Origin: Microbacterium croceum
GTDB lineage: Bacteria > Actinomycetota > Actinomycetes > Actinomycetales > Microbacteriaceae
DNA length: 64,000 bases
Assembly: GCF_023091245.1 (NCBI RefSeq)
Contig: NZ_JAHWXN010000001.1
Coordinates: forward strand, 992,001-1,056,000
Reading direction: 5' to 3'
In this document: positions 1-64,000 of the stretch, one piece after another
How positions within the stretch are numbered: position 1 is the first letter of the stretch
Layout of the letters: every line of letters starts with the position of its first letter
Notes under the pieces: generated by a model
What the model saw: the letters and a program-made list of their open reading frames with translations, nothing else
Database searches by the model: none
Told to the model about the DNA's origin: nothing
Translations under genes and position numbers: made by a program

Positions 1-153
1 GGCCCTCATCCCTCCTGCATCCGGCGGATCATCCTGCACGTCGCGGGAGAGTCGCGCCGGAAGAGCGCCCGTCGTCTCGTCGCTGCGCGCCGTGCTCGGG
101 AGCCGCGGGTCTCCGCACCGCCTGCGCCGAGCCGCGAAGCGAGAAGAAGGGCG

Positions 154-1032
154 TCAGACCCCGAGGCGGGCGAGCAGCTCGCGGTAGCGGTCGGCCGTGC
201 GGCCCACGATGTCGTCGGGGAGCAGCGGGGGCTCGCCCTGCTTGTCCCAGTTCGCGGCGAGCCAGTCGCGCACGATCTGCTTGTCGAAGCTCGCCATCCG
301 CTCGTTCGGAGTGGTGCCGGTCTTCCAGGCCGCGGCGTCCCAGTAGCGCGAGGAGTCGCTCGTGAGCACCTCGTCGGCCAGGCGCAGCACGCCGTCGGCA
401 TCCGTCCCGAACTCGAACTTGGTGTCGGCGAGGATCAGGCCCTTCTCCTCGGCGATCGCGGCGGCGCGGGAGTAGATCGACAGCGCGGCGTCGCGCAGCT
501 CGTTCGCCCGCTCGGCGCCGACCAGATCCACGGTCTGCGCGAACGTGATGTTCTCGTCGTGCTCCCCCATCGGCGCCTTGTAGGCGGGGGTGAAGAGGGG
601 CTCGGGAAGGCGGTCGCCGTTCTGCAGGCCGGCGGGGAGGGGAATGCCGCAGACGGTGCCGCTCTCGGTGTACTCGGCCCAACCGGACCCGGTGATGTAT
701 CCACGCACGACGCACTCGATCGGCAGCATCTCGAGCGACTGCGCGAGCATGGCGCGGTCGGCGACGGATGCCGGGATGTCTCCTTCGGCGAGGTGGTTGG
801 GCACGTCGTCCAGCTGCGCGAACCACCAGCGGCTCAGTCCGGTGAGCAGGGCGCCCTTCTCGGGGATGCCGGGGGAGAGCACGAAGTCGAACGCGCTGAC
901 GCGGTCGCTCGCCACGACGAGGATGCGGGTGTCGGACGGATCCTCCGAGGCGTACAGGTCGCGGACCTTGCCCGAGTAGATGTGCCGCCAGCCGGGGATG
1001 CTCTGTGCCGTGCCTTCTGAAGGTGTGCTCAC
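154..1032 (-). CDS. purC: Phosphoribosylaminoimidazole-succinocarboxamide synthase (SAICAR synthetase)
   Basis: Joins aspartate to CAIR with ATP in de novo purine synthesis; cytosolic. The 292-residue protein has YSGKVRDLY near its N-terminus (ATP-binding region), ASDRVSAFDF, LADTKFEFG and DEVLTSDSSRYW, the family's nucleotide and substrate motifs. The reading frame is open for 69 more codons upstream, but the homologous part begins at the GTG at 1032 (VSTPSEGT), so I take that as the start. purD lies 4.8 kb away on the same strand and purM-purF about 35 kb away, so the pathway genes are dispersed. Function is secure; the start is likely. Confidence 0.95.
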   Translation of the reverse strand: MSTPSEGTAQSIPGWRHIYSGKVRDLYASEDPSDTRILVVASDRVSAFDFVLSPGIPEKGALLTGLSRWWFAQLDDVPNHLAEGDIPASVADRAMLAQSLEMLPIECVVRGYITGSGWAEYTESGTVCGIPLPAGLQNGDRLPEPLFTPAYKAPMGEHDENITFAQTVDLVGAERANELRDAALSIYSRAAAIAEEKGLILADTKFEFGTDADGVLRLADEVLTSDSSRYWDAAAWKTGTTPNERMASFDKQIVRDWLAANWDKQGEPPLLPDDIVGRTADRYRELLARLGV

Positions 1033-1108
1033 CCGCCCATTATCCCGGTGATCCGCCCCGCTCCGTGGCCCTGTGTCGGCGTCGGGCGCAGAGGCGCGCC
1101 CTGAGCTG

Positions 1109-1150
1109 TTGACCTCTGCGATCGGATGGGCGTATAGTCCACGTGGACTA
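1109..1150 (+). promoter_or_regulatory. padR promoter with perfect 16-bp palindromic operator
   Basis: A -35 TTGACC (1109-1114) and a -10 TATAGT (1133-1138) are 18 bp apart, just upstream of the padR start. A perfect 16-bp palindrome, TAGTCCACGTGGACTA (1135-1150), overlaps the -10 box. PadR regulators commonly bind such dyads at their own promoters, so this is the likely autoregulatory operator of the padR-exporter operon (inference). Confidence 0.75.
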
Positions 1151-1168
1151 ATTGGGATGGAGTAGGTG

Positions 1169-1792
1169 ATGAAAGACCCGGTGGACACGTTGACCCCCAT
1201 GGGTGTGATGGTGCTCGCACTGCTGCGCGAGAGCGACATGCACCCCTACGAGATGGTGCGTCTGCTGCGCGCGCGCCACGACGACCGGCTCCTCACGATC
1301 ACCAACGGCACGCTCTATCACACGGTCTCGCGCCTGCAGAAGGCCGGGCTGCTCGACGAGGTGGGCATCGACCGCGACGGCAACCGTCCGGAGCGCACGA
1401 CGTACACATTGACGGATGCCGGGCGCTGCGCCGTGATCGCCTGGGTGCAGCGTGAACTGCCCAGGATCGATCGCCCCACCGACTTCCGGATCGCGCTTGC
1501 CGAAGCGCACAACCTCGAACGCGACGAGGTGATCGCGCTGCTCGGCGAACGTCGGGTCGCTCTCGCCGACGATCATGCGGTGCACCGCGACGGCCTCGCC
1601 AGAGCGAGGTCCAAGGGCGTCCCTGCCCAGGTGCTCGTCGAGATCGAGCGCCAAGAGGTGCTCCTCGAGGCCGAGCTGCGCTGGCTCGACTCCCTTCTCT
1701 CCCGCCTCGACACCGACAGCATCCCCTGGGGCCCGTCGGCGTTCACCGACTCAGACCGCTATCTCGCTCAGCGAAAGGTTGCACAGCAATGA
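1169..1792 (+). CDS. PadR-family transcriptional regulator
   Basis: A 207-residue PadR protein: N-terminal winged helix (about residues 8-90, with LALLRESDMHPYEMVRLLRAR and TNGTLYHTVSRLQKAGLL) followed by a helical C-terminal dimerisation region like the Vir_act_alpha_C type. PadR proteins usually repress an adjacent exporter and are released by its substrate. The gene overlaps the downstream MFS gene by ATGA (1789-1792), which implies translational coupling. A GTG at 1166 is an alternative start; the ATG at 1169 sits better behind GGAG at 1159-1162. The palindrome at 1135-1150 is its probable operator. Confidence 0.9.
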   Translation: MKDPVDTLTPMGVMVLALLRESDMHPYEMVRLLRARHDDRLLTITNGTLYHTVSRLQKAGLLDEVGIDRDGNRPERTTYTLTDAGRCAVIAWVQRELPRIDRPTDFRIALAEAHNLERDEVIALLGERRVALADDHAVHRDGLARARSKGVPAQVLVEIERQEVLLEAELRWLDSLLSRLDTDSIPWGPSAFTDSDRYLAQRKVAQQ

Positions 1793-3348
1793 CCGATCCA
1801 CGCCAGAAGGCCGGCACCGACACCGGCCCGTTCGCCGCAGGGCACGCGCCCCAGAGTCCGTGGCCCGCCCTGTGGGCGCTCGTCATCGGCTTCTTCATGA
1901 TCCTCGTCGACACCACGATCGTCTCGGTGGCGAACCCGGCGATCAAGGCCGCGCTCGACCCGAACACCAACAACCTCGACAACGTGGTGTGGGTCACCAG
2001 CGCCTACCTGCTGACCTACGCCGTGCCGCTGCTGATCACCGGGCGCCTCGGTGATCGCTTCGGCCCGAAGAACATCTATCTGATCGGTCTCGCGATCTTC
2101 ACCGCTGCTTCGCTCTGGTGCGGTCTGTCGAGCTCGCTGGAGGGGCTGATCGCCGCCCGCGCGGTGCAGGGGCTCGGCGCCGCGTTCATGACGCCGCAGA
2201 CCATGGCCGTCATCACCCGCACCTTCCCGCCCGAGCGCCGCGGTGCGGCCATGGGCCTGTGGGGCGCCACGGCCGGTGTCGCGACGCTGGTCGGGCCGCT
2301 GCTCGGCGGGGTGCTGGTCGATGGCCTCGGTTGGCAGTGGATCTTCTTCGTCAACGTGCCCGTCGGCGTGATCGCCTTCGTCGCTGCCTGGATCCTGGTG
2401 CCCAAGCTCACGACGCACCCGCACCGGTTCGACATCCTCGGCGTCGCCCTCAGCGCCATCGCGATCTTCCTGGTGGTGTTCGGCCTGCAGGAGGGTGAGA
2501 AGTACGACTGGGGCGTCATCTGGGGACCCATCTCGGTCTGGGGCCTGATCATCGTCGGCGTCGTCGTGCTCGCGCTGTTCGTCCTGCAGCAGTGGAAGAC
2601 CAAGAACGAAGCCCTCGTGCCCCTCGACCTCTTCCGCGACCGCAACTTCTCCGGCGCGAACATCGCGATCGCTGCGGTCGGGTTCGCGGTGACGAGCATG
2701 TCCTTGCCCCTGATGTTCTTCCTGCAGATCGCTCGGGGGCTCACCCCGACCGAGGCCGCGCTGCTGATGATCCCGATGGCGGTGTTCTCGGGTGTGCTCG
2801 CCCCGCTCGCGGGCAAGATCCTCGACCGCACCGACCCGCGCCTGATCCTCATCCCCGGCCTGCTCGCCTTCACCGCGGCGCTGATCTGGTACTCGGCGCT
2901 GGTGAACATGGACACCGAGATCTGGATGTTCCTGTTCCCGTCCGCGCTCCTCGGGATCGGCAGCGCCGGCATGTGGGGGCCGCTGGCGACCACCGCCACC
3001 CGGATGCTCCCGATGCGTCAGGCCGGTGCCGGTGCGGGCATCTACAACACCACGCGCACGATCGGCTCGGTCGTCGGTTCCGCGGCGATCGCGACCTTCA
3101 TGCAGGCGCGACTCGAGGCGAACCTCCCGGGGATGGGGGATTCCGCCGGCTCCATCAGCTCCGGAGGGACCCTGCCGGCTCCCGTTGCAGAGGGCTTCGC
3201 GGCGGCGATGTCGCAGGCCATCCTGCTGCCGGCCGGCGTCATCGTGATCGGACTGATCGCGGCGCTGTTCCTGCGCGGCGCCCCGCAGAAGCGCCCCACC
3301 GCGGCCGACGTCCCGGCGCCGGCATCCGCACCCGCTCCCGCCGAGTGA
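1789..3348 (+). CDS. MFS multidrug exporter, DHA2 (14-TM, EmrB/QacA) family
   Basis: A 519-residue inner-membrane proton antiporter expected to export drugs or toxic organics. Visible hallmarks are MILVDTTIVSVANPAI in TM1 (motif D1), the loop 2-3 motif GRLGDRFGPKN, and the antiporter motif C GLWGATAGVATLVGPLLGG in TM5. Its length and hydrophobic segments fit 14 membrane spans. The C-terminal tail is Pro/Ala rich. It is co-transcribed with the PadR regulator through a 4-base overlap, a standard regulator-pump pair. The substrate cannot be read from the sequence. Confidence 0.92.
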   Translation: MTDPRQKAGTDTGPFAAGHAPQSPWPALWALVIGFFMILVDTTIVSVANPAIKAALDPNTNNLDNVVWVTSAYLLTYAVPLLITGRLGDRFGPKNIYLIGLAIFTAASLWCGLSSSLEGLIAARAVQGLGAAFMTPQTMAVITRTFPPERRGAAMGLWGATAGVATLVGPLLGGVLVDGLGWQWIFFVNVPVGVIAFVAAWILVPKLTTHPHRFDILGVALSAIAIFLVVFGLQEGEKYDWGVIWGPISVWGLIIVGVVVLALFVLQQWKTKNEALVPLDLFRDRNFSGANIAIAAVGFAVTSMSLPLMFFLQIARGLTPTEAALLMIPMAVFSGVLAPLAGKILDRTDPRLILIPGLLAFTAALIWYSALVNMDTEIWMFLFPSALLGIGSAGMWGPLATTATRMLPMRQAGAGAGIYNTTRTIGSVVGSAAIATFMQARLEANLPGMGDSAGSISSGGTLPAPVAEGFAAAMSQAILLPAGVIVIGLIAALFLRGAPQKRPTAADVPAPASAPAPAE

Positions 3349-3359
3349 TCGCGACGGGT

Positions 3360-3421
3360 CGTTCCGGTCGCGGAGGAGCATCCGTCCGCCGCGACGAGCG
3401 TGCTTCTCCGCGACCGGAACG
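3360..3421. terminator. Long-loop inverted repeat after the exporter gene
   Basis: Perfect 16-bp arms (3360-3375 and 3406-3421, CGTTCCGGTCGCGGAG and its complement) surround a 30-nt loop just downstream of the MFS stop. There is no T-run. It probably ends or stabilises the padR-exporter transcript. Confidence 0.5.
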
Positions 3422-3514
3422 GGCCTGACCTCGCCGGGAGCATTCCCAGGCGTTTACTAAGGTTGATCCTCGGCGACTGTCCGGTCGTCCTCGCCGATCC
3501 GAGGAGCATCCGTC

Positions 3515-4993
3515 GTGATCCGAAATCCATCCCCCGCGCTCGCGCGGCTGCGCCTGCTCGGGCGCACCGCCGTCGCCACCGCGCTGACCGCCTTCGTCGC
3601 GGCCGGCGCCCTGCTCGGAGGAGCATCCGCCGCGTCTGCCGCAGACGCCCCCGACACCTACGTGATCGGCACAGACACCACGTTCGCGCCGTTCGAGTTC
3701 ACCGACAAGAACGGCGACCTGGTCGGCATCGACATGGACCTGCTCCGCGCGATCGCTGCGGACCAGGGCTTCGAGGTCGAGATCCGCCAGCTCGGCTTCG
3801 ACGCCGCCGTGCAGGCGCTGCAGGCGAACCAGGTCGACGCCGTCATGGCCGGCATGTCGATCACGGACGAGCGCAAGCAGGCCTTCGACTTCAGCGATCC
3901 GTACTTCACCAGCGGCATCCAGCTCGGTGTGCTCGCATCCAGCGACGTGCAGTCCCTGGATGACCTCGACGGCAAGGCCGTCGCCGTCAAGACCGGCACC
4001 CAGGGCCAGACCTTCGCCGAGGAGAACCAGGAGAAGTACGGCTTCCGGGTCACTCCGTACCAGGACACGACCGACATGGTCGACGCGGTCAAGGCCGGCC
4101 AGGCCGTCGGCTACTTCGAGGACTTCCCGGTGCTCGCCTACGGCATCCAGCAGGGGTCGGGCTTCCGCCTGATCGGCGAACCGGAGCTGGGCGGCGAGTA
4201 CGGCTTCGCGGTCAACAAGGGGCTGAACCCCGAACTGCTCGAGATGTTCAACGCGGGCCTCGCGAACCTCCAGGCCTCCGGCGAGTACGACACGATCGTC
4301 GACCGGTACCTGAGCGGCGGCGAGGAGAGCACGCAGCCGACCGACATCATCTCGGTCGCGGTGCAGTACTGGCCTGCGCTGATGGAGGGCCTGTGGCTCA
4401 CGATCCTCGCGACCATCGTCGCGATCGTGGCCGCGTTCATCCTCGGCATCGTGTTCGGGTTCGGACGGATCTCGAAGTTCGCCCCGTTCCGCTGGATCGC
4501 CACGGCCTACGTCTACGTGTTCCGCGGCACCCCGATCCTGGTGCAGGCGTTCTTCGTGTTCTTCGCGATCCCGCAGCTGTTCCCCGGTCTGACGTTCAAC
4601 CCGTTCGTCGCCGGTGCGATCACGCTCTCGCTCAACACAGGCGCCTACATGACCGAGATCATCCGCGGTGGTATCCAGGCCGTCGACCCCGGGCAGAACG
4701 AGGCGTCTCGTTCGCTCGGCCTCGGGCACTGGAAGACGATGCAGAAGGTCGTGCTCCCGCAGGCGTTCCGCATCATGATCCCCTCGTTCGTGAACCAGGG
4801 CATCATCACCCTCAAGGACACGTCGCTGATCAGCGTGATCGGTCTCGCCGAGCTCACGTTCGTCTCGCGCCAGATCATCGCCTCCACCTACCTGTCGGCA
4901 CAGGTGCTGACCATCGTCGCCGTGATCTACTTCGTCGTGATCACGCTGCTGACGCTGCTCGCGAACCGCCTGGAGAGGAAGTTCAACGCATGA
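3515..4993 (+). CDS. Amino-acid ABC importer: substrate-binding protein fused to permease
   Basis: A 492-residue fusion. Residues 1-43 form a signal sequence (hydrophobic stretch ending ASAASAA). Residues about 48-270 are a family 3 solute-binding domain ([31 protein letters not shown]). Residues about 285-490 are a HisM/GlnP-type permease with RGTPILVQ and the EAA loop [14 protein letters not shown]. Such proteins capture a polar amino acid, typically glutamine or a relative, outside the membrane and pass it through the same chain. The GTG start has GAGGAG eight bases upstream (3501-3506). The ATPase gene follows with an ATGA overlap. Substrate not determinable. Confidence 0.92.
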
Positions 4994-5718
4994 GCAAGAT
5001 CGAAGTCCGGGACCTGCACAAGTCCTTCGGAGACAACAAGGTGCTCAAGGGCATCGACCTCACGGTGGAGGACGGCGAGGTCATCGCGGTCATCGGTCCG
5101 TCCGGTTCGGGCAAGTCGACCCTGCTGCGCTGCCTCAACAAGCTCGAGGAACCCACGTCGGGACACGTCGTGATCGACGGGGTCGACCTGACGGACAAGA
5201 GCGTGAAGCTCGATGAGGTGCGTCAGCGCATCGGCATGGTGTTCCAGCACTTCAACCTGTTCCCGCACATGACCGTGCTCGAGAACATCACGCTCGCGCC
5301 GATCGAGCTGGGCAAGCTCTCGAAGGCGGATGCTCGCGCCCGCGCGACCGCTCTGCTCGAGCGCGTCGGTCTCGCGGAGAAGGCGGATGCCAAGCCGGCA
5401 TCCCTCTCCGGTGGTCAGAAGCAGCGTGTCGCGATCGCCCGGGCGCTCGCGATGGACCCCGAGATCATGCTCTTCGACGAGGCCACCAGCGCGCTCGACC
5501 CCGAGATGGTCGGCGAGGTGCTGCAGGTCATCCGCGACCTGGCATCCGGCGGCATGACGATGGTGCTGGTCACGCACGAGATGGGCTTCGCCCGCGAGGT
5601 CTCGGGCCGCACCGTCTTCATGGACGGCGGTGTCGTGGTCGAAGAGGCCCCGCCCGCTGAGCTGTTCGGCGCCCCGAAGAACGAGCGTCTGAAGGACTTC
5701 CTCTCCAAGGTGCTCTGA
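4990..5718 (+). CDS. Polar amino-acid ABC transporter ATPase (GlnQ-type)
   Basis: A 242-residue ATPase that powers the fused binding protein-permease upstream. It has Walker [11 protein letters not shown]-loop FQHFNLF, signature SLSGGQKQR, Walker [14 protein letters not shown] and H-loop VTHEMGFA. The aromatic, HFNLFPHMT region after the Q-loop and the overall length match the GlnQ/HisP subfamily. The start ATG overlaps the stop of the previous gene by four bases. A strong bidirectional hairpin lies 51 bp downstream. Confidence 0.95.
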
Positions 5719-5768
5719 GCGCTCGCGCCCCGGCGGGCGCTCCGGCGCCCCGGCGCGCCCGGCCTGTC

Positions 5769-5825
5769 GAGACCCATCGCCCTCGTCGAAACCCACCGGT
5801 TTCGACGCTGAGGGCGGTGGGTCTC
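5769..5825. terminator. Bidirectional terminator, two-tier hairpin
   Basis: Outer arms 5769-5784 and 5810-5825 pair over 16 bp with one G-T mismatch. Inner arms GTCGAAACC (5785-5793) and GGTTTCGAC (5798-5806) close on a CACC loop. It sits between convergent glnQ-like and purD genes, so it likely ends both transcripts. The inner sequence resembles the short REP-like motif found in purF (37355). Confidence 0.75.
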
Positions 5826-5871
5826 GGTCGTTGTGATGGGTCTCGGCGCGGCGGAGCGCCGGGCCGCGGGA

Positions 5872-7149
5872 CTACTCCGCGACGCGGGCGGCGATGTCGG
5901 TGCGGTAGTGCGAGCCGTCGAGTCCGATCAACGCGATCGCCTCGTAGGCACGGGCGCGGGCCGTGTGGAAGTCGGATGCCACCGCGACCACGTTCAGCAC
6001 GCGTCCACCGGTCGCGATGAGCGATCCGCCGGGGGCGTCAGGCGACGCGGTCGCGGCATGCACGAGGCGCACGCCCTCCACGGCTCCGGCCGCGGCGAGG
6101 CCCTCGATCGGACGACCGGTCTGCGGCGCCTCCGGGTAGCCCTCGCTCGCCAGCACGACCGTGATCGCGACGTCGTCGCTGAACTCCGGTTCCGGCTGGT
6201 CCTCGAGCGTACCGGATGCGGCGGCGAACAGCAGCTCCGACAGCGGGGTGACCAGACGAGGCAGCACGATCTGCGTCTCCGGGTCGCCGAAGCGTGCGTT
6301 GAACTCGATCACCCGCACGCCGGCGGGCGTCAGGATGAGCCCGGCATACAGCAGTCCGATGAACGGGGTGCCCTCGGCGTCGAGCTGGCGGATGACGGGA
6401 AGCGCGACATCGCGGGTCACCTCGGCCACGAACTCCTGCTCGCTGCCGAACTGCTCGGCGAGCCAGGGCAGCGGCGAGTAGGCCCCCATGCCGCCCGTGT
6501 TGGGGCCGGCGTCGCCATCGAGTGCGCGCTTGAAGTCCTGCGCCGGGCTCAGCGCGCGCACGGTGTCGCCGTCGCTGAGGAAGAACAGCGAGACCTCGGG
6601 GCCCGAGAGGAACTCCTCGATCAGCACCGGGCCCGCTGGCAGGTAGTGCTCGGCGTGGGCGAGCGCCTCGGCGCGCTCGGAGGTCACGATGACACCCTTG
6701 CCCGCGGCCAGGCCGTCGGCCTTCACGACATAGGGCGCGCCGAGGTCATCGAACGCGGACTCGACGTCGGCGACGGTCGCGGCCCGGACCGCGCGTCCGG
6801 TGGGCACTCCGGCCGCGTCCATGATCCGCTTCGCGAACGACTTCGAGCCCTCGAGCTGCGCCGCCGCCTTGCCGGGGCCGAAGACCGGGATGCCATGGGC
6901 CCTCAGCGCGTCCGCGACGCCGGCGACCAGCGGAGCCTCGGGGCCGATCACGACGAGGTCGATCGCGTGGGTGTTCGCGAACGCGGTCACCGCACCGCCG
7001 TCGAGGGGGTCGAGCGTGACGGGTGTCGCATCCTGCGCCATGCCGGCGTTGCCGGGAGCGACGAAGATCTCGTGCTCCGTCTGCTCTGCCCGCAGGGAGA
7101 GGATGATCGCGTGCTCACGGGCACCGGAACCGAGGACGAGAATCTTCAC
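5872..7149 (-). CDS. purD: Phosphoribosylamine-glycine ligase (GAR synthetase)
   Basis: Forms GAR from phosphoribosylamine, glycine and ATP, the second step of purine synthesis. The 425-residue length is normal for monofunctional PurD. The N-terminal fold starts MKILVLGSGAREHAI; ATP-grasp motifs include YVVKADGLAAGKGV, GPNTGGMGAYSP and the signature RFGDPETQ. The start is GTG at 7147-7149. It stands alone on its strand and is separated from purC by the exporter and importer genes. Confidence 0.96.
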   Translation of the reverse strand: MKILVLGSGAREHAIILSLRAEQTEHEIFVAPGNAGMAQDATPVTLDPLDGGAVTAFANTHAIDLVVIGPEAPLVAGVADALRAHGIPVFGPGKAAAQLEGSKSFAKRIMDAAGVPTGRAVRAATVADVESAFDDLGAPYVVKADGLAAGKGVIVTSERAEALAHAEHYLPAGPVLIEEFLSGPEVSLFFLSDGDTVRALSPAQDFKRALDGDAGPNTGGMGAYSPLPWLAEQFGSEQEFVAEVTRDVALPVIRQLDAEGTPFIGLLYAGLILTPAGVRVIEFNARFGDPETQIVLPRLVTPLSELLFAAASGTLEDQPEPEFSDDVAITVVLASEGYPEAPQTGRPIEGLAAAGAVEGVRLVHAATASPDAPGGSLIATGGRVLNVVAVASDFHTARARAYEAIALIGLDGSHYRTDIAARVAE

Positions 7150-7185
7150 AGGTCCAGACTACCGACGCTCGTGCGCGGGGTTTCG

Positions 7186-7271
7186 GTTCGTAACTCCTCA
7201 AGAAAGCGTGCCTGCGGGCCGTCTGGGCCGGATCCGGACGCAGAGCCTGCCGAATCTGAGGAGTTGTGAAC
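7186..7271. repeat. 86-bp palindromic intergenic repeat, copy A
   Basis: Ends GTTCGTAACTCCTCA (7186-7200) and TGAGGAGTTGTGAAC (7257-7271) are near-perfect inverted repeats. Same family and same 86-bp length as the copy at 52712-52797. Centre is GC rich. It lies between the divergently placed ends of purD and the Nudix gene region and may be a mobile REP-like element. Confidence 0.7.
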
Positions 7272-7280
7272 GGGCGACGG

Positions 7281-7368
7281 CGTCCACAACTCAGGAAGAT
7301 CGGGTCGGATGGGGGCCTGGAGGCGCGAAATCAGGCCGATGCCCACCGGTCCTCCTGAGTTACGGACG
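7281..7368. repeat. 88-bp palindromic intergenic repeat, copy B
   Basis: Ends CGTCCACAACTCAGGAAG (from 7281) and CCTCCTGAGTTACGGACG (to 7368) form an imperfect inverted repeat with the same ACAACTC...GAGTT core as copy A, which lies only nine bases away. It is also downstream of the convergent-side Nudix gene and could act as its terminator. Confidence 0.6.
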
Positions 7369-7445
7369 CCGCTGCGCCCAGACCGGGTGGAGCGCAGACC
7401 GCCGCTCCGCGCAGACCGGGTGTCGACCGGAGGCCGGCAGTCGGT

Positions 7446-8117
7446 TCAGACCGGCCGCTCGTCCTCGACGTTCCACGGCACCGTCCAGCCGGCGGCGTCG
7501 AACAGGCCGCTGAGCACCATGGCGGTGAAGCCCCACACGATCGTGCCGTCGACGTCGAACGCCGGCGCGCGGAAGGTCAGGTCGCCGTAGCGCCGTACCG
7601 AGGTGTAGCGGGTAGCGGGGTCGAGCAGTTGCGCGACCGGCACGCGGAAGACCTCCACGGTCTCGGCATGGTCCACCGCGGCGACGCGGGACGGCGTCTG
7701 CCACCAGCCGAGCACCGGGGTGACGCGGTGGTTGCTCGCGGCGAGCGGGATCTCGGGCAGAGTAGCCAGGACCTCGACGCCGGAGGGATCGAGTCCGGTC
7801 TCCTCCTGGGCCTCGCGGAGCGCGGTGGCCACGGCATCGGAATCGTCGGGCTCCGCGCGACCACCGGGGAACGAGACCTGACCGGGGTGCGACGAGAGGG
7901 TCTCCGCGCGTCGCTGCAGCAGCACGTCGAGGTCGCGGGCCACAGCGGCGTCTGCGGTCGGGGCGGGGATGCTGTCGAGCACACCGAACAGGATCAGCAC
8001 CGCGGCGTCGTGCGCCGCGTCGGGGTCGGCGAGCTGCGGGAACGGTCCGCCCCAGGAGTGTGCGGCGACGCCGGCGAGCAGTTCGGCGCGTGCGCCTTCC
8101 GGATACTGCGTGCTCAT
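7446..8117 (-). CDS. Nudix hydrolase, CoA pyrophosphatase-like
   Basis: A 223-residue Nudix protein. The Nudix box reads GGRAEPDDSDAVATALREAQ then EETG (around residues 86-110), with the REAQEETG metal-binding core intact. It is preceded by LLQRRAETLSSHPGQVSFPG, the extended segment characteristic of the NudL/YeaB CoA-diphosphatase subgroup. These enzymes cleave CoA or related diphosphates to phosphopantetheine and 3',5'-ADP. The start ATG at 8115-8117 leaves 64 bp to a divergent lipoprotein gene. Family is clear; substrate follows from subgroup motifs only. Confidence 0.88.
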   Translation of the reverse strand: MSTQYPEGARAELLAGVAAHSWGGPFPQLADPDAAHDAAVLILFGVLDSIPAPTADAAVARDLDVLLQRRAETLSSHPGQVSFPGGRAEPDDSDAVATALREAQEETGLDPSGVEVLATLPEIPLAASNHRVTPVLGWWQTPSRVAAVDHAETVEVFRVPVAQLLDPATRYTSVRRYGDLTFRAPAFDVDGTIVWGFTAMVLSGLFDAAGWTVPWNVEDERPV

Positions 8118-8181
8118 GGCATGAGCCTAGACGCCGCCCGCCCGGCTGGGCCCGCTGGCGCGTCGAGGATAGGCTCGGCGG

Positions 8182-8640
8182 ATGAGGCGATGGCAGGCTG
8201 CGGCGCTCGGTGCGCTGCTGGTGATCGGACTGAGCGGGTGCGCGGCGCCCGAGGTCGACCCGGATGCGGTGCAGGAGTGGCTGCAGCAACAGGAGGCCGT
8301 CGAGGTTCCTGGTGCGCTCGGGTCGATGAGCGGCCTGGCGTCCGAGGCCACCGATGCCATCGATGCTCACGGGATCGCGATCACCTTCGAGAAGCCGACG
8401 GCCGTCACGAAGATCGTGTTCTCCTGCGTCGGTCCGGAGAAGATGAGCGTCGATGTCACGATGAGCGCGCAGGAGTCTGAGACGGAACTGTCTCAGGGCA
8501 TCCGCACGGAGGATCTCGTCTGCGCCGATAGCCCGCATACGATCGAGCAGGTGCAGGATGCTGCGACGAAGGTCCTGATCGATGGGCTCAGCGCCGATGG
8601 TCAGGGCGCCTGGTCGGCTGTCGTGGTCGGGGAGGACTGA
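8182..8640 (+). CDS. Small lipoprotein of unknown function
   Basis: A 152-residue protein with a lipoprotein signal: MRRWQAAALGALLVIGLSGC, where Cys20 is the lipidation site. The mature part is acidic with no domain I recognise. It should be anchored on the outer face of the membrane. Three bases separate it from the SCP-like gene, so the two are probably co-transcribed, and the acetyltransferase gene follows. Confidence 0.75.
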   Translation: MRRWQAAALGALLVIGLSGCAAPEVDPDAVQEWLQQQEAVEVPGALGSMSGLASEATDAIDAHGIAITFEKPTAVTKIVFSCVGPEKMSVDVTMSAQESETELSQGIRTEDLVCADSPHTIEQVQDAATKVLIDGLSADGQGAWSAVVVGED

Positions 8641-8643
8641 CGC

Positions 8644-9012
8644 ATGGCGAAGAAGATCGACATCATCGATGGCCGTGCCGCTCTCGATGCGGTGCGCGCG
8701 GCGCAGGCCACCGACGGGAAGCCGGCGCGCACCGACCTGGCCACCGCGGTGCGGTACCTCCTGCAGCTGCTCGACGAGAAGGCTCCGGGCAACAGCGTCG
8801 AGGTGCGGGTTCCGCCGTTCGGTGCGGTGCAGGTCATCCAGGGTCCTCGGCACACGCGGGGCACTCCGCCGAACGTGGTCGAGATGGATGCTGCGACCTG
8901 GATCGCGGTGGCGACCGGGCAAGAGGCCTGGGACGACGTCGCGACCGCCGGGCGCATCCATGCATCGGGGACGCGCGCCGACCTCTCCGACGTCCTCCCG
9001 CTGCGGCCGTAG
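8644..9012 (+). CDS. SCP-2-like (sterol carrier family) small protein
   Basis: A 122-residue cytosolic protein. The segment RVPPFGAVQVIQGPRHTRGT followed by PPNVVEMD, ATWIAVATG and ASGTRADLS matches the actinobacterial SCP_3-type sterol-carrier family, which has no established role and is often found near purine genes in actinobacteria. purD is 1.5 kb away here. Start ATG follows the lipoprotein stop by three bases. Confidence 0.75.
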   Translation: MAKKIDIIDGRAALDAVRAAQATDGKPARTDLATAVRYLLQLLDEKAPGNSVEVRVPPFGAVQVIQGPRHTRGTPPNVVEMDAATWIAVATGQEAWDDVATAGRIHASGTRADLSDVLPLRP

Positions 9013-9017
9013 CGCAC

Positions 9018-9053
9018 CGCGACCGGTTCCAGAGTCGCGACCGGTTCTAGAGT
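9018..9053 (+). repeat. Two tandem 18-bp copies upstream of the acetyltransferase
   Basis: CGCGACCGGTTCCAGAGT (9018-9035) is followed directly by a copy differing at one base (9036-9053). Each holds the palindrome AACCGGTT or its core ACCGGT. It fills almost the whole 47-bp gap before the GNAT start. It may be a regulatory site or a recent duplication. Confidence 0.5.
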
Positions 9054-9059
9054 TGACGG

Positions 9060-9503
9060 ATGGGCTATCTCGTCGACGACTCGCGCGATCGTATCGACCC
9101 GGATGCGGTCTGGGCCGCGCTGCGCGAGGCGTACTGGGGGAAGTGGCGCAGTCGAGAGGATGTCGAGACCCAGATCCGTGAGGCGTGGCGGGTCATCGGC
9201 GTGTACGACGAAGAGACCGGCGTGCAGGTCGGCTTCGCCCGTGCGGTGTCGGACGGCCTCGGTTTCGCGTATCTCGCCGACGTCATCGTGGCCGAGGGGC
9301 ACCGGGGGAACGGCCTGGGCAAGCGGATCGTCCAGGCGATGATCGACGACGGTCCCGGAGCCCACTTCCGGTGGACGCTGTTCACGAGCGATGCGCACGG
9401 TCTGTACGAGCAGTTCGGCTTCGAGGCTCCCGACCGCACCGCACTGGTGCGTCCGGCGCCGGCGCTTCCGGTCCACCCGACGCAGGCGCCTGCCGACCGC
9501 TGA
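9060..9503 (+). CDS. GNAT-family N-acetyltransferase
   Basis: A 147-residue acetyl-CoA-dependent acetyltransferase. Motif A, VIVAEGHRGNGLGKRIVQAM, carries the R-G-N-G-L-G pyrophosphate loop, and YEQFGFE near the C-terminus is the usual motif B region. It resembles the small single-domain GNATs that acetylate amines or protein side chains; the substrate cannot be inferred. It ends seven bases before the convergent haem ATPase gene. Confidence 0.88.
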   Translation: MGYLVDDSRDRIDPDAVWAALREAYWGKWRSREDVETQIREAWRVIGVYDEETGVQVGFARAVSDGLGFAYLADVIVAEGHRGNGLGKRIVQAMIDDGPGAHFRWTLFTSDAHGLYEQFGFEAPDRTALVRPAPALPVHPTQAPADR

Positions 9504-9509
9504 CCCTGC

Positions 9510-10283
9510 TCAGCGTCGCGCGACCACCAACGGCACACCGGTCGTGGGGTGCGGGAAGACGTCGACGGACTGGCCGTACACCGCCTCGATCCGCTCCGCC
9601 GTGAGCACCTCCGCCGCCGTCCCTGAGGCCGCGACCCTGCCGCCCGCGAGCAGGGTGACCCGGTCGGCGTGGGCGAGAGCCGCGTTGAGGTCGTGCAGCA
9701 CGATGGCCACGGCGGTCCCGGCATCCGCCTGCGCTCTGATCAGCCGCATGACGTCTTCGTGATGCTTGAGGTCGAGCGCCGCGGTCGGCTCGTCGAGCAG
9801 CAGGATGCCGGTGTCCTGCGCGAGCACGCGTGCCAGGGCGACGCGGGCGCGCTCGCCGCCGGACAGCGAGGTCACCGGACGCGACGCGAGGGGCGCGACC
9901 TCGGTCGCGGTCATCGCCGCGGCGACGAGCTCATCGTCCTGCGCGGCGGACTCGGTGCGGGCCCAGGGCGCACGGCCCATCCGCACGACCTGCTCGGCGG
10001 TGAACGGGAACGACACCGCGTTCTCCTGCAGCAGCACGGCGCGCGCGCGGGCGAGCGCCGGGGGGCGGATGCCGGCGATCGGCGCCTCGTCGAGGGTGAC
10101 CGCTCCGGTCTGCGCGGCGACGTCGCCGGCGAGCACGCCGAAGAGCGTCGACTTGCCGGCGCCGTTCGGTCCGACCAGCGCATGGATCTCTCCCGCGCGG
10201 ATGTCGATCGCGGCGTCGTCGAGGATGGCTCTCCCTCCGCCGACGCGCACCGTGAGCCCCGTGCCGCGCAGTCGCACGCTCAT
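9510..10283 (-). CDS. hmuV: Haem ABC importer ATPase
   Basis: A 257-residue ATPase of the FepC/HmuV class: Walker A GPNGAGKST, signature SLSGGERARVALA, Walker B ILLLDEPTAALD, H-loop VLHDLNAALAHADRV. It drives haem or chelate uptake with the permease and binding protein encoded upstream. The frame is open far upstream but the protein starts at MSVRLRGTG, the ATG at 10281-10283, overlapping the permease stop by ATGA. Third gene of hmuTUV. The haem assignment rests on the adjacent HtaA protein. Confidence 0.9.
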   Translation of the reverse strand: MSVRLRGTGLTVRVGGGRAILDDAAIDIRAGEIHALVGPNGAGKSTLFGVLAGDVAAQTGAVTLDEAPIAGIRPPALARARAVLLQENAVSFPFTAEQVVRMGRAPWARTESAAQDDELVAAAMTATEVAPLASRPVTSLSGGERARVALARVLAQDTGILLLDEPTAALDLKHHEDVMRLIRAQADAGTAVAIVLHDLNAALAHADRVTLLAGGRVAASGTAAEVLTAERIEAVYGQSVDVFPHPTTGVPLVVARR

Positions 10284-11353
10284 GCCCAGCCTCCCGAACG
10301 GCGCCGCGTGCGCACGAGCAGCCAGAGGAAGAAGGGACCGCCGACGAGTGAGGTGATCATGCCGATCGGCATGTCGGCCAGGGGGACAGCGGTGCGGGCG
10401 ACGAGATCGGCGACCGCGATCAGCAGCGCTCCACCGAACGCCGAGGCGACCATCAGCGGCAGGTGCGCGGGGCCGATGATCATGCGCATCAGGTGCGGGA
10501 CGACGAGGCCGGCGAAACCGATGATCCCGGCGAAGGCGACCGCCGCGCACACCAGGATCGCGACCGTCACGATCACGACCATGCGCAGCAGCTCCACGTT
10601 CACGCCGAGATGTCTGGCCGTGCGCTCGCCGAGGGCGAAGAGGTCGAGCTGCGGCGAGACGACCAGCGCGATCACGATGCCGATCGCGACGAGCGGAGCG
10701 ACGAGGGCGACGTTCGACCACAGCGCGCCGTTGAGCGAGCCGAGCTGCCAGAACACGATCTGCTCGCGCGTGGAGGTCGTGCCGAGGAACGTGAGGAAGG
10801 CCATGCCGGCACCCGCGATCGCGTTGATGGCGATGCCGGTGAGCAGAAGCGTGACGACCTCGGTGCGTCCGCCCGATCGGCTGATGAAGTAGACCGCGAG
10901 CACCGCGATGAGACCGCCGAGGAACGCGAAGAGCGGCGTCGTCCACATCCCGAGCGACGCGATGCCGAACGTGATGCTGGCCGCGGCGCCCAGTGCGGCG
11001 CCGGAGGAGACGCCGACCACGCCGGCGTCCGCGAGCGGGTTGCCGAAGATCGCCTGCATGAGCACGCCCGAGACCGCGAGCGCGGCGCCGACCAGCAGGC
11101 CCAGCACCAACCGGGGGAGGCGCAGGTTGTAGATCACGCCGTAGTCGGTCGCCGATGAGGGAGCCCAGGCCGTGTCGATGCCGATGCCGCGCAGCAGCAC
11201 CCCGATCAGATCGGTGGGTGAGAGCGAGTACTGGCCGCTCGTGATCGACACGACGCAGGTGATCGCGAGTGCCACGAGCAGCCCGCTCGTGACCAAGGTG
11301 AACCGCAGTGTGCGGTGCGTGGCGGGCGTGGAGGTGACGACCTCTCCGGTCAT
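10280..11353 (-). CDS. hmuU: Haem ABC importer permease (FecCD family)
   Basis: A 357-residue membrane protein with about nine or ten hydrophobic segments. FecCD features include LRLPRLVLGLLVGAALAVSG, NPLADAGVVGVSSGAALGA and a C-terminal GLVVPHLMR segment. It forms the transmembrane channel of the haem importer. Both ends overlap neighbouring genes by four bases, so hmuT, hmuU and hmuV are translationally coupled. Confidence 0.92.
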   Translation of the reverse strand: MTGEVVTSTPATHRTLRFTLVTSGLLVALAITCVVSITSGQYSLSPTDLIGVLLRGIGIDTAWAPSSATDYGVIYNLRLPRLVLGLLVGAALAVSGVLMQAIFGNPLADAGVVGVSSGAALGAAASITFGIASLGMWTTPLFAFLGGLIAVLAVYFISRSGGRTEVVTLLLTGIAINAIAGAGMAFLTFLGTTSTREQIVFWQLGSLNGALWSNVALVAPLVAIGIVIALVVSPQLDLFALGERTARHLGVNVELLRMVVIVTVAILVCAAVAFAGIIGFAGLVVPHLMRMIIGPAHLPLMVASAFGGALLIAVADLVARTAVPLADMPIGMITSLVGGPFFLWLLVRTRRRSGGWA

Positions 11354-12471
11354 TTCTCGGACTCGGCTGTCGAGTGTCCTGGTGCGTACAGCGCGCGGGC
11401 GATCGCTCCGATCACCTCGGCGGACCGGGGCCCGAAGCTCAGGATCTCGCTGTCGGCCATGTCGATCACGCGGCGGTTGATGCCGGCGGGTGTCTCGGCG
11501 ACGGCGGGCACGCGCTCGATCAGGCCGTCGATACCGCCGACCGACTCGAGCCCGTCGGTCATCATCACCAGCACGTCGGGACGAGCGGCGACGAGCGCCT
11601 CGGCGGTCATGGGCTTCATGCCCTCCCAGCCGATCTCGGCGGCGACATCCACTCCGCCGACGGCGTCGATGAGGGAGTCGGCGCCGGAGTCCTCGCCGAA
11701 GATGTAGTACACGTTCGCGCTGCCGCGCACGTAGAGGAACAGCATCCGTGCGCGGTCCTCTTCGTCGGCGGGGACGACGTCGGCGATCTCGGCGAGCGTC
11801 TCGTCGACCGCGGCGTCGAGTCGCGCGATGAGCGCCTCTCCGCGGCTGGGCACGCCGAGTGCCGTGGCGATCTCGGTCACGAGCTCGTCGGTGGTGTCGA
11901 GGCGGCGGTCGCTGGAGATCACGACGACGGTGATGCCGGCGTCACGCAGCTGCTGGCGGATCTCCTTCGGGCCGATCGTGGTGTCGGTGAGGATGACGGT
12001 CGGCGCGAGTTCCAGGATGGCCTCGGCGTTGAGCGTGTGCCCGGTCTTGGTGACGACGGGCAGGTCCTCGGTGCCGGCGAAGACGGTGGACGAGTCACGG
12101 CCCACGACCTGGTCGCCGAGCCCGAGGGCGAACACGGTCGAGGCGATGGTGCCGGAGATGTCGATCGGGAGGATGCGGTCGACGTCGGTGATCTCGATCT
12201 CGCGGCCTTCGCTGTCGGTCACGGTCACCGGCAGCACGGGAGCGGTGTCGTCGTCGACCGGCGTGATGGCATGGCTCGAGAGGCAGGCGGTCGAGGGGCC
12301 GGTATGCCCGCGGACATCGTCTACCAGGTCGAGGGAGGCGAGCGGGACGGATGCCTGCGGGCAGCTGTCTTCCCCGGCGGACGAAGGTGCTGCGGTCGCG
12401 CCCGGCTCCGCGCACGCGGTGAGACCGACGGCGAGAGCGGCGACGAAGAGGGCGGAGAGGACGCGGCGCAT
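11350..12471 (-). CDS. hmuT: Haem-binding lipoprotein of the ABC importer
   Basis: A 373-residue substrate-binding lipoprotein: MRRVLSALFVAALAVGLTAC, with Cys20 the lipidation site. The mature protein has a class III (periplasmic chelate-binding) fold: VDRILPIDISGTIASTVFAL, LELAPTVILTD, and a C-terminal IGAIARALYAPG. It passes haem to HmuU. The N-terminal extension of about 60 residues before the fold contains two Cys. A DtxR-like box begins on the first base of its start codon, indicating iron repression. Its neighbour HtaA fits the Corynebacterium haem locus arrangement. Confidence 0.92.
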   Translation of the reverse strand: MRRVLSALFVAALAVGLTACAEPGATAAPSSAGEDSCPQASVPLASLDLVDDVRGHTGPSTACLSSHAITPVDDDTAPVLPVTVTDSEGREIEITDVDRILPIDISGTIASTVFALGLGDQVVGRDSSTVFAGTEDLPVVTKTGHTLNAEAILELAPTVILTDTTIGPKEIRQQLRDAGITVVVISSDRRLDTTDELVTEIATALGVPSRGEALIARLDAAVDETLAEIADVVPADEEDRARMLFLYVRGSANVYYIFGEDSGADSLIDAVGGVDVAAEIGWEGMKPMTAEALVAARPDVLVMMTDGLESVGGIDGLIERVPAVAETPAGINRRVIDMADSEILSFGPRSAEVIGAIARALYAPGHSTAESEK

Positions 12472-12489
12472 TAGGCAAGGCTATCCTAA
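12471..12489. promoter_or_regulatory. DtxR/IdeR-like iron box at hmuT
   Basis: TTAGGCAAGGCTATCCTAA matches the known DtxR consensus TTAGGTTAGSCTAACCTAA at 16 of 19 positions. It abuts the hmuT start codon, so bound repressor would cover the start region and any closely placed -10 (TAGGAT on the minus strand, within the box). Confidence 0.8.
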
Positions 12490-12492
12490 AAC

Positions 12493-12522
12493 TTGACGCA
12501 CTCTCCTGTGCGCCCCTACGCT
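12493..12522 (+). promoter_or_regulatory. Probable promoter of the HtaA gene
   Basis: TTGACG (12493-12498) and TACGCT (12517-12522) are spaced by 18 bp upstream of the HtaA-protein gene. The expected start of transcription lies just before the second iron box. Confidence 0.5.
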
Positions 12523-12539
12523 CGGGAAGGGCGGCTTGC

Positions 12540-12558
12540 TTAGCTAAGCCTAACCAAA
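12540..12558. promoter_or_regulatory. DtxR/IdeR-like iron box at the HtaA gene
   Basis: TTAGCTAAGCCTAACCAAA matches the DtxR consensus at 16 of 19 positions. It sits about 80 bp upstream of the HtaA start and downstream of the -10 proposed at 12517-12522, a position suited to repression of that gene. Confidence 0.78.
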
Positions 12559-12635
12559 ATCAAACCTTCGCCCGACTGCATTGCGGCACCGCCGGCGCGC
12601 GTCCTCGGCCGCGTGCCCGGGGGCCGTGGAGAATC

Positions 12636-15600
12636 GTGAACGACACAGCCATCGCATCCCCAGGGAGCACTCGCCTACGCGTCCTGCTCGCTGCCCTCGT
12701 CTCCTTCCTCCTCATCGCCGCCGGCGCGGTGATCGCTCCGCCCGCACATGCGGCCGGAGGTACGGTCACCGCCGGCGTCACCTCCGCCAGCTCCTCGGGC
12801 GTGAGCGTGCAGGTGCAGGCCAGCGGCCTCCCCGACGTCGCCGGCGCGTATGCGGCGCTCATCGTGAAGGGCACGGAGGGCGGACTCACCGGTGCCGGTG
12901 GCTACGCCGCCTTCGCCATGCCGTTCCCGGCCGTCGCCGCAGGGGCGACCTCGTTCACGCTGACCGCGCCCGCCGGTTCGCTGGACCGCACGAAGGTGTA
13001 CGAGGTGCTCGTCTGGAAGCAGCACTCGAACCCCGATGCCTCCACCATCTACGGTCGTGGCGACGTCGCGATCTCCTCGGGGCAGTGGGATGCCGTCTTC
13101 GGTGCGGAGACCACCGAGCCGGGCACCGACCCCGGAACCGAGCCTGGTACCGACCCGGGCACGGACCCCGGTACCGACCCGGGCACCGACCCCGGAACCG
13201 ACCCTGGTACCGACCCGGGCACGGACCCCGGTACCGACCCGGGCACGGACCCCGGAACCGACCCGGGCACGGACCCCGGCACCGACCCGGGCACCGACCC
13301 TGGCACCGACCCGGGCACGGATCCGGAGCCGGCCGATGCGTCGATCTCGGTGTTCCTGGCGGATGGCGTGACGCCGGCTGCGGGTGTGGCGTTGAAGGCG
13401 GGCGACAAGGTCGTGGTGAAGGGGTCGGGGTATGACCCGACAGCGAATGTGGGTGGTCGGGGTGTTCCGATCCCGGCGAACCTTCCGCAGGGCACGTATG
13501 TGGTGTTCGGCAACTTCGCCGCGACGTGGCAGCCGTCCGCGGGGGCGGCGTCGTCTGCCCGGTCGGTGGGCGCGCAGGTGTGGGCGCTGTCGGAGGGCGT
13601 GCTGAACCAGGTGCCCTCGCAGTACCAGAACGCGATCCGTGCGCAGTGGGTGGACATCGCCGATGACGGCACGTTCACCGCGACCCTGACGTTGAAGGAT
13701 GCCGCGGCGACTCCCGGCTCCTACGGTGTGTACACCTATCCGGCCGGTGGCGTCTCGAACCCCGACCAGGAACGCAGCGTCGCCCTCGACTACTCGGTTG
13801 CGCCGGTCGTCACCGCCTCGGTGAAGTCCGCGACGGCGGAGGACGGCCTGACGGTCACGGCATCCGGTAAGAACCTCGGCGCGATCACGGGGGCGTACGT
13901 CGCGCTGATCGAGTCCGGCACGGAGGGGGATGTCACCGGCAGCAGCGGCTTCTTCGCGATGCAGTTCGTGCGCAGCATCTCGGGTGGCGCGTTCAGCGTC
14001 GACCTCACTGCGGCGGCCGACGCGCTCGACCGCACCACGTCCTACGAGGTGATCGCGTGGCAGCAGCACACCAATCCGAGCGCCTCGACGATCTACGCCC
14101 GCTCCGCGGTCGCGATCAGCGACGCGCAGTGGACGGCTCTTCAGCCTGAGCCCGGTCCCGCGGTCATCACTTCGGTGAAGTCGGCGACGGCGAAGGGCGG
14201 CCTGACGGTGACGGCATCCGGGAGGAATCTCGGCACGATCGCGGGCGCCTATGTCGCACTGATCGAGTCCGGCACCGAGGCGGATGTCACCGCCGGCGGT
14301 GGATTCCTCGCGATGAAGTACGTGCAGAAGGTCGCGTTCGGCGCGTTCTCGGTCGACCTCACGACCGCAGCGAAGACGCTCGACCGCACGAAGTCGTACG
14401 AGGTCATCGTGTGGCAGCAGCACTCCCTGCCCACCGCCGACACGATCTACGCGCGTTCGACGGTGGCGATCACCCCGGCGCAGTGGGACACGCTGTTCGA
14501 CATCACGAAGCCCGAGACGCCCACCACGCCCGTGACCCCGCCGGCGAACGTGCCGGGCGGTTCGCTCCGCTGGGCGATCTCCTCGTCGTTCACGGACTAC
14601 ATCACGAGCGACATCGCCAAGGGCGCCATCGACGTCTCGAACGGCGCGACCCGCTCGGGTGGTCAGTTCCAGTTCGGCCAGACGGTCGGCGGCGACTACG
14701 ACACCAGGACGGGACTCGGTTCGGTGGTGTACCGCGGCTCGGTGCGCTTCACCGGCCACAACGGCGTCCTCGACGTCACGGTCGCGAATCCGCAGATCCG
14801 CATCACATCCGCAGCAGCCGCGACGCTGTACGTGTCGAGCGGTGGTGCGCAGGTCGCGTTCGCGACGGTCGACCTCTCTCGTGCCGCGCGCACGACGGCG
14901 AACGGCGCGGTGACCTACACCGCGGCGCCGACCGCGCTGACGGATGCTGGTCGCGACCGTGTGCTGTCGGGCTACTCGACGGTGCTGAACCCGGTCACCT
15001 TCACGATCGGCTCGGTGGCGGCGGCGCCCTCGGGCACGACAGGCACGGTGGCTGCGGCGGTGGTGAAGGCGAAGCCGACGCTCCCCGCCACCCCGCCGAG
15101 CGCCGAGGGCATCGTGATCGACGACGACAACCTCGCCGCCCTCGAGTCCGGACTCCCGGCGACGATCTCGGCATCCGGGTTCCAGGCGAACGAAGAGGGC
15201 ATCAAGGTCGTCGTCTACTCGACACCGGTGCTGCTCGACACGGTGAAGGCGGATGCCGATGGCGTCGCCACCTGGACGGGCACGCTGCCGGCGAGCCTGG
15301 AAGACGGCGCGCACACGCTGACCCTGCAAGGGTCGGTCGACCGCGGACTGGCGTTCACGCTGACCCGCGCGACGACCGTGATCGGCGCCTGCACGGTCGA
15401 GGATGCCACGCTCAAGTGGGGCTACAAGGAGTCGTTCCGCACCTACATCGAGGGCATCGCGAAGGGCGGCTGGACTCTCACCGACGTCGCCTACCAGTAC
15501 CCCGACTATGTGTGGGAGAACGGCACCGGCTCGTTCGACGACGAGTCCCTCACAGGCCTGGTGACCTACGGCGGCAGCATCACCTTCACGGGCCACGACG

Positions 15601-16097
15601 GCGCGCTGAACACGACGCTGGCGAACGCCCGGATCGAGCTGGCCGGTGACACCGGCTATCTCGTGTTCGATGTGACCGGCACCACGCAGGACGGCGCGAG
15701 CGTCGACCAGAAGGGTGTGCGTCTCGCGGAGTTCGGTCTCGGAGACGCGGCCGTCGTCGACGGCGTGCTGTCGCTCGACGCGATCCCGACCACCCTCACC
15801 GATGCCGGCTCCGCCGCGTTCGGCACCTACGCGGCGGGCGAAGACCTCGACCCGGTGACCGCGGTGATCCCGGTCGATGCGGAGTGCGGCGTCGCAGTGG
15901 AGGAGGAGCCCGCGGCTGAGTCCGGGGCCTCCACTGCCGTCAGCGCGGTGACGACTCCGGCCGACTCCGAGGATGCCCCGGTGTGGCCCTGGCTCGTCGG
16001 CGGACTGGTCGTCGTCGCTCTGGCCGCCGGCGGTGGCGTGCTCATCGCCCGCCGCTCCAAGAAGGACGAGACGGCCGAGGTGACCACCGAGGTCTGA
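12636..16097 (+). CDS. Cell-surface haem-binding protein with two HtaA domains
   Basis: A 1153-residue exported protein predicted to take haem at the cell surface and pass it to HmuT. Order: signal peptide (1-40, ending AHAA); repeat domain 1 (about 44-160); a spacer of 17 PGTD-type repeats (162-229); an Ig-like-sized domain (about 232-388); repeat domains 2 and 3 (about 391-504, 509-623), sharing LDRTxxYEV and TIYxRxxVAI; HtaA domain 1 (about 642-793); linker domain; HtaA domain 2 (about 918-1080); a C-terminal membrane helix (about 1115-1137) and a basic tail. Both HtaA domains show a Tyr (FTDYI, FRTYI) and a His (FTGHNG, FTGHDG) at places corresponding to the conserved haem-ligand region of corynebacterial HtaA (alignment by eye). 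GTG start behind GGAG. Confidence 0.9.
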   Translation: MNDTAIASPGSTRLRVLLAALVSFLLIAAGAVIAPPAHAAGGTVTAGVTSASSSGVSVQVQASGLPDVAGAYAALIVKGTEGGLTGAGGYAAFAMPFPAVAAGATSFTLTAPAGSLDRTKVYEVLVWKQHSNPDASTIYGRGDVAISSGQWDAVFGAETTEPGTDPGTEPGTDPGTDPGTDPGTDPGTDPGTDPGTDPGTDPGTDPGTDPGTDPGTDPGTDPGTDPGTDPEPADASISVFLADGVTPAAGVALKAGDKVVVKGSGYDPTANVGGRGVPIPANLPQGTYVVFGNFAATWQPSAGAASSARSVGAQVWALSEGVLNQVPSQYQNAIRAQWVDIADDGTFTATLTLKDAAATPGSYGVYTYPAGGVSNPDQERSVALDYSVAPVVTASVKSATAEDGLTVTASGKNLGAITGAYVALIESGTEGDVTGSSGFFAMQFVRSISGGAFSVDLTAAADALDRTTSYEVIAWQQHTNPSASTIYARSAVAISDAQWTALQPEPGPAVITSVKSATAKGGLTVTASGRNLGTIAGAYVALIESGTEADVTAGGGFLAMKYVQKVAFGAFSVDLTTAAKTLDRTKSYEVIVWQQHSLPTADTIYARSTVAITPAQWDTLFDITKPETPTTPVTPPANVPGGSLRWAISSSFTDYITSDIAKGAIDVSNGATRSGGQFQFGQTVGGDYDTRTGLGSVVYRGSVRFTGHNGVLDVTVANPQIRITSAAAATLYVSSGGAQVAFATVDLSRAARTTANGAVTYTAAPTALTDAGRDRVLSGYSTVLNPVTFTIGSVAAAPSGTTGTVAAAVVKAKPTLPATPPSAEGIVIDDDNLAALESGLPATISASGFQANEEGIKVVVYSTPVLLDTVKADADGVATWTGTLPASLEDGAHTLTLQGSVDRGLAFTLTRATTVIGACTVEDATLKWGYKESFRTYIEGIAKGGWTLTDVAYQYPDYVWENGTGSFDDESLTGLVTYGGSITFTGHDGALNTTLANARIELAGDTGYLVFDVTGTTQDGASVDQKGVRLAEFGLGDAAVVDGVLSLDAIPTTLTDAGSAAFGTYAAGEDLDPVTAVIPVDAECGVAVEEEPAAESGASTAVSAVTTPADSEDAPVWPWLVGGLVVVALAAGGGVLIARRSKKDETAEVTTEV
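13119..13322 (+). repeat. 17 tandem 12-bp repeats encoding PGTD
   Basis: Seventeen consecutive 12-bp units (consensus CCSGGMACCGAC) encode PGTD, with one PGTE. Unit variants alternate in a higher-order pattern, a sign of expansion by slippage or unequal exchange. It forms an extended Pro/Asp-rich stalk; changes by whole units keep the frame. Confidence 0.9.
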
Positions 16098-16113
16098 TCT
16101 CGGACGCAGGACC

Positions 16114-16152
16114 GAACCGCCCTCCCCGCAGCGGACGCGAGGAGGGCGGTTC
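16114..16152 (+). terminator. Terminator hairpin after the HtaA gene
   Basis: Perfect 12-bp arms GAACCGCCCTCC (16114-16125) and its complement (16141-16152) with a 15-nt loop, 17 bp after the stop. The next gene is convergent, so it may serve both. Confidence 0.75.
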
Positions 16153-16178
16153 TCTGTGTGCCGAACGGGTGCCGACTG

Positions 16179-18053
16179 TCAGGCTCCCGGCACCTGCAGC
16201 ACAGTGGTGTTCTCGAGCTTCGGTCCGCGCCACACCGCCGCACGCCGAGGGGTCTGCGCGTCGGAGATCGTGGCACGCAGCACGAGTCCGTTCTTGAGGT
16301 TCTCCAGCCCGAAGTGGGCGCTGGGTTGATCCGACCGCGGGTTCCCGGCCGTCACGCTGATCTTGGTCTTCGCCGCCGTCACGTTGGTTCCCGCGCCGAG
16401 GTAGACGCCGAACCGCGGAGCATCCTCGATGGTGTTGTCGGAGATCGCGATGTTGCGGTGCACCCGTGAGGTGCCCACGGTGTAGGACGAGGTGAAGTGC
16501 TGGAGCATGATCGCGGCCGCCGAGGTCGGCCAGGGTACAAGTGTCTGGTCGAGACAGACCCGGCGGATCTGGTTGCCGCTGACGACGAGGTTCTCGGAGC
16601 CGATGGGGCCTTCGCCGTAGGCCGTGTCGTTCGCGATCCAGATGCCCCAGTTGGTGAGGTCGCTCATCCGGTTGTCGGTGATCACTCCGTTACTGGCCTT
16701 CATCCGCACACCCAGCCCGCGCGACTCCTCGATGACGTTGCCGGTGATCACGAAGCCCGAACCGGAGTAAGAGCGGTTGAAGACGTGATCGCCCGCCGCC
16801 GCGCCGGACACGGCAGACGCGATCGTGACGACCAGGGGAGTCGCGGCGCGCGGATCTCCGTCGACGGCCGTCACGCGGGCCGTGCCGCGCACGGTGCCGT
16901 CGCTCGACTGCACGATCTGGAGGGTATCTCCGACGGCGACTTCGGCAGAACCTCCCGCGAGGTGGAGCTTCTTGCCGCCCTCGCTGAGGGACTGGAGTGC
17001 ACGCAGCTGCGAGTAGACGTTCATGCCGTCGTCGTGCAGCCGCGCGAAACGGTTACCGACGACAGTCGGCCCTCGGCGCCCTCCGTGATGGTGGTACCCG
17101 TCGGCGTTCACGCTGACCCAGCGGCCGGAGCCTGCGCGCACGTCGACCACGGTGCGGCGCAGCACGGTCGCCTCCGAGTTGTTCGAGATGACGGCGGCTC
17201 CGGGGCCGGCGTGGATGATCAGGTCCTTCAGCGTCGTGTCGGCGGACTGGTGCAGGGCGATGGCGTTGCGGTCGCCGCGGTATCCGGTGGCGAAGCCGTC
17301 TCCGATGGCGATGTCGGGCATCCGCCCCCGATGCGCCGTGTCGACGGTGAACGTCCAGCGACCATCGGCGCCGGCCGTAGCGGGGTAGGAGACGGAGAAG
17401 GTCGACTGGACCCCGCGCTTGAAGAGTCCGCTCGCGGCGTCGTGCAGGGTGCCGTATCCGGCCCCGCTGAACAGCGTGCGGTCGGTGAGGGACGGGAACC
17501 CGGACAGGAGCTCGAGCTGGAAGGTGCCGGCTGTCGGATCGACCGCACGAATGATCCCCTGCGTGAAGGGCGGGGTCTCGTAGTCGAGCGTGAGGCCGGT
17601 GACCGTGATCCCGGTCGAGCGAGTGATGGCGATGCCGCCCTTGTGCGGGTCGAGCATGAGCAGCTCGGTCCCGTTGCCGAGCAGTTCGATGCGTGCTGTT
17701 TCGGTGAGTTCGAGGGCGTACCAGGAGGGCGTGCCGTCGTCGCCGATCCGGTAGACGCCGCGGTCGAACAGGACACGCGCGGTGTTCTTGGCGGATGCAG
17801 CGGTCCACGCCACTGCATCAGCGATCGTCCGTCGGATGGCCGGACCGCTGTCTGAGGCGCCGGGTGCGGCACCTCGGGCCGAGACCGGGAAATCCCTGCG
17901 GTTGCCGGCTCCTCCGGCGCGGACGGGGCCGCCGCTCGTGGCGCCCGCCGCCGCCGGGGATGCGGATCCGCCGATGACAGCGAGGCTGCCCGCGCCGACC
18001 GCGGTGCCGATCAGCAGTGTGCGTCGAGTCATCCTCTGTTCTGCGTCGTTCAT
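16179..18053 (-). CDS. Exported right-handed beta-helix protein (putative glycoside hydrolase or lyase), paralog 1
   Basis: A 624-residue Tat-exported protein: MTRRTLLIGTAVGAGSLAVI is a twin-arginine signal, ending near AAA at about residue 36. The body is a Pectin_lyase-fold beta-helix with repeated turns (VVGNRF, ITGNVIEES, VSGNQIRR, ISDNTIEDA). It shares with two other proteins in this window the blocks SVNADGYHHHGGRRGP and LHDDGMNVY, whose Asp pairs resemble catalytic positions in GH110-type beta-helix galactosidases (by memory, not alignment). An A/G-rich linker precedes the fold. It is divergent from the SGNH operon, sharing the dyad at 18103-18139. The substrate is unknown; a secreted polysaccharide-degrading role is inferred. 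Confidence 0.8.
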   Translation of the reverse strand: MNDAEQRMTRRTLLIGTAVGAGSLAVIGGSASPAAAGATSGGPVRAGGAGNRRDFPVSARGAAPGASDSGPAIRRTIADAVAWTAASAKNTARVLFDRGVYRIGDDGTPSWYALELTETARIELLGNGTELLMLDPHKGGIAITRSTGITVTGLTLDYETPPFTQGIIRAVDPTAGTFQLELLSGFPSLTDRTLFSGAGYGTLHDAASGLFKRGVQSTFSVSYPATAGADGRWTFTVDTAHRGRMPDIAIGDGFATGYRGDRNAIALHQSADTTLKDLIIHAGPGAAVISNNSEATVLRRTVVDVRAGSGRWVSVNADGYHHHGGRRGPTVVGNRFARLHDDGMNVYSQLRALQSLSEGGKKLHLAGGSAEVAVGDTLQIVQSSDGTVRGTARVTAVDGDPRAATPLVVTIASAVSGAAAGDHVFNRSYSGSGFVITGNVIEESRGLGVRMKASNGVITDNRMSDLTNWGIWIANDTAYGEGPIGSENLVVSGNQIRRVCLDQTLVPWPTSAAAIMLQHFTSSYTVGTSRVHRNIAISDNTIEDAPRFGVYLGAGTNVTAAKTKISVTAGNPRSDQPSAHFGLENLKNGLVLRATISDAQTPRRAAVWRGPKLENTTVLQVPGA

Positions 18054-18102
18054 GGACTGCCTCCCTCATCGTGGCGACGCGGCCCTGCGGCATCGTTGCC
18101 TG

Positions 18103-18139
18103 ATTCAAATAATCGGAAGGTAGCACCAATAGTTTGAAT
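18103..18139. promoter_or_regulatory. Inverted 14-bp half-sites between divergent operons
   Basis: ATTCAAATAATCGG (18103-18116) and CCAATAGTTTGAAT (18126-18139) face each other nine bases apart; the half-sites agree at 11 of 14 positions, with ATTCAAA perfect. It lies midway between the beta-helix gene and the SGNH operon, so one regulator could control both. The regulator is not identified; LacI and IclR proteins are encoded in the island. Confidence 0.6.
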
Positions 18140-18170
18140 ATGCGAGACTTTCCTGGTCGAAGGGATGGCA

Positions 18171-19349
18171 ATGACCGGCACCACCTCATCACGCCCGCCG
18201 TGCGGACCGGCCGAGATCCGGATCGTCGAGGGGGAGGGCGCGCAGCTCCCGCCGTACTCGGACGACGTATGGACCGGGCGCTACGTGCCTCGCGGCATCC
18301 TCGTGCCCTTCCGTGGTCAGGTAGGAACCCCTGCGCCCTCCGCGCTCGATCGGGCCTCCCTCGTCATCCGCGCCGGTGGGACCCTGCTGCGCGAGGGTGT
18401 CGACTACGTCGTCGACCCGGTTTTCGGAACGATCTGTCTGCCGACCGTCGATGCGGCGCCGTTGCCCGTGTCGATCGACTATCGATACTCCCTGCTGCGC
18501 ATCGACAGCATCGTCCGTGAGGGCTCGGGGGAGAAGCTGCTGCTGCGTGGCGTCTCGCACCTGACGAACCCGCACCCGCCGCACCCTGCCGTGGGAGGGG
18601 CCATCGAGGAGAACCTCCTGGTCGAGGCCTTCAGCGATGGGGTAGCGACGGTATATGCCCCGCGCGCTCCGCGGTGGCCGCTGCCCGCGGTGCCGGCGGG
18701 TGCCCTGCCGCGCGCGGCGCGAGTCCTCAACGACGGAGAGCCGCTCCGGCTGCTGTTCCTGGGAGACTCGATCACCGAGGGAGGGGATGCCTCGACCGAA
18801 GAGTCGACCTTCCGTGCGATCGCCGGAGGCCGGGTGCGGGACGTGCATCCTCAGGTGCAGGCTTCGTATGCCGCGACCGGCGGCTCGCGTTCGGTGCAGT
18901 GGCTCGACGACCGCGACGGCTCGTGCGACTGGAACCGGGTGACGGAGGCCGCGCCCCACGTCACCGTCGTGGAGTTCCTGAACGATTCCTACCTCGACCC
19001 CGCGCAGTGGGAGCCCGCCTACGACGAGCTCCTGTCGCGGCTGCGCTCTGCGGGCAGCGAGGTGGTGCTGCTGACGCCGACGTTTGCGATGCGCTCGGCC
19101 ATGAACGGCTCTGAGAAGACCGATGACGGGCGGCCCTACGTCCGTTTCGTGCGCGACTACGCCGCGCGCACTGGCGTTCCGCTGATCGACGTGTCTGCGC
19201 GCTGGGACAGGCTTCGCGACGAAGGGCTCCCGTACTGGACTCTGCTCGCGAACGGGATCAACCACCCCGATGACCGCGGGCATCGTCTGACCGGCGAGTT
19301 CATCGCGGACGCCCTGCTGACGCTGCTCTCCCCGGCGGCGGACGCATGA
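18171..19349 (+). CDS. SGNH/GDSL-family hydrolase with N-terminal beta domain
   Basis: A 392-residue protein. Residues about 1-170 form an all-beta N-terminal region with no hallmark I recognise. The C-terminal SGNH hydrolase has FLGDSITEGG (Ser nucleophile, block I), FLNDS where block III GxND would lie, and NHPDDRGH (catalytic Asp-His, block V). Such enzymes usually remove acetyl or other ester groups from sugars. There is no signal peptide, so it should act in the cytosol. I chose the ATG at 18171 because AAGGG is six bases upstream; 18165 is the alternative. First gene of a coupled three-gene operon. Confidence 0.82.
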   Translation: MTGTTSSRPPCGPAEIRIVEGEGAQLPPYSDDVWTGRYVPRGILVPFRGQVGTPAPSALDRASLVIRAGGTLLREGVDYVVDPVFGTICLPTVDAAPLPVSIDYRYSLLRIDSIVREGSGEKLLLRGVSHLTNPHPPHPAVGGAIEENLLVEAFSDGVATVYAPRAPRWPLPAVPAGALPRAARVLNDGEPLRLLFLGDSITEGGDASTEESTFRAIAGGRVRDVHPQVQASYAATGGSRSVQWLDDRDGSCDWNRVTEAAPHVTVVEFLNDSYLDPAQWEPAYDELLSRLRSAGSEVVLLTPTFAMRSAMNGSEKTDDGRPYVRFVRDYAARTGVPLIDVSARWDRLRDEGLPYWTLLANGINHPDDRGHRLTGEFIADALLTLLSPAADA

Positions 19350-20173
19350 GCGGGCGCCGAGAGGACTCCGCACTCATCGCTATCGGTGATTCGCTGACCG
19401 AGCACGGCACCTGGCCGGAGCTGCTCGCGGGGGCCGCCGGGTGGCAGATCGAACGGATCGCGCATGCCGGGCAGACGTCGACCGAGATTGCATTGCGCCT
19501 CGGGGTGATCAGGATGACGTTCTCCGCGGCCGGGGCCGTGCAGGAGGACCGAATCCCGCTGAAGCCGGTGGGCCCGTCCGGAGACTTCCGTCACCACATC
19601 GACTCCGGGATGGAGGACATCGCGGTGCCGGGAACGCTGGCCGGTCGTCCGGGCCTCCTCACCCACCGCGTGGGCGGGGCCGCGCTCGAGGGGTGGGAGT
19701 TCGCGTCCGACGGCGCTGCTCCCACGGCGGACGCGGTGCTCGACTTCCGTGCCGAGGTGCCGGTCTTCTCCGCACCCGCGGCGTTCGTCATATGGTGCGG
19801 ACGCAACAACCCCGGACCGGTCGCTGCGCGCGACGTCGCCGCGATCGTCGCGGAGCTGCACGCACGCCACTCCGCGGCGCGGTGCCTCGTGCTGGGGGTG
19901 CACGCGGCATCGTTCGAACCGATCGGCTCCGAGGGGGTCGCGCTCGTCGACGGACTGAACGCGACGCTCGCGCAGACCTTCGGGGATCACTTCGTCGACC
20001 TGGGTGCCGTCTTCCGCGAGGCGGCGCCCACCTCCGACGGCACGACCGCGGCGCAGCTGCGCAGCGACGACGTGCATCTGAACGCGGCAGGAGACGCGGT
20101 CGTCGCTCGAGCGGTCGCGCGTCGGCTGTCGGAGCTGGGGTGGTGGCCCACCGGCATGACGCTGCCGTCATGA
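19346..20173 (+). CDS. Second SGNH/GDSL-family hydrolase
   Basis: A 275-residue single-domain SGNH protein: IAIGDSLTEH (Ser nucleophile) near the N-terminus, WCGRNNPG (the GxN-type block III with RNN), and DDVHLNAAGD (catalytic Asp and His). It probably de-esterifies a carbohydrate inside the cell. It shows little sequence resemblance to its neighbour outside these blocks, so the two may remove different ester groups. Its start overlaps the previous stop and its stop overlaps the next start, each by ATGA. Confidence 0.85.
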   Translation: MSGRREDSALIAIGDSLTEHGTWPELLAGAAGWQIERIAHAGQTSTEIALRLGVIRMTFSAAGAVQEDRIPLKPVGPSGDFRHHIDSGMEDIAVPGTLAGRPGLLTHRVGGAALEGWEFASDGAAPTADAVLDFRAEVPVFSAPAAFVIWCGRNNPGPVAARDVAAIVAELHARHSAARCLVLGVHAASFEPIGSEGVALVDGLNATLAQTFGDHFVDLGAVFREAAPTSDGTTAAQLRSDDVHLNAAGDAVVARAVARRLSELGWWPTGMTLPS

Positions 20174-21036
20174 GGGAGGAGCGGGTGCAGTGGCGCGGCA
20201 TCGCGGCGCTTCGCTGTTCCGCCGGAGGGACATCGGTGGTCATCGTGCCCGCTCGCGGAGCCAAGATCGTCTCGCTGCGTGATCGCACCGGCCGGGAGTG
20301 GTTGGCGCAGGGCGACGGGCGCCCCGTACCCGGGGGTCCTGCGACGGCGTTCGAGGATGCGGAGATGTGCGGATGGGACGAGTGTGTCCCGACCATCGAT
20401 CGGTCCCGCACGACGACGGGTCTGATCGCCCCGGACCACGGCGACGCTTGGAATCGCGCCTGGCAGGAGAACCCCGATGGGGCACTGTCGACGCATCTGC
20501 CCTCCGTGGACGCGGCCTTCGAACGTCGGATCGGGCTCGACGCGGACGGCACGCTCACCCTGTCCTACCGGGTCCAGGCGGGACCGGCGGGAGCGGACAT
20601 CCTGTGGGCGGCGCATCCGCTTTTCCTCCGAGAGGAGGGGGACCGGATCCGCCTCGATGCCGAGAAGCCGCTGTGGGACGTCTCGGCTCCGACCGCCGCG
20701 CCCGCGGCAGGTGATCCGGGCGAGCGGGTGAACGCGCGGATGCCGAAGGGGACATCTGCCAAGTACTACACGGATCCGGAGGAGCGGCCGCGGTGGGCGC
20801 GCATCGATCGCCGGGATGGCGCCTCGCTCCGGCTCGAGTGGGAAGGGCGCGCGGTGCGGACGTTGGGTGTCTGGCTCGACCGCTCCCGCTTCGCGACCGA
20901 GAATGTGGTCGCCTTCGAGCCGTCCACCGGATGGTACGACTCCGTTGACGCGGCCTCCGCCGTGGATCGGGTGCTTCGAGTGGGGCCGGGCGGAACGGCG
21001 GAGTGGTCGCTCGTCGTCCGTCTCACCACGTCATAG
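20170..21036 (+). CDS. Aldose 1-epimerase (mutarotase) superfamily protein
   Basis: A 288-residue galactose-mutarotase-like beta-sandwich protein: VVIVPARGAKIVSLRDRTG, GWDECVPTID, PDHGDAWNRAW (His in the usual active-site place) and LWAAHPLF. It probably interconverts sugar anomers or binds a sugar. The catalytic C-terminal Glu of mutarotases may be the Glu in VVAFEPSTGWYDS. The frame is open upstream, but ATG 20170 overlaps the SGNH stop by ATGA and starts the homologous part. It is the last gene of the operon. Confidence 0.78.
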   Translation: MREERVQWRGIAALRCSAGGTSVVIVPARGAKIVSLRDRTGREWLAQGDGRPVPGGPATAFEDAEMCGWDECVPTIDRSRTTTGLIAPDHGDAWNRAWQENPDGALSTHLPSVDAAFERRIGLDADGTLTLSYRVQAGPAGADILWAAHPLFLREEGDRIRLDAEKPLWDVSAPTAAPAAGDPGERVNARMPKGTSAKYYTDPEERPRWARIDRRDGASLRLEWEGRAVRTLGVWLDRSRFATENVVAFEPSTGWYDSVDAASAVDRVLRVGPGGTAEWSLVVRLTTS

Positions 21037-21113
21037 TGCTGCGCGAGTCAACGTTTGCTCTTTTGAGATGCAGACAAGCCTCATGCCCTTTGATTTCGAA
21101 CCGCAGTGTTTGC

Positions 21114-21138
21114 TACGGTGTTGAGCAACCGGTTTACC
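21114..21138 (+). promoter_or_regulatory. Promoter with LacI-type operator, site 1
   Basis: A -10 TACGGT (21114-21119), with TTTGAT at 21089-21094 as a possible -35, is followed at once by TTGAGCAACCGGTT (21121-21134), centred on the palindrome AACCGGTT. Similar sites occur at 29224 and 29313. It should place the dehydrogenase-dehydratase operon under the LacI protein of the island (inference). Confidence 0.65.
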
Positions 21139-21161
21139 AAAATGAAGGACCGAGGTCGAAG

Positions 21162-22040
21162 ATGACGAACACTCCCCGTACCGTGCTGGTGACCGGCGCG
21201 GACGGCCGCATCGGCCGGGCCACGGTAGCCCGGCTCCGTTCCGACGGATGGCGGGTCATCGCTCTCGCCCCGAGATTCCGCGCTCTCACCGCAGACGACG
21301 CCGAGCTGCGCGTGGGCGATGCGACGAACGAGGCGGATGTCGCGGCGGCTCTCGACGGCGTCGATGCGCTCGTGCACCTGGCTGCCGTCCCGCACTGGGA
21401 GCACGGAACCCCGTACGAGGTGTACACGACCAACGTCGTCTCGACCTTCAACGTGCTGGTCCAGGCGGCGCAGCGGGGCATCCACCGGGCCGTCATCGCC
21501 AGCAGCATCCAGGCGACCGGGGTGCCGGGAAACCATCACGACGTCCTCCCGGCCTACTACCCGATCGACGAGTCGCTCCCGACCGTCCACGACGAGTGGT
21601 ACTCGCTGTCGAAGTACTCCGACGAACTCACGGCGCAGATGGTCGCCAGCCGTTGGGGCATGTCGATCATCGCGCTGCGCTTCCCGTGGGTCGACGACGC
21701 TGATGCGCTGCGTGTGGTCGGAGAGGAGTGGACGCGTGACCCGGAGCAGGGGGTGAAGCTGGGGTGGTCGTACCTCGATGTGCGCGATGCGGCCACCGCG
21801 GTGGCCCGCAGTCTGGAGGCCGACATCGACGGGGCCGTCGTCGTGCAGCTCGCCGCTCCTCAGACGCTGGTGCCGTTCGATACGGAGGAGCTGTTGGAGG
21901 CCTATGCCCCTGATGTCCCCCGGCAACGGGTGTTCCCCGGACGCGCGGTTCCGGTCAGCACGGATCGCGCGGGACACCTCCTGGGGTTCGTCGCGGCCCA
22001 CGAGATCGAGCCTGCGCCCGTCGTCGAAGCGGCAGGCTGA
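21162..22040 (+). CDS. NAD(P)-dependent extended SDR, probable sugar or uronate dehydrogenase
   Basis: A 292-residue extended SDR: TGADGRIGRAT (nucleotide-binding loop), LVHLAAVPHWE, catalytic Tyr-Lys in YSLSKYSDE. The short length and the LAA-VPHWE and SSIQATG segments resemble the uronate dehydrogenase branch of the NAD-epimerase family, which oxidises C1 of a sugar to a lactone. Immediately upstream of a DgoD-like dehydratase and with a SMP-30 lactonase in the island, it is the best candidate for the first oxidation. An epimerase role cannot be excluded. GAGG precedes the start. Confidence 0.78.
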   Translation: MTNTPRTVLVTGADGRIGRATVARLRSDGWRVIALAPRFRALTADDAELRVGDATNEADVAAALDGVDALVHLAAVPHWEHGTPYEVYTTNVVSTFNVLVQAAQRGIHRAVIASSIQATGVPGNHHDVLPAYYPIDESLPTVHDEWYSLSKYSDELTAQMVASRWGMSIIALRFPWVDDADALRVVGEEWTRDPEQGVKLGWSYLDVRDAATAVARSLEADIDGAVVVQLAAPQTLVPFDTEELLEAYAPDVPRQRVFPGRAVPVSTDRAGHLLGFVAAHEIEPAPVVEAAG

Positions 22041-22043
22041 ATC

Positions 22044-23192
22044 GTGAGGATCCTCGGGGTCGAGTCGTTCATCCTCACCGACCGCCGGCTGCTGGTGCGG
22101 ATCGGCACCGACACCGACCTGGTCGGATGGGGGGAGGCCACCCTGGAGACCTGGGTCGGACCGGTCGCCGCGGTCGTGCGGCAGATGTCCGACTACCTGG
22201 TTGGTCAGGATCCGCGAAGGATCACGGCGCACTGGCAGGTGCTCACGCGGGGTGGCTTCTACCGCGGCGGTCCGGTCATGTCCTCGGCGGTCTCCGGGAT
22301 CGATCAGGCGCTCTGGGACCTCGCAGGCAAGCGGCTCGGTGTGCCGGCGCATGAGCTGCTGGGTGGTCCGGTGCGCTCCGCCGTGCGGCTCTACGCGCAC
22401 GCGAACGTCGACGGGCGCATCGGTGACCTCGCGCGTGCGAGAGAGCTCGCCGCCGAGGGGTACACCATGGTCAAGGTCGCCCCCACGGAACCCACCCGCT
22501 TCGTAGACACGGAGGCGACGATGCGGCGCCTGGTCGACGAACTGGAGGAGCTGCGCGCGGCGATCGGCGATGGCGTCGACATCGCGGTCGATCTGCACGG
22601 CCGCTTCTCGATTCCGCAGTCGCGGCGCTTCCTCGCGCGCACCGAGCACGTCGGCCTCGCTTTCGTGGAGGAGCCCCTGCGGCCCGAGCACTCCGCGCAC
22701 ATCGGAGAGCTCGTGCGCAGCACCTCGACCCCGATCGCCACGGGCGAGCGCCTGTACTCGCGCGTCGAGTTCGATCCGGTGCTGCGGGCCGGGATCGCCT
22801 TCGCGCAGCCGGACCTCTCGCACGCCGGGGGGATCTCCGAGGTGATGCGCATCGGTGCCCTCTCCGAGATCTTCGATGTGCAGCTCGCGCCGCACTGCCC
22901 GCTCGGCCTCGTCGCGTTCGCGGCGTGCATCCAGGTGGATGCGGCGACCCCGAATGCGGCAGTGCAGGAGACCGTGATCGACTTCGCCGCGCTGCGCGAC
23001 AGCGACGAGCATGCCTACGTCCGCAACAGGGAAGACTGGGTGCCGGTCGACGGATATCTTCCGGTGCCGCAGGGCGTCGGCCTCGGCCTCGACATCGATG
23101 AGCAGCTCGTGCGGGAACGCGCGATCGAGGTCGCACCGTCGCTCACCCTCTGGTGGAGTGATCCGCGAGATGGGGGTTACGTCGAATGGTGA
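22044..23192 (+). CDS. Sugar-acid dehydratase, enolase superfamily (DgoD-like)
   Basis: A 382-residue mandelate-racemase/enolase family enzyme. Metal ligands and catalytic residues are visible: VDLHGRFS (Asp, with the extra His typical of the galactonate dehydratase group), FVEEPLR (Glu), ATGER (Glu) and LAPHCPLGLVAFAACIQVDA (catalytic His). GGFYRGG and SGIDQALWDLAGK agree with the D-galactonate dehydratase family. It would remove water from an aldonate to give a 2-keto-3-deoxy acid. GTG start three bases after the dehydrogenase. The exact aldonate is unknown; the motif set favours a galacto-configured acid. Confidence 0.85.
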   Translation: MRILGVESFILTDRRLLVRIGTDTDLVGWGEATLETWVGPVAAVVRQMSDYLVGQDPRRITAHWQVLTRGGFYRGGPVMSSAVSGIDQALWDLAGKRLGVPAHELLGGPVRSAVRLYAHANVDGRIGDLARARELAAEGYTMVKVAPTEPTRFVDTEATMRRLVDELEELRAAIGDGVDIAVDLHGRFSIPQSRRFLARTEHVGLAFVEEPLRPEHSAHIGELVRSTSTPIATGERLYSRVEFDPVLRAGIAFAQPDLSHAGGISEVMRIGALSEIFDVQLAPHCPLGLVAFAACIQVDAATPNAAVQETVIDFAALRDSDEHAYVRNREDWVPVDGYLPVPQGVGLGLDIDEQLVRERAIEVAPSLTLWWSDPRDGGYVEW

Positions 23193-24778
23193 GCGGGACG
23201 GCGGACGAGGGTGTGTGGCACCGGCAGGTGCCGGTCTCGGATGACGGCGGCGCGACGCTGCGCGCAGCGATCCGTGATGCGTGCGAGTGGACCTCCGCCG
23301 CCGGGTCCCGCTCGGCGGTGATCGAGCTCGCGGCCGGCGTGCATCGGATCGATCCTCCGGTCGGCGACGCGGCCGGCGCGGCGATCGTCATCAGCGATGC
23401 CTCCCGCGTGACCCTCACCGCCCCACAGGCGGAGCTGCTGTTCGCGGACCCGCATCGCGAGGCGATCAGCGTCCGGGGCTCCACGGACGTCGTGCTCGAC
23501 GGCTTCGTCCTCGACTATGCAACGCCGTCGTTCACGCAGGGGGTGATCACGCACGTCGACACCGAGGCATCGCGCTTCCGATTCGCCCCCGCGCCGGGCT
23601 TTCCCGACTTCTCGGATCGGGTGCTGTTCACGGGAACCGGGTACGGCACCCTGCGCGATCCGCGCACGGGCGGGCTGAAGCCCGAATCCCGCCAGACCTT
23701 CATGATCGAGTACGCCGCGGAGCCCGCTGTGGACGGGAGCTTCCTGGTGACCGTCGAGGCCTCCGATCGCGGCTGGATGTCGCACATCGAGCAGGGTGAC
23801 GGGTTCGTCGTCGGTCACCGCGGAGATCAGCACGGCATCCGGATACAGGAATCCGACAGCGTGACCGTGCGCTCGGTGACGATCCATGCCGCGCCCTGCG
23901 CCGCGATCCTCGCGCACGAATCCTCCGGCACCGTTCTGCGGGATGTGACGGTCGCGCGGCGAACCGGGTCGACGCGGTGGATCAGCAGCAACGCCGACGC
24001 GGTGCACTGCCAGGGCGGGCGTCGTGGGCCGTCGATCGTGGGATGCCGTTTCGAGGGGATGCACGACGACGGTGTCAACCTCTACGTTCACGCTCTGACG
24101 CTCTCAGGCCTCGGCGAACGCACGCTGGTGCTCGACGGCGAAGGGCCTGTGCGACAGGGAGACCTGCTCCAGCTGGTGGAGGCGTCGACCGGCACCGTGC
24201 TCGCCGAGGTCGAAGTCGCTGAGCTCGTCGCCTCCGAACCGCGGCTCGTGATCGTCGATCGTGATCTTCCCGCATCCGTCGAGGTCGGGGCGGCCGTGTA
24301 TAACCGGTCGAACGCCCTCCCGGGCTTCCGCATCGCCGGATCGCTCTTCCACGACTTCCGCGGTATCGGCGTGCGGCTCAAAGCCAGTGGGGGCGTCATC
24401 GAGGACTGCCGCTTCGAGAACCTCTCGGGGTGCGGCCTCTGGATCGCCAACGACCCCGGGTGGTCGGAGGGACCGCTCGGGTCGCGAGACGTCGTGGTCG
24501 AGGGAAACACCTTCCGAGCGACACCGGCCGACGTGTCGTTGCGGTCGTGGCCGCACTCCGCCGCCACCGTCATGATCGAACTCTTCGACGGCGCCGACGG
24601 TCCGGCTGCCGGCCGCGCGCACGAACGCATCGCGTTGAAGGACAACGACATCCAGCAGCGGGCGGCAGCGGCGGTGTTCGTGGGCGGCGCGACCGACGTC
24701 TCCATCGCCGCGACACGGATCGACCAGGGCGGCGACTCCTGGCTCGCGACCAGAGACAGCGACCTGATGGTCATCTGA
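23186..24778 (+). CDS. Cytoplasmic right-handed beta-helix protein (putative glycosidase), paralog 2
   Basis: A 530-residue beta-helix protein related to those at 16179 and 29374 over its whole length, but without the Tat signal, so it is predicted to be cytosolic. It retains SNADAVHCQGGRRGP and MHDDGVNLY, and the turns IVGCRF, IAGSLF, IEDCRF, VEGNTF. The seven-base overlap with the dehydratase (ATGGTGA, 23186-23192) couples their translation, arguing that it feeds this pathway from imported oligosaccharide. It may be a hydrolase or lyase; no activity is known for the family as far as I can tell. Confidence 0.8.
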   Translation: MVSGTADEGVWHRQVPVSDDGGATLRAAIRDACEWTSAAGSRSAVIELAAGVHRIDPPVGDAAGAAIVISDASRVTLTAPQAELLFADPHREAISVRGSTDVVLDGFVLDYATPSFTQGVITHVDTEASRFRFAPAPGFPDFSDRVLFTGTGYGTLRDPRTGGLKPESRQTFMIEYAAEPAVDGSFLVTVEASDRGWMSHIEQGDGFVVGHRGDQHGIRIQESDSVTVRSVTIHAAPCAAILAHESSGTVLRDVTVARRTGSTRWISSNADAVHCQGGRRGPSIVGCRFEGMHDDGVNLYVHALTLSGLGERTLVLDGEGPVRQGDLLQLVEASTGTVLAEVEVAELVASEPRLVIVDRDLPASVEVGAAVYNRSNALPGFRIAGSLFHDFRGIGVRLKASGGVIEDCRFENLSGCGLWIANDPGWSEGPLGSRDVVVEGNTFRATPADVSLRSWPHSAATVMIELFDGADGPAAGRAHERIALKDNDIQQRAAAAVFVGGATDVSIAATRIDQGGDSWLATRDSDLMVI

Positions 24779-24804
24779 GCCGGGGATCGAGCCTGGTGCG
24801 GTGT

Positions 24805-25851
24805 CTAGACGAACGGAAGCTGCTGCTCGTCGGGCGCGCCCTTGGCTCCCGACGAATACCCGAGCACGAGCTCGCACGGCACTCGACGTTCGTTGTCCTC
24901 CGTGGGCGAGTCATTGATCATGCGCACGAGCAGGTCTGTCGCCGCGATGCCCACATCGACCAGTCGAGGATCGACCGTCGTGAGGAATCGTGCCTCGGAG
25001 TCGGAGTACTTGACCCAGTTGTCATGTCCGACGAGAGCGACGTCCTCCGGAACACGGATGCCGTTGCCGACCAGGTAGCGGGCGGCCCCGAGTGCGATGA
25101 GGTCATTGCCGCACACGATGCCGTCGATGGTCGGATCCGCCTGATGCAGACGTTCCGCCGCGCGATAGCCCCACGCGCCCGACCAGTCGCCGAACTCGCG
25201 ACGGCTCTCGGCCACCGGCACGCCGGCGGCCTGCAGGACGGCGTCGGCACCTTCCAGGCGGTTCTCGACCGCGTTGGAAGCACGGTGAGCGGTGATGTAG
25301 GCGATGTTCTTCCGCCCCTGCGTGAGCAGGTGCTCGGCCGCCACACGACCGGCCATGAGGTCATCGGGGACGACGACCTCATCGCTGTCGGTGTCGGTGA
25401 TGCCGTGCGCGTACACGACCGGCACGTCGAAGTCCGCGGTGACGGAGCGCAGCGGGATCTCGTTGCCGTCGCCGACCACGATCACCCCGTCGACATGGCG
25501 GGCGCGCAGCTTCTTGATGTTCTCGGCTCGCGCCGCGCCTTCGCGACCGTCGTCGTACATCATGGCCGCGACGTCGTGGCGGCTGAGCTCGCTCGCGATA
25601 CCGGCGATCACGGGCATTGAGAAGATACCCGTGGAGTTCTCGGTCAGAAGCCCGACCGTGAAGCTGCGCCCGAGGGCGAAGTACTGTGCCAGCGCGTTCG
25701 GACGGAACTCGAGCCGCTGGGCTGCTTCGAGGATCGCCTCTCTCGTCTTCGGTGAGACGCGCCCGCCGCCGTTGAGGACGCGGGAGACGATCGATGTCGA
25801 CACCCCTGCCACGGCGGCCACATCCTTGAGGGTCACACCCTTCTTACCCAT
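24805..25851 (-). CDS. LacI-family transcriptional repressor
   Basis: A 348-residue LacI/GalR protein. The N-terminal HTH reads VTLKDVAAVAGVSTSIVSRV with the hinge helix around PNALAQYFALG, then a periplasmic-binding-like effector domain (VIAGIASELSRHDVAAMMYD, VDGVIVVGDG, AYITAHRASNAVENRLEG, LVGHDNW). It is the last gene after the two sugar permeases, 15 bp from the nearer one, so it is probably made with the importer it represses. Likely operators are the TTGnnCAACCG sites at 21121, 29224 and 29313. Confidence 0.92.
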   Translation of the reverse strand: MGKKGVTLKDVAAVAGVSTSIVSRVLNGGGRVSPKTREAILEAAQRLEFRPNALAQYFALGRSFTVGLLTENSTGIFSMPVIAGIASELSRHDVAAMMYDDGREGAARAENIKKLRARHVDGVIVVGDGNEIPLRSVTADFDVPVVYAHGITDTDSDEVVVPDDLMAGRVAAEHLLTQGRKNIAYITAHRASNAVENRLEGADAVLQAAGVPVAESRREFGDWSGAWGYRAAERLHQADPTIDGIVCGNDLIALGAARYLVGNGIRVPEDVALVGHDNWVKYSDSEARFLTTVDPRLVDVGIAATDLLVRMINDSPTEDNERRVPCELVLGYSSGAKGAPDEQQLPFV

Positions 25852-25866
25852 GTCGTTCCGTTCTCG

Positions 25867-26805
25867 TCATCCCTTGATCCCACCAGACATGCTGACACCT
25901 TTCAGGATCTGCCGCTGGAAGATGAGGAACACGGCGATCGGAATGAGCAGTCCGAGCAGCATTGCCGACATCTGCAGACTCAGGTCGGTCTTGCCCGCGA
26001 TGCGCGCCAGAGCCACCGAGATCGGCTGCAGCTCGCTGCCCGGCAGCACGAGCATGGGCCACAGGAAGTCCTTCCACGAATTGAGGATCGTCAGCACGGC
26101 GATCACCCCGAGGATCGACTTCGAGAACGGCAGCACGATGATGAAGAACATACGCAGCGGACCCACGCCGTCGACGCGGGCGGCTTCGATGATCTCGCGC
26201 GGGATCTCGTCGAAGAAGCGCGTGACGATGAGCACGGTGAACGCGTTGGCCGCTGCCGGCAGCCACACGGCCCAGTAGGTGTCGATCAGCGACACTCCCA
26301 CGAGGGGCACGTCGACGACGGTCAGATAGAGAGGAACGAGGGAGATCACGCCGGGGACGAACAGCGTCACCAGGATCGCGCCGGAGAGGAACTTCGCCCA
26401 GCGGGGGCGGAGGATGCTGATCACGTAGGCGAGCGACGCGGTCACGACGACCGTGGAGATGGTTGAGCCCAGCGCCATCACGGCGGTGTTGGCGAGGTAG
26501 CGGCCGACCTGGATCTGCTCCCACGCGGCGGTGAGGTTGCCCCACTGAATGCCGCTGGGGAACCACGCGAACGGCTGCGAGATAGTGTCCTGCGTCGTGG
26601 AGAGCGCGGCTTTTGCGAGCCACAGGATCGGTCCGACGCCGGCGATGACGAGGAACGAGAAGAACGCGATCTGCAGCGTCGTCATCGTCGCCTTGACGCT
26701 CGGACGACGTCGGTCGGCATCCGAGATCGCGGACCGTTCCGGAGCCTCCGCCGCCTTGCGACGTGCGCGGGCGGGCGTGACGGCGATCAGGCGGGTGTCG
26801 GTCAT
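25867..26805 (-). CDS. Carbohydrate ABC importer permease (MalG type)
   Basis: A 312-residue permease with six hydrophobic segments and a long basic cytoplasmic N-terminus. The EAA loop reads EIIEAARVDGVGPLRMFFII, and FLWPMLVL and the C-terminal KGVSMSGGIKG are typical of MalG-like subunits. It pairs with the MalF-type subunit upstream. I start at ATG 26803-26805, which has GGAG close upstream and overlaps the previous stop by ATGA. No ATPase gene is in the cluster, so a shared MsiK-like ATPase is expected (known for actinobacterial sugar importers). Confidence 0.92.
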   Translation of the reverse strand: MTDTRLIAVTPARARRKAAEAPERSAISDADRRRPSVKATMTTLQIAFFSFLVIAGVGPILWLAKAALSTTQDTISQPFAWFPSGIQWGNLTAAWEQIQVGRYLANTAVMALGSTISTVVVTASLAYVISILRPRWAKFLSGAILVTLFVPGVISLVPLYLTVVDVPLVGVSLIDTYWAVWLPAAANAFTVLIVTRFFDEIPREIIEAARVDGVGPLRMFFIIVLPFSKSILGVIAVLTILNSWKDFLWPMLVLPGSELQPISVALARIAGKTDLSLQMSAMLLGLLIPIAVFLIFQRQILKGVSMSGGIKG

Positions 26806-27779
26806 GATCGGCTCCACTTCCGGGTGGCGAGCAAGTACACGACCGAGACGATGGCGAGTGCGATCGCCAGCAGGAACGACAGCGCGGTGGCCGCGCCGTA
26901 GTCGCCGTACTGGAAGGCGTAGCTGTAGATGAGCATGAGCACCGTGACGGTGGCGTTGTCCGGGCCTCCGCCGGTGAAGACATAGGGCTCCGTGAAAACC
27001 TGGAGCGTGCCGATCAGCTGCAGCAGGACCAGTGCGAGGATCACGCCGCGCAGCTGGGGGAGGGTGACGTGCCAGATGCGTCGCCAGATGCCGCTGCCGT
27101 CGATCTCGGCCGCTTCGTACAGCTCCGGCTTCACGGAGGTGATCGCGGCGAGGTAGATGATGGCTGTGCCGCCGGCGGTCGCCCAGATCACCTCGAGCAC
27201 GATCGATGGCATCGCGCTCGCGCTCGAGTTGAGCCAGGGGAGCGGTCCGATGCCGACAGTGCCGAGGATCTGGTTGAAGAGTCCATCGGCGGAGGGGTCG
27301 TAGAAGTACTTCCAGAGCAGGATCGCGACGATCGGCGGGATGACGACGGGAAGGTATGCGAGCGTGTTGAAGAGCGCCCGACTGCGACGCAGCTCGGCCA
27401 TGTAGACGGCGAGGACCAGAGGTGCAGGGAATCCGAACAGCATGCCCAGCACGGCGAAGTAGACGGTGTTGCCGACCGCCTGCGGGAGCACGGGATCGGA
27501 GAGCACGTAGGTGAAGTTCGTGAGCCCCACCCAGGTCGCGTCGTCGATCAGGTTGGTGCGTTGGAACCCCATGATCGCGCCCGAGACGATCGGGCCCCAG
27601 GAGAAGTAGGTGAAGGCGAGGATGCCGGGGATCGCGAACAGCACCGGGACCAGCCCGCCGCGTCGGTACCAGCGCACGATCGACGGGCGTCGTCGGGGGA
27701 CGAGCCGGGGGCTGTGCGCCTCGGCCTCGCGTTCGGGCGAGGTGTCCGGTGCCAGGGTGGCGCTCGATGTGGGGGGCAT
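26802..27779 (-). CDS. Carbohydrate ABC importer permease (MalF type)
   Basis: A 325-residue permease with about six membrane helices; GLVPVLFAIPGILAFTYFSW opens the first, and the EAA loop is ELYEAAEIDGSGIWRRIWHV. The periplasmic loop region TGGGPDNAT is characteristic. It forms the importer with the MalG-type subunit and the lipoprotein encoded just upstream (27838-29196). A 13-bp hairpin separates it from the binding-protein gene. Confidence 0.92.
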   Translation of the reverse strand: MPPTSSATLAPDTSPEREAEAHSPRLVPRRRPSIVRWYRRGGLVPVLFAIPGILAFTYFSWGPIVSGAIMGFQRTNLIDDATWVGLTNFTYVLSDPVLPQAVGNTVYFAVLGMLFGFPAPLVLAVYMAELRRSRALFNTLAYLPVVIPPIVAILLWKYFYDPSADGLFNQILGTVGIGPLPWLNSSASAMPSIVLEVIWATAGGTAIIYLAAITSVKPELYEAAEIDGSGIWRRIWHVTLPQLRGVILALVLLQLIGTLQVFTEPYVFTGGGPDNATVTVLMLIYSYAFQYGDYGAATALSFLLAIALAIVSVVYLLATRKWSRS

Positions 27780-27799
27780 GGCTGCTTCTCCGGTAGTGA

Positions 27800-27829
27800 G
27801 GTCGGCGGCGCCGTGGGGCGCCGCCGACC
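27800..27829 (-). terminator. Intercistronic hairpin between binding protein and permeases
   Basis: Perfect 13-bp GC-rich arms (27800-27812, 27817-27829) with a four-base GTGG loop lie in the 58-bp gap between the binding-protein stop and the permease start. It has no T-run. Such elements usually protect upstream mRNA or partly stop transcription so that binding protein exceeds permease. Confidence 0.65.
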
Positions 27830-27837
27830 GGTGACTG

Positions 27838-29196
27838 CTATCGCGCGAGCTTGGTGTTCACGGCGTCCTGAGCAGCCGTGAGCAGCGCGGAGATGTCCTG
27901 GTTCGGCTCGTTGAGAACCTTCTGCAGCACGGTGTCCAGTTCGCCGTAGACCTGCTGGGGCTGGCTGGTCGGTTCCGGTACGAGCTCCTGCTCGTCCATC
28001 ACGTCGCGGTATCCGCTGAACTGCTCGATCGGGACGTTGTAGAACTCGCTGACCCAGGAGTCGTACTCCTTGCGCACGGCGGGGTCGAGCGGAGACAGCC
28101 CGGGAACGCCGATCAGGCTACCGGCCGCAACGTTCTTCTTGACCGTCTCCACGGCGACGTCCTTGTCGGTGTAGGCGCGGAAGTTGTTGAACTCGATCCA
28201 GCGGAGTCCGGCTTGGATCTCGGCCTGGGTCGCGCGGGGGTTGAACACCTCGACGGCACCGCCGAGCAGCGTGCGCTGGATGCCGTCGTGCTCCGGGATC
28301 GCGGTGAAGCCGTAGTCGTCGGGGTTCATGCCGAACTGCTGGACCGCGGCAGGGAAATGCTGCGAGACGCTGAGGAACATGCCGACCTTGCCGGCGGCGA
28401 AGTCCTGGATCAGGTCGTTGAAGCCGTAGAGGAACTTGCTCCCCATCGACTTGTCCTCCCAGCGCATGTCATTCACGAGATCGAGGTAGTCGACCATCCC
28501 GGGCTCGTCGAGCGTCGCCTCGGTGCCGTCCTCGTTCGAGAGCGTGGCGCCGAAGCTGTACGCGCCGGCCGTCGTCATCCAGCCGCCGACGTGCTCGATC
28601 GAGTACGTGGAGTACCCGGCCGCTCCGGTCGCGGCCGAGATCTTCTTGGCGTACTCGCGCACCTCGTCCCAGGTCTTCGGTCCCTGTTCGGGGTCGAGGC
28701 CGGCGGCTTCGAACAGCGCGCGGTTGTAGGCGAGGCCGACGGAGTAGACGTCGAGCGGCACGCCATAAAGGCGGTCGTCGCCATCGGTGACGACCTGCAT
28801 GACGCTCGGGTTGAGGGTGTCGGCGAATCCGACACTGTCGAGCGCGTCGGTGATGTCGGCGATCTGGCCGTTGCGGATCAGGGTGGCGGGTTCCGTGAAC
28901 GGCACGCCGAGCAGCGTCGGCATGGTACCGCCAGCTACCATCGCCTGGAATCCGGTGGCATCCCACTTGCTCTCGCTGAGCTCGACGGTGATGTCGGGAT
29001 TCTCCTTCTCGAACGCCTTGACCTGGTCCTCGACGAGGGCGCGAAGCTCTGGCTGGTCGGCGCCGGGCACGTCGCCGATGCTGATCGTGACGGGACCGGA
29101 CTCCTCCGGTTCGGAGGCGGTCCCGCATGAGGTGAGGGCAAGCCCCAGCACAGCCGTGCCGGCGAGGGCGGACACAAGAATGCGTCTGGATTTCAT
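27838..29196 (-). CDS. Extracellular sugar-binding lipoprotein of the ABC importer (family 1 SBP)
   Basis: A 452-residue binding protein. Its signal MKSRRILVSALAGTAVLGLA ends in LTSC, with lipidation at Cys24. The mature protein has family 1 features: PDITVELSESKWD, FQAMVAGGTMPTLLGVP, YGVPLDVYSVGLAYNRALFE and KTWDEVREYAKK. It captures the oligosaccharide or sugar released outside. The start is the ATG at 29194-29196 with AGGAG upstream; an in-frame extension of 24 codons is rejected. Two LacI-type sites lie upstream. Confidence 0.93.
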   Translation of the reverse strand: MKSRRILVSALAGTAVLGLALTSCGTASEPEESGPVTISIGDVPGADQPELRALVEDQVKAFEKENPDITVELSESKWDATGFQAMVAGGTMPTLLGVPFTEPATLIRNGQIADITDALDSVGFADTLNPSVMQVVTDGDDRLYGVPLDVYSVGLAYNRALFEAAGLDPEQGPKTWDEVREYAKKISAATGAAGYSTYSIEHVGGWMTTAGAYSFGATLSNEDGTEATLDEPGMVDYLDLVNDMRWEDKSMGSKFLYGFNDLIQDFAAGKVGMFLSVSQHFPAAVQQFGMNPDDYGFTAIPEHDGIQRTLLGGAVEVFNPRATQAEIQAGLRWIEFNNFRAYTDKDVAVETVKKNVAAGSLIGVPGLSPLDPAVRKEYDSWVSEFYNVPIEQFSGYRDVMDEQELVPEPTSQPQQVYGELDTVLQKVLNEPNQDISALLTAAQDAVNTKLAR

Positions 29197-29223
29197 CGTT
29201 GAAGCTCCTGTCGGGTGCAACGG

Positions 29224-29275
29224 TTGATCAACCGGTTGTTCACTTACCATCGACCACGGCGGGTGCATCTGTCAA
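29224..29275 (-). promoter_or_regulatory. Importer promoter with LacI-type operator, site 2
   Basis: On the minus strand TTGACA (29275-29270) and GATGGT (29251-29246) are 18 bp apart. TTGATCAACCGGTT (29224-29237), containing the perfect palindrome CAACCGGTTG (29229-29238) and TTGATCAA, follows within about ten bases of the expected start of transcription, a good repressor position. Confidence 0.65.
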
Positions 29276-29311
29276 GTGACTATCAGGATAAGGGCATCGA
29301 TCGACGAGACA

Positions 29312-29327
29312 GTTGCGCAACCGTTGA
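29312..29327. promoter_or_regulatory. LacI-type operator, site 3
   Basis: GTTGCGCAACCGTTGA includes the palindrome GTTGCGCAAC (29312-29321) and the core CAACCG shared with sites 1 and 2. It is 50 bp upstream of the start of beta-helix paralog 3 and about 75 bp from site 2, so looping between the two is possible. Confidence 0.55.
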
Positions 29328-29373
29328 CTCATGTGCTCCACTGTGAACGTCCCTCAACGAGGAGGAGAGAGAA

Positions 29374-31197
29374 ATGGTCGAGTTCGATCGTCGTGCATTC
29401 ATGATCGGCGCTGCCGGAGTTCTGGCCGGGGTGGCCGCCGGCGTCGCGGTGCCATCGCTGGCGTCAGCGGGAGTCCCACCCGCATCCGGCACGCATCACA
29501 TCTTCGCCGTGGACGACTACGGCGCATCGCCCGGCGGGTCGGCCGACAGCGCTCCCGCGATCCGGGCGGCCATCGCCGCCGCGGCCTCGTGGACGGGCGG
29601 CGGCGCGAGCCGGACGGCATCCGTCGTGTTCTCCTCCGGGGTGTACCGGATCGACCGGGCGTCCACGGCCTCGTGGTACGCGCTCGAGGTCGACGGCGTC
29701 GCCCGCGTCGCGCTCTACGGATCCTCGACGACCCTCCTCGTGACCAATCCGTACGCCGGCGCGCTCAGTATCGCCCGCTCCACGAGCATGCGCGTGGAGG
29801 GGCTCACGATCGACTACGCGACCGTGCCGTTCACGCAGGGCACGATCACCGCGATCGACACCGTGGCCGGCACTGTCGATCTGCAGCTGTTGAGCGGATA
29901 CCCGACCCTCGCCGACGCGGCGCTGTTCCCAACGTCGAACTACGGCACACTGCGCAATGCGACGACGGGGCTGATGAAGCGCGGACCGCAGATCACGTTC
30001 TCGTACACGCATACCGGTACTGTCCTCCCCTCGGGGCGCTGGCGGCTCACGATCGCCCCGGACCATCGCCCGCAGATGGGGGCGATGGCTCTCGGCGACG
30101 GCTTCGTCACCGGCTTCCGCGGCAACTGGCACGGCATCGCGATCTATCGCTGCACCGACGTCACTGTCGCGGCGGTCACGATGTACGCCTCGCCCGGGGC
30201 CGCCTTCATCCCGAGCGACTCCGACGGCACCGTCATCCGCGACTGCATCGTGACGCGCAAGCCCGGGTCGAACCGATGGATCAGCGCGAACGCCGACGGG
30301 GTGCACAATCACGGCGGGAGGGTCGGTCCGCGTATCTTCGGCAACACCTTCGAGTCGCTGCACGACGACGGTCTCAATATCTACAGCACCTCGCGCGCGG
30401 CGACCTCGGTGTCGGGGGCGACGGTCGTGCTCGGAGGCGGTGCCATGCAGCTCGCTCCGGGCGACGCGGTGCAGATCGTCAACACGGCCACGGGCACCGT
30501 GCGCGGTGAGACGACCGTCGTCACCGTGACGGGTGACAGCCTGGCCGGCGGGCCGGTGAGCGCGTCCCTGGCCGCAATGCCGTCGGGTACGGCCCCGGGT
30601 GATCAGATGTTCAACCGGTCGTTCAGCGCACCGGGAGCCGACGTGCAGTACAACGTCTTCCGCGAATTGCGGGGTCTCGGTGTGCGACTGCGCACGAGCG
30701 GTGCCTACGTGCATGCGAACGAGATGTTCGATCTCGCCTACTGGGGCATATGGGTGGCCAACGATCCCCAGTACAACGAGGGACCCGTCGGCAGTGTGGA
30801 TTCTGTCATCGAGCGCAACTCGATCGTCCGCCCGTGCATCGACCGCAGTGTGCTGGGCTGGCCTTCGGCCGCGGCCGGGATCATGGTCGAGAACCTCCGC
30901 GACGACTACGAGGGGGGCGCGAGCAAGGCCCACCACGGTCACATCGTGAAGGACAATTACATCGAGGATCCACCTCGGTTCGGCATTTTCGTCGGGGGCG
31001 CCGAGAGCATCACCGTATCCGGCAACACCATCGCCTCGACGGCGGGGAATCCCCGCACGGGTGCGCCGACCGCCATGTTCGGCACCCGCAACTCGCACGC
31101 GGTCGCTCTGAGCGCGCTGACCGTGCACGAGTACGCCGCAAGTCCTCGACCCATCGTCTGGACGGGAACGGGGGTGACCGGCTTCACGCACACGTGA
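29374..31197 (+). CDS. Exported right-handed beta-helix protein (putative glycosidase), paralog 3
   Basis: A 607-residue protein with a twin-arginine signal (EFDRRAFMIGAAGVLAGVAA) ending near ASAG (about residue 33). The rest is a Pectin_lyase-fold beta-helix similar throughout to the proteins at 16179 and 23186: DDYGASPGGSADSAPAIRAA at the start, SANADGVHNHGGRVGP and LHDDGLNIY in the centre, then VRLRTSGAYVHANEMFDLAY. Strong GAGGAGGAGAG leader sequence precedes the ATG. Divergent from the importer and under a LacI-type site, so it probably supplies the importer's substrate outside the cell. Confidence 0.82.
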   Translation: MVEFDRRAFMIGAAGVLAGVAAGVAVPSLASAGVPPASGTHHIFAVDDYGASPGGSADSAPAIRAAIAAAASWTGGGASRTASVVFSSGVYRIDRASTASWYALEVDGVARVALYGSSTTLLVTNPYAGALSIARSTSMRVEGLTIDYATVPFTQGTITAIDTVAGTVDLQLLSGYPTLADAALFPTSNYGTLRNATTGLMKRGPQITFSYTHTGTVLPSGRWRLTIAPDHRPQMGAMALGDGFVTGFRGNWHGIAIYRCTDVTVAAVTMYASPGAAFIPSDSDGTVIRDCIVTRKPGSNRWISANADGVHNHGGRVGPRIFGNTFESLHDDGLNIYSTSRAATSVSGATVVLGGGAMQLAPGDAVQIVNTATGTVRGETTVVTVTGDSLAGGPVSASLAAMPSGTAPGDQMFNRSFSAPGADVQYNVFRELRGLGVRLRTSGAYVHANEMFDLAYWGIWVANDPQYNEGPVGSVDSVIERNSIVRPCIDRSVLGWPSAAAGIMVENLRDDYEGGASKAHHGHIVKDNYIEDPPRFGIFVGGAESITVSGNTIASTAGNPRTGAPTAMFGTRNSHAVALSALTVHEYAASPRPIVWTGTGVTGFTHT

Positions 31198-31219
31198 GGC
31201 CGGCTCCCCCGCCGACGCG

Positions 31220-32074
31220 TCAGGCGAGCACGCGCTGCCGCTGCTCGCCGAGACCGGAGATGCCCAGACGGATCTCCTCACCCCCGCGCAGGAACTGGGC
31301 GGGGGTGAAGCCCATGCCCACTCCCGGCGGCGTGCCGGTGTTGATCAGGTCGCCGGGCTCCAGGGTCAGGAACTGGCTGAGGTACTTCACGATGAAGGCG
31401 GGGCTGAAGATCATCTGGGCCGTCGAGCTGTTCTGCTTGCGCTCGCCGTCGACGTCCAGCCAGAGTCCGAGATCGAGCACGTCGCCGACCTCGTCAGGCG
31501 TCACCAGGTAGGGGCCAGCAGGGTTGAAGGTCGGGCAGGACTTGCCCTTCGACCACTGGCCGCCTCGTTCGATCTGGAAGGCGCGCTCGCTCACGTCGTT
31601 CACGGTGACGTAGCCCGCGATGCACGCCTCGGCCTCTTCCTCGCTCTCGAGGTAGCTGGCTTGGCGGCCGATCACGACGCCCAGCTCGACCTCCCAGTCG
31701 GTCTTGGTGGAGGTGCGGGGGATCTGCACGTCGTCGTTGGGACCGATCAGCGTGTTCGGGGCCTTGGTGAACAGGATCGGCTCATCGGGCACCGGCTGGC
31801 CCGTTTCTTCCGCGTGGTCGCGGTAGTTGAGCCCGATGCACAGGATCTGGTGCGGGCGGGCGAACGGCGCACCCAGGCGGAGCCCTTCGAGGGGCAGTAC
31901 GGCGCCGGTTCCGACGCGCTCGGCGACGAGCGTGCGCACCTCGTCGATCCGATCGGAGGCGAGAAACGCGCCGTCGATGTCATCCACGACATCCGAGATG
32001 TCCACGAATCGTCCCTCGCCGACCTCGACGCCGGGTCGCTCGAGTCCCGGGTCTCCCACTCTGATGAATCGCAT
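31220..32074 (-). CDS. Fumarylacetoacetate hydrolase (FAH) family enzyme
   Basis: A 284-residue FAH-fold enzyme. CIGLNYRDHAEETG, TDWEVELGVVIG (Glu-x-Glu metal ligands), VNDVSERAFQ, KGKSCPTFNPAGPYLV and NTGTPPGVGMG are all present. The set is like the 2,4-diketo-3-deoxy-L-fuconate hydrolase group (also often labelled ureidoglycolate lyase), which cleaves a 2,4-diketo acid to pyruvate and a hydroxy acid. With the dehydratase and SDR in the same island this is the most likely final step. Upstream frame extension was rejected in favour of the ATG at 32072-32074. Confidence 0.85.
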   Translation of the reverse strand: MRFIRVGDPGLERPGVEVGEGRFVDISDVVDDIDGAFLASDRIDEVRTLVAERVGTGAVLPLEGLRLGAPFARPHQILCIGLNYRDHAEETGQPVPDEPILFTKAPNTLIGPNDDVQIPRTSTKTDWEVELGVVIGRQASYLESEEEAEACIAGYVTVNDVSERAFQIERGGQWSKGKSCPTFNPAGPYLVTPDEVGDVLDLGLWLDVDGERKQNSSTAQMIFSPAFIVKYLSQFLTLEPGDLINTGTPPGVGMGFTPAQFLRGGEEIRLGISGLGEQRQRVLA

Positions 32075-32108
32075 GTTGGCGTGTGCCTCTCTTGTAAGCG
32101 CCGGGTCG

Positions 32109-32897
32109 CTATGAGCCGGTCGTCTGCAGTCGCGTGCGCACATCGTGTGCGTCGGCGATGGACCTGATCCGTTCGAGTCTCGCCACCAGCTCAGGCAGCG
32201 GTGTGCGGAAAGACAGCGCACTCACCGAGAGAGCGCCGCTGGGCACGAGCGGGGAATCCAGGAAGACAGGGAGGGCGATGCAGTTCACCCCGAGCTCGTT
32301 TTCCTGATCGTCGACCGCGTAGCCCTGCGTGCGCACCTCTTCGAGGGTCCGCACGAACAGTGCAGGATCGGTGATCGTCATCTCGGTGCGGGGGCGGAGT
32401 TCGTGGGCGCGCGCCCAGGCGGCAGCCGCCCCCGGAGCATCGAGGCTCCATGCCAGCAGCACCTTGCCCACGCCGGTGCGATAGGCCGGGTTCCGCCCAC
32501 CGACCGTGGAGGTGAGCCGGACGGCGCCCTCTGTGGGGTCGCGCTTGGCGCGGTAGACCACCTCGTCCTTGTCGAGGACGGCATAGTGCGTGGTCTCCCC
32601 GAACTCGGCGGTGAGTGCATCGAGCAGGGGCTCCATGCGCGCGCTGTCGAGGCGACGGTCCTGGTGGAGGAAGGCGAGACGAAGGAACTCGTCACCGAGC
32701 ACGTAGCGACCGCGCTCGAGGCGGTTCGCCAACCCGACTCTGGTCAGAGACGCCAGCGCGCGGTGAACCGTCGGCTTCGCGGCCTCGACGCGCTTGGTCA
32801 GCTCGTCGAGGCTCAGCCCCTCCGGAACCTTTGCGAGCTCCATGAGGACCGTCAGCACGCGTTCTGCGCCGACCGGCCCCTGATCTGTTTCTGACAT
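32109..32897 (-). CDS. IclR-family transcriptional regulator
   Basis: A 262-residue IclR protein: N-terminal winged helix (LSLDELTKRVEAAKPTVHRA, LTRVGLANRLERGRYVLG) and C-terminal GAF-like effector domain (THYAVLDKDEVVYRAKRD, AYRTGVGKVLLAW, ALSVSALSFRTPLPEL). It sits 34 bp upstream of the FAH gene on the same strand and is divergent from the SDR-lactonase pair; the dyads at 32917-32961 are its likely targets, so it probably responds to a pathway acid. Confidence 0.92.
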   Translation of the reverse strand: MSETDQGPVGAERVLTVLMELAKVPEGLSLDELTKRVEAAKPTVHRALASLTRVGLANRLERGRYVLGDEFLRLAFLHQDRRLDSARMEPLLDALTAEFGETTHYAVLDKDEVVYRAKRDPTEGAVRLTSTVGGRNPAYRTGVGKVLLAWSLDAPGAAAAWARAHELRPRTEMTITDPALFVRTLEEVRTQGYAVDDQENELGVNCIALPVFLDSPLVPSGALSVSALSFRTPLPELVARLERIRSIADAHDVRTRLQTTGS

Positions 32898-32916
32898 CGC
32901 ACTCCCTGCTAATGTT

Positions 32917-32961
32917 CAATCTATCAGATTGAGATTCCATATTTTGGAACTATGGTGTTCC
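32917..32961. promoter_or_regulatory. Cluster of three dyads, candidate IclR operators
   Basis: CAATCT-ATC-AGATTG (32917-32931), TTCCA-TATTT-TGGAA (32935-32949) and GGAAC-TATGGT-GTTCC (32946-32961) are perfect inverted repeats; the last two overlap. The stretch is AT rich and lies between iclR and the divergent SDR gene, suitable for control of both directions. Confidence 0.65.
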
Positions 32962-33033
32962 GACTGTCACGAGACCATCTTGCTCCCCCGCGGAGTGTGG
33001 GGCCGGGAGGGCGGACGCGGAGATGAGGACGAC

Positions 33034-33708
33034 ATGCGCAAAGCTCTGGTGACCGGTGGGGCGAGCGGGCTCGGAGTAGCCTGCGCACAGCGGCTGACAC
33101 GCGCCGGGTTCGCGGTGAGCACGATCGATCGCGCCGAGGGTGCCGATGGAAAGGTCGACGTGACTCGACGCGAAGAGGTGGACCGCTTCGTCGCCGAGCA
33201 CGGCCCGTTCGACGTGCTGGTGAACAGCGCCGGAGTGGTGGGCCCCAACGCGGACTTCGTCGACGTCAGCGCAGCGGACTGGGATCGCACAATCGCGGTA
33301 AACCTGACCGGAACCTTCCACACCTGTCAGGCCGTGATTCCCGGCATGGTCGCACAGGGGTGGGGGCGCATCGTGAACATCGCGAGCATCGCCGGTATGG
33401 AGGGCAACCCGCGCCTCACCGCGTACTCCGCGTCGAAGGCCGCCGTCATCGGACTCACCAAGGCGCTGGGCAAGGAGGTCGCCACGACGGGAGTGCTCGC
33501 CAACGCCATCGCCCCTGCCGTGATCGAGACCCCCATGAACGCCACCACGCACCCCGACGTGCTCGCGACGCTCGTGGAGAAGATTCCGATGCGACGGCTG
33601 GGACGCGCCGAGGAGGTCGCCGAACTCGTCGCCTGGCTCGCCTCGGACGCTTGCAGCTTCTCGACGGGTGCGGTGTACGACATCAGTGGTGGACGGGCGA
33701 GCTATTGA
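33034..33708 (+). CDS. Classical short-chain dehydrogenase, probable 2-keto-3-deoxy-acid dehydrogenase
   Basis: A 224-residue classical SDR: cofactor loop TGGASGLG, VNSAGVVG, catalytic Ser in IASIAGMEGN and YSASKAA (Tyr-x-x-x-Lys), then VIETPM. Its context (lactonase, DgoD-like dehydratase, FAH enzyme) parallels the L-fucose and L-rhamnose oxidative pathways, where an SDR oxidises C4 of a 2-keto-3-deoxy acid. A FabG-like or sugar dehydrogenase role is possible. The frame is open 35 codons upstream, but GAGG six bases before ATG 33034 supports this start. Confidence 0.82.
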   Translation: MRKALVTGGASGLGVACAQRLTRAGFAVSTIDRAEGADGKVDVTRREEVDRFVAEHGPFDVLVNSAGVVGPNADFVDVSAADWDRTIAVNLTGTFHTCQAVIPGMVAQGWGRIVNIASIAGMEGNPRLTAYSASKAAVIGLTKALGKEVATTGVLANAIAPAVIETPMNATTHPDVLATLVEKIPMRRLGRAEEVAELVAWLASDACSFSTGAVYDISGGRASY

Positions 33709-34544
33709 TCTCTGCCGATCAGGTCACAGGCCCGCTCTGCGCCCACGGCGAAGGACCCGTCTGGGATAATCGGGATGGTTCGCTCCGGTGGGTCGACATG
33801 GTCGAGGGTGTCGTTCTCCGTCTCGACCCGGTTGACGACAAGCCGACTGCTGTCCGGATCGGTCCGTGGGTGGCGGCGCTTCGACCCCGCGTCGACGGCG
33901 GATGGGTGATCGCGACGAGGAGCGGCTTCCTTCTCGCCGATGCCGACCTGCGCCCGGAGCAGGAGATCAGGGCGTTCGATGACCCACGACTCCGCATGAA
34001 CGACGGCGCGTGTGCGCCCGACGGCTCCTTCCTCTGTGGCACGGCCGGTGCCGCTGGCAGCGGATTCCTGTACCGCCTCGATCCTGCGGGCACGGTCGGC
34101 GTCATCGCCGCAGGGATCAGCATCTCGAACGGGCTGGTCGCCGATCCCCTGGGGGACGGCGTGTTCTATGTCGACACGGCCACGCGCCGTATCGATCGCC
34201 TCCGGCTCGCTGACGGTGCGGTGCGCGAGCGCGAGCCGTACGTCGATCTCGGCGCGTTCGACGGGCTCCCCGACGGCATCACCGCGGATGCCGAGGGCGG
34301 TGTCTGGGTCGCGATGTGGGGTGCGGGGACGGTGATCCGCATCGGACCGGATGGGCGCCAGGATGCGCGTATCCGATTGCCGACGCCGCACGTCAGTGCC
34401 TGCGCCTTCGGCGGCCCGCACCTCGACGACCTCTACATCACGACCTCGCAGCAGGATCTCCGGCGGCGGGATGCCGCCGCGGGGGCACTCTTCCGTGCGC
34501 AGCCAGGGGTGCGCGGAGTGAGCACGCTCGCGTTCGCCGGGTGA
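33705..34544 (+). CDS. SMP-30/gluconolactonase family lactonase
   Basis: A 279-residue six-bladed beta-propeller lactonase. GEGPVWDNRDGSLRWVDMVE with its Glu metal ligand, RMNDGACAPDGSFLCGT (Asn-Asp), ISNGLVADPLGDGVFYVDT (Asn) and LPDGITADAEGGVWVAMWG (Asp) supply the usual divalent-metal site. It opens a sugar lactone to the aldonate. I start at TTG 33705, which overlaps the SDR stop as TTGA; no better start precedes the conserved GEGP segment. Operon with the SDR. Confidence 0.85.
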   Translation: MISADQVTGPLCAHGEGPVWDNRDGSLRWVDMVEGVVLRLDPVDDKPTAVRIGPWVAALRPRVDGGWVIATRSGFLLADADLRPEQEIRAFDDPRLRMNDGACAPDGSFLCGTAGAAGSGFLYRLDPAGTVGVIAAGISISNGLVADPLGDGVFYVDTATRRIDRLRLADGAVREREPYVDLGAFDGLPDGITADAEGGVWVAMWGAGTVIRIGPDGRQDARIRLPTPHVSACAFGGPHLDDLYITTSQQDLRRRDAAAGALFRAQPGVRGVSTLAFAG

Positions 34545-34586
34545 ACCCCGGTGCACAGCGCGCCCGGGCGGTGGGACAATGGAGGC

Positions 34587-34901
34587 ATGTCCTCCACCGA
34601 TGCCCCCCAGACCGTCGAAGCGACCGTGCGCCACGTGCCGCGGTACGGCGTGCTGATGGGCATCGGCGTGGTGGTCGGTATCATCGCCGCCGGCGTCCTC
34701 ACCTGGACGGGCAGCTTCGACGAATCCCAGGTTCTCGATGTCGTCTACCCGCCCGGCCAGGTCTTCGGCTTCCTGTTGCTGTGGACGGTGCCGATCGGCA
34801 TCGCGCTCGGCGGCATCGCCGGTCTCATCCTCGAGCGTGTCGCCCGCCGGCACGACCGCGTCGTGCGCGTCGAGCGCGAGACCATCATCGAAGCCGACTG
34901 A
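34587..34901 (+). CDS. Small two-TM membrane protein of unknown function
   Basis: A 104-residue protein with two hydrophobic segments (about residues 19-41, LMGIGVVVGIIAAGVLTW, and 58-82, GFLLLWTVPIGIALGGIAGL), a short loop between them and a basic/acidic C-terminal tail. ATG 34587 follows GGAGGC. It stands upstream of purM with a convergent gene between. No family function is known to me. Confidence 0.65.
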   Translation: MSSTDAPQTVEATVRHVPRYGVLMGIGVVVGIIAAGVLTWTGSFDESQVLDVVYPPGQVFGFLLLWTVPIGIALGGIAGLILERVARRHDRVVRVERETIIEAD

Positions 34902-34916
34902 CCGTCGGCTCTGCGG

Positions 34917-35522
34917 TCACGCCAACTCGGCGATGATCGGCCGGATCGCCGCGTCGAAGGCGACCACGTCGCGACGCAGGCCATCGGTCACGGCGACCGT
35001 GAGTGCCCCGATCCACCAGATGCCGCGCTGCGAGAACGGCAGCACCTGCACGTTCAGCTCGAACGAATGCGCCCGGCGTCCCACCTCGCGCTCGAACTCC
35101 GCGATGGCGCTGGCGTAAGCACGGTAGGCGTCGCCGCCCGTGTTGCTCTTCATCGAGTTCACATACCGGTCATGCGCGGTGCGCGCGTACCGCAGTGCCT
35201 CGGAGGCCTGCGGCGCGATCGCGGCGGCGAGCTCCTCGGCACCGGATGCGGGGAGAGCGACCAGGGTGTCGAACCCGTCGATCAGCTCGAGCGGCACGTC
35301 GGACGGATGCGCGCGCGGCTCGACCGTCATGTCCCAGTAGACGCGCCACTGCTCCTCGATCGCGGGCGCGGCGTCGACGGCATCCGGCGCGCGCACCGGA
35401 AGGTCGCGGAGGGTGGGGAGGTCTTCGGGAACCCGGATGCCGATCGCCTGGCGCAGCGCGAGCGCGAGCAGCACGGGAACGCTCGCGTCTTCGCGGATGA
35501 GCCATTGCGGCTTGTCGGCCAT
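34917..35522 (-). CDS. Conserved hypothetical protein next to purM
   Basis: A 201-residue soluble protein starting MADKPQWLIREDASVPVLLA; the ATG at 35520-35522 is chosen because the upstream extension lacks conserved character. It has DGFDTLVALPASG, YVNSMKSNTGGDAYRAYASA and a C-terminal LPFSQRGIWWIGALTVAVTD. No nucleotide-binding, metal or membrane motif is seen. It is divergent from purM with an 85-bp gap. Confidence 0.65.
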   Translation of the reverse strand: MADKPQWLIREDASVPVLLALALRQAIGIRVPEDLPTLRDLPVRAPDAVDAAPAIEEQWRVYWDMTVEPRAHPSDVPLELIDGFDTLVALPASGAEELAAAIAPQASEALRYARTAHDRYVNSMKSNTGGDAYRAYASAIAEFEREVGRRAHSFELNVQVLPFSQRGIWWIGALTVAVTDGLRRDVVAFDAAIRPIIAELA

Positions 35523-35607
35523 GGCCCCATCGTATGGTGCGCGGGGCCCGGCATCCGAGTCTCGTCTCGCGGAGAGTCGGGCCCGCTGCGAGCGGTAGGC
35601 TGGGGGT

Positions 35608-36741
35608 GTGGCTGCCTCCCCCACCAATCCCTATTCCGAAGCCGGCGTCGATACCGCTGCAGGCGATCTCGCCGTCGAGCTGATGAAGTCGTCCGTGCGC
35701 GCGACGCACGGCCCTGAAGTGCTCGGCGGTGTCGGCGGATTCGCCGGCCTGTTCGATGCCAGCGCACTGCGCGACTTCCGCCGACCGCTCCTCGCGACCA
35801 GCACCGACGGCGTCGGCACCAAGGTCGCGATCGCACAGGCGATCGACAAGCACGACACGATCGGCCAGGACCTGGTCGGGATGGTCGTCGACGACATCGT
35901 CGTGGTGGGCGCGAAGCCGCTCTTCATGACCGACTACATCGCGTGCGGCAAGGTCTTCCCGCAGCGCATCGCCGACATCGTGCGCGGTATCGCCGAGGCG
36001 TGCTCCGCCACCGGCACCGCGCTCGTCGGCGGCGAGACCGCAGAGCACCCCGGCCTGCTCGGCCCACGCGACTACGATGTGGCGGGTGCCGCGACCGGCG
36101 TGGTCGAGGCCGACGCCATCCTCGGCGCCGACCGCGTGCAGGACGGCGACGCCGTCATCGCGGTGTCGTCCAGCGGGCTGCACTCCAACGGCTACTCGCT
36201 CGTGCGCCACATCATCACGAACGCCGGCATCGGCTATGGCGACAACGCCGCCGACTTCGGCACCACGTGGGGTGAGGCCCTTCTCGAGCCGACTCGCCTC
36301 TACACGCTTCCGCTGCTCCGCCTGATCGAGCAGCTCGGCTCCTCGGCAGGCGCCACGGGTGGTGTGCACGCGCTCAGCCACGTCACCGGCGGCGGCATCG
36401 CGGCGAACCTCGCCCGCGTGCTCCCGCAGGGCAGCTGGGCCGAGGTCGACCGCAGCACCTGGTCTCCCAGCCCGATCTTCCGTGTGCTGAGCGACATCGC
36501 CGGTTCCACGCTGGAGTCCGCAGAGGGCACCTGGAACCTGGGGATCGGCTTCCTCGCGGTGATCGCGGCGGACAAGAAGGATGCCGCGATCGCGGCGCTG
36601 AACGCCGAGGGCATGCCCTCGTGGCAGGTCGGCACCGTCGGGTTCGGCGCGCGTCCGGCAGGAGAGTTCGAACAGGGCGCCAAGGGCGTCGACGGCGGAG
36701 CGGTGCGCCTCGTCGGTGCATATGCGGACGGAGCGAAGTAA
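35608..36741 (+). CDS. purM: Phosphoribosylformylglycinamidine cyclo-ligase (AIR synthetase)
   Basis: Closes the imidazole ring of FGAM with ATP to give AIR, fifth step of purine synthesis. The 377-residue enzyme shows STDGVGTKVAIA (ATP/substrate loop), QDLVGMVVDDIVVVGAKPLF, GGETAEHPG, SSSGLHSNGYSL and HVTGGGI. The GTG start at 35608 opens MAASPTNPYSEAGVD. Six bases separate it from purF, so the two are co-transcribed. Confidence 0.96.
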   Translation: MAASPTNPYSEAGVDTAAGDLAVELMKSSVRATHGPEVLGGVGGFAGLFDASALRDFRRPLLATSTDGVGTKVAIAQAIDKHDTIGQDLVGMVVDDIVVVGAKPLFMTDYIACGKVFPQRIADIVRGIAEACSATGTALVGGETAEHPGLLGPRDYDVAGAATGVVEADAILGADRVQDGDAVIAVSSSGLHSNGYSLVRHIITNAGIGYGDNAADFGTTWGEALLEPTRLYTLPLLRLIEQLGSSAGATGGVHALSHVTGGGIAANLARVLPQGSWAEVDRSTWSPSPIFRVLSDIAGSTLESAEGTWNLGIGFLAVIAADKKDAAIAALNAEGMPSWQVGTVGFGARPAGEFEQGAKGVDGGAVRLVGAYADGAK

Positions 36742-36747
36742 TACCCC

Positions 36748-38256
36748 ATGTGCGGCATCGTCGGAATGGTGGGGACAGCCCCGGTCAATCAGGACATCTA
36801 CGACGCACTCCTGCTGCTGCAGCATCGCGGCCAGGATGCGACGGGCATCGCGACGGCGGAGCCGAACGGGGTGATGCACAACGCCAAGGCGCAGGGCATG
36901 GTCCGCGAGGCGTTCCGCACCCGCGACATGCGTGCGCTGCTCGGCAACGTCGGCCTCGGCCACGTGCGGTACGCCACCAAGGGCACTGCCTCCAACGAGG
37001 AGGAGATGCAGCCTTTCTACGTCAACGCGCCGTACGGCATCATCCTCATCCACAACGGCAACCTCACCAACACGCGTGAGCTCACGGCCGAGATGGCGCA
37101 GCGCGACCGTCGCCACCTGAACTCCTCCAGCGACACCGAGCTGCTGTTGAACGTGCTCGCCGGCGAGCTGCAGAACACCACGTCGACCGTCGACCTCGAC
37201 CCGGAGCGCGTGTTCGAGGCTGTCGAGCGCACGCATGAGCGCATCGAAGGCGCCTACGCCGTGATCGCCGTCATCGCGGGGTACGGACTGCTCGCGTTCC
37301 GCGATCCCTTCGGCATCCGGCCGCTGATCCTCGGCCACCGCAAGAGCCGCAGCGCTTCGACAGGCTCAGCGACCCCGTCGGGCGACGAGGCAGCGTCCCA
37401 GCCCGGTGACGAATGGGTCGTCGCGAGCGAGTCGCTCGTGCTCGAGAACGGCGACTACGAGGTCGTGCGTGAGATCGCTCCCGGCGAGGCCGTGTTCATC
37501 ACGAACGACGGCGAGCTGCACTCCAAGCAGTGCGCCACCGAGACGACTCTCGCGCCGTGTGCCTTCGAGTACGTCTACCTCGCGCGTCCCGACTCCGTCA
37601 TGAACGGCGTCTCGGTCTACGAGTCGCGTCTGCGCATGGGGGACCGCCTCGCCGACACGATCGCCACGCACGTGCCGATGGACAAGATCGACGTCGTCAT
37701 GCCGATCCCCGACTCCTCGCGCCCCGCAGCGATGGAGGTCGCCCGCAAGCTCGGCATCGAGTACCGCGAGGGCTTCTACAAGAACCGCTACGTCGGCCGC
37801 ACCTTCATCATGCCCGGCCAGGCCGTGCGCAAGAAGAGCGTGCGTCAGAAGCTGAACGCGATGTCGACGGAGTTCCGCGGCAAGAACGTGCTGCTGATCG
37901 ACGACTCGATCGTGCGCGGAACGACGTCGAAGGAGATCATCCAGATGGCTCGGGATGCCGGCGCCATCTCGGTCACGTTCGCCTCGGCGGCACCGCCCGT
38001 GCGGCATCCGCACGTCTACGGCATCAACATGCCCTCGCGGCAGGAACTCATCGCGCACGGACGGACGATCCCCGAGATCGCCGAAGAGCTCGGCTGCGAC
38101 CACCTCGTGTACCAGGAGGTCGACGACCTCAAGGCGGCGATCACCGAGGGCACGGGCATCACCGACCTCGACATGAGCTGCTTCGACGGACGCTATGTCA
38201 CCGGTACGGTCTCCGACGAGTACCTCGCGTGGGTGGAGGGGACGCAGACGTCATAG
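36748..38256 (+). CDS. purF: Amidophosphoribosyltransferase with a REP-derived insertion
   Basis: Makes phosphoribosylamine from PRPP and glutamine, the committed purine step. The 502-residue protein starts MCGIVGMVG; Cys2 is the glutaminase nucleophile once Met is removed. GHVRYATKG, HNGNLTN and SSDTELLLN belong to the Ntn domain; VLLIDDSIVRGTTSKEI is the PRPP loop. Between FGIRPLILG and WVVASES, about 20 extra residues (roughly 200-222, containing SASTGSATPSGDE) come from the REP-like sequence at 37355. This is a surface loop between the two conserved segments, so activity is probably kept. Confidence 0.95.
   Translation: MCGIVGMVGTAPVNQDIYDALLLLQHRGQDATGIATAEPNGVMHNAKAQGMVREAFRTRDMRALLGNVGLGHVRYATKGTASNEEEMQPFYVNAPYGIILIHNGNLTNTRELTAEMAQRDRRHLNSSSDTELLLNVLAGELQNTTSTVDLDPERVFEAVERTHERIEGAYAVIAVIAGYGLLAFRDPFGIRPLILGHRKSRSASTGSATPSGDEAASQPGDEWVVASESLVLENGDYEVVREIAPGEAVFITNDGELHSKQCATETTLAPCAFEYVYLARPDSVMNGVSVYESRLRMGDRLADTIATHVPMDKIDVVMPIPDSSRPAAMEVARKLGIEYREGFYKNRYVGRTFIMPGQAVRKKSVRQKLNAMSTEFRGKNVLLIDDSIVRGTTSKEIIQMARDAGAISVTFASAAPPVRHPHVYGINMPSRQELIAHGRTIPEIAEELGCDHLVYQEVDDLKAAITEGTGITDLDMSCFDGRYVTGTVSDEYLAWVEGTQTS
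37355..37374 (+). repeat. REP-like motif inside purF
   Basis: CTTCGACAGGCTCAGCGACC, in frame in purF (encoding part of SASTGSAT), is nearly the same as the motif at 43451 inside the MerR gene (two differences in 21 bases) and akin to the intergenic one at 38271. Confidence 0.7.
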
Positions 38257-38270
38257 TGTCCGGGTCCCTG

Positions 38271-38301
38271 CCCCTCGACTCGCTGCGCTCGCTCAGGAAC
38301 C
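38271..38301. repeat. REP-like sequence between purF and the MFS gene
   Basis: The stretch from CCCCTCGACTCGCTGCGCTC to GCTCAGGAACC has the same CTCGAC...GCTCAGG ends as the motifs at 37355 and 43451. It fills most of the 48-bp purF-MFS gap and ends four bases before the MFS GTG start, so it may sit in that gene's leader. Confidence 0.5.
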
Positions 38302-38304
38302 GCT

Positions 38305-39612
38305 GTGGGTGACGTCAGGCCGCTCTGGCAGGGCCGGACGCTCGCGCTGATCGGGATCGTGCTGGTCGCGTTCTCGCTGCGATCCGCTGTCGCCTCGCTG
38401 TCCCCGGTCATCGACCACATCGCGGTCGACTTCCCGCTGTCGCCGGTCGTCGTCGGTCTGATCGGCGCAGCGCCGCCCGTCTGCTTCGCGATCTTCGGCC
38501 TGGTCACTCCGCTGTTCGAGCGGCGATTCGGGCTGGAGCGGGTCGCCGTCACCGCGATCGCGCTCATGGCGCTCGGGATGCTGCTGCGCGGCTTCGCCTC
38601 GGACTCATCGACGCTGCTGGCGGCGACCGTCGTCGTGTTCGCCGGAGTCGGGTCAGGCAACGTGCTGCTCCCGCCGCTGGTGAAGAAGTACTTCCCCGAC
38701 CGCATCGGCATCATGATGACGGTCTACTCCACGACGCTGGCCGTCTCGACGTTCCTGCCGCCGCTGGTCGCGGTGCCGGTCGCGGACTCGCTCAGCTGGC
38801 GGGTGTCGCTGGGCATGTGGGGAGTGTTCGCGGCGATCGCTCTCGTGCCGTGGCTGACTCTGCTGATCCGCGAGCGCTCCGGCGGTGCAGCGCCGGTCTC
38901 GGAGGAGGAGTACGTCCTCGATCCGACAGACGGCGTGCACGACATGCAGGATGCCGTCGCCGTCGCGACCGGTCCGATCTCGACCGTCCCCGCCAACCCG
39001 CGCTACTTCGGCAGGCTCTGGCGGCTGCCGCTTCCCTGGGCTCTGGCTCTGGTCTTCGGCACCTCGTCCACCATGGCCTACGTGTCGTTCGCCTGGATGC
39101 CGACCATGCTCGTCGACATCGGCGGGGTGACTCCGGCGACCGCCGGATTCCTGCTCTCGCTGTTCGCCCTGATCGGTCTACCGAGCTCCATGCTCGTGCC
39201 GATCCTGATCGTGCGGTTCCAGGCGACCCGTCCGCTGTTCTTCGTCGCGGTCGGCGCCGGCCTCATCGGCCTGCTCGGGATGCTGCTCGCGCCGACCGTG
39301 GCGCTTCCGCTGTGGGTCAGCATCTTCGGTCTCACCGCGATCATGTTCCCGCTCAGCCTGGTGCTGCTCAGCATCCGTGCCCGCACCCCGGAGAGCGCGG
39401 TCGCACTGAGCGGATTCGTGCAGAGCATCGGGTATGCGCTCGCGGCGGTCTTCCCCCTGCTGATCGGCCTGTTGCACGAGACGACTGCGGGGTGGCAGGT
39501 TCCGCTCATCGTGGTCGCCGCCGTGCTGGTGGCATCGATCCCCGCCGGCATCATCGCGGGACGCCGTCGGACCATCGAAGACGAGTGGGAGCTGCGCAAC
39601 GGTCGGTGGTGA
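38305..39612 (+). CDS. MFS transporter, CynX/NimT family
   Basis: A 435-residue 12-TM carrier. Segments such as FSLRSAVASLSPVIDHIAVD, GLIGAAPPVCFAIFGLVTPL and GNVLLPPLVKKYFPDRIG match the CynX/NimT (cyanate or 2-nitroimidazole) branch. An acidic cytoplasmic loop (EEEYVLDPTDGVHD) splits the halves. The GTG start at 38305 lies 48 bp after purF. The substrate is not known; coupling to purine metabolism is not implied by sequence. Confidence 0.85.
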   Translation: MGDVRPLWQGRTLALIGIVLVAFSLRSAVASLSPVIDHIAVDFPLSPVVVGLIGAAPPVCFAIFGLVTPLFERRFGLERVAVTAIALMALGMLLRGFASDSSTLLAATVVVFAGVGSGNVLLPPLVKKYFPDRIGIMMTVYSTTLAVSTFLPPLVAVPVADSLSWRVSLGMWGVFAAIALVPWLTLLIRERSGGAAPVSEEEYVLDPTDGVHDMQDAVAVATGPISTVPANPRYFGRLWRLPLPWALALVFGTSSTMAYVSFAWMPTMLVDIGGVTPATAGFLLSLFALIGLPSSMLVPILIVRFQATRPLFFVAVGAGLIGLLGMLLAPTVALPLWVSIFGLTAIMFPLSLVLLSIRARTPESAVALSGFVQSIGYALAAVFPLLIGLLHETTAGWQVPLIVVAAVLVASIPAGIIAGRRRTIEDEWELRNGRW

Positions 39613-39633
39613 CCCGCACCTCGTCCGCCTCTT

Positions 39634-39715
39634 GCCGAGTGCACGGCATCCTGCCGACTGCACGGGCTCGTCGCGTCGGGATGCCGTGCACTCGACGGCA
39701 TCCCGTGCACTCGGC
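39634..39715. repeat. Nested GTGCAC inverted repeat between convergent genes
   Basis: GCCGAGTGCACGG (39634-39646) pairs perfectly with 39703-39715; two further GTGCAC/TGCACG copies between them (near 39656 and 39685) give a four-armed structure. It is placed to end both the MFS and MOSC transcripts. Confidence 0.65.
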
Positions 39716-39741
39716 GGAAGGCCAGGCGACGTGCGGGGCGC

Positions 39742-40548
39742 TCAGTGCGCGTGCACCTCGTCGCCGATGCGGATGACGCCGCCACCCTCGGTCGTGGACC
39801 ATCCGGGGAGCAGGAGGCGGCCGAGGGTGGGCTCCTGTTGATCGAAGGCGCGGGTGAGGGTCGTGAGCACCTTCGCGTCGCGCTCCCCGGTGTCGGGGTT
39901 GGCGTGCGTGGCGAGGCAGCGCACGATCGGGCCGGATGTGCGGAGCGTCACCTCTCCGATGCGCACGTCGCCGGTCCAGTCGAGCTCGTCCCAGGCCGCG
40001 ACACCGTCGATCACGATGTTGGAGCGGAAGCGGCGGTCGTCGATGCGCAGCGGCAGGGCCTCGCCCAGAGCCGCAACGCTCGCACGGCTGTGCACCGAGA
40101 GGTATCCCTCCGGGCGGTCCTGGAAACGCGAGGTCTCGCCATCGCCGACCAGCACCAGAGGGAGCCGCCCCGGTCGCTGGAGGCGACGGGCATCCGGTGT
40201 CGTCAGCACGAAATCGGTGATGGCCTGCACCAGCTGATCCCGGCCGGTGTCGTCGAGTCCGGCCTCGACGAGCAGCGCGCCGTCGAGCTCGACCCTGATC
40301 CGCGCCGACGCGTGGTCATAGCTCGTGCGCAGTGCCGCCAGTGCGGGGAAGTCCTGGAGGGCGAGTCCTTTCGCCTTCGACCAGTAGTCGAGACCGTCGC
40401 GGCGCTCGGGCTCGGCGGCATCCGCGAATCGGAACGCCAGCACCCGGTCGCCCGCGACACGACCATCCGGCTGCACGTGGATCGACTCGAGCGGCTCGGG
40501 AGTGAATCCCTTGATCGGGTAGCGGGTGAGGGCGACGACGCGGGGCAT
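39742..40548 (-). CDS. MOSC-domain protein (molybdenum-cofactor sulfurase-like)
   Basis: A 268-residue protein with an N-terminal MOSC beta-barrel (VVALTRYPIKGFTPEPLESI, DRVLAFRFAD) and a C-terminal MOSC domain (SVHSRASVAALGE, RFRSNIVIDG, CLATHANPDTGERD with the conserved Cys, RLLLPGW). Such proteins bind or carry sulfur and act on molybdenum enzymes or hydroxylamine compounds. No Moco genes are nearby. The start is ATG at 40546-40548. Confidence 0.88.
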   Translation of the reverse strand: MPRVVALTRYPIKGFTPEPLESIHVQPDGRVAGDRVLAFRFADAAEPERRDGLDYWSKAKGLALQDFPALAALRTSYDHASARIRVELDGALLVEAGLDDTGRDQLVQAITDFVLTTPDARRLQRPGRLPLVLVGDGETSRFQDRPEGYLSVHSRASVAALGEALPLRIDDRRFRSNIVIDGVAAWDELDWTGDVRIGEVTLRTSGPIVRCLATHANPDTGERDAKVLTTLTRAFDQQEPTLGRLLLPGWSTTEGGGVIRIGDEVHAH

Positions 40549-40601
40549 GAGGCGATCCTCTCAGGAATCCTCATCGGGGCGTGACGGCGTCCGGGCATGA
40601 C

Positions 40602-40630
40602 GAAACCCCCGTGGGTCGCACGGGGGTTTC
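40602..40630 (-). terminator. Terminator hairpin after DUF3073 gene
   Basis: GAAACCCCCGTG (40602-40613) and its perfect complement (40619-40630) around a GGTCG loop, 14 bp beyond the DUF3073 stop on the minus strand. The TTTC arm ends give a short T-tail on that strand. Confidence 0.8.
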
Positions 40631-40644
40631 CACAGATCAGGCGG

Positions 40645-40830
40645 TCAGGCCTTCTCTAGTTCGTCCTCATCTTCGTCGGCATAGTCATCAGCCCACTTGT
40701 CGACGTAGGCGTCTTCGTCGGTCGGATGAGCCAATTCGCGCTCGAGCGCGGAGTAGTTCACCGACGGACTGTACGCCTTGAGTTCGCGGGCGATCTTTGT
40801 GTGTTTCGCCTTCTGACGGCCACGGCCCAT
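40645..40830 (-). CDS. DUF3073 small actinobacterial protein
   Basis: A 61-residue protein: basic N-terminus MGRGRQKAKHTKIARELKAY, then SPSVNYSALERELA and a very acidic tail (DYADEDEDELEKA). This is the pattern of DUF3073, an actinobacterial family of unknown function often found beside purF/purM; here those genes are 2-5 kb away. ATG at 40828-40830. Confidence 0.88.
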   Translation of the reverse strand: MGRGRQKAKHTKIARELKAYSPSVNYSALERELAHPTDEDAYVDKWADDYADEDEDELEKA

Positions 40831-40978
40831 GCGCGAGACCCCCTCACGAGTTCAGCTCTGGGCGACTGGAGCCCGAGGCATTTCACGACACCGGATAAAG
40901 CCGGTAAGAGTAGCATTCAGAATAGCACGCGGGTAGACCTCTCTGGCTGCGACCAGGCTCGTGAAGGGAACGATCGTC

Positions 40979-41521
40979 ATGACCGACAGCACCTCCACAC
41001 CGTCCGACGAGGCGGCGCAGAACGCGACATTGCAGAAAGCGGTGATCGTCGGCATCCAGCCGGATCACGAACGCCGTGTGCTCGACGAGGCACTGCGCTT
41101 CGCCCGGTTGCTCGGCGTGCCCCTCGTCGTGGTGCACGTCGACGTCACGCGATTCGTCACGTACGAGGACCCGGATGGCTACGTGCACTCGGCGCCGATC
41201 GACATCAACTTCGACGCGGGTGCGGCCGAGTTCGAGGCCGTGCAGGCGGCTGCCGCGGAGGTGCTCGACGACTCGGGCATCACCTGGACCGCGCGCCAGC
41301 TCGTCGGGGATCCAGCTCTGGCGATCAAGCAGCTCGCCAACAAGCTCGATGCCCAGCTGATCGTGGTGGGCACGCGCAAGCGCGGGATCGGCGAGTCGAT
41401 CCGGGAGTTCTTCACCGGATCGGTGGCCGCGCGGCTCACGCACCGTCAGCACCGTTCGGTGCTGGTCGTGCCGTTGGGTGAGTCCGTGCCGGACACCCAG
41501 AAGGAGATCTGGCCCGAGTAG
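40979..41521 (+). CDS. Universal stress protein (UspA family)
   Basis: A 180-residue single UspA domain. It opens KAVIVGIQPDHERRVLDEAL after a 20-residue tail and ends with the ATP-binding loop VVGTRKRGIGESIREFFTGS (GxxxxG-9x-GS form) followed by HRSVLVVPLG. It probably binds ATP and acts in stress or dormancy. ATG 40979 with AGGGA upstream is preferred to GTG 40961. Confidence 0.9.
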   Translation: MTDSTSTPSDEAAQNATLQKAVIVGIQPDHERRVLDEALRFARLLGVPLVVVHVDVTRFVTYEDPDGYVHSAPIDINFDAGAAEFEAVQAAAAEVLDDSGITWTARQLVGDPALAIKQLANKLDAQLIVVGTRKRGIGESIREFFTGSVAARLTHRQHRSVLVVPLGESVPDTQKEIWPE

Positions 41522-41530
41522 ACGGGCTGC

Positions 41531-41578
41531 GCGACCGTTCGCGACGTCGGCTCCGGGCCGGACGTCGCGAACGGTCGC
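41531..41578. terminator. Bidirectional terminator with 18-bp perfect stem
   Basis: Arms 41531-41548 (GCGACCGTTCGCGACGTC) and 41561-41578 pair without mismatch around a 12-nt loop, filling the gap between the convergent usp and padR genes. Confidence 0.85.
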
Positions 41579-41598
41579 ACCAGGTGCGTCGCCGCGGC

Positions 41599-42219
41599 TC
41601 AGAGCCGAGACAGTCCCGCCGTCACCGCGTGGGATGCCGCATCGAGCGCGTGCTCGAGCTCGGTGACCACGGATGCCGGCAGGGTGCCGCCCTTCGCCAC
41701 GTGCGTGCGCAGGTCGGTGCGCACCTGGGCGCGGAAGGCGTTGATGAGGGCATCCGCACGGTGCAGCTCCTCGCGGCTGGTGACGCGCGCGTCGTCGGAG
41801 GCGGCGCGCGGTCGGGACTTCGCGGTGCTGCGCTCGCCCTGCTCTGCGGCGGCGAGGTCGGCGCGAAGGCTCTTCATCGCATCCTGCACGCTCTGGCGCA
41901 CCTCGTTCGCGATCAGGCGGACGGAATCCGCGAGCCCGGACTCGATGCCCGCGAGATCTCCCTCGCGGGACGCCAGCTCGGCGCGTCCGGCGTCGGTGAT
42001 CGCGTAGATCGTGGTGCGGCCGTCGACGGTCTTGGTGACCAGGCCCTCCTCCTCGAGCTTCGCCAGCCGTGGGTAGATCGTGCCGGCGCTGGGGGTGTAG
42101 GTGCCGCCGGTGCGATCCGTGAGCGCCTGGATGATGCCGTAGCCGTGCTGAGGGGACTCCGCCAGAAGCGACAGCAGGTAGAGGCGCAGGTCGCCGTGGG
42201 AGAAGACAGCGGGGCTCAT
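41599..42219 (-). CDS. PadR-family regulator paired with DUF4097 protein
   Basis: A 206-residue PadR protein. The N-terminal winged helix shows LRLYLLSLLAESPQHGYGII, TPSAGTIYPRLAKLEEEGLV and the wing VDGRTTIYAITDAGRAEL. A longer charged C-terminus follows, with a disordered stretch rich in Lys, Arg and Ser. The ATG at 42217-42219 overlaps the DUF4097 stop by ATGA, so DUF4097 and padR form one operon with DUF4097 first. The paired CACGATATATCGTG boxes upstream of the operon are the likely operators. Confidence 0.92.
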   Translation of the reverse strand: MSPAVFSHGDLRLYLLSLLAESPQHGYGIIQALTDRTGGTYTPSAGTIYPRLAKLEEEGLVTKTVDGRTTIYAITDAGRAELASREGDLAGIESGLADSVRLIANEVRQSVQDAMKSLRADLAAAEQGERSTAKSRPRAASDDARVTSREELHRADALINAFRAQVRTDLRTHVAKGGTLPASVVTELEHALDAASHAVTAGLSRL

Positions 42220-43055
42220 GACTCCCACTCCGCGTCTTCGGTGATCGTGGACGGCGTGCGACGCAGCACCGTGACGCCGCCCGAGACGGAGTTCGCGCGC
42301 AGGTCGACGAAGCGGCCGGCGAGCTCGCCCGTGGAGCCGGTGTAGTTGCTCGGGCCCGAGGAGCTGCGCTCGACGCCGTCGATGAGGAGCCGGCCGCTGA
42401 GCGAGCGGATGACGTAGTTCGCGGCGAGCGACTCGTCGAGCCGCACCGTGGTTGCACCGGAGACGGTGTTCACGTTGATGGTGTTCACGTCGCCCGCGGC
42501 GTCGATCAGGGTCGCTCCGGAGACGCTGTCGACCGTCGCCTTGCGGATCGTGCCCGTGGCGGCGACGTCGCCCGAGACGCTGTTCGCGCTGATCGAGCCC
42601 GTGAGGCCACGCACCTGCACGTCGCCGGAGACGGAGTTGACGGTGAGGTCGCCGATCAGGGTGTCGACGATGAGGTCGCCCGACACGGTGTTGAGGCGGG
42701 CGTCGTTGCGGATGCCGGACACGAGTGCCCCGGCGCTCACGACGCCCAGGTTCAGCGCGATCGCTCGCGGCACGGCGACGCTCACCTCGGCGCGGGGTCC
42801 GCCGGAGCCGAAGTTGCGGAACACCTCGAGGAAGTTGTCCCAGCCCAGCTGCGGGTGGTCGATCTCGACCTCGCCGTCGTGGGATTCCACGCGGAGGTCC
42901 TTGATGGTGACGCCGTGCACCTCGATGCGGATGCCCGGCTCGTCGTGAGCGATGATGTCGACCTGACCGCCGACCAGGCCCACCTTGAGCCGGGTGACGG
43001 ATTCGATGTCGATCACGCGTTCCTCGCCCGGGGCGATGAGCCACTTCTCGGTCAT
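42216..43055 (-). CDS. DUF4097 family beta-solenoid protein
   Basis: A 279-residue cytoplasmic protein lacking signal peptide. After an N-terminal part (MTEKWLIAPGEERVIDIESV) it shows short repeats with the core NSVSGDV/NTVSGDL/DSVSGATL at 18-22 residue spacing, forming the DUF4097 (adhesin-like) beta-solenoid. In Gram-positives such proteins are co-encoded with a PadR regulator; role unknown, possibly envelope-stress sensing. The ATG at 43053-43055 has AGGAGAAG upstream and is preferred to 43082. Confidence 0.88.
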   Translation of the reverse strand: MTEKWLIAPGEERVIDIESVTRLKVGLVGGQVDIIAHDEPGIRIEVHGVTIKDLRVESHDGEVEIDHPQLGWDNFLEVFRNFGSGGPRAEVSVAVPRAIALNLGVVSAGALVSGIRNDARLNTVSGDLIVDTLIGDLTVNSVSGDVQVRGLTGSISANSVSGDVAATGTIRKATVDSVSGATLIDAAGDVNTINVNTVSGATTVRLDESLAANYVIRSLSGRLLIDGVERSSSGPSNYTGSTGELAGRFVDLRANSVSGGVTVLRRTPSTITEDAEWES

Positions 43056-43079
43056 GTCTGCTTCTCCTGTGTCGATGGT

Positions 43080-43121
43080 CACGATATATCGTGTGCGAGA
43101 ACAGTAACACGATATATCTCG
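43080..43121. promoter_or_regulatory. Paired PadR operator boxes
   Basis: A perfect 14-bp palindrome CACGATATATCGTG (43080-43093) and a second copy CACGATATATCTCG (43108-43121, 11 of 14) have starts 28 bp apart, just upstream of the DUF4097-padR operon. GATATAT could also serve as the -10 region. Typical layout for PadR autorepression. Confidence 0.78.
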
Positions 43122-43163
43122 ACTTCGTCAAGGGGTGGTCGGAGTTCTATCAGCATTCCGGCA

Positions 43164-43195
43164 GTTGACATTGACGCAACGTCAACTTCTATCGT
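43164..43195 (+). promoter_or_regulatory. MerR-type promoter with 19-bp spacer
   Basis: TTGACA (43165-43170) and TATCGT (43190-43195) are 19 bp apart, the long spacing characteristic of MerR-activated promoters. The spacer holds an inverted repeat with outer arms GTTGAC (43164-43169) and GTCAAC (43181-43186), the probable binding site of the regulator encoded downstream. Confidence 0.8.
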
Positions 43196-43230
43196 GAAGA
43201 CATCCCTCAGAACCACGGAAGGAGGAGCCC

Positions 43231-44046
43231 ATGGATGACGCGGACTGGTCGATCCAGGAGATCGCGCGGCTCGCCGGCACCACCAGTCGCACGCTGCGCC
43301 ACTACGACGACATCGGGCTGCTGCCGCCCACGCGCATCGCGCCCAACGGCTATCGGCACTACGACGCCTCGGCGCTGGTGCGCCTGCAGCGCATCCTGCT
43401 GCTGCGCGAGCTGGGACTGGGACTGCCGCAGATCGCCGACGTACTCGGCCCTTCGACGGGCTCAGGGACCCACGGGGTGACGGGGACCACGGCGGCCGAG
43501 GCATCCGCTCTGGAGACCCACCTCGCACTGCTGCGCGAGGAGCAGGACCGGCTGCGGCGGCAGATCGCCTCGGTCGAATCCACCATCGAGTCATTGAGAG
43601 GAGGTGAAGAACTCATGGCAGAGAACATGTTCGACGGCTTCGACCACACCCAGTACAGGGAGGAGGTCGAGCATCGTTGGGGCACGAAGGCCTATGCCGA
43701 CAGCGACCGCTGGTGGCGCGGGATGACCGACGCCGAGCGCGCCGCCTGGCAGCAGCGCGTCTCTGAGCTCGGACGCGACTGGATCGCGGCCGCCGAGAGC
43801 GGTGTCGACCCGGCATCCGCCGAGGCGCAGGATGTCGCGCGGCGTCACGTCGAGTGGCTCACGGGCATCCCCGGCACTCCGGCGAGTGCGCCGGGCGGCG
43901 ATGTGAAGGCCTACGTGACCGGACTCGGCGAGATGTACGTCGCCGATCCGCGTTTCGGCGCCAACTACGCCACGTCCGACGGCGGCACCCGCGGCGCGGA
44001 GTTCGTCCGTGACGCGCTCCGCATCTACGCGGACGGCAACCTGTAG
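43231..44046 (+). CDS. TipA-like MerR regulator (MerR HTH + TipAS domain)
   Basis: A 271-residue regulator. Residues 7-75 are a MerR winged helix (SIQEIARLAGTTSRTLRHYD, GYRHYDASALVRLQRI); about 90-122 is a coiled-coil linker; residues 130-271 form a TipAS antibiotic-binding domain (MFDGFDHTQYREEVEHRWG, YADSDRWWRGM, RHVEWLTGIPG, YVADPRFGANYA). TipA-type proteins bind thiopeptide-like or other drugs and switch on efflux or their own gene. The linker between the two parts contains a REP-like insertion (GPSTGSGTHGVTG). A separate in-frame start at 43615 would give the drug-binding domain alone. Its own MerR-type promoter lies upstream. Confidence 0.93.
   Translation: MDDADWSIQEIARLAGTTSRTLRHYDDIGLLPPTRIAPNGYRHYDASALVRLQRILLLRELGLGLPQIADVLGPSTGSGTHGVTGTTAAEASALETHLALLREEQDRLRRQIASVESTIESLRGGEELMAENMFDGFDHTQYREEVEHRWGTKAYADSDRWWRGMTDAERAAWQQRVSELGRDWIAAAESGVDPASAEAQDVARRHVEWLTGIPGTPASAPGGDVKAYVTGLGEMYVADPRFGANYATSDGGTRGAEFVRDALRIYADGNL
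43451..43470 (+). repeat. REP-like motif inside the tipA-like gene
   Basis: CTTCGACGGGCTCAGGGACC, in frame, encodes part of GPSTGSGTH between the HTH and the coiled coil. Nearly identical to the motif inside purF (37355). Confidence 0.7.
43599..43617 (+). promoter_or_regulatory. Strong internal ribosome-binding site and start
   Basis: AGGAGGTGA (43599-43607), an almost full complement to the 16S rRNA tail, is seven bases before ATG 43615, in frame with the tipA-like gene. It sits exactly where the TipAS domain begins. Confidence 0.8.
43615..44046 (+). other. Alternative product: free TipAS drug-binding domain
   Basis: Translation from the internal ATG gives a 143-residue protein (MAENMFDGFDHTQ...) lacking the HTH. 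In Streptomyces lividans tipA makes a free TipAS protein of about this size from an internal start on the same message. The ribosome-binding site here is better than that of most genes in the window, so the same arrangement is likely (inference). Confidence 0.65.
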
Positions 44047-44219
44047 CCCGCTGCGGGGTCGGGAACGCATCGGAGTCCATCGACTCGGGTGCGCTTTCGA
44101 CCCCGCGCGGAACGGGCGATGCTCGTGTGGCCGCGCGCCGATCGAGCCTGGCTTTGCACAGATCGAGACGCCACGGCAAGGCCGAGAGCGGATGTCGATG
44201 CGGGGCGTAGTGTCGTGCC
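44047..44219. other. 173-bp gap with no supported feature
   Basis: Between the TipA-like gene and the membrane-protein gene. I see no clear promoter, hairpin or coding sequence here. Confidence 0.4.
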
Positions 44220-44594
44220 ATGGCCGCCCGACGCAGACGCACCGATGCCGCACCGCTCTTCGCGGCAGCTGCGGTCGCCTACACCGCGAACGTCGCTCTC
44301 GGCTCGGCCGTCGCCGCCAGGGTCATCGACACGAGCGGCTTCCGCTGGCTGCACCACGCGATGTACATCGCCACCTGCGTGACATCGGCCGCGGCGTTCT
44401 CCGCGGTGCTGTGGGGGCGACCGAAGGGCACGAGCCGGAGGGCCGCCCTCGCTCTGGCCCCTGCGGCGGTGCCGCTCGCCGCGATCCCCTACCTCGGAAG
44501 CCGCGGCCGGCGGCATCCGCTCACGGCGCTCGCCGCCGCCCCCTTCATCGCCGCGGGCCTGGTGTGCGCGTGGTTCCCCGCCGACCGGAAGTGA
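44220..44594 (+). CDS. Small multi-TM membrane protein of unknown function
   Basis: A 124-residue protein with about four hydrophobic segments ([73 protein letters not shown]) separated by short basic loops. It ends four bases before the nitroreductase gene, so they may be co-transcribed. No recognised family. Confidence 0.6.
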
Positions 44595-44598
44595 TCCC

Positions 44599-45399
44599 AT
44601 GGAACTGCTCGACGCCATCCGCCGCCGCAAGACCACGAACGGGCCCTTCCTGCCCGACCCCGTCTCGGAGGAGCACCAGCGGGTGTTGCTGGAGGCGGCG
44701 GGGCGCGCGCCATCGCAGCTGAACAGCCAGCCGTGGCGCTTCGTCGTGATCGAGAGCAGGGACACGATCGACCAGATCGCTCGCATCTCCGGCGAGAGCA
44801 TGACGGAGGCGATGTCGAACGGCACGTTCTTCGAGCGCTACAAGCCGTACTTCCGCTTCAGCCAGGCCGAGATGGACGAGAAGCGCAACGGGATGCTGTT
44901 CGACAAGCTCCCCGCGGCGCTGCGCCCCTTCACGAGTCAGGTCTTCACCAAGCGCGGCCAGACGCTCATGAACACGTTCGGGGTCCCCAAGACGCTGGGG
45001 GCCGAGAACCGCAGACTGGTGGCCGGCTCACCGCTGCTGCTGGGCGTGATGCTCGACCGCAGCGAGTACCGCCCTGGGCAGCTGTCGTCGTTCTACTCGG
45101 TGTTCAGCATGGGGGCGGCGATGGAGAACATCTGGCTCACCACGGTCGAGCTGGGGATGGGCATCCAGTTCATCTCGTTCCCGATGGAGGTGCCTGGACG
45201 CTGGGACGAGATCGTGCGCCTGCTCCATGTGCCGGATGACCTGGAGCTGATGGCGGTCTACCGGCTCGGCTATCTGCCGCCCGAGCAGCGTCGGCCGGCG
45301 ATCGACTGGTCGAGCAGCCAGCGCCGCCTCGCCTCGCAGTACGTCTTCCGCGAGAGCTGCGAGACCCCGCAGCAGGGCTGGGATGCTCCGCTCGCGTGA
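44599..45399 (+). CDS. Nitroreductase-family FMN oxidoreductase
   Basis: A 266-residue nitroreductase-like protein. [20 protein letters not shown] with the Arg-rich FMN phosphate contact, [35 protein letters not shown] and [11 protein letters not shown] fit the family fold. An insertion of about 70 residues (about 75-150) relative to minimal family members includes [11 protein letters not shown]. Expected to use FMN and NAD(P)H; substrate not known. Confidence 0.85.
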
Positions 45400-45423
45400 C
45401 CGGAATCGCTGCGGGCGTGCGGC

Positions 45424-46953
45424 TCAGCGGCGACCCGTGCGGGGCAGCTCCTTCAGGTCGCGCAGCGCGGGTCCCTCGATGCGTGTGCCGTCGGGGGCGA
45501 ACCGTGACGCATGCAGCGGGCAGTCCCACGTGCACTCCGCGTCGTTCCACTCCAGCACCCCGCCGAGGTGCGGGCAGACGGCGTCGACCGCGCGGGTGAC
45601 GCCGTCGACGGTCGAGATCGCGACCGGGAGCCCGGCGCGGTTGGCGACGACGCCCTCGCCCTCGTCCGGCTGAGGGACCGGCACGGACCGGGACTCGGCC
45701 TCCGACCATCCTGACGCCAGCGCGGCCGCGACCTTGCCGCCCTCCGTCGCACCGCGCACGAGGTCGGCGGCCATGGTCAGCCGGGTGGCGAACGTGTTCA
45801 TCCACCGCGGGCGGTCGTTCCAGCTGGTTCCGAGGATCTCGGCGGTCAGACGCATCGCGGCCGCCGGTGCGTTCGAGAGTCCCCATTTGGCGTAGCCGGT
45901 GGCGAAGCGGATGCGCCCGAGGCCGCGCGGCATCGCACCGACGAAGGGGATGAGATTGTGCGACTCGTAGTCCTGCGCCGACCATCGGTGCGTCTCCTCG
46001 GCGCCGGGGAAGTGCGCCTGCGTCCACGACACGATGTCCTCGACCGCGGCCTTCTCGCCGTCCGAGCGGCCGACCGGATGACCGTTCCCGCCGACCACCA
46101 GCTGCGCCGTGCCCACCGGGCCATCGGCATCGGACACCGAACGGATGGACCTGGTCGGGCCGTCGACGGAGAGGAACGTCCCCTCCGGCACCTCGCCGGG
46201 AACGCGGAACGAGACGCAGTACGAGCGCAGTCCGCGGATCTTCGCGAAGTAGAGGCCGCGGTCCAGGATCGGGGTCCCCGTCGCGATCACGATGTGGTGG
46301 GCGAACAGTGGCCCGAGCGCCGTCTCGACGCGGGTGTCGGGCAGCGCGTGGGCTCCGGTGACCCGCACACCGGTGTGCAGCGTCCCTCCCGCCGCCCGCA
46401 GTTCCTCCACCAACGCTCGCGCGAGGCGCACGGGATCGATCGCCACCTGGTCGTCGAGGGAGACCGCGCCGGAGATCGGGAACGGCACGGACGGCAGCTC
46501 CTCCGGCGTGAGCATCCGCGTCGGCAGCCCCGCCTCCTGCGCGGCATCGTGCTGGGCCTGCAGCGTCTCGAGTCCGCCGCGCCCCTGCGCGTAGGAGTGG
46601 TCCGTGCGGCGCGTGTACGAGACGCCGGCACCGTCCGCGAAAGCGGTCAGCCAGTCCATCCCCGCGCGGTTGGCCTCGACATACGCCCGCACCAGCGCGG
46701 CGGGGTGATGGCGGCGGATCTCGGCGAGCTGGTGGCCCTGCAGCAGCGAGAGCTTGCCGGTGTTCCCGCCGGTGGCGAGCTCGGCGACCTCTCCCGCGTC
46801 GATCACGGCGACCTCGTGCCCTGCGCGGGCGAGCATGACCGCGGTCGTCAGTCCGGTGATCCCCGCGCCGACGACCACGACGTCATGCCGGGCTCCCGGT
46901 ACGAAGTCCGAGCCGAGGGGGAGGGGTGCGTCGGTCTTCCACAGAGGCGTCAT
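45424..46953 (-). CDS. FAD-dependent oxidoreductase with C-terminal Rieske domain
   Basis: A 509-residue two-domain enzyme. Residues about 20-380 are a DAO-type FAD fold (DVVVVGAGITGLTTAVMLAR, VAVIDAGEVAELATGGNTGK, VIATGTPILDRG, RIRFATGYAKWGLSNAPAAA). The C-terminal about 90 residues form a Rieske domain with CPHLGG and WDCPLHASRF, the Cys-x-His and Cys-x-x-His ligands of a [2Fe-2S] cluster. Similar fusions oxidise amines or supply electrons from a flavin to the cluster. Start uncertain: ATG 46951-46953 chosen; GTG at 46971 would add six residues, and neither has a clear ribosome-binding site. Confidence 0.85.
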   Translation of the reverse strand: MTPLWKTDAPLPLGSDFVPGARHDVVVVGAGITGLTTAVMLARAGHEVAVIDAGEVAELATGGNTGKLSLLQGHQLAEIRRHHPAALVRAYVEANRAGMDWLTAFADGAGVSYTRRTDHSYAQGRGGLETLQAQHDAAQEAGLPTRMLTPEELPSVPFPISGAVSLDDQVAIDPVRLARALVEELRAAGGTLHTGVRVTGAHALPDTRVETALGPLFAHHIVIATGTPILDRGLYFAKIRGLRSYCVSFRVPGEVPEGTFLSVDGPTRSIRSVSDADGPVGTAQLVVGGNGHPVGRSDGEKAAVEDIVSWTQAHFPGAEETHRWSAQDYESHNLIPFVGAMPRGLGRIRFATGYAKWGLSNAPAAAMRLTAEILGTSWNDRPRWMNTFATRLTMAADLVRGATEGGKVAAALASGWSEAESRSVPVPQPDEGEGVVANRAGLPVAISTVDGVTRAVDAVCPHLGGVLEWNDAECTWDCPLHASRFAPDGTRIEGPALRDLKELPRTGRR

Positions 46954-47030
46954 GCGATCAGTCAACGCCACCGGCGGGCGAGCTTCCAGCGCCTTGACAT
47001 TCCCGGGATGCGCGGGGATCGGGGACTACA

Positions 47031-47417
47031 GTGGCCACCGTGAACCTCCGCCGTGTGCTGCTCGTCGCCCTGGGCGGAACGATCGGCACCGCGGCCCGTC
47101 TCGGGCTCGGGCTGCTGATCCCCGAGAACGGCGGCTTCCCCACCGCGGTGCTCATCGCGAACCTCCTCGGCGCGCTGCTCATCGGGGTGCTCGCCGCGCG
47201 TCTGCCGGCGTCGCACGAGCTGCGCGTGCTCCTCGGAACCGGCGTGCTCGGCGGCTTCACCACCTACAGCGCTTTCATGACCGGAACCCTCGCGCTGTGG
47301 GCGGAGGCGCCGATCGTGGCGGTCGCCTACGCGCTCGGATCGGTCGTGCTCGGCCTCGGTGCCGCGGCGCTCGGGCTGCGTCTGGGACGCCGTCGGGACC
47401 GAGGGGCGGCGGCATGA
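47031..47417 (+). CDS. crcB: Fluoride channel Fluc/CrcB, first subunit
   Basis: A 128-residue four-TM protein with GGTIGTAARLGLGLLIP (family start), LIANLLGALLIGVLAARL (with the conserved Asn) and GVLGGFTTYSAFMTGTL (Na+/Phe-box region). CrcB proteins form dual-topology dimers that export fluoride. Start is GTG 47031 (GTG 47040 is possible). It overlaps the second crcB by ATGA. Confidence 0.92.
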   Translation: MATVNLRRVLLVALGGTIGTAARLGLGLLIPENGGFPTAVLIANLLGALLIGVLAARLPASHELRVLLGTGVLGGFTTYSAFMTGTLALWAEAPIVAVAYALGSVVLGLGAAALGLRLGRRRDRGAAA

Positions 47418-47776
47418 GCCCGCTGCTGTTCCTCGCCGCCGCGCTCGCCGGCGGAGCGGGCGCGGTTCTGCGCTATCTGGCCGACCTCGGCGTCGCACGG
47501 TTCGCGGGGAGGCGGTTCCCGTGGGGCATCCTCCTGGTGAACGTCTCCGGCTCGTTCGCCCTGGGAGTCGTGGCCACGGCGCTGCCCGAGGGGGCGTTCG
47601 TGCTTGGTGCGGGGCTGCTCGGCGGCTACACCACGTTCAGCACGGCGATGCTCGACACGGTCGCACTCCGGCGCGATGGCGAGGGGCGGGCGGCCGCCGT
47701 CAACGCGATCGGGATGCTCGCGCTCGGGCTCGTCGCCGCAGGACTCGGCCTCGCGCTCGGAGCCGGGCTGCGCTGA
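47414..47776 (+). CDS. crcB: Fluoride channel Fluc/CrcB, second subunit
   Basis: A 120-residue four-TM homologue: AGGAGAVLRYLADLGVARFA, GILLVNVSGSFALGVVATAL and GLLGGYTTFSTAMLDTVAL. Paired genes of this kind make heterodimeric fluoride channels with the subunits in opposite orientation; RRFPWG here and the basic C-terminus of the partner fit. ATG 47414 overlaps the previous stop. No fluoride riboswitch motif was recognised upstream. Confidence 0.92.
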   Translation: MSPLLFLAAALAGGAGAVLRYLADLGVARFAGRRFPWGILLVNVSGSFALGVVATALPEGAFVLGAGLLGGYTTFSTAMLDTVALRRDGEGRAAAVNAIGMLALGLVAAGLGLALGAGLR

Positions 47777-47823
47777 GCGCGGGGTCGGGCGCACGCGCTC
47801 CCAGCATCCTCTCACCGCGAGAA

Positions 47824-47843
47824 TGTACAAACGTACATGTACA
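47824..47843. promoter_or_regulatory. Candidate TetR operator upstream of tetR-RND operon
   Basis: TGTAC-AAAC-GTACA (47824-47837) is a perfect dyad and runs into GTACATGTAC (47833-47842) and TGTACA (47838-47843). It lies 19 bp before the tetR start, a natural autorepression site. Confidence 0.65.
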
Positions 47844-47861
47844 GCTGTTCCGGGGGTGGTC

Positions 47862-48449
47862 ATGGGGGAAGTCGCGCGTCGTCGCCGCGACCCTGAGGCG
47901 CGCCGCCGGGAGATCGCGGAGGCGGCAGCCGAGCTCATCGTCGAAGTCGGCACCGATGCGATCACGCACCGCCTGGTCGCCGCCAGAGCCGGGGTTCCGC
48001 TGGGTGCCACCACGCAGTACTTCGACACGCTCGACGATCTGCGCACCGCCGCGTTCGGCGTGCTCGCCGACGAGGTCGACGCACGACTCGAGGGCGTCCG
48101 TGCCGTGCTCGCCGTCCAGGGCGTGAGCCCCGCCGTGCTCGCCGTGCTCATCGTCGAAGGTCTCGAGGATGCCCGTGCCGTCCAGGCCGACCGTGCCGTG
48201 GTCACGGCCGCCGTCCACGATCCGCGCCTCCGCGAGCTCGCCCGCCACCTCTCCGAGCAGCTCACCGCCATGCTGGAGCCGAGTTACGGCACCGAGCGCG
48301 CGACGGCCGCCACGATCTTCATCGACGGGGTGATGTGGAGCGCGCAGATCCGCGATGCACCGCTCGACCGTCCCTTCATCGAGACCGCACTGCAGCGCAT
48401 CCTCGGCGAACCCGCATCCGTCCGTCCTGCCGCGCAGCCCGCACCCTGA
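47862..48449 (+). CDS. TetR-family transcriptional regulator
   Basis: A 195-residue regulator. N-terminal TetR HTH: RRREIAEAAAELIVEVGTDA, ITHRLVAARAGVPLGATTQY, FDTLDDLRTAAF. The C-terminal all-helical domain would bind an inducer. It is 15 bp upstream of the RND exporter gene and probably controls it. ATG 47862 is preferred to the upstream GTG and GTG-GTC codons; the repeat of TGTAC sites upstream is its likely operator. Confidence 0.9.
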   Translation: MGEVARRRRDPEARRREIAEAAAELIVEVGTDAITHRLVAARAGVPLGATTQYFDTLDDLRTAAFGVLADEVDARLEGVRAVLAVQGVSPAVLAVLIVEGLEDARAVQADRAVVTAAVHDPRLRELARHLSEQLTAMLEPSYGTERATAATIFIDGVMWSAQIRDAPLDRPFIETALQRILGEPASVRPAAQPAP

Positions 48450-48464
48450 ACCGAGGAAACAGCC

Positions 48465-51400
48465 TTGTCGAATCTCGCCGTCCTGAGTTTGAAGAACCGC
48501 GCGCTCATCGCCCTGATCACGATCGTCGCCGCGGTGTTCGGCGGTCTCGCGCTCACGAGTCTGAAGCAGGAGCTCATCCCCTCGCTCGAGCTTCCGAACC
48601 TCGTCGTCATGACCACCTACCCCGGCGCCTCGCCCGAGGTCGTCGAGAACGACGTCTCGACGCCGATCGAGTCCGCGATCCAGGGCGTGCCCGGGCTCGA
48701 GGGCACCAGCGCGACGAGCACCACCAACGCATCGATCGTGCAGGCGACGTTCGCCTACGGCACGAACCTGGCGACGGCGGAGCAGAAGATCCAGCAGTCC
48801 ATCAACCGCATCTCCTCCGATCTCCCGGATGATGTGACCCCGCAGGTGCTCGCGGTGGCGATCGACGACTTCCCGGTGATCCAGGTCGCCGTGACCGGCT
48901 TCGACGACGCCGAGAACGCGCAGGCGGAGCTCGAGAGCATCGCGATCCCCGACCTCGAAGACGTCGACGGCGTCAACGCCGCGCAGATCGTCGGCGGCAT
49001 CGGTCAGCGCATCAGCATCACCCCGGACGTCGCGAAGCTCGCCGCCGAAGGCCAGAGCACGCAGGCCATCAGCTCGGCGCTGCAGCAGAACGGCACGCTG
49101 TTCCCCGGCGGGGACATCACGCAGGACGGTCAGACGCTCACGGTGCAGACCGGAGCGAAGATCACCTCGGTCGACGAGATCGCCGCCCTGCCGCTGGTCG
49201 GCACGAGCCTGACGATCGGCGATGTGGCCACTGTCGTGCAGGAGTCCGACCCGATCTCCTCGATCTCTCGCGTCGACGGCAAGGATGCGCTGTCGATCTC
49301 GATCACCAAGCTGCCGGCCGCCAACACGGTGGAGGTGTCGAAGGGCGTGATCGCGGCGCTCGACGAGATCGGCAAGGCGTTCCCGGATGCCGAGTTCACG
49401 ATCATCTTCGACCAGGCGCCGTTCATCGTGCAGTCGATCGACACCCTGGCCACCGAGGGTCTGCTCGGTCTCGTGTTCGCGGTGATCGTCATCCTGGTGT
49501 TCCTGCTGTCGGTCCGCTCGACGCTCGTGACCGCGATCTCGATCCCCACCTCGGTGCTGATCACGTTCATCGGTCTGCAGGCGTTCGGGTACTCGCTGAA
49601 CGTGCTGACGCTGGGTGCGCTCACGATCGCGATCGGTCGCGTCGTCGACGACTCCATCGTCGTGATCGAGAACATCAAACGGCACTACGTCGGTGACGCG
49701 GACAAGGGCGATGCCATCCGTCTCGCGGTACGCGAGGTCGCGGCGGCGATCACGGCGTCGACCATCACCACGGTCGCCGTGTTCCTGCCGATCATGTTCG
49801 TCGGCGACATGGTGGGCGAGCTGTTCCGCCCGTTCGCGATGACGGTGACGATCGCCATGGTCGCCTCGCTCCTGGTCGCCCTGACCATCGTGCCGGTGCT
49901 CGCCTACTGGTTCCTCAAGCCCGGCAAGGAGCTGCTCGACGACAGCGGCACCGCGATCGATCCCGAGCACCCGGACGCGCCGCCGACGCGGCTGCAGCGC
50001 GGTTACCGCCCCATCCTCGGGTGGACGCTGAAGCACTCCGGCATCACCGTGATCCTGGCGGTGGTCGTGCTCGGTGCGACCCTCGCCGCCGCGCCGCTGA
50101 TGAAGATCAACTTCCTCGGCGACAGCGGTCAGAACACCATGACCGTCACGCAGGACCTCGGCCCGACCGCGAGCCTGCAGGCCAAGTCCGATGCCGCCGT
50201 CGCCGTGGAAGACGCGCTGCTCGATATCAAGGGCATCGAACACGTGCAGGCCTCGATCGGATCGAGCGGTTCCGCGCTGCGTGACGCCTTCTCCGGCGGC
50301 GCCGGCATCACCTACTCGGTCCTCACCGACGGCGACGCCGACCAGGAGGCGCTGCGCGCCAAGGTGCAGGACGCGATCGACGGACTCGGCGACGACGTCG
50401 GAGACATCGCGGTCGCGGCGTCGGCCGGCTTCGGCTCGAGCGACATCGAGATCACGGTTTCCGCCTCGAACGCCGACGATCTGAACACCGCGACCTCGGC
50501 CGTCGTCGACGAGCTCAAGGGACGCGACGGCATCAGCCAGGTGACCGACAACCTCGCTGCGGCCCTGCCGTACATCGCCGTGGTGGTCGATCGTGAAGCG
50601 GCGGCGCAGCGCGGACTGTCCGAGGTCGCCGTGGGTTCCATCGTGTCGAACACGATGCGTCCGCAGCAGCTGGGCTCGGTCGAGATCGACGACACCGCCC
50701 TGACGGTGTATCTGGTCACGCCAGAGCCGCCCACCACCGTGGACGCGCTGAAGGAGCTCGCGATCCCGACGCCGCTCGGCGTCGTGCAGCTGCAGGACAT
50801 CGCGACGGTCGAGCAGCGCAACGGCCCGACCTCGATCACGACCGAGCAGGGTCGCCGCACGTCGACGATCACGGTGCCGCCCGGCACCGACAACCTCGCC
50901 ACCGCCACGCAGTCGGTGAATGAGGCTCTCGCCGCGGTAGATCTGCCGGATGGTGCATCGGCCGAGGTCGGCGGTGTCGCCTCGCAGCAGGCCGATTCGT
51001 TCTCGCAGCTCGGACTCGCGATGCTGGCCGCGATCCTGATCGTCTACGTGGTGATGGTGGCGACCTTCAAGTCGCTGCGCCAGCCGCTGCTGCTGCTCGT
51101 CTCGGTGCCGTTCGCGGCGACCGGCGCGATCCTGCTGCAGATCGTCACGGGTGTGCCGCTCGGCGTGGCCTCACTGATCGGTGTGCTGATGCTCATCGGC
51201 ATCGTGGTCACCAACGCGATCGTGCTCGTCGACCTCGTGAACCAGTACCGCGAGAAGGGGCTGTCGACCATCGAGGCGGTCAAGGCCGGTGGCGAGAAGC
51301 GTCTGCGTCCGATCCTGATGACGGCGCTGGCGACGATCTTCGCGCTCACCCCGATGGCACTCGGGATCACCGGCCACGGCGGGTTCATCTCGCAGCCGCT

Positions 51401-51671
51401 GGCCATCGTCGTGATCGGTGGTCTGATCTCGTCGACCGTGCTGACGCTGATCGTGCTGCCGACGCTCTACAACCTCGTCGAAGGTGCCAAGGAACGTCGT
51501 CAGGCGCGTAAGGCCGGGCGGTCCGATGACACTCCCGCGCCCGCACTCGCCGGTGCCGATGCGGCTGCCGCGGTCGCTGCCGTGCACGGCCCGCAGACGG
51601 AGGCGTCGGCGGACGGCTCGGCGGAGGCGCACCGGCTGACCCGCCGTGAGCTGCGCAAGCGCGGGGAGTAA
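48465..51671 (+). CDS. RND-family efflux transporter (AcrB/SwrC-like)
   Basis: A 1068-residue RND pump. The N-terminus SLKNRALIALITIVAAVFGG and the two large loops (about 35-335 and 545-860) fit AcrB architecture. GRVVDDSIVVIENIKRH carries the Asp-Asp proton relay of TM4. Later helices include VVMVATFKSLRQPLLLLVSV and GIVVTNAIVLVDLVNQYREK. TTG start with GAGGAAA seven bases upstream. No membrane-fusion or outer-membrane partner is encoded here, as in SwrC-like Gram-positive pumps, which export lipopeptides or other hydrophobic compounds. Likely controlled by the TetR gene just upstream. Confidence 0.93.
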   Translation: MSNLAVLSLKNRALIALITIVAAVFGGLALTSLKQELIPSLELPNLVVMTTYPGASPEVVENDVSTPIESAIQGVPGLEGTSATSTTNASIVQATFAYGTNLATAEQKIQQSINRISSDLPDDVTPQVLAVAIDDFPVIQVAVTGFDDAENAQAELESIAIPDLEDVDGVNAAQIVGGIGQRISITPDVAKLAAEGQSTQAISSALQQNGTLFPGGDITQDGQTLTVQTGAKITSVDEIAALPLVGTSLTIGDVATVVQESDPISSISRVDGKDALSISITKLPAANTVEVSKGVIAALDEIGKAFPDAEFTIIFDQAPFIVQSIDTLATEGLLGLVFAVIVILVFLLSVRSTLVTAISIPTSVLITFIGLQAFGYSLNVLTLGALTIAIGRVVDDSIVVIENIKRHYVGDADKGDAIRLAVREVAAAITASTITTVAVFLPIMFVGDMVGELFRPFAMTVTIAMVASLLVALTIVPVLAYWFLKPGKELLDDSGTAIDPEHPDAPPTRLQRGYRPILGWTLKHSGITVILAVVVLGATLAAAPLMKINFLGDSGQNTMTVTQDLGPTASLQAKSDAAVAVEDALLDIKGIEHVQASIGSSGSALRDAFSGGAGITYSVLTDGDADQEALRAKVQDAIDGLGDDVGDIAVAASAGFGSSDIEITVSASNADDLNTATSAVVDELKGRDGISQVTDNLAAALPYIAVVVDREAAAQRGLSEVAVGSIVSNTMRPQQLGSVEIDDTALTVYLVTPEPPTTVDALKELAIPTPLGVVQLQDIATVEQRNGPTSITTEQGRRTSTITVPPGTDNLATATQSVNEALAAVDLPDGASAEVGGVASQQADSFSQLGLAMLAAILIVYVVMVATFKSLRQPLLLLVSVPFAATGAILLQIVTGVPLGVASLIGVLMLIGIVVTNAIVLVDLVNQYREKGLSTIEAVKAGGEKRLRPILMTALATIFALTPMALGITGHGGFISQPLAIVVIGGLISSTVLTLIVLPTLYNLVEGAKERRQARKAGRSDDTPAPALAGADAAAAVAAVHGPQTEASADGSAEAHRLTRRELRKRGE

Positions 51672-51679
51672 TCCGCGGT

Positions 51680-51767
51680 CGTACGTACCTCAGGATGATC
51701 CGGCCTCGCGCCTCCGCAGACACCTGTCTGCGGAGCGGCGGGGCCGGATCGTCCTGAGTTGCGAACG
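51680..51767. repeat. 88-bp palindromic intergenic repeat, copy C
   Basis: CTCAGGATGATCCGGCC on the left pairs with GGCCGGATCGTCCTGAG on the right with one mismatch, and CTCCGCAGA with TCTGCGGAG around a CACCTG loop. Ends CGTACGTACC and TTGCGAACG match the family at 7281. It also probably ends the RND transcript. Confidence 0.7.
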
Positions 51768-51789
51768 CGGGCGACCGGCCCGGGCCTGC

Positions 51790-52686
51790 TCAGTCCAGAG
51801 CGATGCCCCAGTGGAGCATCCAGCTCTCGTCCGGGGCGAGTCGGCGTACGCCGAGGCCGCTGTTGAAGGCGTCGGCGGGTGCCGTCATCGGCTCGATCGC
51901 GACCGCGAGCGACTGCCCGGGGTACAGGGGAGTCGTGTACACCTGCACGAAGTCGAAGCCCTCGCCCTGCCAGAGTGTGACGCGGCGGCCGTCCGGTGCG
52001 GTGAGCGAGTGACGCACCAGGCCGTCGGCGTCGCGGGTGAGGTCGGTGAAGCCGGTGTCGAGCGTGACGTCGCCGAGCCGTACCCCGTCGCGCAGACTCT
52101 GCGGTGCGGCGGCGGTGCCCGTCGGGAGCATCCGGTCGTCGGTCTCGAACTGCGTCGCGGCCGGCACGCGCAGCACCAGGTCGTGCGGGTCGACGTCGCC
52201 GATCGTGACGAACGGGTGGGTGCCGAGCGCGACCGGCGCCGACGTCTCGGATCGGTTGGTGAGGGTGTGCGTGACCTCGATGCCGTCGGCCGTCAGCACA
52301 TACGACACCGCGGTCTCGATCAGGTAGGGGTAGCCGGTCTGCGGCACGATCGTCGCGCTCAGGGTGACGGCCGACTCCGTCTGCGCGATCTCGTACGCGG
52401 TGAAGCGCAGCAGGCCGTGGCTCGCGTTCGACAGCTTCGGCTCGGTGATCGCGAGCTGGCGCGGGGTGCCCTCGTCGTCCCAGCGACCGTCGCGCACGCG
52501 ATTCGGCCAGGGGGCCAGCACCACGCCGGAGCATGCCGGAGTCGGCTGGGCGAGCGGATACGGGGGCACGAGGTCGACGCCGCCGATGCGGAGTGAGCGC
52601 AGCGACGCGCCGACCTGGGCGATCTGCGCGGTGACCTCGCCGAGCTGGAGGGCGATCTGGGTGCCGGTGGGGGATGCGGTACTCAC
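51790..52686 (-). CDS. Aldose 1-epimerase family protein (mutarotase)
   Basis: A 298-residue galactose-mutarotase fold protein. LAPWPNRVRDGRW (substrate Arg region), NASHGLLRFTAYE (His), ALGTHPFVTIGD (catalytic His) and VAIEPMTAPADAFNSG (catalytic Glu) are all in the order typical of the family. It interconverts alpha and beta anomers of aldoses in the cytosol. GTG start at 52684-52686. It stands alone; sugar identity is unknown. Confidence 0.9.
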   Translation of the reverse strand: MSTASPTGTQIALQLGEVTAQIAQVGASLRSLRIGGVDLVPPYPLAQPTPACSGVVLAPWPNRVRDGRWDDEGTPRQLAITEPKLSNASHGLLRFTAYEIAQTESAVTLSATIVPQTGYPYLIETAVSYVLTADGIEVTHTLTNRSETSAPVALGTHPFVTIGDVDPHDLVLRVPAATQFETDDRMLPTGTAAAPQSLRDGVRLGDVTLDTGFTDLTRDADGLVRHSLTAPDGRRVTLWQGEGFDFVQVYTTPLYPGQSLAVAIEPMTAPADAFNSGLGVRRLAPDESWMLHWGIALD

Positions 52687-52711
52687 TCCGTCATCGTAGG
52701 GCCCTCGGTGC

Positions 52712-52797
52712 GTTCACAACTCCTCAAGAGCCGGTGCCCTCGGCCTGAACCGGCCCCGGATCACGCCATCGAAGCGGATTCTTGAGGAGTTGTGAAC
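52712..52797. repeat. 86-bp palindromic intergenic repeat, copy D
   Basis: GTTCACAACTCCTCAAG (52712-52728) is a perfect 17-bp inverted match to 52781-52797. Same length and ends as copy A at 7186. Confidence 0.75.
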
Positions 52798-53041
52798 CCT
52801 GCGCATCGGGCACTCTCTCAGCCGCGTCGGCTACAGTGGTCCGGTCGGCTTCGGACAGCCGCGCAGTGCGCGGACGTTTTCCTGTTGAAGTGTGAGTCCA
52901 GGGGCCGATGGTGAGCGTCCATCGACGCGCATGAACCATCACATGAATAGCCCCAGCTCCTCACCGACCGGCCCTTGAGCCGCTCCCCAGGTGCGCGCAT
53001 GCGCGCGGCGCTGTTCTCGTGCGAGAACGAAAGACACATCC
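52798..53041 (+). other. Long leader of the DEAD-box gene with two tiny upstream ORFs
   Basis: Of the 355 bases between genes, the part after repeat D has TACAGT (52832-52837) as a possible -10, then no clear regulatory motif but two overlapping short ORFs: GTG 52911-52934 (MSVHRRA) and ATG 52931-52978 (MNHHMNSPSSSPTGP), joined by ATGA. Near 53000 GCGCGCATGCGCGC is self-complementary. It may control the helicase, as leaders of cold-shock helicases do (inference). Confidence 0.4.
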
Positions 53042-55204
53042 ATGCCCAAGAGCAAGAAGCCCCAGGGTGGCCGTCCGGCCCGCAACTTCGAACCGCGCTA
53101 CGGCGCGAACAAGACGTCGTTCCACGACCGTCACCACGGCGCACCTGCCCGTGACGGCGCGCGCCCCGAGCGCGGCGGACGGTCGGATGCCGGCGAGCGC
53201 CGCAGCGCGCCCGCAGCCGGTGGCTACGACCGCCGCCCCGGCAGCCGCAGCGCCGGACACCGCGGATACCGTCCGGCCGAGGCCGAGGGTGGCGCGCCCA
53301 AGCAGCGCTGGAGCGCGCAGGAGCGCGCAGGACGCGACGAGGCCCGCAGCATCCGCAACCGCGCGGAGTCCGGGCGCCGCGACGCCCCGCACCACCGCGA
53401 CGAGCGTCCGCGTACCGGTGGAGGGTCGTACGACCGCGGCGCCCAGCGTCCCACCGGTCCCGGCACCTACCGCGACGACCGCGGCGGTCAGCGCTTCGGT
53501 CGCGACGAGCGGCCTTCGAGTGGCGGCGATCAGCGCCGTGGCTTCCGCGACGGCGACCACCGCTCCGGTGACAGCGCGCGTCGCGACGACCGCGGCGGTC
53601 AGCGCTTCGACCGCGACGCGCGTCCGCGTCGCGACGACCGCGGAGCCCAGGCCCGTGGCTACGGTGACCGCCCGAACCGTGGCGCCGAGCGTTCGGATCG
53701 GTCGTTCGACGCCGATCGCGCGCGCCGTTCCTTCGACCGCGACCGCACGCAGCGCTCGTTCGACGGTGGCCGGGACGAGCGCCCGCGCACCGGCGAGCGC
53801 AGCCGCCCTGCGACCGGCGGCGCCTACCGCACGGAGCGCGTGCGTCCGTTGACCTCGGACACCCGGGGCCGTCCGGCGCGCAACGAGCGTCCGAGCCGCA
53901 ACGACTGGAACGCCGCCCCGAGTGCTCCGAGCCGCGGAGTGAAGTTCGAGCAGACCGAGGACGTCGTGCACGAGCGCCTCGAGGCGAAGTCCGTGCAGGC
54001 CGTCGAGGTCGCCGATGTGACCTTCGGTGACCTGGGCCTCGGCTCGAACATCGTAGAGACGCTCGCGGGTCTGGGCGCGGCGAAGCCGTTCGCGATCCAG
54101 GCGGCCAGCATCCCGGCCGTCCTCGAGGGCCGCGACGTCCTCGCCCGCGGCCGCACCGGCTCCGGTAAGACCATCGCCTTCGGTGCGCCCCTCGTCGAGC
54201 GCGTGCTGCAGTCGCAGGCGGGCAAGCGCCGCGAGTTCGGTCGCTCCCCGCGAGCGATCATCCTCGCGCCGACGCGTGAGCTCGCGCTGCAGATCGATCG
54301 CACGATCCAGCCGATCGCCCGCAGCGTCGGTCTGTTCACCACCCAGATCTACGGCGGCGTGCCGCAGGGACGCCAGGTGGGTGCGCTCAAGAAGGGCGTC
54401 GACATCGTGATCGGCACGCCCGGCCGCATCGAGGACCTGATCAATCAGGGCAAGCTCGACCTCTCGGACTGCCGCATCGCGGTGCTCGACGAGGCCGACC
54501 ACATGTGCGAGCTCGGGTTCGTCGAGCCCGTGCAGCGCATCCTGCGCCACACGGCCGACGGCAGCCAGAAGCTGCTGTTCTCGGCGACGCTCGACCGTGA
54601 GGTCGCCGCTCTCGTCGACGAGTTCCTGGTGGATCCGGCGGTCTTCGAGGTCGCCGGTGAGGACCAGGGCTCCAGCACGATCGAGCACCGCGTGCTCGTG
54701 ATCGAGCACCGCGACAAGGCCGACATCCTCACTTCGCTCGTCGACCGCGAGGGCAAGACACTGGTCTTCGCCCGCACGCGCGCCTACGCCGACATGCTCG
54801 CCGAGCAGTTCGACGATGCCGGCATCCCGGCGGTCTCGCTGCACGGTGACCTGAACCAGGCCAAGCGCACGCGCAACCTGGAGCGCCTCACCTCGGGACG
54901 GGTCAACGTGCTGGTCGCGACCGATGTCGCCGCCCGCGGCATCCACGTCGACGACATCGACCTGGTCGTGCAGGCCGACGCCCCGGACGAGTACAAGACG
55001 TACCTGCACCGCTCTGGTCGCACCGGCCGCGCCGGTCGCATGGGCCGCGTCGTGACGCTCATCACGCGCCAGCGCCAGCGCCGCATGACCGAGCTGCTCG
55101 ACCGCGCCGAGATCGATGCGCCGTTCGAGAACGCTCGCGTGAACGACGACATCATCGAGGAGATCACCGGTCGCGTGCCGACCGCCGCGCAGCTCACGAG
55201 CTGA
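53042..55204 (+). CDS. DEAD-box RNA helicase with long Arg/Asp/Gly-rich N-terminus
   Basis: A 720-residue ATP-dependent RNA helicase. Residues 1-305 are low-complexity and highly charged, with repeats such as RDDRGGQRFDRDARPRRD. Residues about 315-715 hold the two RecA-like domains: Q-motif FAIQAASIP, Walker A GRTGSGKT, PTRELALQ, GTPGR, VLDEADHM (DEAD), SATLDRE, LVFARTRA, VATDVAARGIH and HRSGRTGRAGR. It probably remodels rRNA or mRNA, perhaps in the cold. Such tails usually bind RNA and drive condensates. Start ATG 53042 (MPKSKKPQG) chosen over an upstream frame extension. Confidence 0.94.
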   Translation: MPKSKKPQGGRPARNFEPRYGANKTSFHDRHHGAPARDGARPERGGRSDAGERRSAPAAGGYDRRPGSRSAGHRGYRPAEAEGGAPKQRWSAQERAGRDEARSIRNRAESGRRDAPHHRDERPRTGGGSYDRGAQRPTGPGTYRDDRGGQRFGRDERPSSGGDQRRGFRDGDHRSGDSARRDDRGGQRFDRDARPRRDDRGAQARGYGDRPNRGAERSDRSFDADRARRSFDRDRTQRSFDGGRDERPRTGERSRPATGGAYRTERVRPLTSDTRGRPARNERPSRNDWNAAPSAPSRGVKFEQTEDVVHERLEAKSVQAVEVADVTFGDLGLGSNIVETLAGLGAAKPFAIQAASIPAVLEGRDVLARGRTGSGKTIAFGAPLVERVLQSQAGKRREFGRSPRAIILAPTRELALQIDRTIQPIARSVGLFTTQIYGGVPQGRQVGALKKGVDIVIGTPGRIEDLINQGKLDLSDCRIAVLDEADHMCELGFVEPVQRILRHTADGSQKLLFSATLDREVAALVDEFLVDPAVFEVAGEDQGSSTIEHRVLVIEHRDKADILTSLVDREGKTLVFARTRAYADMLAEQFDDAGIPAVSLHGDLNQAKRTRNLERLTSGRVNVLVATDVAARGIHVDDIDLVVQADAPDEYKTYLHRSGRTGRAGRMGRVVTLITRQRQRRMTELLDRAEIDAPFENARVNDDIIEEITGRVPTAAQLTS

Positions 55205-55237
55205 GCCGCCTTCCCCACTCAGGGCATCACACCCGAG

Positions 55238-55268
55238 AGGGCCCGGAACCTCGCGTTTCGGGCCCTTT
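55238..55268 (+). terminator. Terminator hairpin after the helicase gene
   Basis: AGGGCCCGGAA (55238-55248) pairs with TTTCGGGCCCT (55256-55266, one G-T), followed by TT, 34 bp beyond the stop. Confidence 0.8.
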
Positions 55269-55353
55269 CGGCGTCATGCCTCCTGAGTCGCGGACGAGGC
55301 GATGGGCATTTCTCCCCTGCGTCCTCGGCGGATTATCCACATAGTCTGGAGTA

Positions 55354-56685
55354 ATGCGCAACAACCGGGGGATCGTTCGTGGTGTGGCACTGCTGCTCGG
55401 AGGGGTGATCGCGCTGACGGCGTTGGCCGGGTGCGCCAGGAAGTCCGAAGACCTCGAGGAGCAGGTCGCGAAGGACCCGGCCGTCTCGTCGATCGAGGAG
55501 ACGGCCGACGGCGAGTACCAGGTGACGCTGGACGACTCGACGCCGCCCGATGACCTCGCCGATATCGCCGGACGGCTGAACGATCTCATCGAGTCCGTGA
55601 CCGATGACGATGTCGTGCTGCGGCTGCGGGCCGGCGCCTGGCAGTGGACGCTCAGCGGTGATGCGGGTGAGCGAGCGGATCTCGCGCAAGCGGTGAGTGA
55701 ACTCGTCGGAGTGGACGGCATCCTGCAGGGCAGGGTCTGGTCCTCCGAGGATGCGCTCGGCATCGAGGCGGTCGCGGAAGCGGGTGTGGAGCCGGTGTCC
55801 GTGGTCATGCCGCTGGCGGATGCGGCTGCCGCGGGACCTCTGACGGGTGGACTGCAGCTCAAGGTCTCGGATGTACACGAACGGTCGACCGTGGAGACGA
55901 GGAATCCCGAAAAAGTGAAGCCCGCGCTCGAGGCTGTCGTCGAGGTGGCGGCGCTCGCCCCGATTCAGAGGTACACGCTCGACGATGAGTCGCTGTCGCT
56001 GCGCATGCGTTCCGTCGAAGGGGCCGCCGCCGCAACACCGGTCGTCGATGCGCTGAATGCCGGTGACTCGGGGGTTGGGGTCAGCCTGATCAGCGGCATC
56101 ATCAGTGCCCCCGCGGCGCAGCAGGACCTCGCTGCCCGTCTCAGCGCGATCCTCACCCCGATCGACGGTGTCATCGGGGCTTCGATCGATACGCATGGGC
56201 CCGCGGCGTTGCACCTGTCGGTGACCACGTCCGATGCCGAATCAGCGGCGACAGTGCAGCAGGCGCTCCTCGCGACACCCGACCTGCAGGCGTTCAACTC
56301 TCTCCAGCTGTTCGTGCTGAAGCAGGACGAACCCGGCACGTGGGCTACGGGTAAGACCATGAAGGAGAGGGGCTTCGTCGAGAACTTCGAGCGGGCGCTC
56401 TCACTCGCCGGCACGGAGGGCGTACGATCCGCCGCGATCGGTCCGCTCGAGCTCGACGTGGTGCTCGAGCACGGAGCCGATGCGGCGGCAGTGGCCCCGG
56501 CGATCAAAGCGGCGGCGCTGCGCGACCAGGAGGCCGAGATCTTCGGCTCGACGAGCTGGGGACCGGAGAAGGACCGCGCGCTCTACTCGTTCGACGTCAC
56601 CGGCAAGCTGCACGTGGATCTGGTGAACGGGTACGGCGACGAGGGTGCCTTCGTCGAGGCCTGGAACGACGCGCCCGACCTCTGA
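55354..56685 (+). CDS. Lipoprotein of unknown function
   Basis: A 443-residue lipoprotein: MRNNRGIVRGVALLLGGVIA then LTALAGC, with Cys27 the lipid site. The mature part is acidic, rich in Ala, Asp and Val, with internal similarity between VVMPLADAAAAGPLTGGLQL and later segments but no recognised domain. It is exported and membrane-anchored. ATG 55354. Single gene bracketed by hairpins. Confidence 0.78.
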   Translation: MRNNRGIVRGVALLLGGVIALTALAGCARKSEDLEEQVAKDPAVSSIEETADGEYQVTLDDSTPPDDLADIAGRLNDLIESVTDDDVVLRLRAGAWQWTLSGDAGERADLAQAVSELVGVDGILQGRVWSSEDALGIEAVAEAGVEPVSVVMPLADAAAAGPLTGGLQLKVSDVHERSTVETRNPEKVKPALEAVVEVAALAPIQRYTLDDESLSLRMRSVEGAAAATPVVDALNAGDSGVGVSLISGIISAPAAQQDLAARLSAILTPIDGVIGASIDTHGPAALHLSVTTSDAESAATVQQALLATPDLQAFNSLQLFVLKQDEPGTWATGKTMKERGFVENFERALSLAGTEGVRSAAIGPLELDVVLEHGADAAAVAPAIKAAALRDQEAEIFGSTSWGPEKDRALYSFDVTGKLHVDLVNGYGDEGAFVEAWNDAPDL

Positions 56686-56722
56686 GTGCGGACGGCGGTC
56701 GTGAGTGCGGCCGGCGGTCGCT

Positions 56723-56778
56723 GAGAGGTCAAGACACGCCGCAGCAGCTGCGTCAGCTGCGGCGTGTCTTGACCTCTC
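56723..56778. terminator. Bidirectional terminator, 23-bp perfect stem
   Basis: Arms 56723-56745 and 56756-56778 pair perfectly over 23 bp around a ten-base loop, between convergent lipoprotein and yaeQ-like genes. It is the longest perfect stem in the window. Confidence 0.85.
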
Positions 56779-56786
56779 GCGGGGTA

Positions 56787-57326
56787 CTACGACAGCTCGT
56801 GCTCGTGGATCGTCGTGGTCGAGGATGTGCCGTTCAGGTCGAGGAAGAGCACCTGCTCGGTCACGGTCAGCGTGAGCGTGTTGCGGCGCGCGATCAGCGG
56901 CACGGCGGCGTCGATGAACCCGGGGTCGAAGCTGTACACGCGGATCGCGTCGGAGCGGTGGATCTTCTTGCCCGCCCATGGCGCCATCACCTTGGCGGGG
57001 TCGCGGTGCGTGTAGACCACCGTGCGCTCGGCGAGGCGGCTGCCGTAGTGCAGGCGTTCGGCGTCGGGTGCGCCGACTTCGATCCAGGCCGTGATCTTCC
57101 CGGTGAGGTCGCGGACCAGCACCGCCGGGTCCTCGGTCGATGAGATGCCGTCGCCGAAGACGATCCCCTCGGTGTGCTCGAGTCCGAGTGCCAGGATGCG
57201 GGTGAGCATGTAGGCGTCGGTCTCGGACGGGTGGCGGGCGACACGCAGCGAGAAGTCGTCGTAGACCCCGCGATCCATGTCCGCCAGTTGAACGTCGAAC
57301 GTGTGGATGGTGGAGCCGATAGCCAT
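56787..57326 (-). CDS. YaeQ family protein (PD-(D/E)xK fold)
   Basis: A 179-residue YaeQ protein: HTFDVQLADMDRGVYDDFSL, RHPSETDAYMLTRILALGLE, ITAWIEVGAPDAERL (the Glu and Asp around WIEVG) and RTVVYTHRDPAK. YaeQ has a nuclease-like PD-(D/E)xK fold with unclear activity; E. coli YaeQ influences RfaH-dependent expression. The ATG at 57324-57326 opens MAIGSTIHT. Confidence 0.88.
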   Translation of the reverse strand: MAIGSTIHTFDVQLADMDRGVYDDFSLRVARHPSETDAYMLTRILALGLEHTEGIVFGDGISSTEDPAVLVRDLTGKITAWIEVGAPDAERLHYGSRLAERTVVYTHRDPAKVMAPWAGKKIHRSDAIRVYSFDPGFIDAAVPLIARRNTLTLTVTEQVLFLDLNGTSSTTTIHEHELS

Positions 57327-57366
57327 AACCGAGAAGCCTACGCGTCCGCGGAGGCGTGCCGGTGCG

Positions 57367-57564
57367 TCATCGTCGCTCGGCGGGCCGGGTCGATGCCTCG
57401 TCGCGGTCGCGGAGGAACACCATGCCGATCAGCACCAGGGAGGCGCCGAGCGCCGCGGCCCCGACGACTGCGATCGTGGTGCCACCGCCCTGGGGCAGGA
57501 TGGTGCCGACGATCGTGGCGGCGAGACCACCGAGGAACAGCAGGGCGACGTATCCACGGAACAT
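57367..57564 (-). CDS. Small membrane protein with two TM segments
   Basis: A 65-residue protein: hydrophobic segments at about 5-21 (YVALLFLGGLAATIVGT) and 30-50 (IAVVGAAALGASLVLIGMVF), then a charged tail RDRDEASTRPAERR. Role unknown. It is upstream of yaeQ on the same strand with a 40-bp gap. Confidence 0.55.
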   Translation of the reverse strand: MFRGYVALLFLGGLAATIVGTILPQGGGTTIAVVGAAALGASLVLIGMVFLRDRDEASTRPAERR

Positions 57565-57594
57565 GCCTTCAACCTAACGGGTGCGCGCGTCGGA

Positions 57595-58638
57595 TCAGAA
57601 GAGCATCGGCTGCGGTGCCGGGGCGGATGCCGTGGCCGGCTCGAACCGCACGGGGCGCACGCGCTGCGGGTAGTCGTCTTCGTGGCGGCCGTCGAGCCCG
57701 TGCGCGCGGATGAGCGGGCGAGCGCGCTTCGCGAGCCATTGCCGGTAGGGCTTGGGCGCCTCGGCGGCGGCGCCGGGGTAGAGGCCGCGGTACGACGACA
57801 CCAGGTCGGGGCGCGCCTCACCGAGCCACTGGAAGAACCACGACTTCACGCCGGCGCGCAGATGCAGTGCGCCGTAGATCACCGTGCGGGCGCCAGCGGC
57901 CTTGATACGGGTCAGGGCGGCGTCGATCGCGGCGATGGAGTCGGTCAGGTGCGGCATGATCGGCATGAGGAAGACGGTCACCCGGAAACCGGCATCCGCC
58001 AGCGCCCGTACGGTGTCGAGCCGCGCCTGGGTCGTCGGTGCTCCCGGTTCGATCGCCTTCTGCAGTTCATCGTCGTACATCGCGATCGACATCTGCACGT
58101 CGACGGGCACGCGCTGGGCGGCCTTCACGAGCAGCGGGATGTCGCGCCGGATCAGGGTGCCCTTGGTGAGGATCGACATCGGAGTGCCCGATGCCGCGAG
58201 CGTCTCGATGATGCCGGGCATCAGCTTGTACCGGCCTTCCGCCCGCTGATACGGGTCGGTGTTGGTGCCGAGTGCCACGGTCTCGTGCTGCCAGCTGCCG
58301 CGGCGCAGCTCCTTCTCGAGCACCTCCACCACATTGACCTTCACCACGATCTGCGAGTCGAAGTCCGCCCCGCCGTCGAGGTCGAGGTACTCGTGCGTCC
58401 CGCGGGCGAAGCAGTAGGTGCAGGCATGACTGCAGCCACGGTAGGGGTTGATCGTCCACGCGAAGGGCATGCGCGACGCACCGGGCACGTGGTTGAGTGC
58501 GGACTTCGACAGCACTTCGTGGAACGTCATCCCGGCGAATTCCGGAGTGGTGACCGTGCGCAGCACGCTGCTGCGGTCTTCCAGTCCCGGCAGCGCAGCG
58601 GCATCGACGTCTCCGACCTTCTGCCCTTGCCACCGCAT
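57595..58638 (-). CDS. Radical SAM protein, Rv2578c-like
   Basis: A 347-residue radical SAM enzyme with CSHACTYCFA (Cys-x3-Cys-x2-Cys cluster motif) preceded by WTINPYRGC, then LGTNTDPYQRAEGRYKLMPG, STLTKGT-type SILTKGTLIRRD and VFLMPIMPHLTD. The layout matches the Rv2578c subgroup of spore-photoproduct-lyase-like proteins, whose activity is not known. The start MRWQGQK is at 58636-58638. Confidence 0.88.
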   Translation of the reverse strand: MRWQGQKVGDVDAAALPGLEDRSSVLRTVTTPEFAGMTFHEVLSKSALNHVPGASRMPFAWTINPYRGCSHACTYCFARGTHEYLDLDGGADFDSQIVVKVNVVEVLEKELRRGSWQHETVALGTNTDPYQRAEGRYKLMPGIIETLAASGTPMSILTKGTLIRRDIPLLVKAAQRVPVDVQMSIAMYDDELQKAIEPGAPTTQARLDTVRALADAGFRVTVFLMPIMPHLTDSIAAIDAALTRIKAAGARTVIYGALHLRAGVKSWFFQWLGEARPDLVSSYRGLYPGAAAEAPKPYRQWLAKRARPLIRAHGLDGRHEDDYPQRVRPVRFEPATASAPAPQPMLF

Positions 58639-58706
58639 GAAGCAAGTCGAACAAAAAGACGAAGAATTGTCAACCCAGAATCGAAGCTAAGTACGAATCT
58701 GAATGC

Positions 58707-59909
58707 TCAGCCGAACGTCGCGTCCAGGGCGGCGCTCAGGTCGGCCAGGAGGTCGTCGGCATCCTCGAGTCCGACCGACAGGCGCAGGTGGCCGAACTTC
58801 CGGAAGGGTTCCGGGTAGGTGGCCACGCGGCCTCCTTCGGTGCCGGTGTGCACGATGAGGGAGTCGTCGTGTCCGAGCGAGAAGCCCGAGGTGATCAGTC
58901 GCAGGTTCGCCACGAACCGGTTCTGCACATCGGGCGACCCCTTCACGGCGAAGGCCATCATGCCGCCGAACCCTCGTCCGCCGAACTGACGCACGGCGAG
59001 ATCGTGATCGGGGTGCGAGGGGAGTCCCGGATAGGCGATGTACTCCACGCGGGGGTCGGCATCGAGCATCTCGGCGACGCGCTCGGCCGAGGAGAAGTGC
59101 TGCCGCAGCCGCAGGGGGAGCGTCACGGTGCCGCGCTGGATCTGCCAGGCGTTGAAGGGCGAGATGATGCCGCCGACGTCGACCATCGCGTCGGCCTTGA
59201 TGGGCTCGATGAGGTCGCGTCGTCCGGCGACCGAGCCGCCCATGGCATCGCCGTGTCCGTTGAGGTATTTGGTGAGCGAGTGCACGACCAGATCGGCGCC
59301 GTCCTGGATCGGGCGGTAGAACGGCGGCGGCGAGAAGGTGGAGTCCACCATCAGGAGGGCGTCGGCGTCGTGCGCGATCTCGGCGATGGCGGCCACATCG
59401 GCGACCTTGGTGGTCGGGTTCGCGATCGCCTCGATGCAGACGAGGCGGGTCTCGGGGCGCATCGCCGCGCGGACGGCGTCGAGGTCGCTGATGTCGACGA
59501 AGGTGGCATCGAGTCCGTACCGCCGGGGGAGCAGCTCGGTCCACAGGCGCCAGGTCGCCTCGTAGACGACATCGCTCACGACGACGTGATCCCCGGCCTG
59601 CACGTGGGTGAAGAACACCGCGTGCAGGGCGGCGACGCCGGAGGCGAGGGCGACAGCGTCTTCCGCGCCGTCGAGGGCGGCGAGCTTCTGCTCCAGCGCG
59701 GCCTGGTTGACGCCGGTGTTGCGCGTGTACAGGCCAGGAGCGGTCGCGGACCAGCTGATCTCGCTCGGATCGTCGGGCAGCTGATAGGAGTTCGCCATCA
59801 CGAGCGGGGTGCGCAGCGCCAGGGTCGAGTCGAGCTGATTGCCCGCGTGCACGGCCAGGCTGAGGTCCGACAGGGTGAGCAGGTCTTTGCGGTCGGGTCG
59901 AGCGCTCAT
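58707..59909 (-). CDS. PLP-dependent Cys/Met-metabolism enzyme (gamma-lyase/synthase family)
   Basis: A 400-residue fold-type I PLP enzyme. ATATYxx-type SSxATAPGLYTRNTGVNQ, ASGVAALHAVFF, IEAIANPTTKVADV, DSTFSPPPFYRPI and VHSLTKYLNGHGDAMGG, whose Lys holds PLP, are the family signature. Methionine or homocysteine gamma-lyase, cystathionine gamma-lyase and O-acetylhomoserine enzymes share these. Divergent from an Lrp gene, with homoserine dehydrogenase near, a catabolic sulfur-amino-acid or homoserine role is plausible. ATG 59907-59909 has AAGGAG close upstream; an extension of 24 codons is rejected. Confidence 0.88.
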   Translation of the reverse strand: MSARPDRKDLLTLSDLSLAVHAGNQLDSTLALRTPLVMANSYQLPDDPSEISWSATAPGLYTRNTGVNQAALEQKLAALDGAEDAVALASGVAALHAVFFTHVQAGDHVVVSDVVYEATWRLWTELLPRRYGLDATFVDISDLDAVRAAMRPETRLVCIEAIANPTTKVADVAAIAEIAHDADALLMVDSTFSPPPFYRPIQDGADLVVHSLTKYLNGHGDAMGGSVAGRRDLIEPIKADAMVDVGGIISPFNAWQIQRGTVTLPLRLRQHFSSAERVAEMLDADPRVEYIAYPGLPSHPDHDLAVRQFGGRGFGGMMAFAVKGSPDVQNRFVANLRLITSGFSLGHDDSLIVHTGTEGGRVATYPEPFRKFGHLRLSVGLEDADDLLADLSAALDATFG

Positions 59910-59990
59910 GATGACTCCTTCGTTCCTGCACCCGTCAGGGGTGCCAATCTTCAGCCTAGAGTGCATAATAGACACACGCAATTGTCAATC

Positions 59991-60002
59991 ATGCATATGC
60001 AT
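59991..60002. promoter_or_regulatory. Candidate Lrp/AsnC operator
   Basis: ATGCATATGCAT is a perfect 12-bp palindrome in the 113-bp gap between the PLP enzyme and the divergent lrp gene, 20 bp before the lrp start. A TGCATAAT half-like copy lies at 59963. AT-rich dyads are usual Lrp targets. Confidence 0.6.
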
Positions 60003-60022
60003 CGACATGTCAGGAGGCCACG

Positions 60023-60466
60023 ATGGAGCGGCTGCCCCTCGATCAGATCGATCGCCGTATCCTCGCCGCGCTCACGGAGGACGCCCGTGTGCCTCTGGTG
60101 ACTCTGGCGGCACAGGTGCACCTGTCGCGCAACGCGGTGAAGCAGCGGATGGAGCGCATGGAGCGGCGAGGCGTGATCGCCGGCTACACCGTCACGCCCG
60201 GGCGCGCAGGGGCGTCGCCGGTCTCGGCGATCGTGATGGTCTATCGCAGCGATCGGATGCGCGGCGGGGGCGTGATCGCCGAGATCTCGAAGATCCCCGA
60301 AGTGCGTCGATGCGATGTGATGTCGGGTGATCTCGACCTGCTGGTGACGCTCGAGGCGGAGTCGATGGACCGCATCGGCGAGATCTGGGAGTTCCTGGCC
60401 GCGGTGCCCGGCGTCGCGAACACCGTCACCGCCGTCTCGTTGACGCGCGCGATCGACCGGGACTGA
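60023..60466 (+). CDS. Lrp/AsnC-family transcriptional regulator
   Basis: A 147-residue regulator. N-terminal HTH: LDQIDRRILAALTEDARVPL, VTLAAQVHLSRNAVKQRMER, MERRGVIAGYTVTPG. The C-terminal AsnC effector-binding domain has VMVYRSDRMRG, RRCDVMSGDLDLLVTLEAES and AVPGVANTVTAVSLTR. It presumably senses an amino acid and controls the divergent PLP enzyme, and perhaps the convergent dehydrogenase genes. Confidence 0.92.
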   Translation: MERLPLDQIDRRILAALTEDARVPLVTLAAQVHLSRNAVKQRMERMERRGVIAGYTVTPGRAGASPVSAIVMVYRSDRMRGGGVIAEISKIPEVRRCDVMSGDLDLLVTLEAESMDRIGEIWEFLAAVPGVANTVTAVSLTRAIDRD

Positions 60467-60475
60467 GAACCTCGG

Positions 60476-60512
60476 GGAGAGGCGGGGTATCCCCCTGGAC
60501 CCCCGCCCCTCC
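60476..60512. terminator. Terminator hairpin between lrp and the aldehyde dehydrogenase gene
   Basis: GGAGAGGCGGGG (60476-60487) pairs with CCCCGCCCCTCC (60501-60512) with one A-C mismatch, in the convergent gap. Confidence 0.65.
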
Positions 60513-60523
60513 GCGAGGAGATC

Positions 60524-61933
60524 TCAGGTGGTGAGGCAGGTGACCTTCGGCTGCGTCATCTCCTCGTATGCGAAGCGCACGCCTTCGCGGCCCATGCTCC
60601 CGTACTTGGAGCCCCCGAACGGCATGCTGTCGATGCGGTAGTCGGAGGAGTCGTTGATCATCACGCCACCCGCGTCGAGCGCCTCGGCGACGCGCAGCGC
60701 GCGCGAGAGATCGGACGTGAACGCCCCCGCGTGCAACGCGTAATCGATGCTGTTCGCCTCGGCGACCGCTTCGGCCTCGCTGTCGAACGGGGCCAGGATC
60801 ACGACGGGCGCGAACGCCTCCTCGCTCCAGAGCTCGCACGACAGCGACACGTTCTCGACGGCGGTCGGCCAGTACACCGAGCCCTCGCGTCGGTGTCCGG
60901 CGAGAACGCGTGCGCCGGAGCGCACGGCATCGTCGACCACGCGCTCGGCGCGGATCGCCGCTGCTTCCGAGATCATCGGTCCCACCTCGGTCGCCGGGTC
61001 CCTGGGGTCGCCCGCGCGCAGGGTCGAGGTGCGCGCGGCGAAGCGATCGCGGAACTCGTCGTAGACGGAGCGCTCGATCAGGATGCGCTGTGCGCCGACG
61101 CAGTTCTGTCCGGCGGCCCAGAACGCTCCCGACACGCACGCGTCCACCGCGGCGGGGATGTCGGCATCCGCGAAGACCAGCACCGGAGCGTTTCCCCCGA
61201 GTTCCATCGCGAGCTTCTTGAGCCCGGCGGTGCGGGCGATCGCCTCTCCGGTCGCGAACCCTCCGGTGAACGACACCATGCGGATGTCGCGCACGCCGAC
61301 GAGCGCCTGCGCCACGTGGCGGTCGCCGTGCACCGTGGTGATGATCTCGTCGGGGAGTCCGGCCTCGAGCAGCACCTCGACCAGGAATCGTGCGGTCAGC
61401 GGGGTGAACTGCGACGGCTTGAGGATCACCGCGTTCCCGCCCGCGATCGCGGGGCCGAGCTTGTGGGCCACCAGGTTGAGGGCGTCGTTGTAGGGAGTGA
61501 TCGCGAGGATGACGCCGAGGGGCTCCCGCGTGAACCATCCGCGGCGGTTCGCGGATCCTTCGTAGGCGTCGAAGGGGATGACCTCGCCGTCGTAGGCGCG
61601 GGCGGTCTCGGCCGACAACGAGATCGTGGTCACCGCGCGGCGCACCTCCTTGCGCGCCTGGGTGATCGTCTTGCCGGCTTCGCGGACGATGAGCGTCGCC
61701 GCCTCCTCTGCGCGTCCGTCGAGGATGCGGGCGGCACGATCCAGGATGCGGTGCCGTTCGAACCGGGAGAGCCCGCGGGACAGCGAGGAGCCGAGCCGCG
61801 CACGCGTCATGATCGCGTCCACGTCGTCGACCGAGTTCTGTGCCAGTCGGGCGATGACCTCGCCGGTGTACGGGTCGAGAACCTCCAGTGGCGGGGTCTG
61901 CGTGACCGGTGCATCCATGGTCGCGACGCTCAT
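60524..61933 (-). CDS. NAD(P)-dependent aldehyde dehydrogenase
   Basis: A 469-residue ALDH. NAD-binding and catalytic marks: PLGVILAITPYNDALNLVAH, KPSQFTPLTAR, SFTGGFATGEAIA, general base Glu in MELGGNAP, and catalytic Cys in GQNCVGAQR; MPFGGSKYGSMGREG near the end. It is coupled by ATGA overlap to homoserine dehydrogenase, so an aldehyde such as aspartate semialdehyde or a related product may be its substrate (inference). ATG at 61931-61933. Confidence 0.93.
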   Translation of the reverse strand: MSVATMDAPVTQTPPLEVLDPYTGEVIARLAQNSVDDVDAIMTRARLGSSLSRGLSRFERHRILDRAARILDGRAEEAATLIVREAGKTITQARKEVRRAVTTISLSAETARAYDGEVIPFDAYEGSANRRGWFTREPLGVILAITPYNDALNLVAHKLGPAIAGGNAVILKPSQFTPLTARFLVEVLLEAGLPDEIITTVHGDRHVAQALVGVRDIRMVSFTGGFATGEAIARTAGLKKLAMELGGNAPVLVFADADIPAAVDACVSGAFWAAGQNCVGAQRILIERSVYDEFRDRFAARTSTLRAGDPRDPATEVGPMISEAAAIRAERVVDDAVRSGARVLAGHRREGSVYWPTAVENVSLSCELWSEEAFAPVVILAPFDSEAEAVAEANSIDYALHAGAFTSDLSRALRVAEALDAGGVMINDSSDYRIDSMPFGGSKYGSMGREGVRFAYEEMTQPKVTCLTT

Positions 61934-62985
61934 CGCAGGGCTCCGACCAGCGACTTCTGGTGGGCATCGATCGCGATGATGTCCGACAGCAGGGCGTACG
62001 CGGTCTCGATGCGCCCCGCGCCGGGGCCCGACATCGTGACGGTGCCGAGCAGGTCGGTCGTGAAGGCGACGGCGTTCGTGGCGCCCGAGATGCCGGAGAG
62101 CGGGTGGTCGGCGCCCAGCGAGAGCGGCTGCACGGATGCCGTGACGACGCCGTTCTCGTCACGCTCGATCGTGCCGATGAGCTTCCAGTGCTCGCCGGCG
62201 GCGGCGGCCGCGATCACGTCGCTCGCCGTGATGCCGCTGATGCCGGTGCACGGCACGTCGGCGGTGGTCAGGTCGGCGCCGAGGAGCTCGTTCGCCAGGA
62301 TGACGACCTTGAGCTGCACGTCGGATCCCTCGATATCGGCGGTGGGATCTGCTTCGGCATAACCGAGAGCCTGGGCTTCGGCGACGGCATCCTGGAGTGA
62401 CTTTCCTGCCTCCATCTGGCCGAGCACGAAGTTGCTGGTGCCGTTGAAGATGCCCTGGATGCGCGAGATACGCAGGCCCTTGAGGGTCTCGCCCGCGAGT
62501 CGCAGCACGGGGGTGCCGCTCATCACGGAGCCTTCGTACTCGAAGTGGGCGCCGTTCTCCTCTGCGAGCCGGTTCAGCTCGGCGCTCGCGAGGGCGACTG
62601 GACCCTTGTTGGTGGTGGTGACGCTCTTGCCGCTCTCAAGAGCCGCGCGCACATGGGAGATCGCGGGCTCGCCGTCGATCGGGTTCGTGAACGTGGCCTC
62701 GGAGATGACATCGGCCGTGGTGTGGCGGATGACGTCCTCGTTGCGCGGCTGGGCATCGCCGCCTGGCAGGCCGGCGAAGGTGTCGGAGCCCGTCATCGCG
62801 AGGGCGGCGTGCAGGTCGATGCCGTCGCTCTGCATGAGCGAGCCGAGGCGCAGGTCGGTGATCGCGACCACGCGCAGGCTGAAGCCGAGCTCGTCGGCGA
62901 GAGTCTCGCCGCGGTCGCGGATGATCTCGGCGAGGGCGCGGTTGACGCCTCCGAAGCCGATGAGGGCGAGGTCGTGGTGAGTCAC
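61930..62985 (-). CDS. Short homoserine dehydrogenase without ACT domain
   Basis: A 351-residue homoserine dehydrogenase. The cofactor loop is LALIGFGGVNRAL; EGSVMSGTPVLRLAGETL, GIFNGTSNFVLGQM and ADPTADIEGSDVQLKVVILA are catalytic-domain signatures, including the conserved Lys/Asp region. The chain ends after the catalytic domain and lacks the C-terminal ACT regulatory domain of most actinobacterial biosynthetic enzymes. GTG start 62983-62985 has AAGGAGAA upstream; the 17-codon in-frame extension is rejected. Coupled to the aldehyde dehydrogenase, it may run toward aspartate semialdehyde in catabolism. Confidence 0.9.
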   Translation of the reverse strand: MTHHDLALIGFGGVNRALAEIIRDRGETLADELGFSLRVVAITDLRLGSLMQSDGIDLHAALAMTGSDTFAGLPGGDAQPRNEDVIRHTTADVISEATFTNPIDGEPAISHVRAALESGKSVTTTNKGPVALASAELNRLAEENGAHFEYEGSVMSGTPVLRLAGETLKGLRISRIQGIFNGTSNFVLGQMEAGKSLQDAVAEAQALGYAEADPTADIEGSDVQLKVVILANELLGADLTTADVPCTGISGITASDVIAAAAAGEHWKLIGTIERDENGVVTASVQPLSLGADHPLSGISGATNAVAFTTDLLGTVTMSGPGAGRIETAYALLSDIIAIDAHQKSLVGALR

Positions 62986-63184
62986 CGGGGTTCTCCTTCG
63001 TTGCAGGGGCTGCCGCCGGCGTCGCCGTGCGGACATGGAACCATCCTCGATTCGGGTCGTGTCCGTGCGCGCCTGTCAGAACGGCAGGGAGAACTGCCGG
63101 AATGTCTGCGCGGCGAACGGATCGCCCGCGCTCGCCGCGACGCGCATGAATCCGCTGACGGCCTCTTGTGGAGCGGTTCACGGA

Positions 63185-63255
63185 CGGGATAGTGTCCCGG
63201 CATCCGACAGAAACAATGCGTCATTGGCACATAGATGTGAATATGATGCACATAT
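63185..63255. promoter_or_regulatory. Dyad cluster between homoserine dehydrogenase and permease genes
   Basis: CGGGA-TAGTG-TCCCG (63185-63199), CACATAGATGTG (63228-63239, perfect palindrome) and ATATG-ATGCA-CATAT (63241-63255) lie in this AT-rich part of the 291-bp divergent gap. They are candidate operators for both directions; the regulator is not identified. Nothing else is clear in the gap. Confidence 0.5.
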
Positions 63256-63276
63256 CAAACCCGATTGAGAGTTCCG

Positions 63277-64000
63277 ATGACGCCTCTTCCCGGGGAGAAA
63301 TCCCTCCCCAACGTCCTGCCGAACACCACAGCGACGCAGGTGCCGCTCCGGCGCCTCCAGCGCACCATGGACGCCAGGCACCTGATCATGATCGCGCTGG
63401 GAGGGGTGATCGGATCCGGTCTGTTCCTCAGCTCCGGCTACACCATCTCGCAGGCGGGCCCGCTCGGCGCGATCATCGCGTACCTGATCGGCGCGTTCGT
63501 CGTGTACCTCGTCATGGCCTGCCTCGGCGAGCTGGCTGTCGCCTACCCGGTCTCGGGCGCCTTCCACATCTACGCGGCGCGGTCGATCGGACCCGCGACC
63601 GGCTTCACGACCGCCTGGCTGTACTGGTTGTGCTGGGTGGTCGCCCTGGGCTCCGAGTTCACGGCATCCGGCATCCTCATGCAGCGCTGGTTCCCCGGGG
63701 TCCCGGTCTGGGCGTGGTGCCTGATCTTCGCCGCCGTCCTCTTCCTCCTCAACGCCATCTCCGCGCGGGTCTTCGGTGAGGCCGAGTTCTGGTTCTCGCT
63801 CGTCAAGGTCGTCGCGATCGTCGCACTGATCGTGTTGGGCGGCGCGGCCATCTTCGGCTTCACGCCCCTGTCGGCCGAGCATCCGCCCGCGATCCTGTTC
63901 AGCAACTTCGAGACCCCCGGCGGGCTCTTCCCGAACGGGGTCAGCGGCGTGATCGTCACCGCGCTCGCCGTGTTCTACGCCTTCAGTGGCTCGGAGCTCA
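63277..64000 (+). CDS. Amino-acid permease, APC superfamily (AAT family), cut by window end
   Basis: The visible 241 residues start [20 protein letters not shown] and contain the AAT signature [20 protein letters not shown] (TM1), [56 protein letters not shown] and [14 protein letters not shown] (TM6). It imports an amino acid by proton symport. The gene runs off the right edge, so no stop is seen. ATG 63277 has GAGAG upstream. Divergent from homoserine dehydrogenase, it may supply that enzyme's substrate. Confidence 0.9.

Follow-up and report, generated by a model that had tools for sequence, protein, structure and literature searches.

Three related beta-helix proteins, BH1, BH2 and BH3, are encoded beside a predicted sugar importer in the window, the whole 64,000-nucleotide stretch of Microbacterium croceum DNA analysed here, and they raise the question of which reaction such a trio might carry out, and on which sugar. 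The explanation that best accounts for the whole, and that is considered fairly likely, is that they are inverting alpha-glycosidases with an altered -1 site, two of them exported and one cytosolic, accompanied by a pathway for the released sugar. The features of the gene block are as follows.

16179..18053, minus strand: BH1, GH110-related parallel beta-helix protein; twin-arginine-type N-terminus, presumed exported
18165..19349, plus strand: GDSL1, GDSL/SGNH hydrolase with no visible signal peptide (Pfam PF13472, E 1.8e-18)
19346..20173, plus strand: GDSL2, second GDSL/SGNH hydrolase (Pfam PF13472, E 9.1e-10)
20173..21036, plus strand: protein with a sub-threshold DUF4432 match (E 0.027, 13.7 bits against a cutoff of 32.5)
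21047..21058, minus strand: 12-mer GCAAACGTTGAC, candidate LacI-type operator upstream of the SDR1-dehydratase-BH2 genes
21162..22040, plus strand: SDR1, NAD-dependent epimerase/dehydrogenase family (PF01370, E 4.8e-22 for ORF 21003-22040; 4id9, E 3e-13)
22044..23192, plus strand: GalD, enolase-superfamily sugar-acid dehydratase of the galactonate-dehydratase type (NF010624; 3rr1, E 3.3e-91)
23186..24778, plus strand: BH2, paralogue of BH1 and BH3 without a leader, presumed cytosolic; 7-nt overlap with GalD
24805..25851, minus strand: LacI-family regulator (Pfam PF00356, E 7.2e-16)
25867..26817, minus strand: ABC sugar importer permease 2 (Pfam PF00528, E 4.3e-8)
26802..27779, minus strand: ABC sugar importer permease 1 (Pfam PF00528, E 6.2e-18)
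27838..29268, minus strand: extracellular solute-binding protein (SBP) of the importer (Pfam PF01547, E 7.2e-29)
29317..29328, plus strand: 12-mer GCAACCGTTGAC, second copy of the candidate operator, between SBP and BH3
29374..31197, plus strand: BH3, GH110-related parallel beta-helix protein; twin-arginine-type N-terminus, presumed exported
31220..32221, minus strand: FAH-family hydrolase (closest relative of solved structure 8gsr, an L-2,4-diketo-3-deoxyrhamnonate hydrolase, E 6e-77)
32109..32897, minus strand: IclR-family regulator (Pfam PF01614, E 2.7e-35)
32929..33708, plus strand: SDR2, short-chain dehydrogenase (Pfam PF13561, E 1.7e-49)
33705..34544, plus strand: SMP-30/gluconolactonase-family lactonase (Pfam PF08450, E 3.8e-61 for ORF 33360-34544)

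The three BH reading frames are open from end to end, and the proteins are full-length paralogues with about 38-46% identity, as the original prediction had proposed; its coordinates for all three were correct, with the minus strand of BH1 left unmentioned. With BH1 as query, a six-frame search of the organism's own genome recovered BH3 (46% across residues 9-613; E 2.6e-160), BH2 (41% across residues 63-566; E 3.2e-113) and no fourth copy. The motif HDDGxNxY, expected in all members, is present in each, while the proposed NADGxHxxGGRxGP holds in general and fails at one position, where NAD[G/A]xHxxGGRxGP fits better; its BH2 version reads NADAVHCQGGRRGP. When the N-termini are read by eye, twin-arginine-type stretches can be seen in BH1 (TRRTLLIG) and BH3 (DRRAFMIG) and none in BH2, in agreement with the predicted two Tat signals. 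The start codon of BH2 lies 7 nt inside the 3' end of the dehydratase gene, and because of this overlap the earlier description of one protein as coupled to the dehydratase is a fair one.

The resemblance to GH110 that had been suggested from motifs is substantiated by sequence, by the predicted fold of BH1 and BH2, and by the catalytic residues. BH3 matches 8pvs with phmmer (3.9e-11), and a profile of the BH clade, searched against PDB sequences, matches nine GH110 entries (E<=4.9e-22) and no other protein below 0.01. For the BH1 model, and likewise for that of BH2, the best 15 Foldseek matches are all GH110, with alignments spanning 484-541 residues and best E values of 1e-28 and 1e-25, respectively. 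Chains of GH28 align over just 304-365 residues, and the Pfam Glyco_hydro_28 model stays below its cutoff of 22.9 in BH1 (12.3 bits) and BH2 (13.7 bits) and is not listed for BH3. Among the Foldseek rows for the BH1 model are also 5mqp (E 7e-8), which we take to be GH141, and 5zru (E 3e-6), presumably of GH87 type. With a predicted parallel beta-helix and the catalytic Asp set, the BH proteins have the hallmarks of hydrolases of the clan GH-N type. PMC7939477 places GH28, GH49 and GH87 in this clan or likens them to it, and describes GH110 as sharing their beta-helix and catalytic machinery, a likeness that would extend to BH.

Residues were counted with P. carrageenovora GH110B as the numbering reference (offset 0). 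Because the BH2 frame is broken in one genome (G263), 11 of 12 BH copies were usable; BH1 from the same genome, L030 and a haloarchaeal protein entered the counts with shortened ends. The catalytic D321, D344 and D345 of GH110 are kept in all 11 copies in the alignment, and N348 is equally retained (11/11). As the GH110 catalytic residues are known from crystallography, this alignment bears, though only indirectly, on whether the conserved Asp and His residues of BH would face a common groove. The -1 sugar pocket is different: all five residues N85, R265, R453, W486 and E488 are found in 12/12 GH110 rows, whereas N85 and R453 occur in none of the 11 BH rows. The loop bearing the galactose-binding N85 is missing, the R453 position is Leu or Ile, and possible equivalents of R265, W486 and E488 lie one or a few columns away, with R265 shifted by one residue and a [WY]xE motif present in the clade. 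The GH110 enzymes compared (PdGH110B, 7jw4/7jwf; 8pvs; AgaBb, 8yk1-3; PpaGal, 9i4f; GH110A, 9beh/9bev) are alpha-1,3-galactosidases; in PMC7939477, the GH110 -1 pocket is described as remarkably conserved, and all members characterised by then as having this activity. Because the pocket is remodelled, through loss of the N85 loop and replacement of R453 with the [WY]xE motif kept, the BH proteins probably bind something other than plain alpha-D-galactose at -1, the difference lying in the sugar or in its decoration.

This difference is accompanied by phylogenetic separation. An unrooted tree from one sampling divides 12 GH110 rows (100/100) from 14 rows of BH and haloarchaeal proteins (100/100), and the BH proteins fall outside the GH110 side. 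Three of the GH110 labels rest on the PDB; PcGH110A and PcGH110B are labelled via carrageenan-plasmid records and PMC7939477/PMC12549532, L028-L031 and a Flammeovirga protein via Pfam barrel matches, and L032 and a Persicobacter protein by similarity only. The Pfam GLAA-B barrel domains PF23763/PF23764 are not detected in BH1-3 at E<=1, while the PF23764 control exceeds its cutoff in L028-L031, PcGH110A, PcGH110B and the Flammeovirga protein; the test is imperfect, because L032, which clusters with GH110, also lacks PF23764. The claim of a new enzyme family therefore survives in part: the separate clade and the changed sugar pocket stand, but since the chain architecture is that of GH110, the BH proteins are sister to a known family and not an unknown type of enzyme. 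No description of this clade was found among the open-access papers searched.

The haloarchaeal relatives are plasmid proteins (P0004, P0005 and L050:1711-3360) annotated merely as right-handed parallel beta-helix repeat proteins. They share with BH the PFTQG signature, the absence of the N85 loop and the three Asp residues, and are joined to them at 100/100, but N348 and E488 are lost in 3/3 and W486 in 2/3; one of the three has Arg in the R453 column. No sugar-catabolic genes are annotated around the two haloarchaeal loci viewed with 12-kb flanks. Relatives were not found in a scan of viral contigs; a single match in a phage collection is an unannotated human-faecal contig (E 5e-9). In PHROGs, BH1 (E 3.5e-4) and BH3 (E 9e-7) match nothing but tail spikes and BH2 has no match; this was taken as a generic beta-helix signal. 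NCBIfam yields repeat models alone at E<=1.

An unlikely, though by no means negligible, alternative is that the BH proteins are divergent GH110 exo-alpha-1,3-galactosidases that free ordinary D-galactose, other side chains filling the missing pocket positions. The full-length fold match, the conserved catalytic set with N348, the galactonate type of the neighbouring dehydratase and the uniform specificity described in PMC7939477 would all suit it, but two pocket features kept in every GH110 row are gone from every BH copy, the clade is separate, and the GH110 barrel domains are undetected. It is very improbable that the proteins are non-catalytic sugar-binding or structural beta-helices. Not every beta-helix protein is an enzyme, and the NosD and generic Beta_helix Pfam models exceed their cutoffs in BH1 and BH3; the NosD match is uninformative, however, because PcGH110B, a GH110, also exceeds that cutoff, and the triad and N348 are invariant in 11 copies across three paralogues. 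Lyases or epimerases of the alginate-epimerase or polysaccharide-lyase type are hardly credible and were rejected, because in the structure search only part of the chain is matched (best Foldseek E 7e-9 for BH1 and 1e-9 for BH2, against the full-chain GH110 values) and the three hydrolase Asp residues are invariant.

For the preferred reading, an inverting glycosidase trio, we infer a scheme with a putative activity, anomer, localisation, polymer and order of steps. D341 of BH1 (equivalent to D344 of PdGH110B) would act as the general acid, and D318 and D342 (D321 and D345) would activate the water; the trio in BH2 is D271, D294 and D295. Exported BH1 and BH3 would cut or trim a polymer, the fragments would enter via the ABC importer, and inside the cell the two GDSL esterases would remove acyl groups before BH2 frees the monosaccharide, presumably galacto-configured and possibly without a 6-OH. 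The predicted division, with one polymer cleaved outside and its oligomers inside, is plausible because of the leader peptides, the importer and the shared candidate operator.

The remaining genes plausibly encode an oxidative sugar route. SDR1 is a candidate aldose dehydrogenase and SDR2 a candidate 2-keto-3-deoxy-acid C4-dehydrogenase; together with the SMP-30 lactonase, the galactonate-type dehydratase and the FAH hydrolase, they would oxidise and split the sugar without phosphorylation, yielding pyruvate and a hydroxy acid. The non-phosphorylative L-rhamnose/L-fucose type of route uses a 2,4-diketo-3-deoxy-acid hydrolase, and the block resembles it in holding two SDRs, a lactonase, an enolase-superfamily dehydratase and an FAH hydrolase. 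It differs in that GalD passes the D-galactonate dehydratase equivalog NF010624 (420.7 bits against a cutoff of 311, NCBI), whereas the FAH enzyme fails the 2,4-didehydro-3-deoxy-L-rhamnonate hydrolase equivalog NF053535 (332 bits against 500). A mutarotase identity, considered for the 20173-21036 product, drew no significant match (sole PDB match E 0.36, DUF4432 below cutoff).

Of 366 genomes from the genus, four carry the 18.4-kb block in which the trio lies; M. oxydans BEL4b is one strain with the trio. By tblastn, the block occupies one common site in three genomes and another in the fourth (G167), and in G191 no SMP-30 gene adjoins it; it appears to be a movable block that consumes one sugar compound. 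The genus, phylum and family searches, the latter two being samples, scored the best 3-4 candidates per genome, and a weak hit covering 58 residues in G1012 (E 3.1e-4) was left out of the counts.

Taken jointly, these features allow a more daring reading, held with more doubt than belief: BH and its haloarchaeal cousins may constitute a glycoside hydrolase family of their own, new and adjacent to GH110. Without R453 and the N85 loop, its members would no longer recognise the 6-OH, ring oxygen and O3/O4 of galactose and would accept a galacto-sugar that is 6-deoxy or otherwise modified, D-fucose or L-arabinopyranose for example, and the two-compartment trio in a movable block would lead from an acylated polymer to a self-contained oxidative route. 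A sister clade that keeps the triad and not the GH110 -1 pocket offers a direct handle on how this scaffold changes its sugar specificity, and some proteins annotated as right-handed parallel beta-helix repeat-containing become testable glycosidase candidates. In so compact a block, the downstream enzymes could report which sugar the BH enzymes release.

The original prediction of three beta-helix paralogues was borne out in its coordinates, with real and open reading frames throughout, and a search of the organism's own genome returned these three BH genes only:

16179-18053, minus strand, BH1
23186-24778, plus strand, BH2
29374-31197, plus strand, BH3

Identity to BH1 is 39% for BH2 and 45% for BH3. 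As had been proposed, two of the proteins appear to carry Tat signals: when the N-termini were read by eye, BH1 and BH3 started with putative twin-arginine-type leaders, and BH2 had none. The suggested coupling of BH2 to a dehydratase gene also held, as BH2 and the gene GalD overlap by 7 nt. Of the two shared motifs reported, HDDGxNxY is present in all three proteins; NADGxHxxGGRxGP must be written NAD[G/A]xHxxGGRxGP because BH2 has Ala.

GH110 is a family of alpha-1,3-galactosidases, and the active-site account of its member PdGH110B gives D344 as the likely general acid and D321 and/or D345 as activating water, with a -1 subsite of N85, R265, N348, R453, E480, W486 and E488 and a +1 subsite of R451, R208 and K207 (PMC7939477). 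The position of E480 (R460 in GH110A) is described as shaping the pocket near C6 (PMC12549532). Residues were tabulated for 26 sequences (12 GH110, 11 BH and 3 haloarchaeal), numbered by full-length P. carrageenovora GH110B (plasmid record L052, offset 0). N85, R265, D321, D344, D345, N348, R453, W486 and E488 are present in 12/12 GH110 rows. The GH110-like catalytic Asp residues are retained in BH proteins, with D321, D344, D345 and N348 conserved in 11/11 rows. Unlike GH110, all 11 lack the segment bearing N85 and have Leu or Ile for R453; the alignment is uncertain at this point, where moving RG[LI]G two columns along would bring Arg to that position. For R265 a candidate equivalent lies one residue earlier, a neighbouring residue that may fill its role given the alignment uncertainty there too, and a shorter turn carries [WY]xE as the candidate counterpart of W486/E488. 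Position 451 is Arg in all BH rows and divided in GH110 (6/12 Arg, 6/12 Pro). With the three Asp and N348 conserved and N85 and R453 lost, the BH proteins seem to have kept the GH110 chemistry but not its sugar site.

Further relatives are encoded on haloarchaeal plasmids, and carry PFTQG and the three Asp residues:

L034:11749-13626, haloarchaeal plasmid protein
L035:11683-14037, haloarchaeal plasmid protein
L050:1711-3360, haloarchaeal plasmid protein

Beyond these Asp, conserved in all three, most remaining GH110 pocket residues are lost: N85, N348 and E488 are gone in 3/3 and W486 in 2/3, with Arg in the R453 column of 1/3. In the 12-kb flanks of two of these loci, annotated genes are mostly transposase, plasmid-replication and hypothetical. 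An unannotated human-faecal phage contig (MT835799.1:14339-15178) matches BH3 residues 106-369 (25% identity, E 5e-9).

In a maximum-likelihood tree of the 26 rows, GH110 (100/100), BH (100/99) and haloarchaeal proteins (100/99) each form a group, and the latter two unite at 100/100 apart from GH110; the tree is unrooted, and the program flagged 18/26 rows for unusual composition and one haloarchaeal row for its long branch. An earlier 21-row tree agrees. All 14 BH and haloarchaeal rows contain [PS]F[TA]QG, compared with 0/12 GH110 rows. Since BH1, BH2 and BH3 copies each cluster by paralogue across species, the triplication, as judged from sequence, predates these species; BH1 and BH3 are the closest pair (98/95). 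The trio is not filed as GH110 because its -1 pocket and tree position differ and the Pfam barrels were not detected, which partly supports the proposed "new enzyme family"; in mechanism class, BH1-3 probably work like GH110.

The BH profile matched 8/366 genomes of the genus, four with all three genes (this one included) and four with a single distant relative of GH110 type. It matched 1/396 genomes in a phylum sample, this genome alone, and 3/299 in a family sample, where the other two were distant. The two named carriers found are Microbacterium oxydans BEL4b and Microbacterium sp. Se63.02b. Copies of GalD above 80% identity were confined to the four trio genomes (361 searched; next best 53%), and the best match of the hydrolase FAH among 57 other relatives reached 65%. 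The four single GH110-type genes (L028, L029, L030, L031) lie near an ABC permease, at about 29-31% identity to the window's, with an enolase-superfamily dehydratase close by (about 26-30% to GalD). Pairing of GH110 with a sugar-acid dehydratase may be a wider theme.

The order BH1-GDSL1-GDSL2-X-SDR1-GalD-BH2-LacI-permeases-SBP-BH3-FAH-IclR-SDR2 (GDSL, esterases; X, 20173-21036; SDR, dehydrogenases; SBP, solute-binding protein) is identical in the other trio genomes, G167, G191 and G263. An SMP-30 gene follows SDR2 in G167 and G263, and is missing in G191, where the only match was a short one within SDR2. The surroundings of the block are:

12636-16097, HtaA-domain protein (1153 aa), left border in the window, G191 and G263
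L008:11876-21875 and L036:3555-10000, block neighbours in G167, neither htaA nor purM

The block is flanked by htaA and purM in the window, G191 and G263; in G167 neither gene was found within 10 kb to the left or 6.4 kb to the right, so the block occupies a different site there. The HtaA-domain gene adjoins FecB/FecCD/ABC uptake genes. purM was located in six trio-free relatives and the site compared in four, three of which have the order FecB, HtaA, purM, with HtaA-purM spacings of 1.1, 1.4 and 3.0 kb and no block genes; in the fourth, HtaA was not found in the examined stretch. Given the different site in G167 and the empty site in relatives, 16179-34544 (about 18.4 kb) behaves as a single movable block. 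In G263 (L027, L038), frame breaks divide each of GDSL1, GDSL2, the X homologue, GalD, BH2 and LacI, and BH1, SBP, BH3, FAH and IclR are unbroken. Because purM and a transporter gene outside the block are likewise split, this suggests sequence error, not decay.

Candidate operators GCAAACGTTGAC, upstream of SDR1, and GCAACCGTTGAC, between SBP and BH3, are the only exact matches to GCAAMCGTTGAC in the window; the pattern was derived from these two occurrences, and when as many as two mismatches are allowed it is found there 9 times versus 7.8 expected. GCAACCGTTGAC is exact in all three other trio genomes, and GCAAACGTTGAC is exact in G167 but mismatched at one position in G263 and at two positions in G191. 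As the LacI gene sits between the two matching sites, they suggest one putative regulon. The pattern is absent from the BH1/GDSL1 gap. This gap holds an inverted repeat, TTCAAA...TTTGAA (18104-18109 and 18133-18138), kept in G167 and G191, a possible site of another regulator.

The block encodes an NAD-dependent epimerase/dehydrogenase, an SMP-30 lactonase, a second SDR, an FAH hydrolase and GalD, an enolase-superfamily dehydratase above the NCBI galactonate-dehydratase cutoff. Ordered by analogy with known routes, these could convert a sugar via lactone, acid, 2-keto-3-deoxy acid and 2,4-diketo acid to pyruvate and a hydroxy acid. FAH is nearest L-2,4-diketo-3-deoxyrhamnonate hydrolase (8gsr), yet falls under that family's cutoff. 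R453 contacts the 6-OH and ring oxygen; its loss, the 6-deoxy-type FAH and the galacto-type dehydratase make a 6-deoxy-galacto sugar an attractive guess, but only a guess. Both GDSL hydrolases are without a visible signal peptide, which suggests import of acylated fragments. For the BH trio, a putative two-compartment model of polymer breakdown is plausible.
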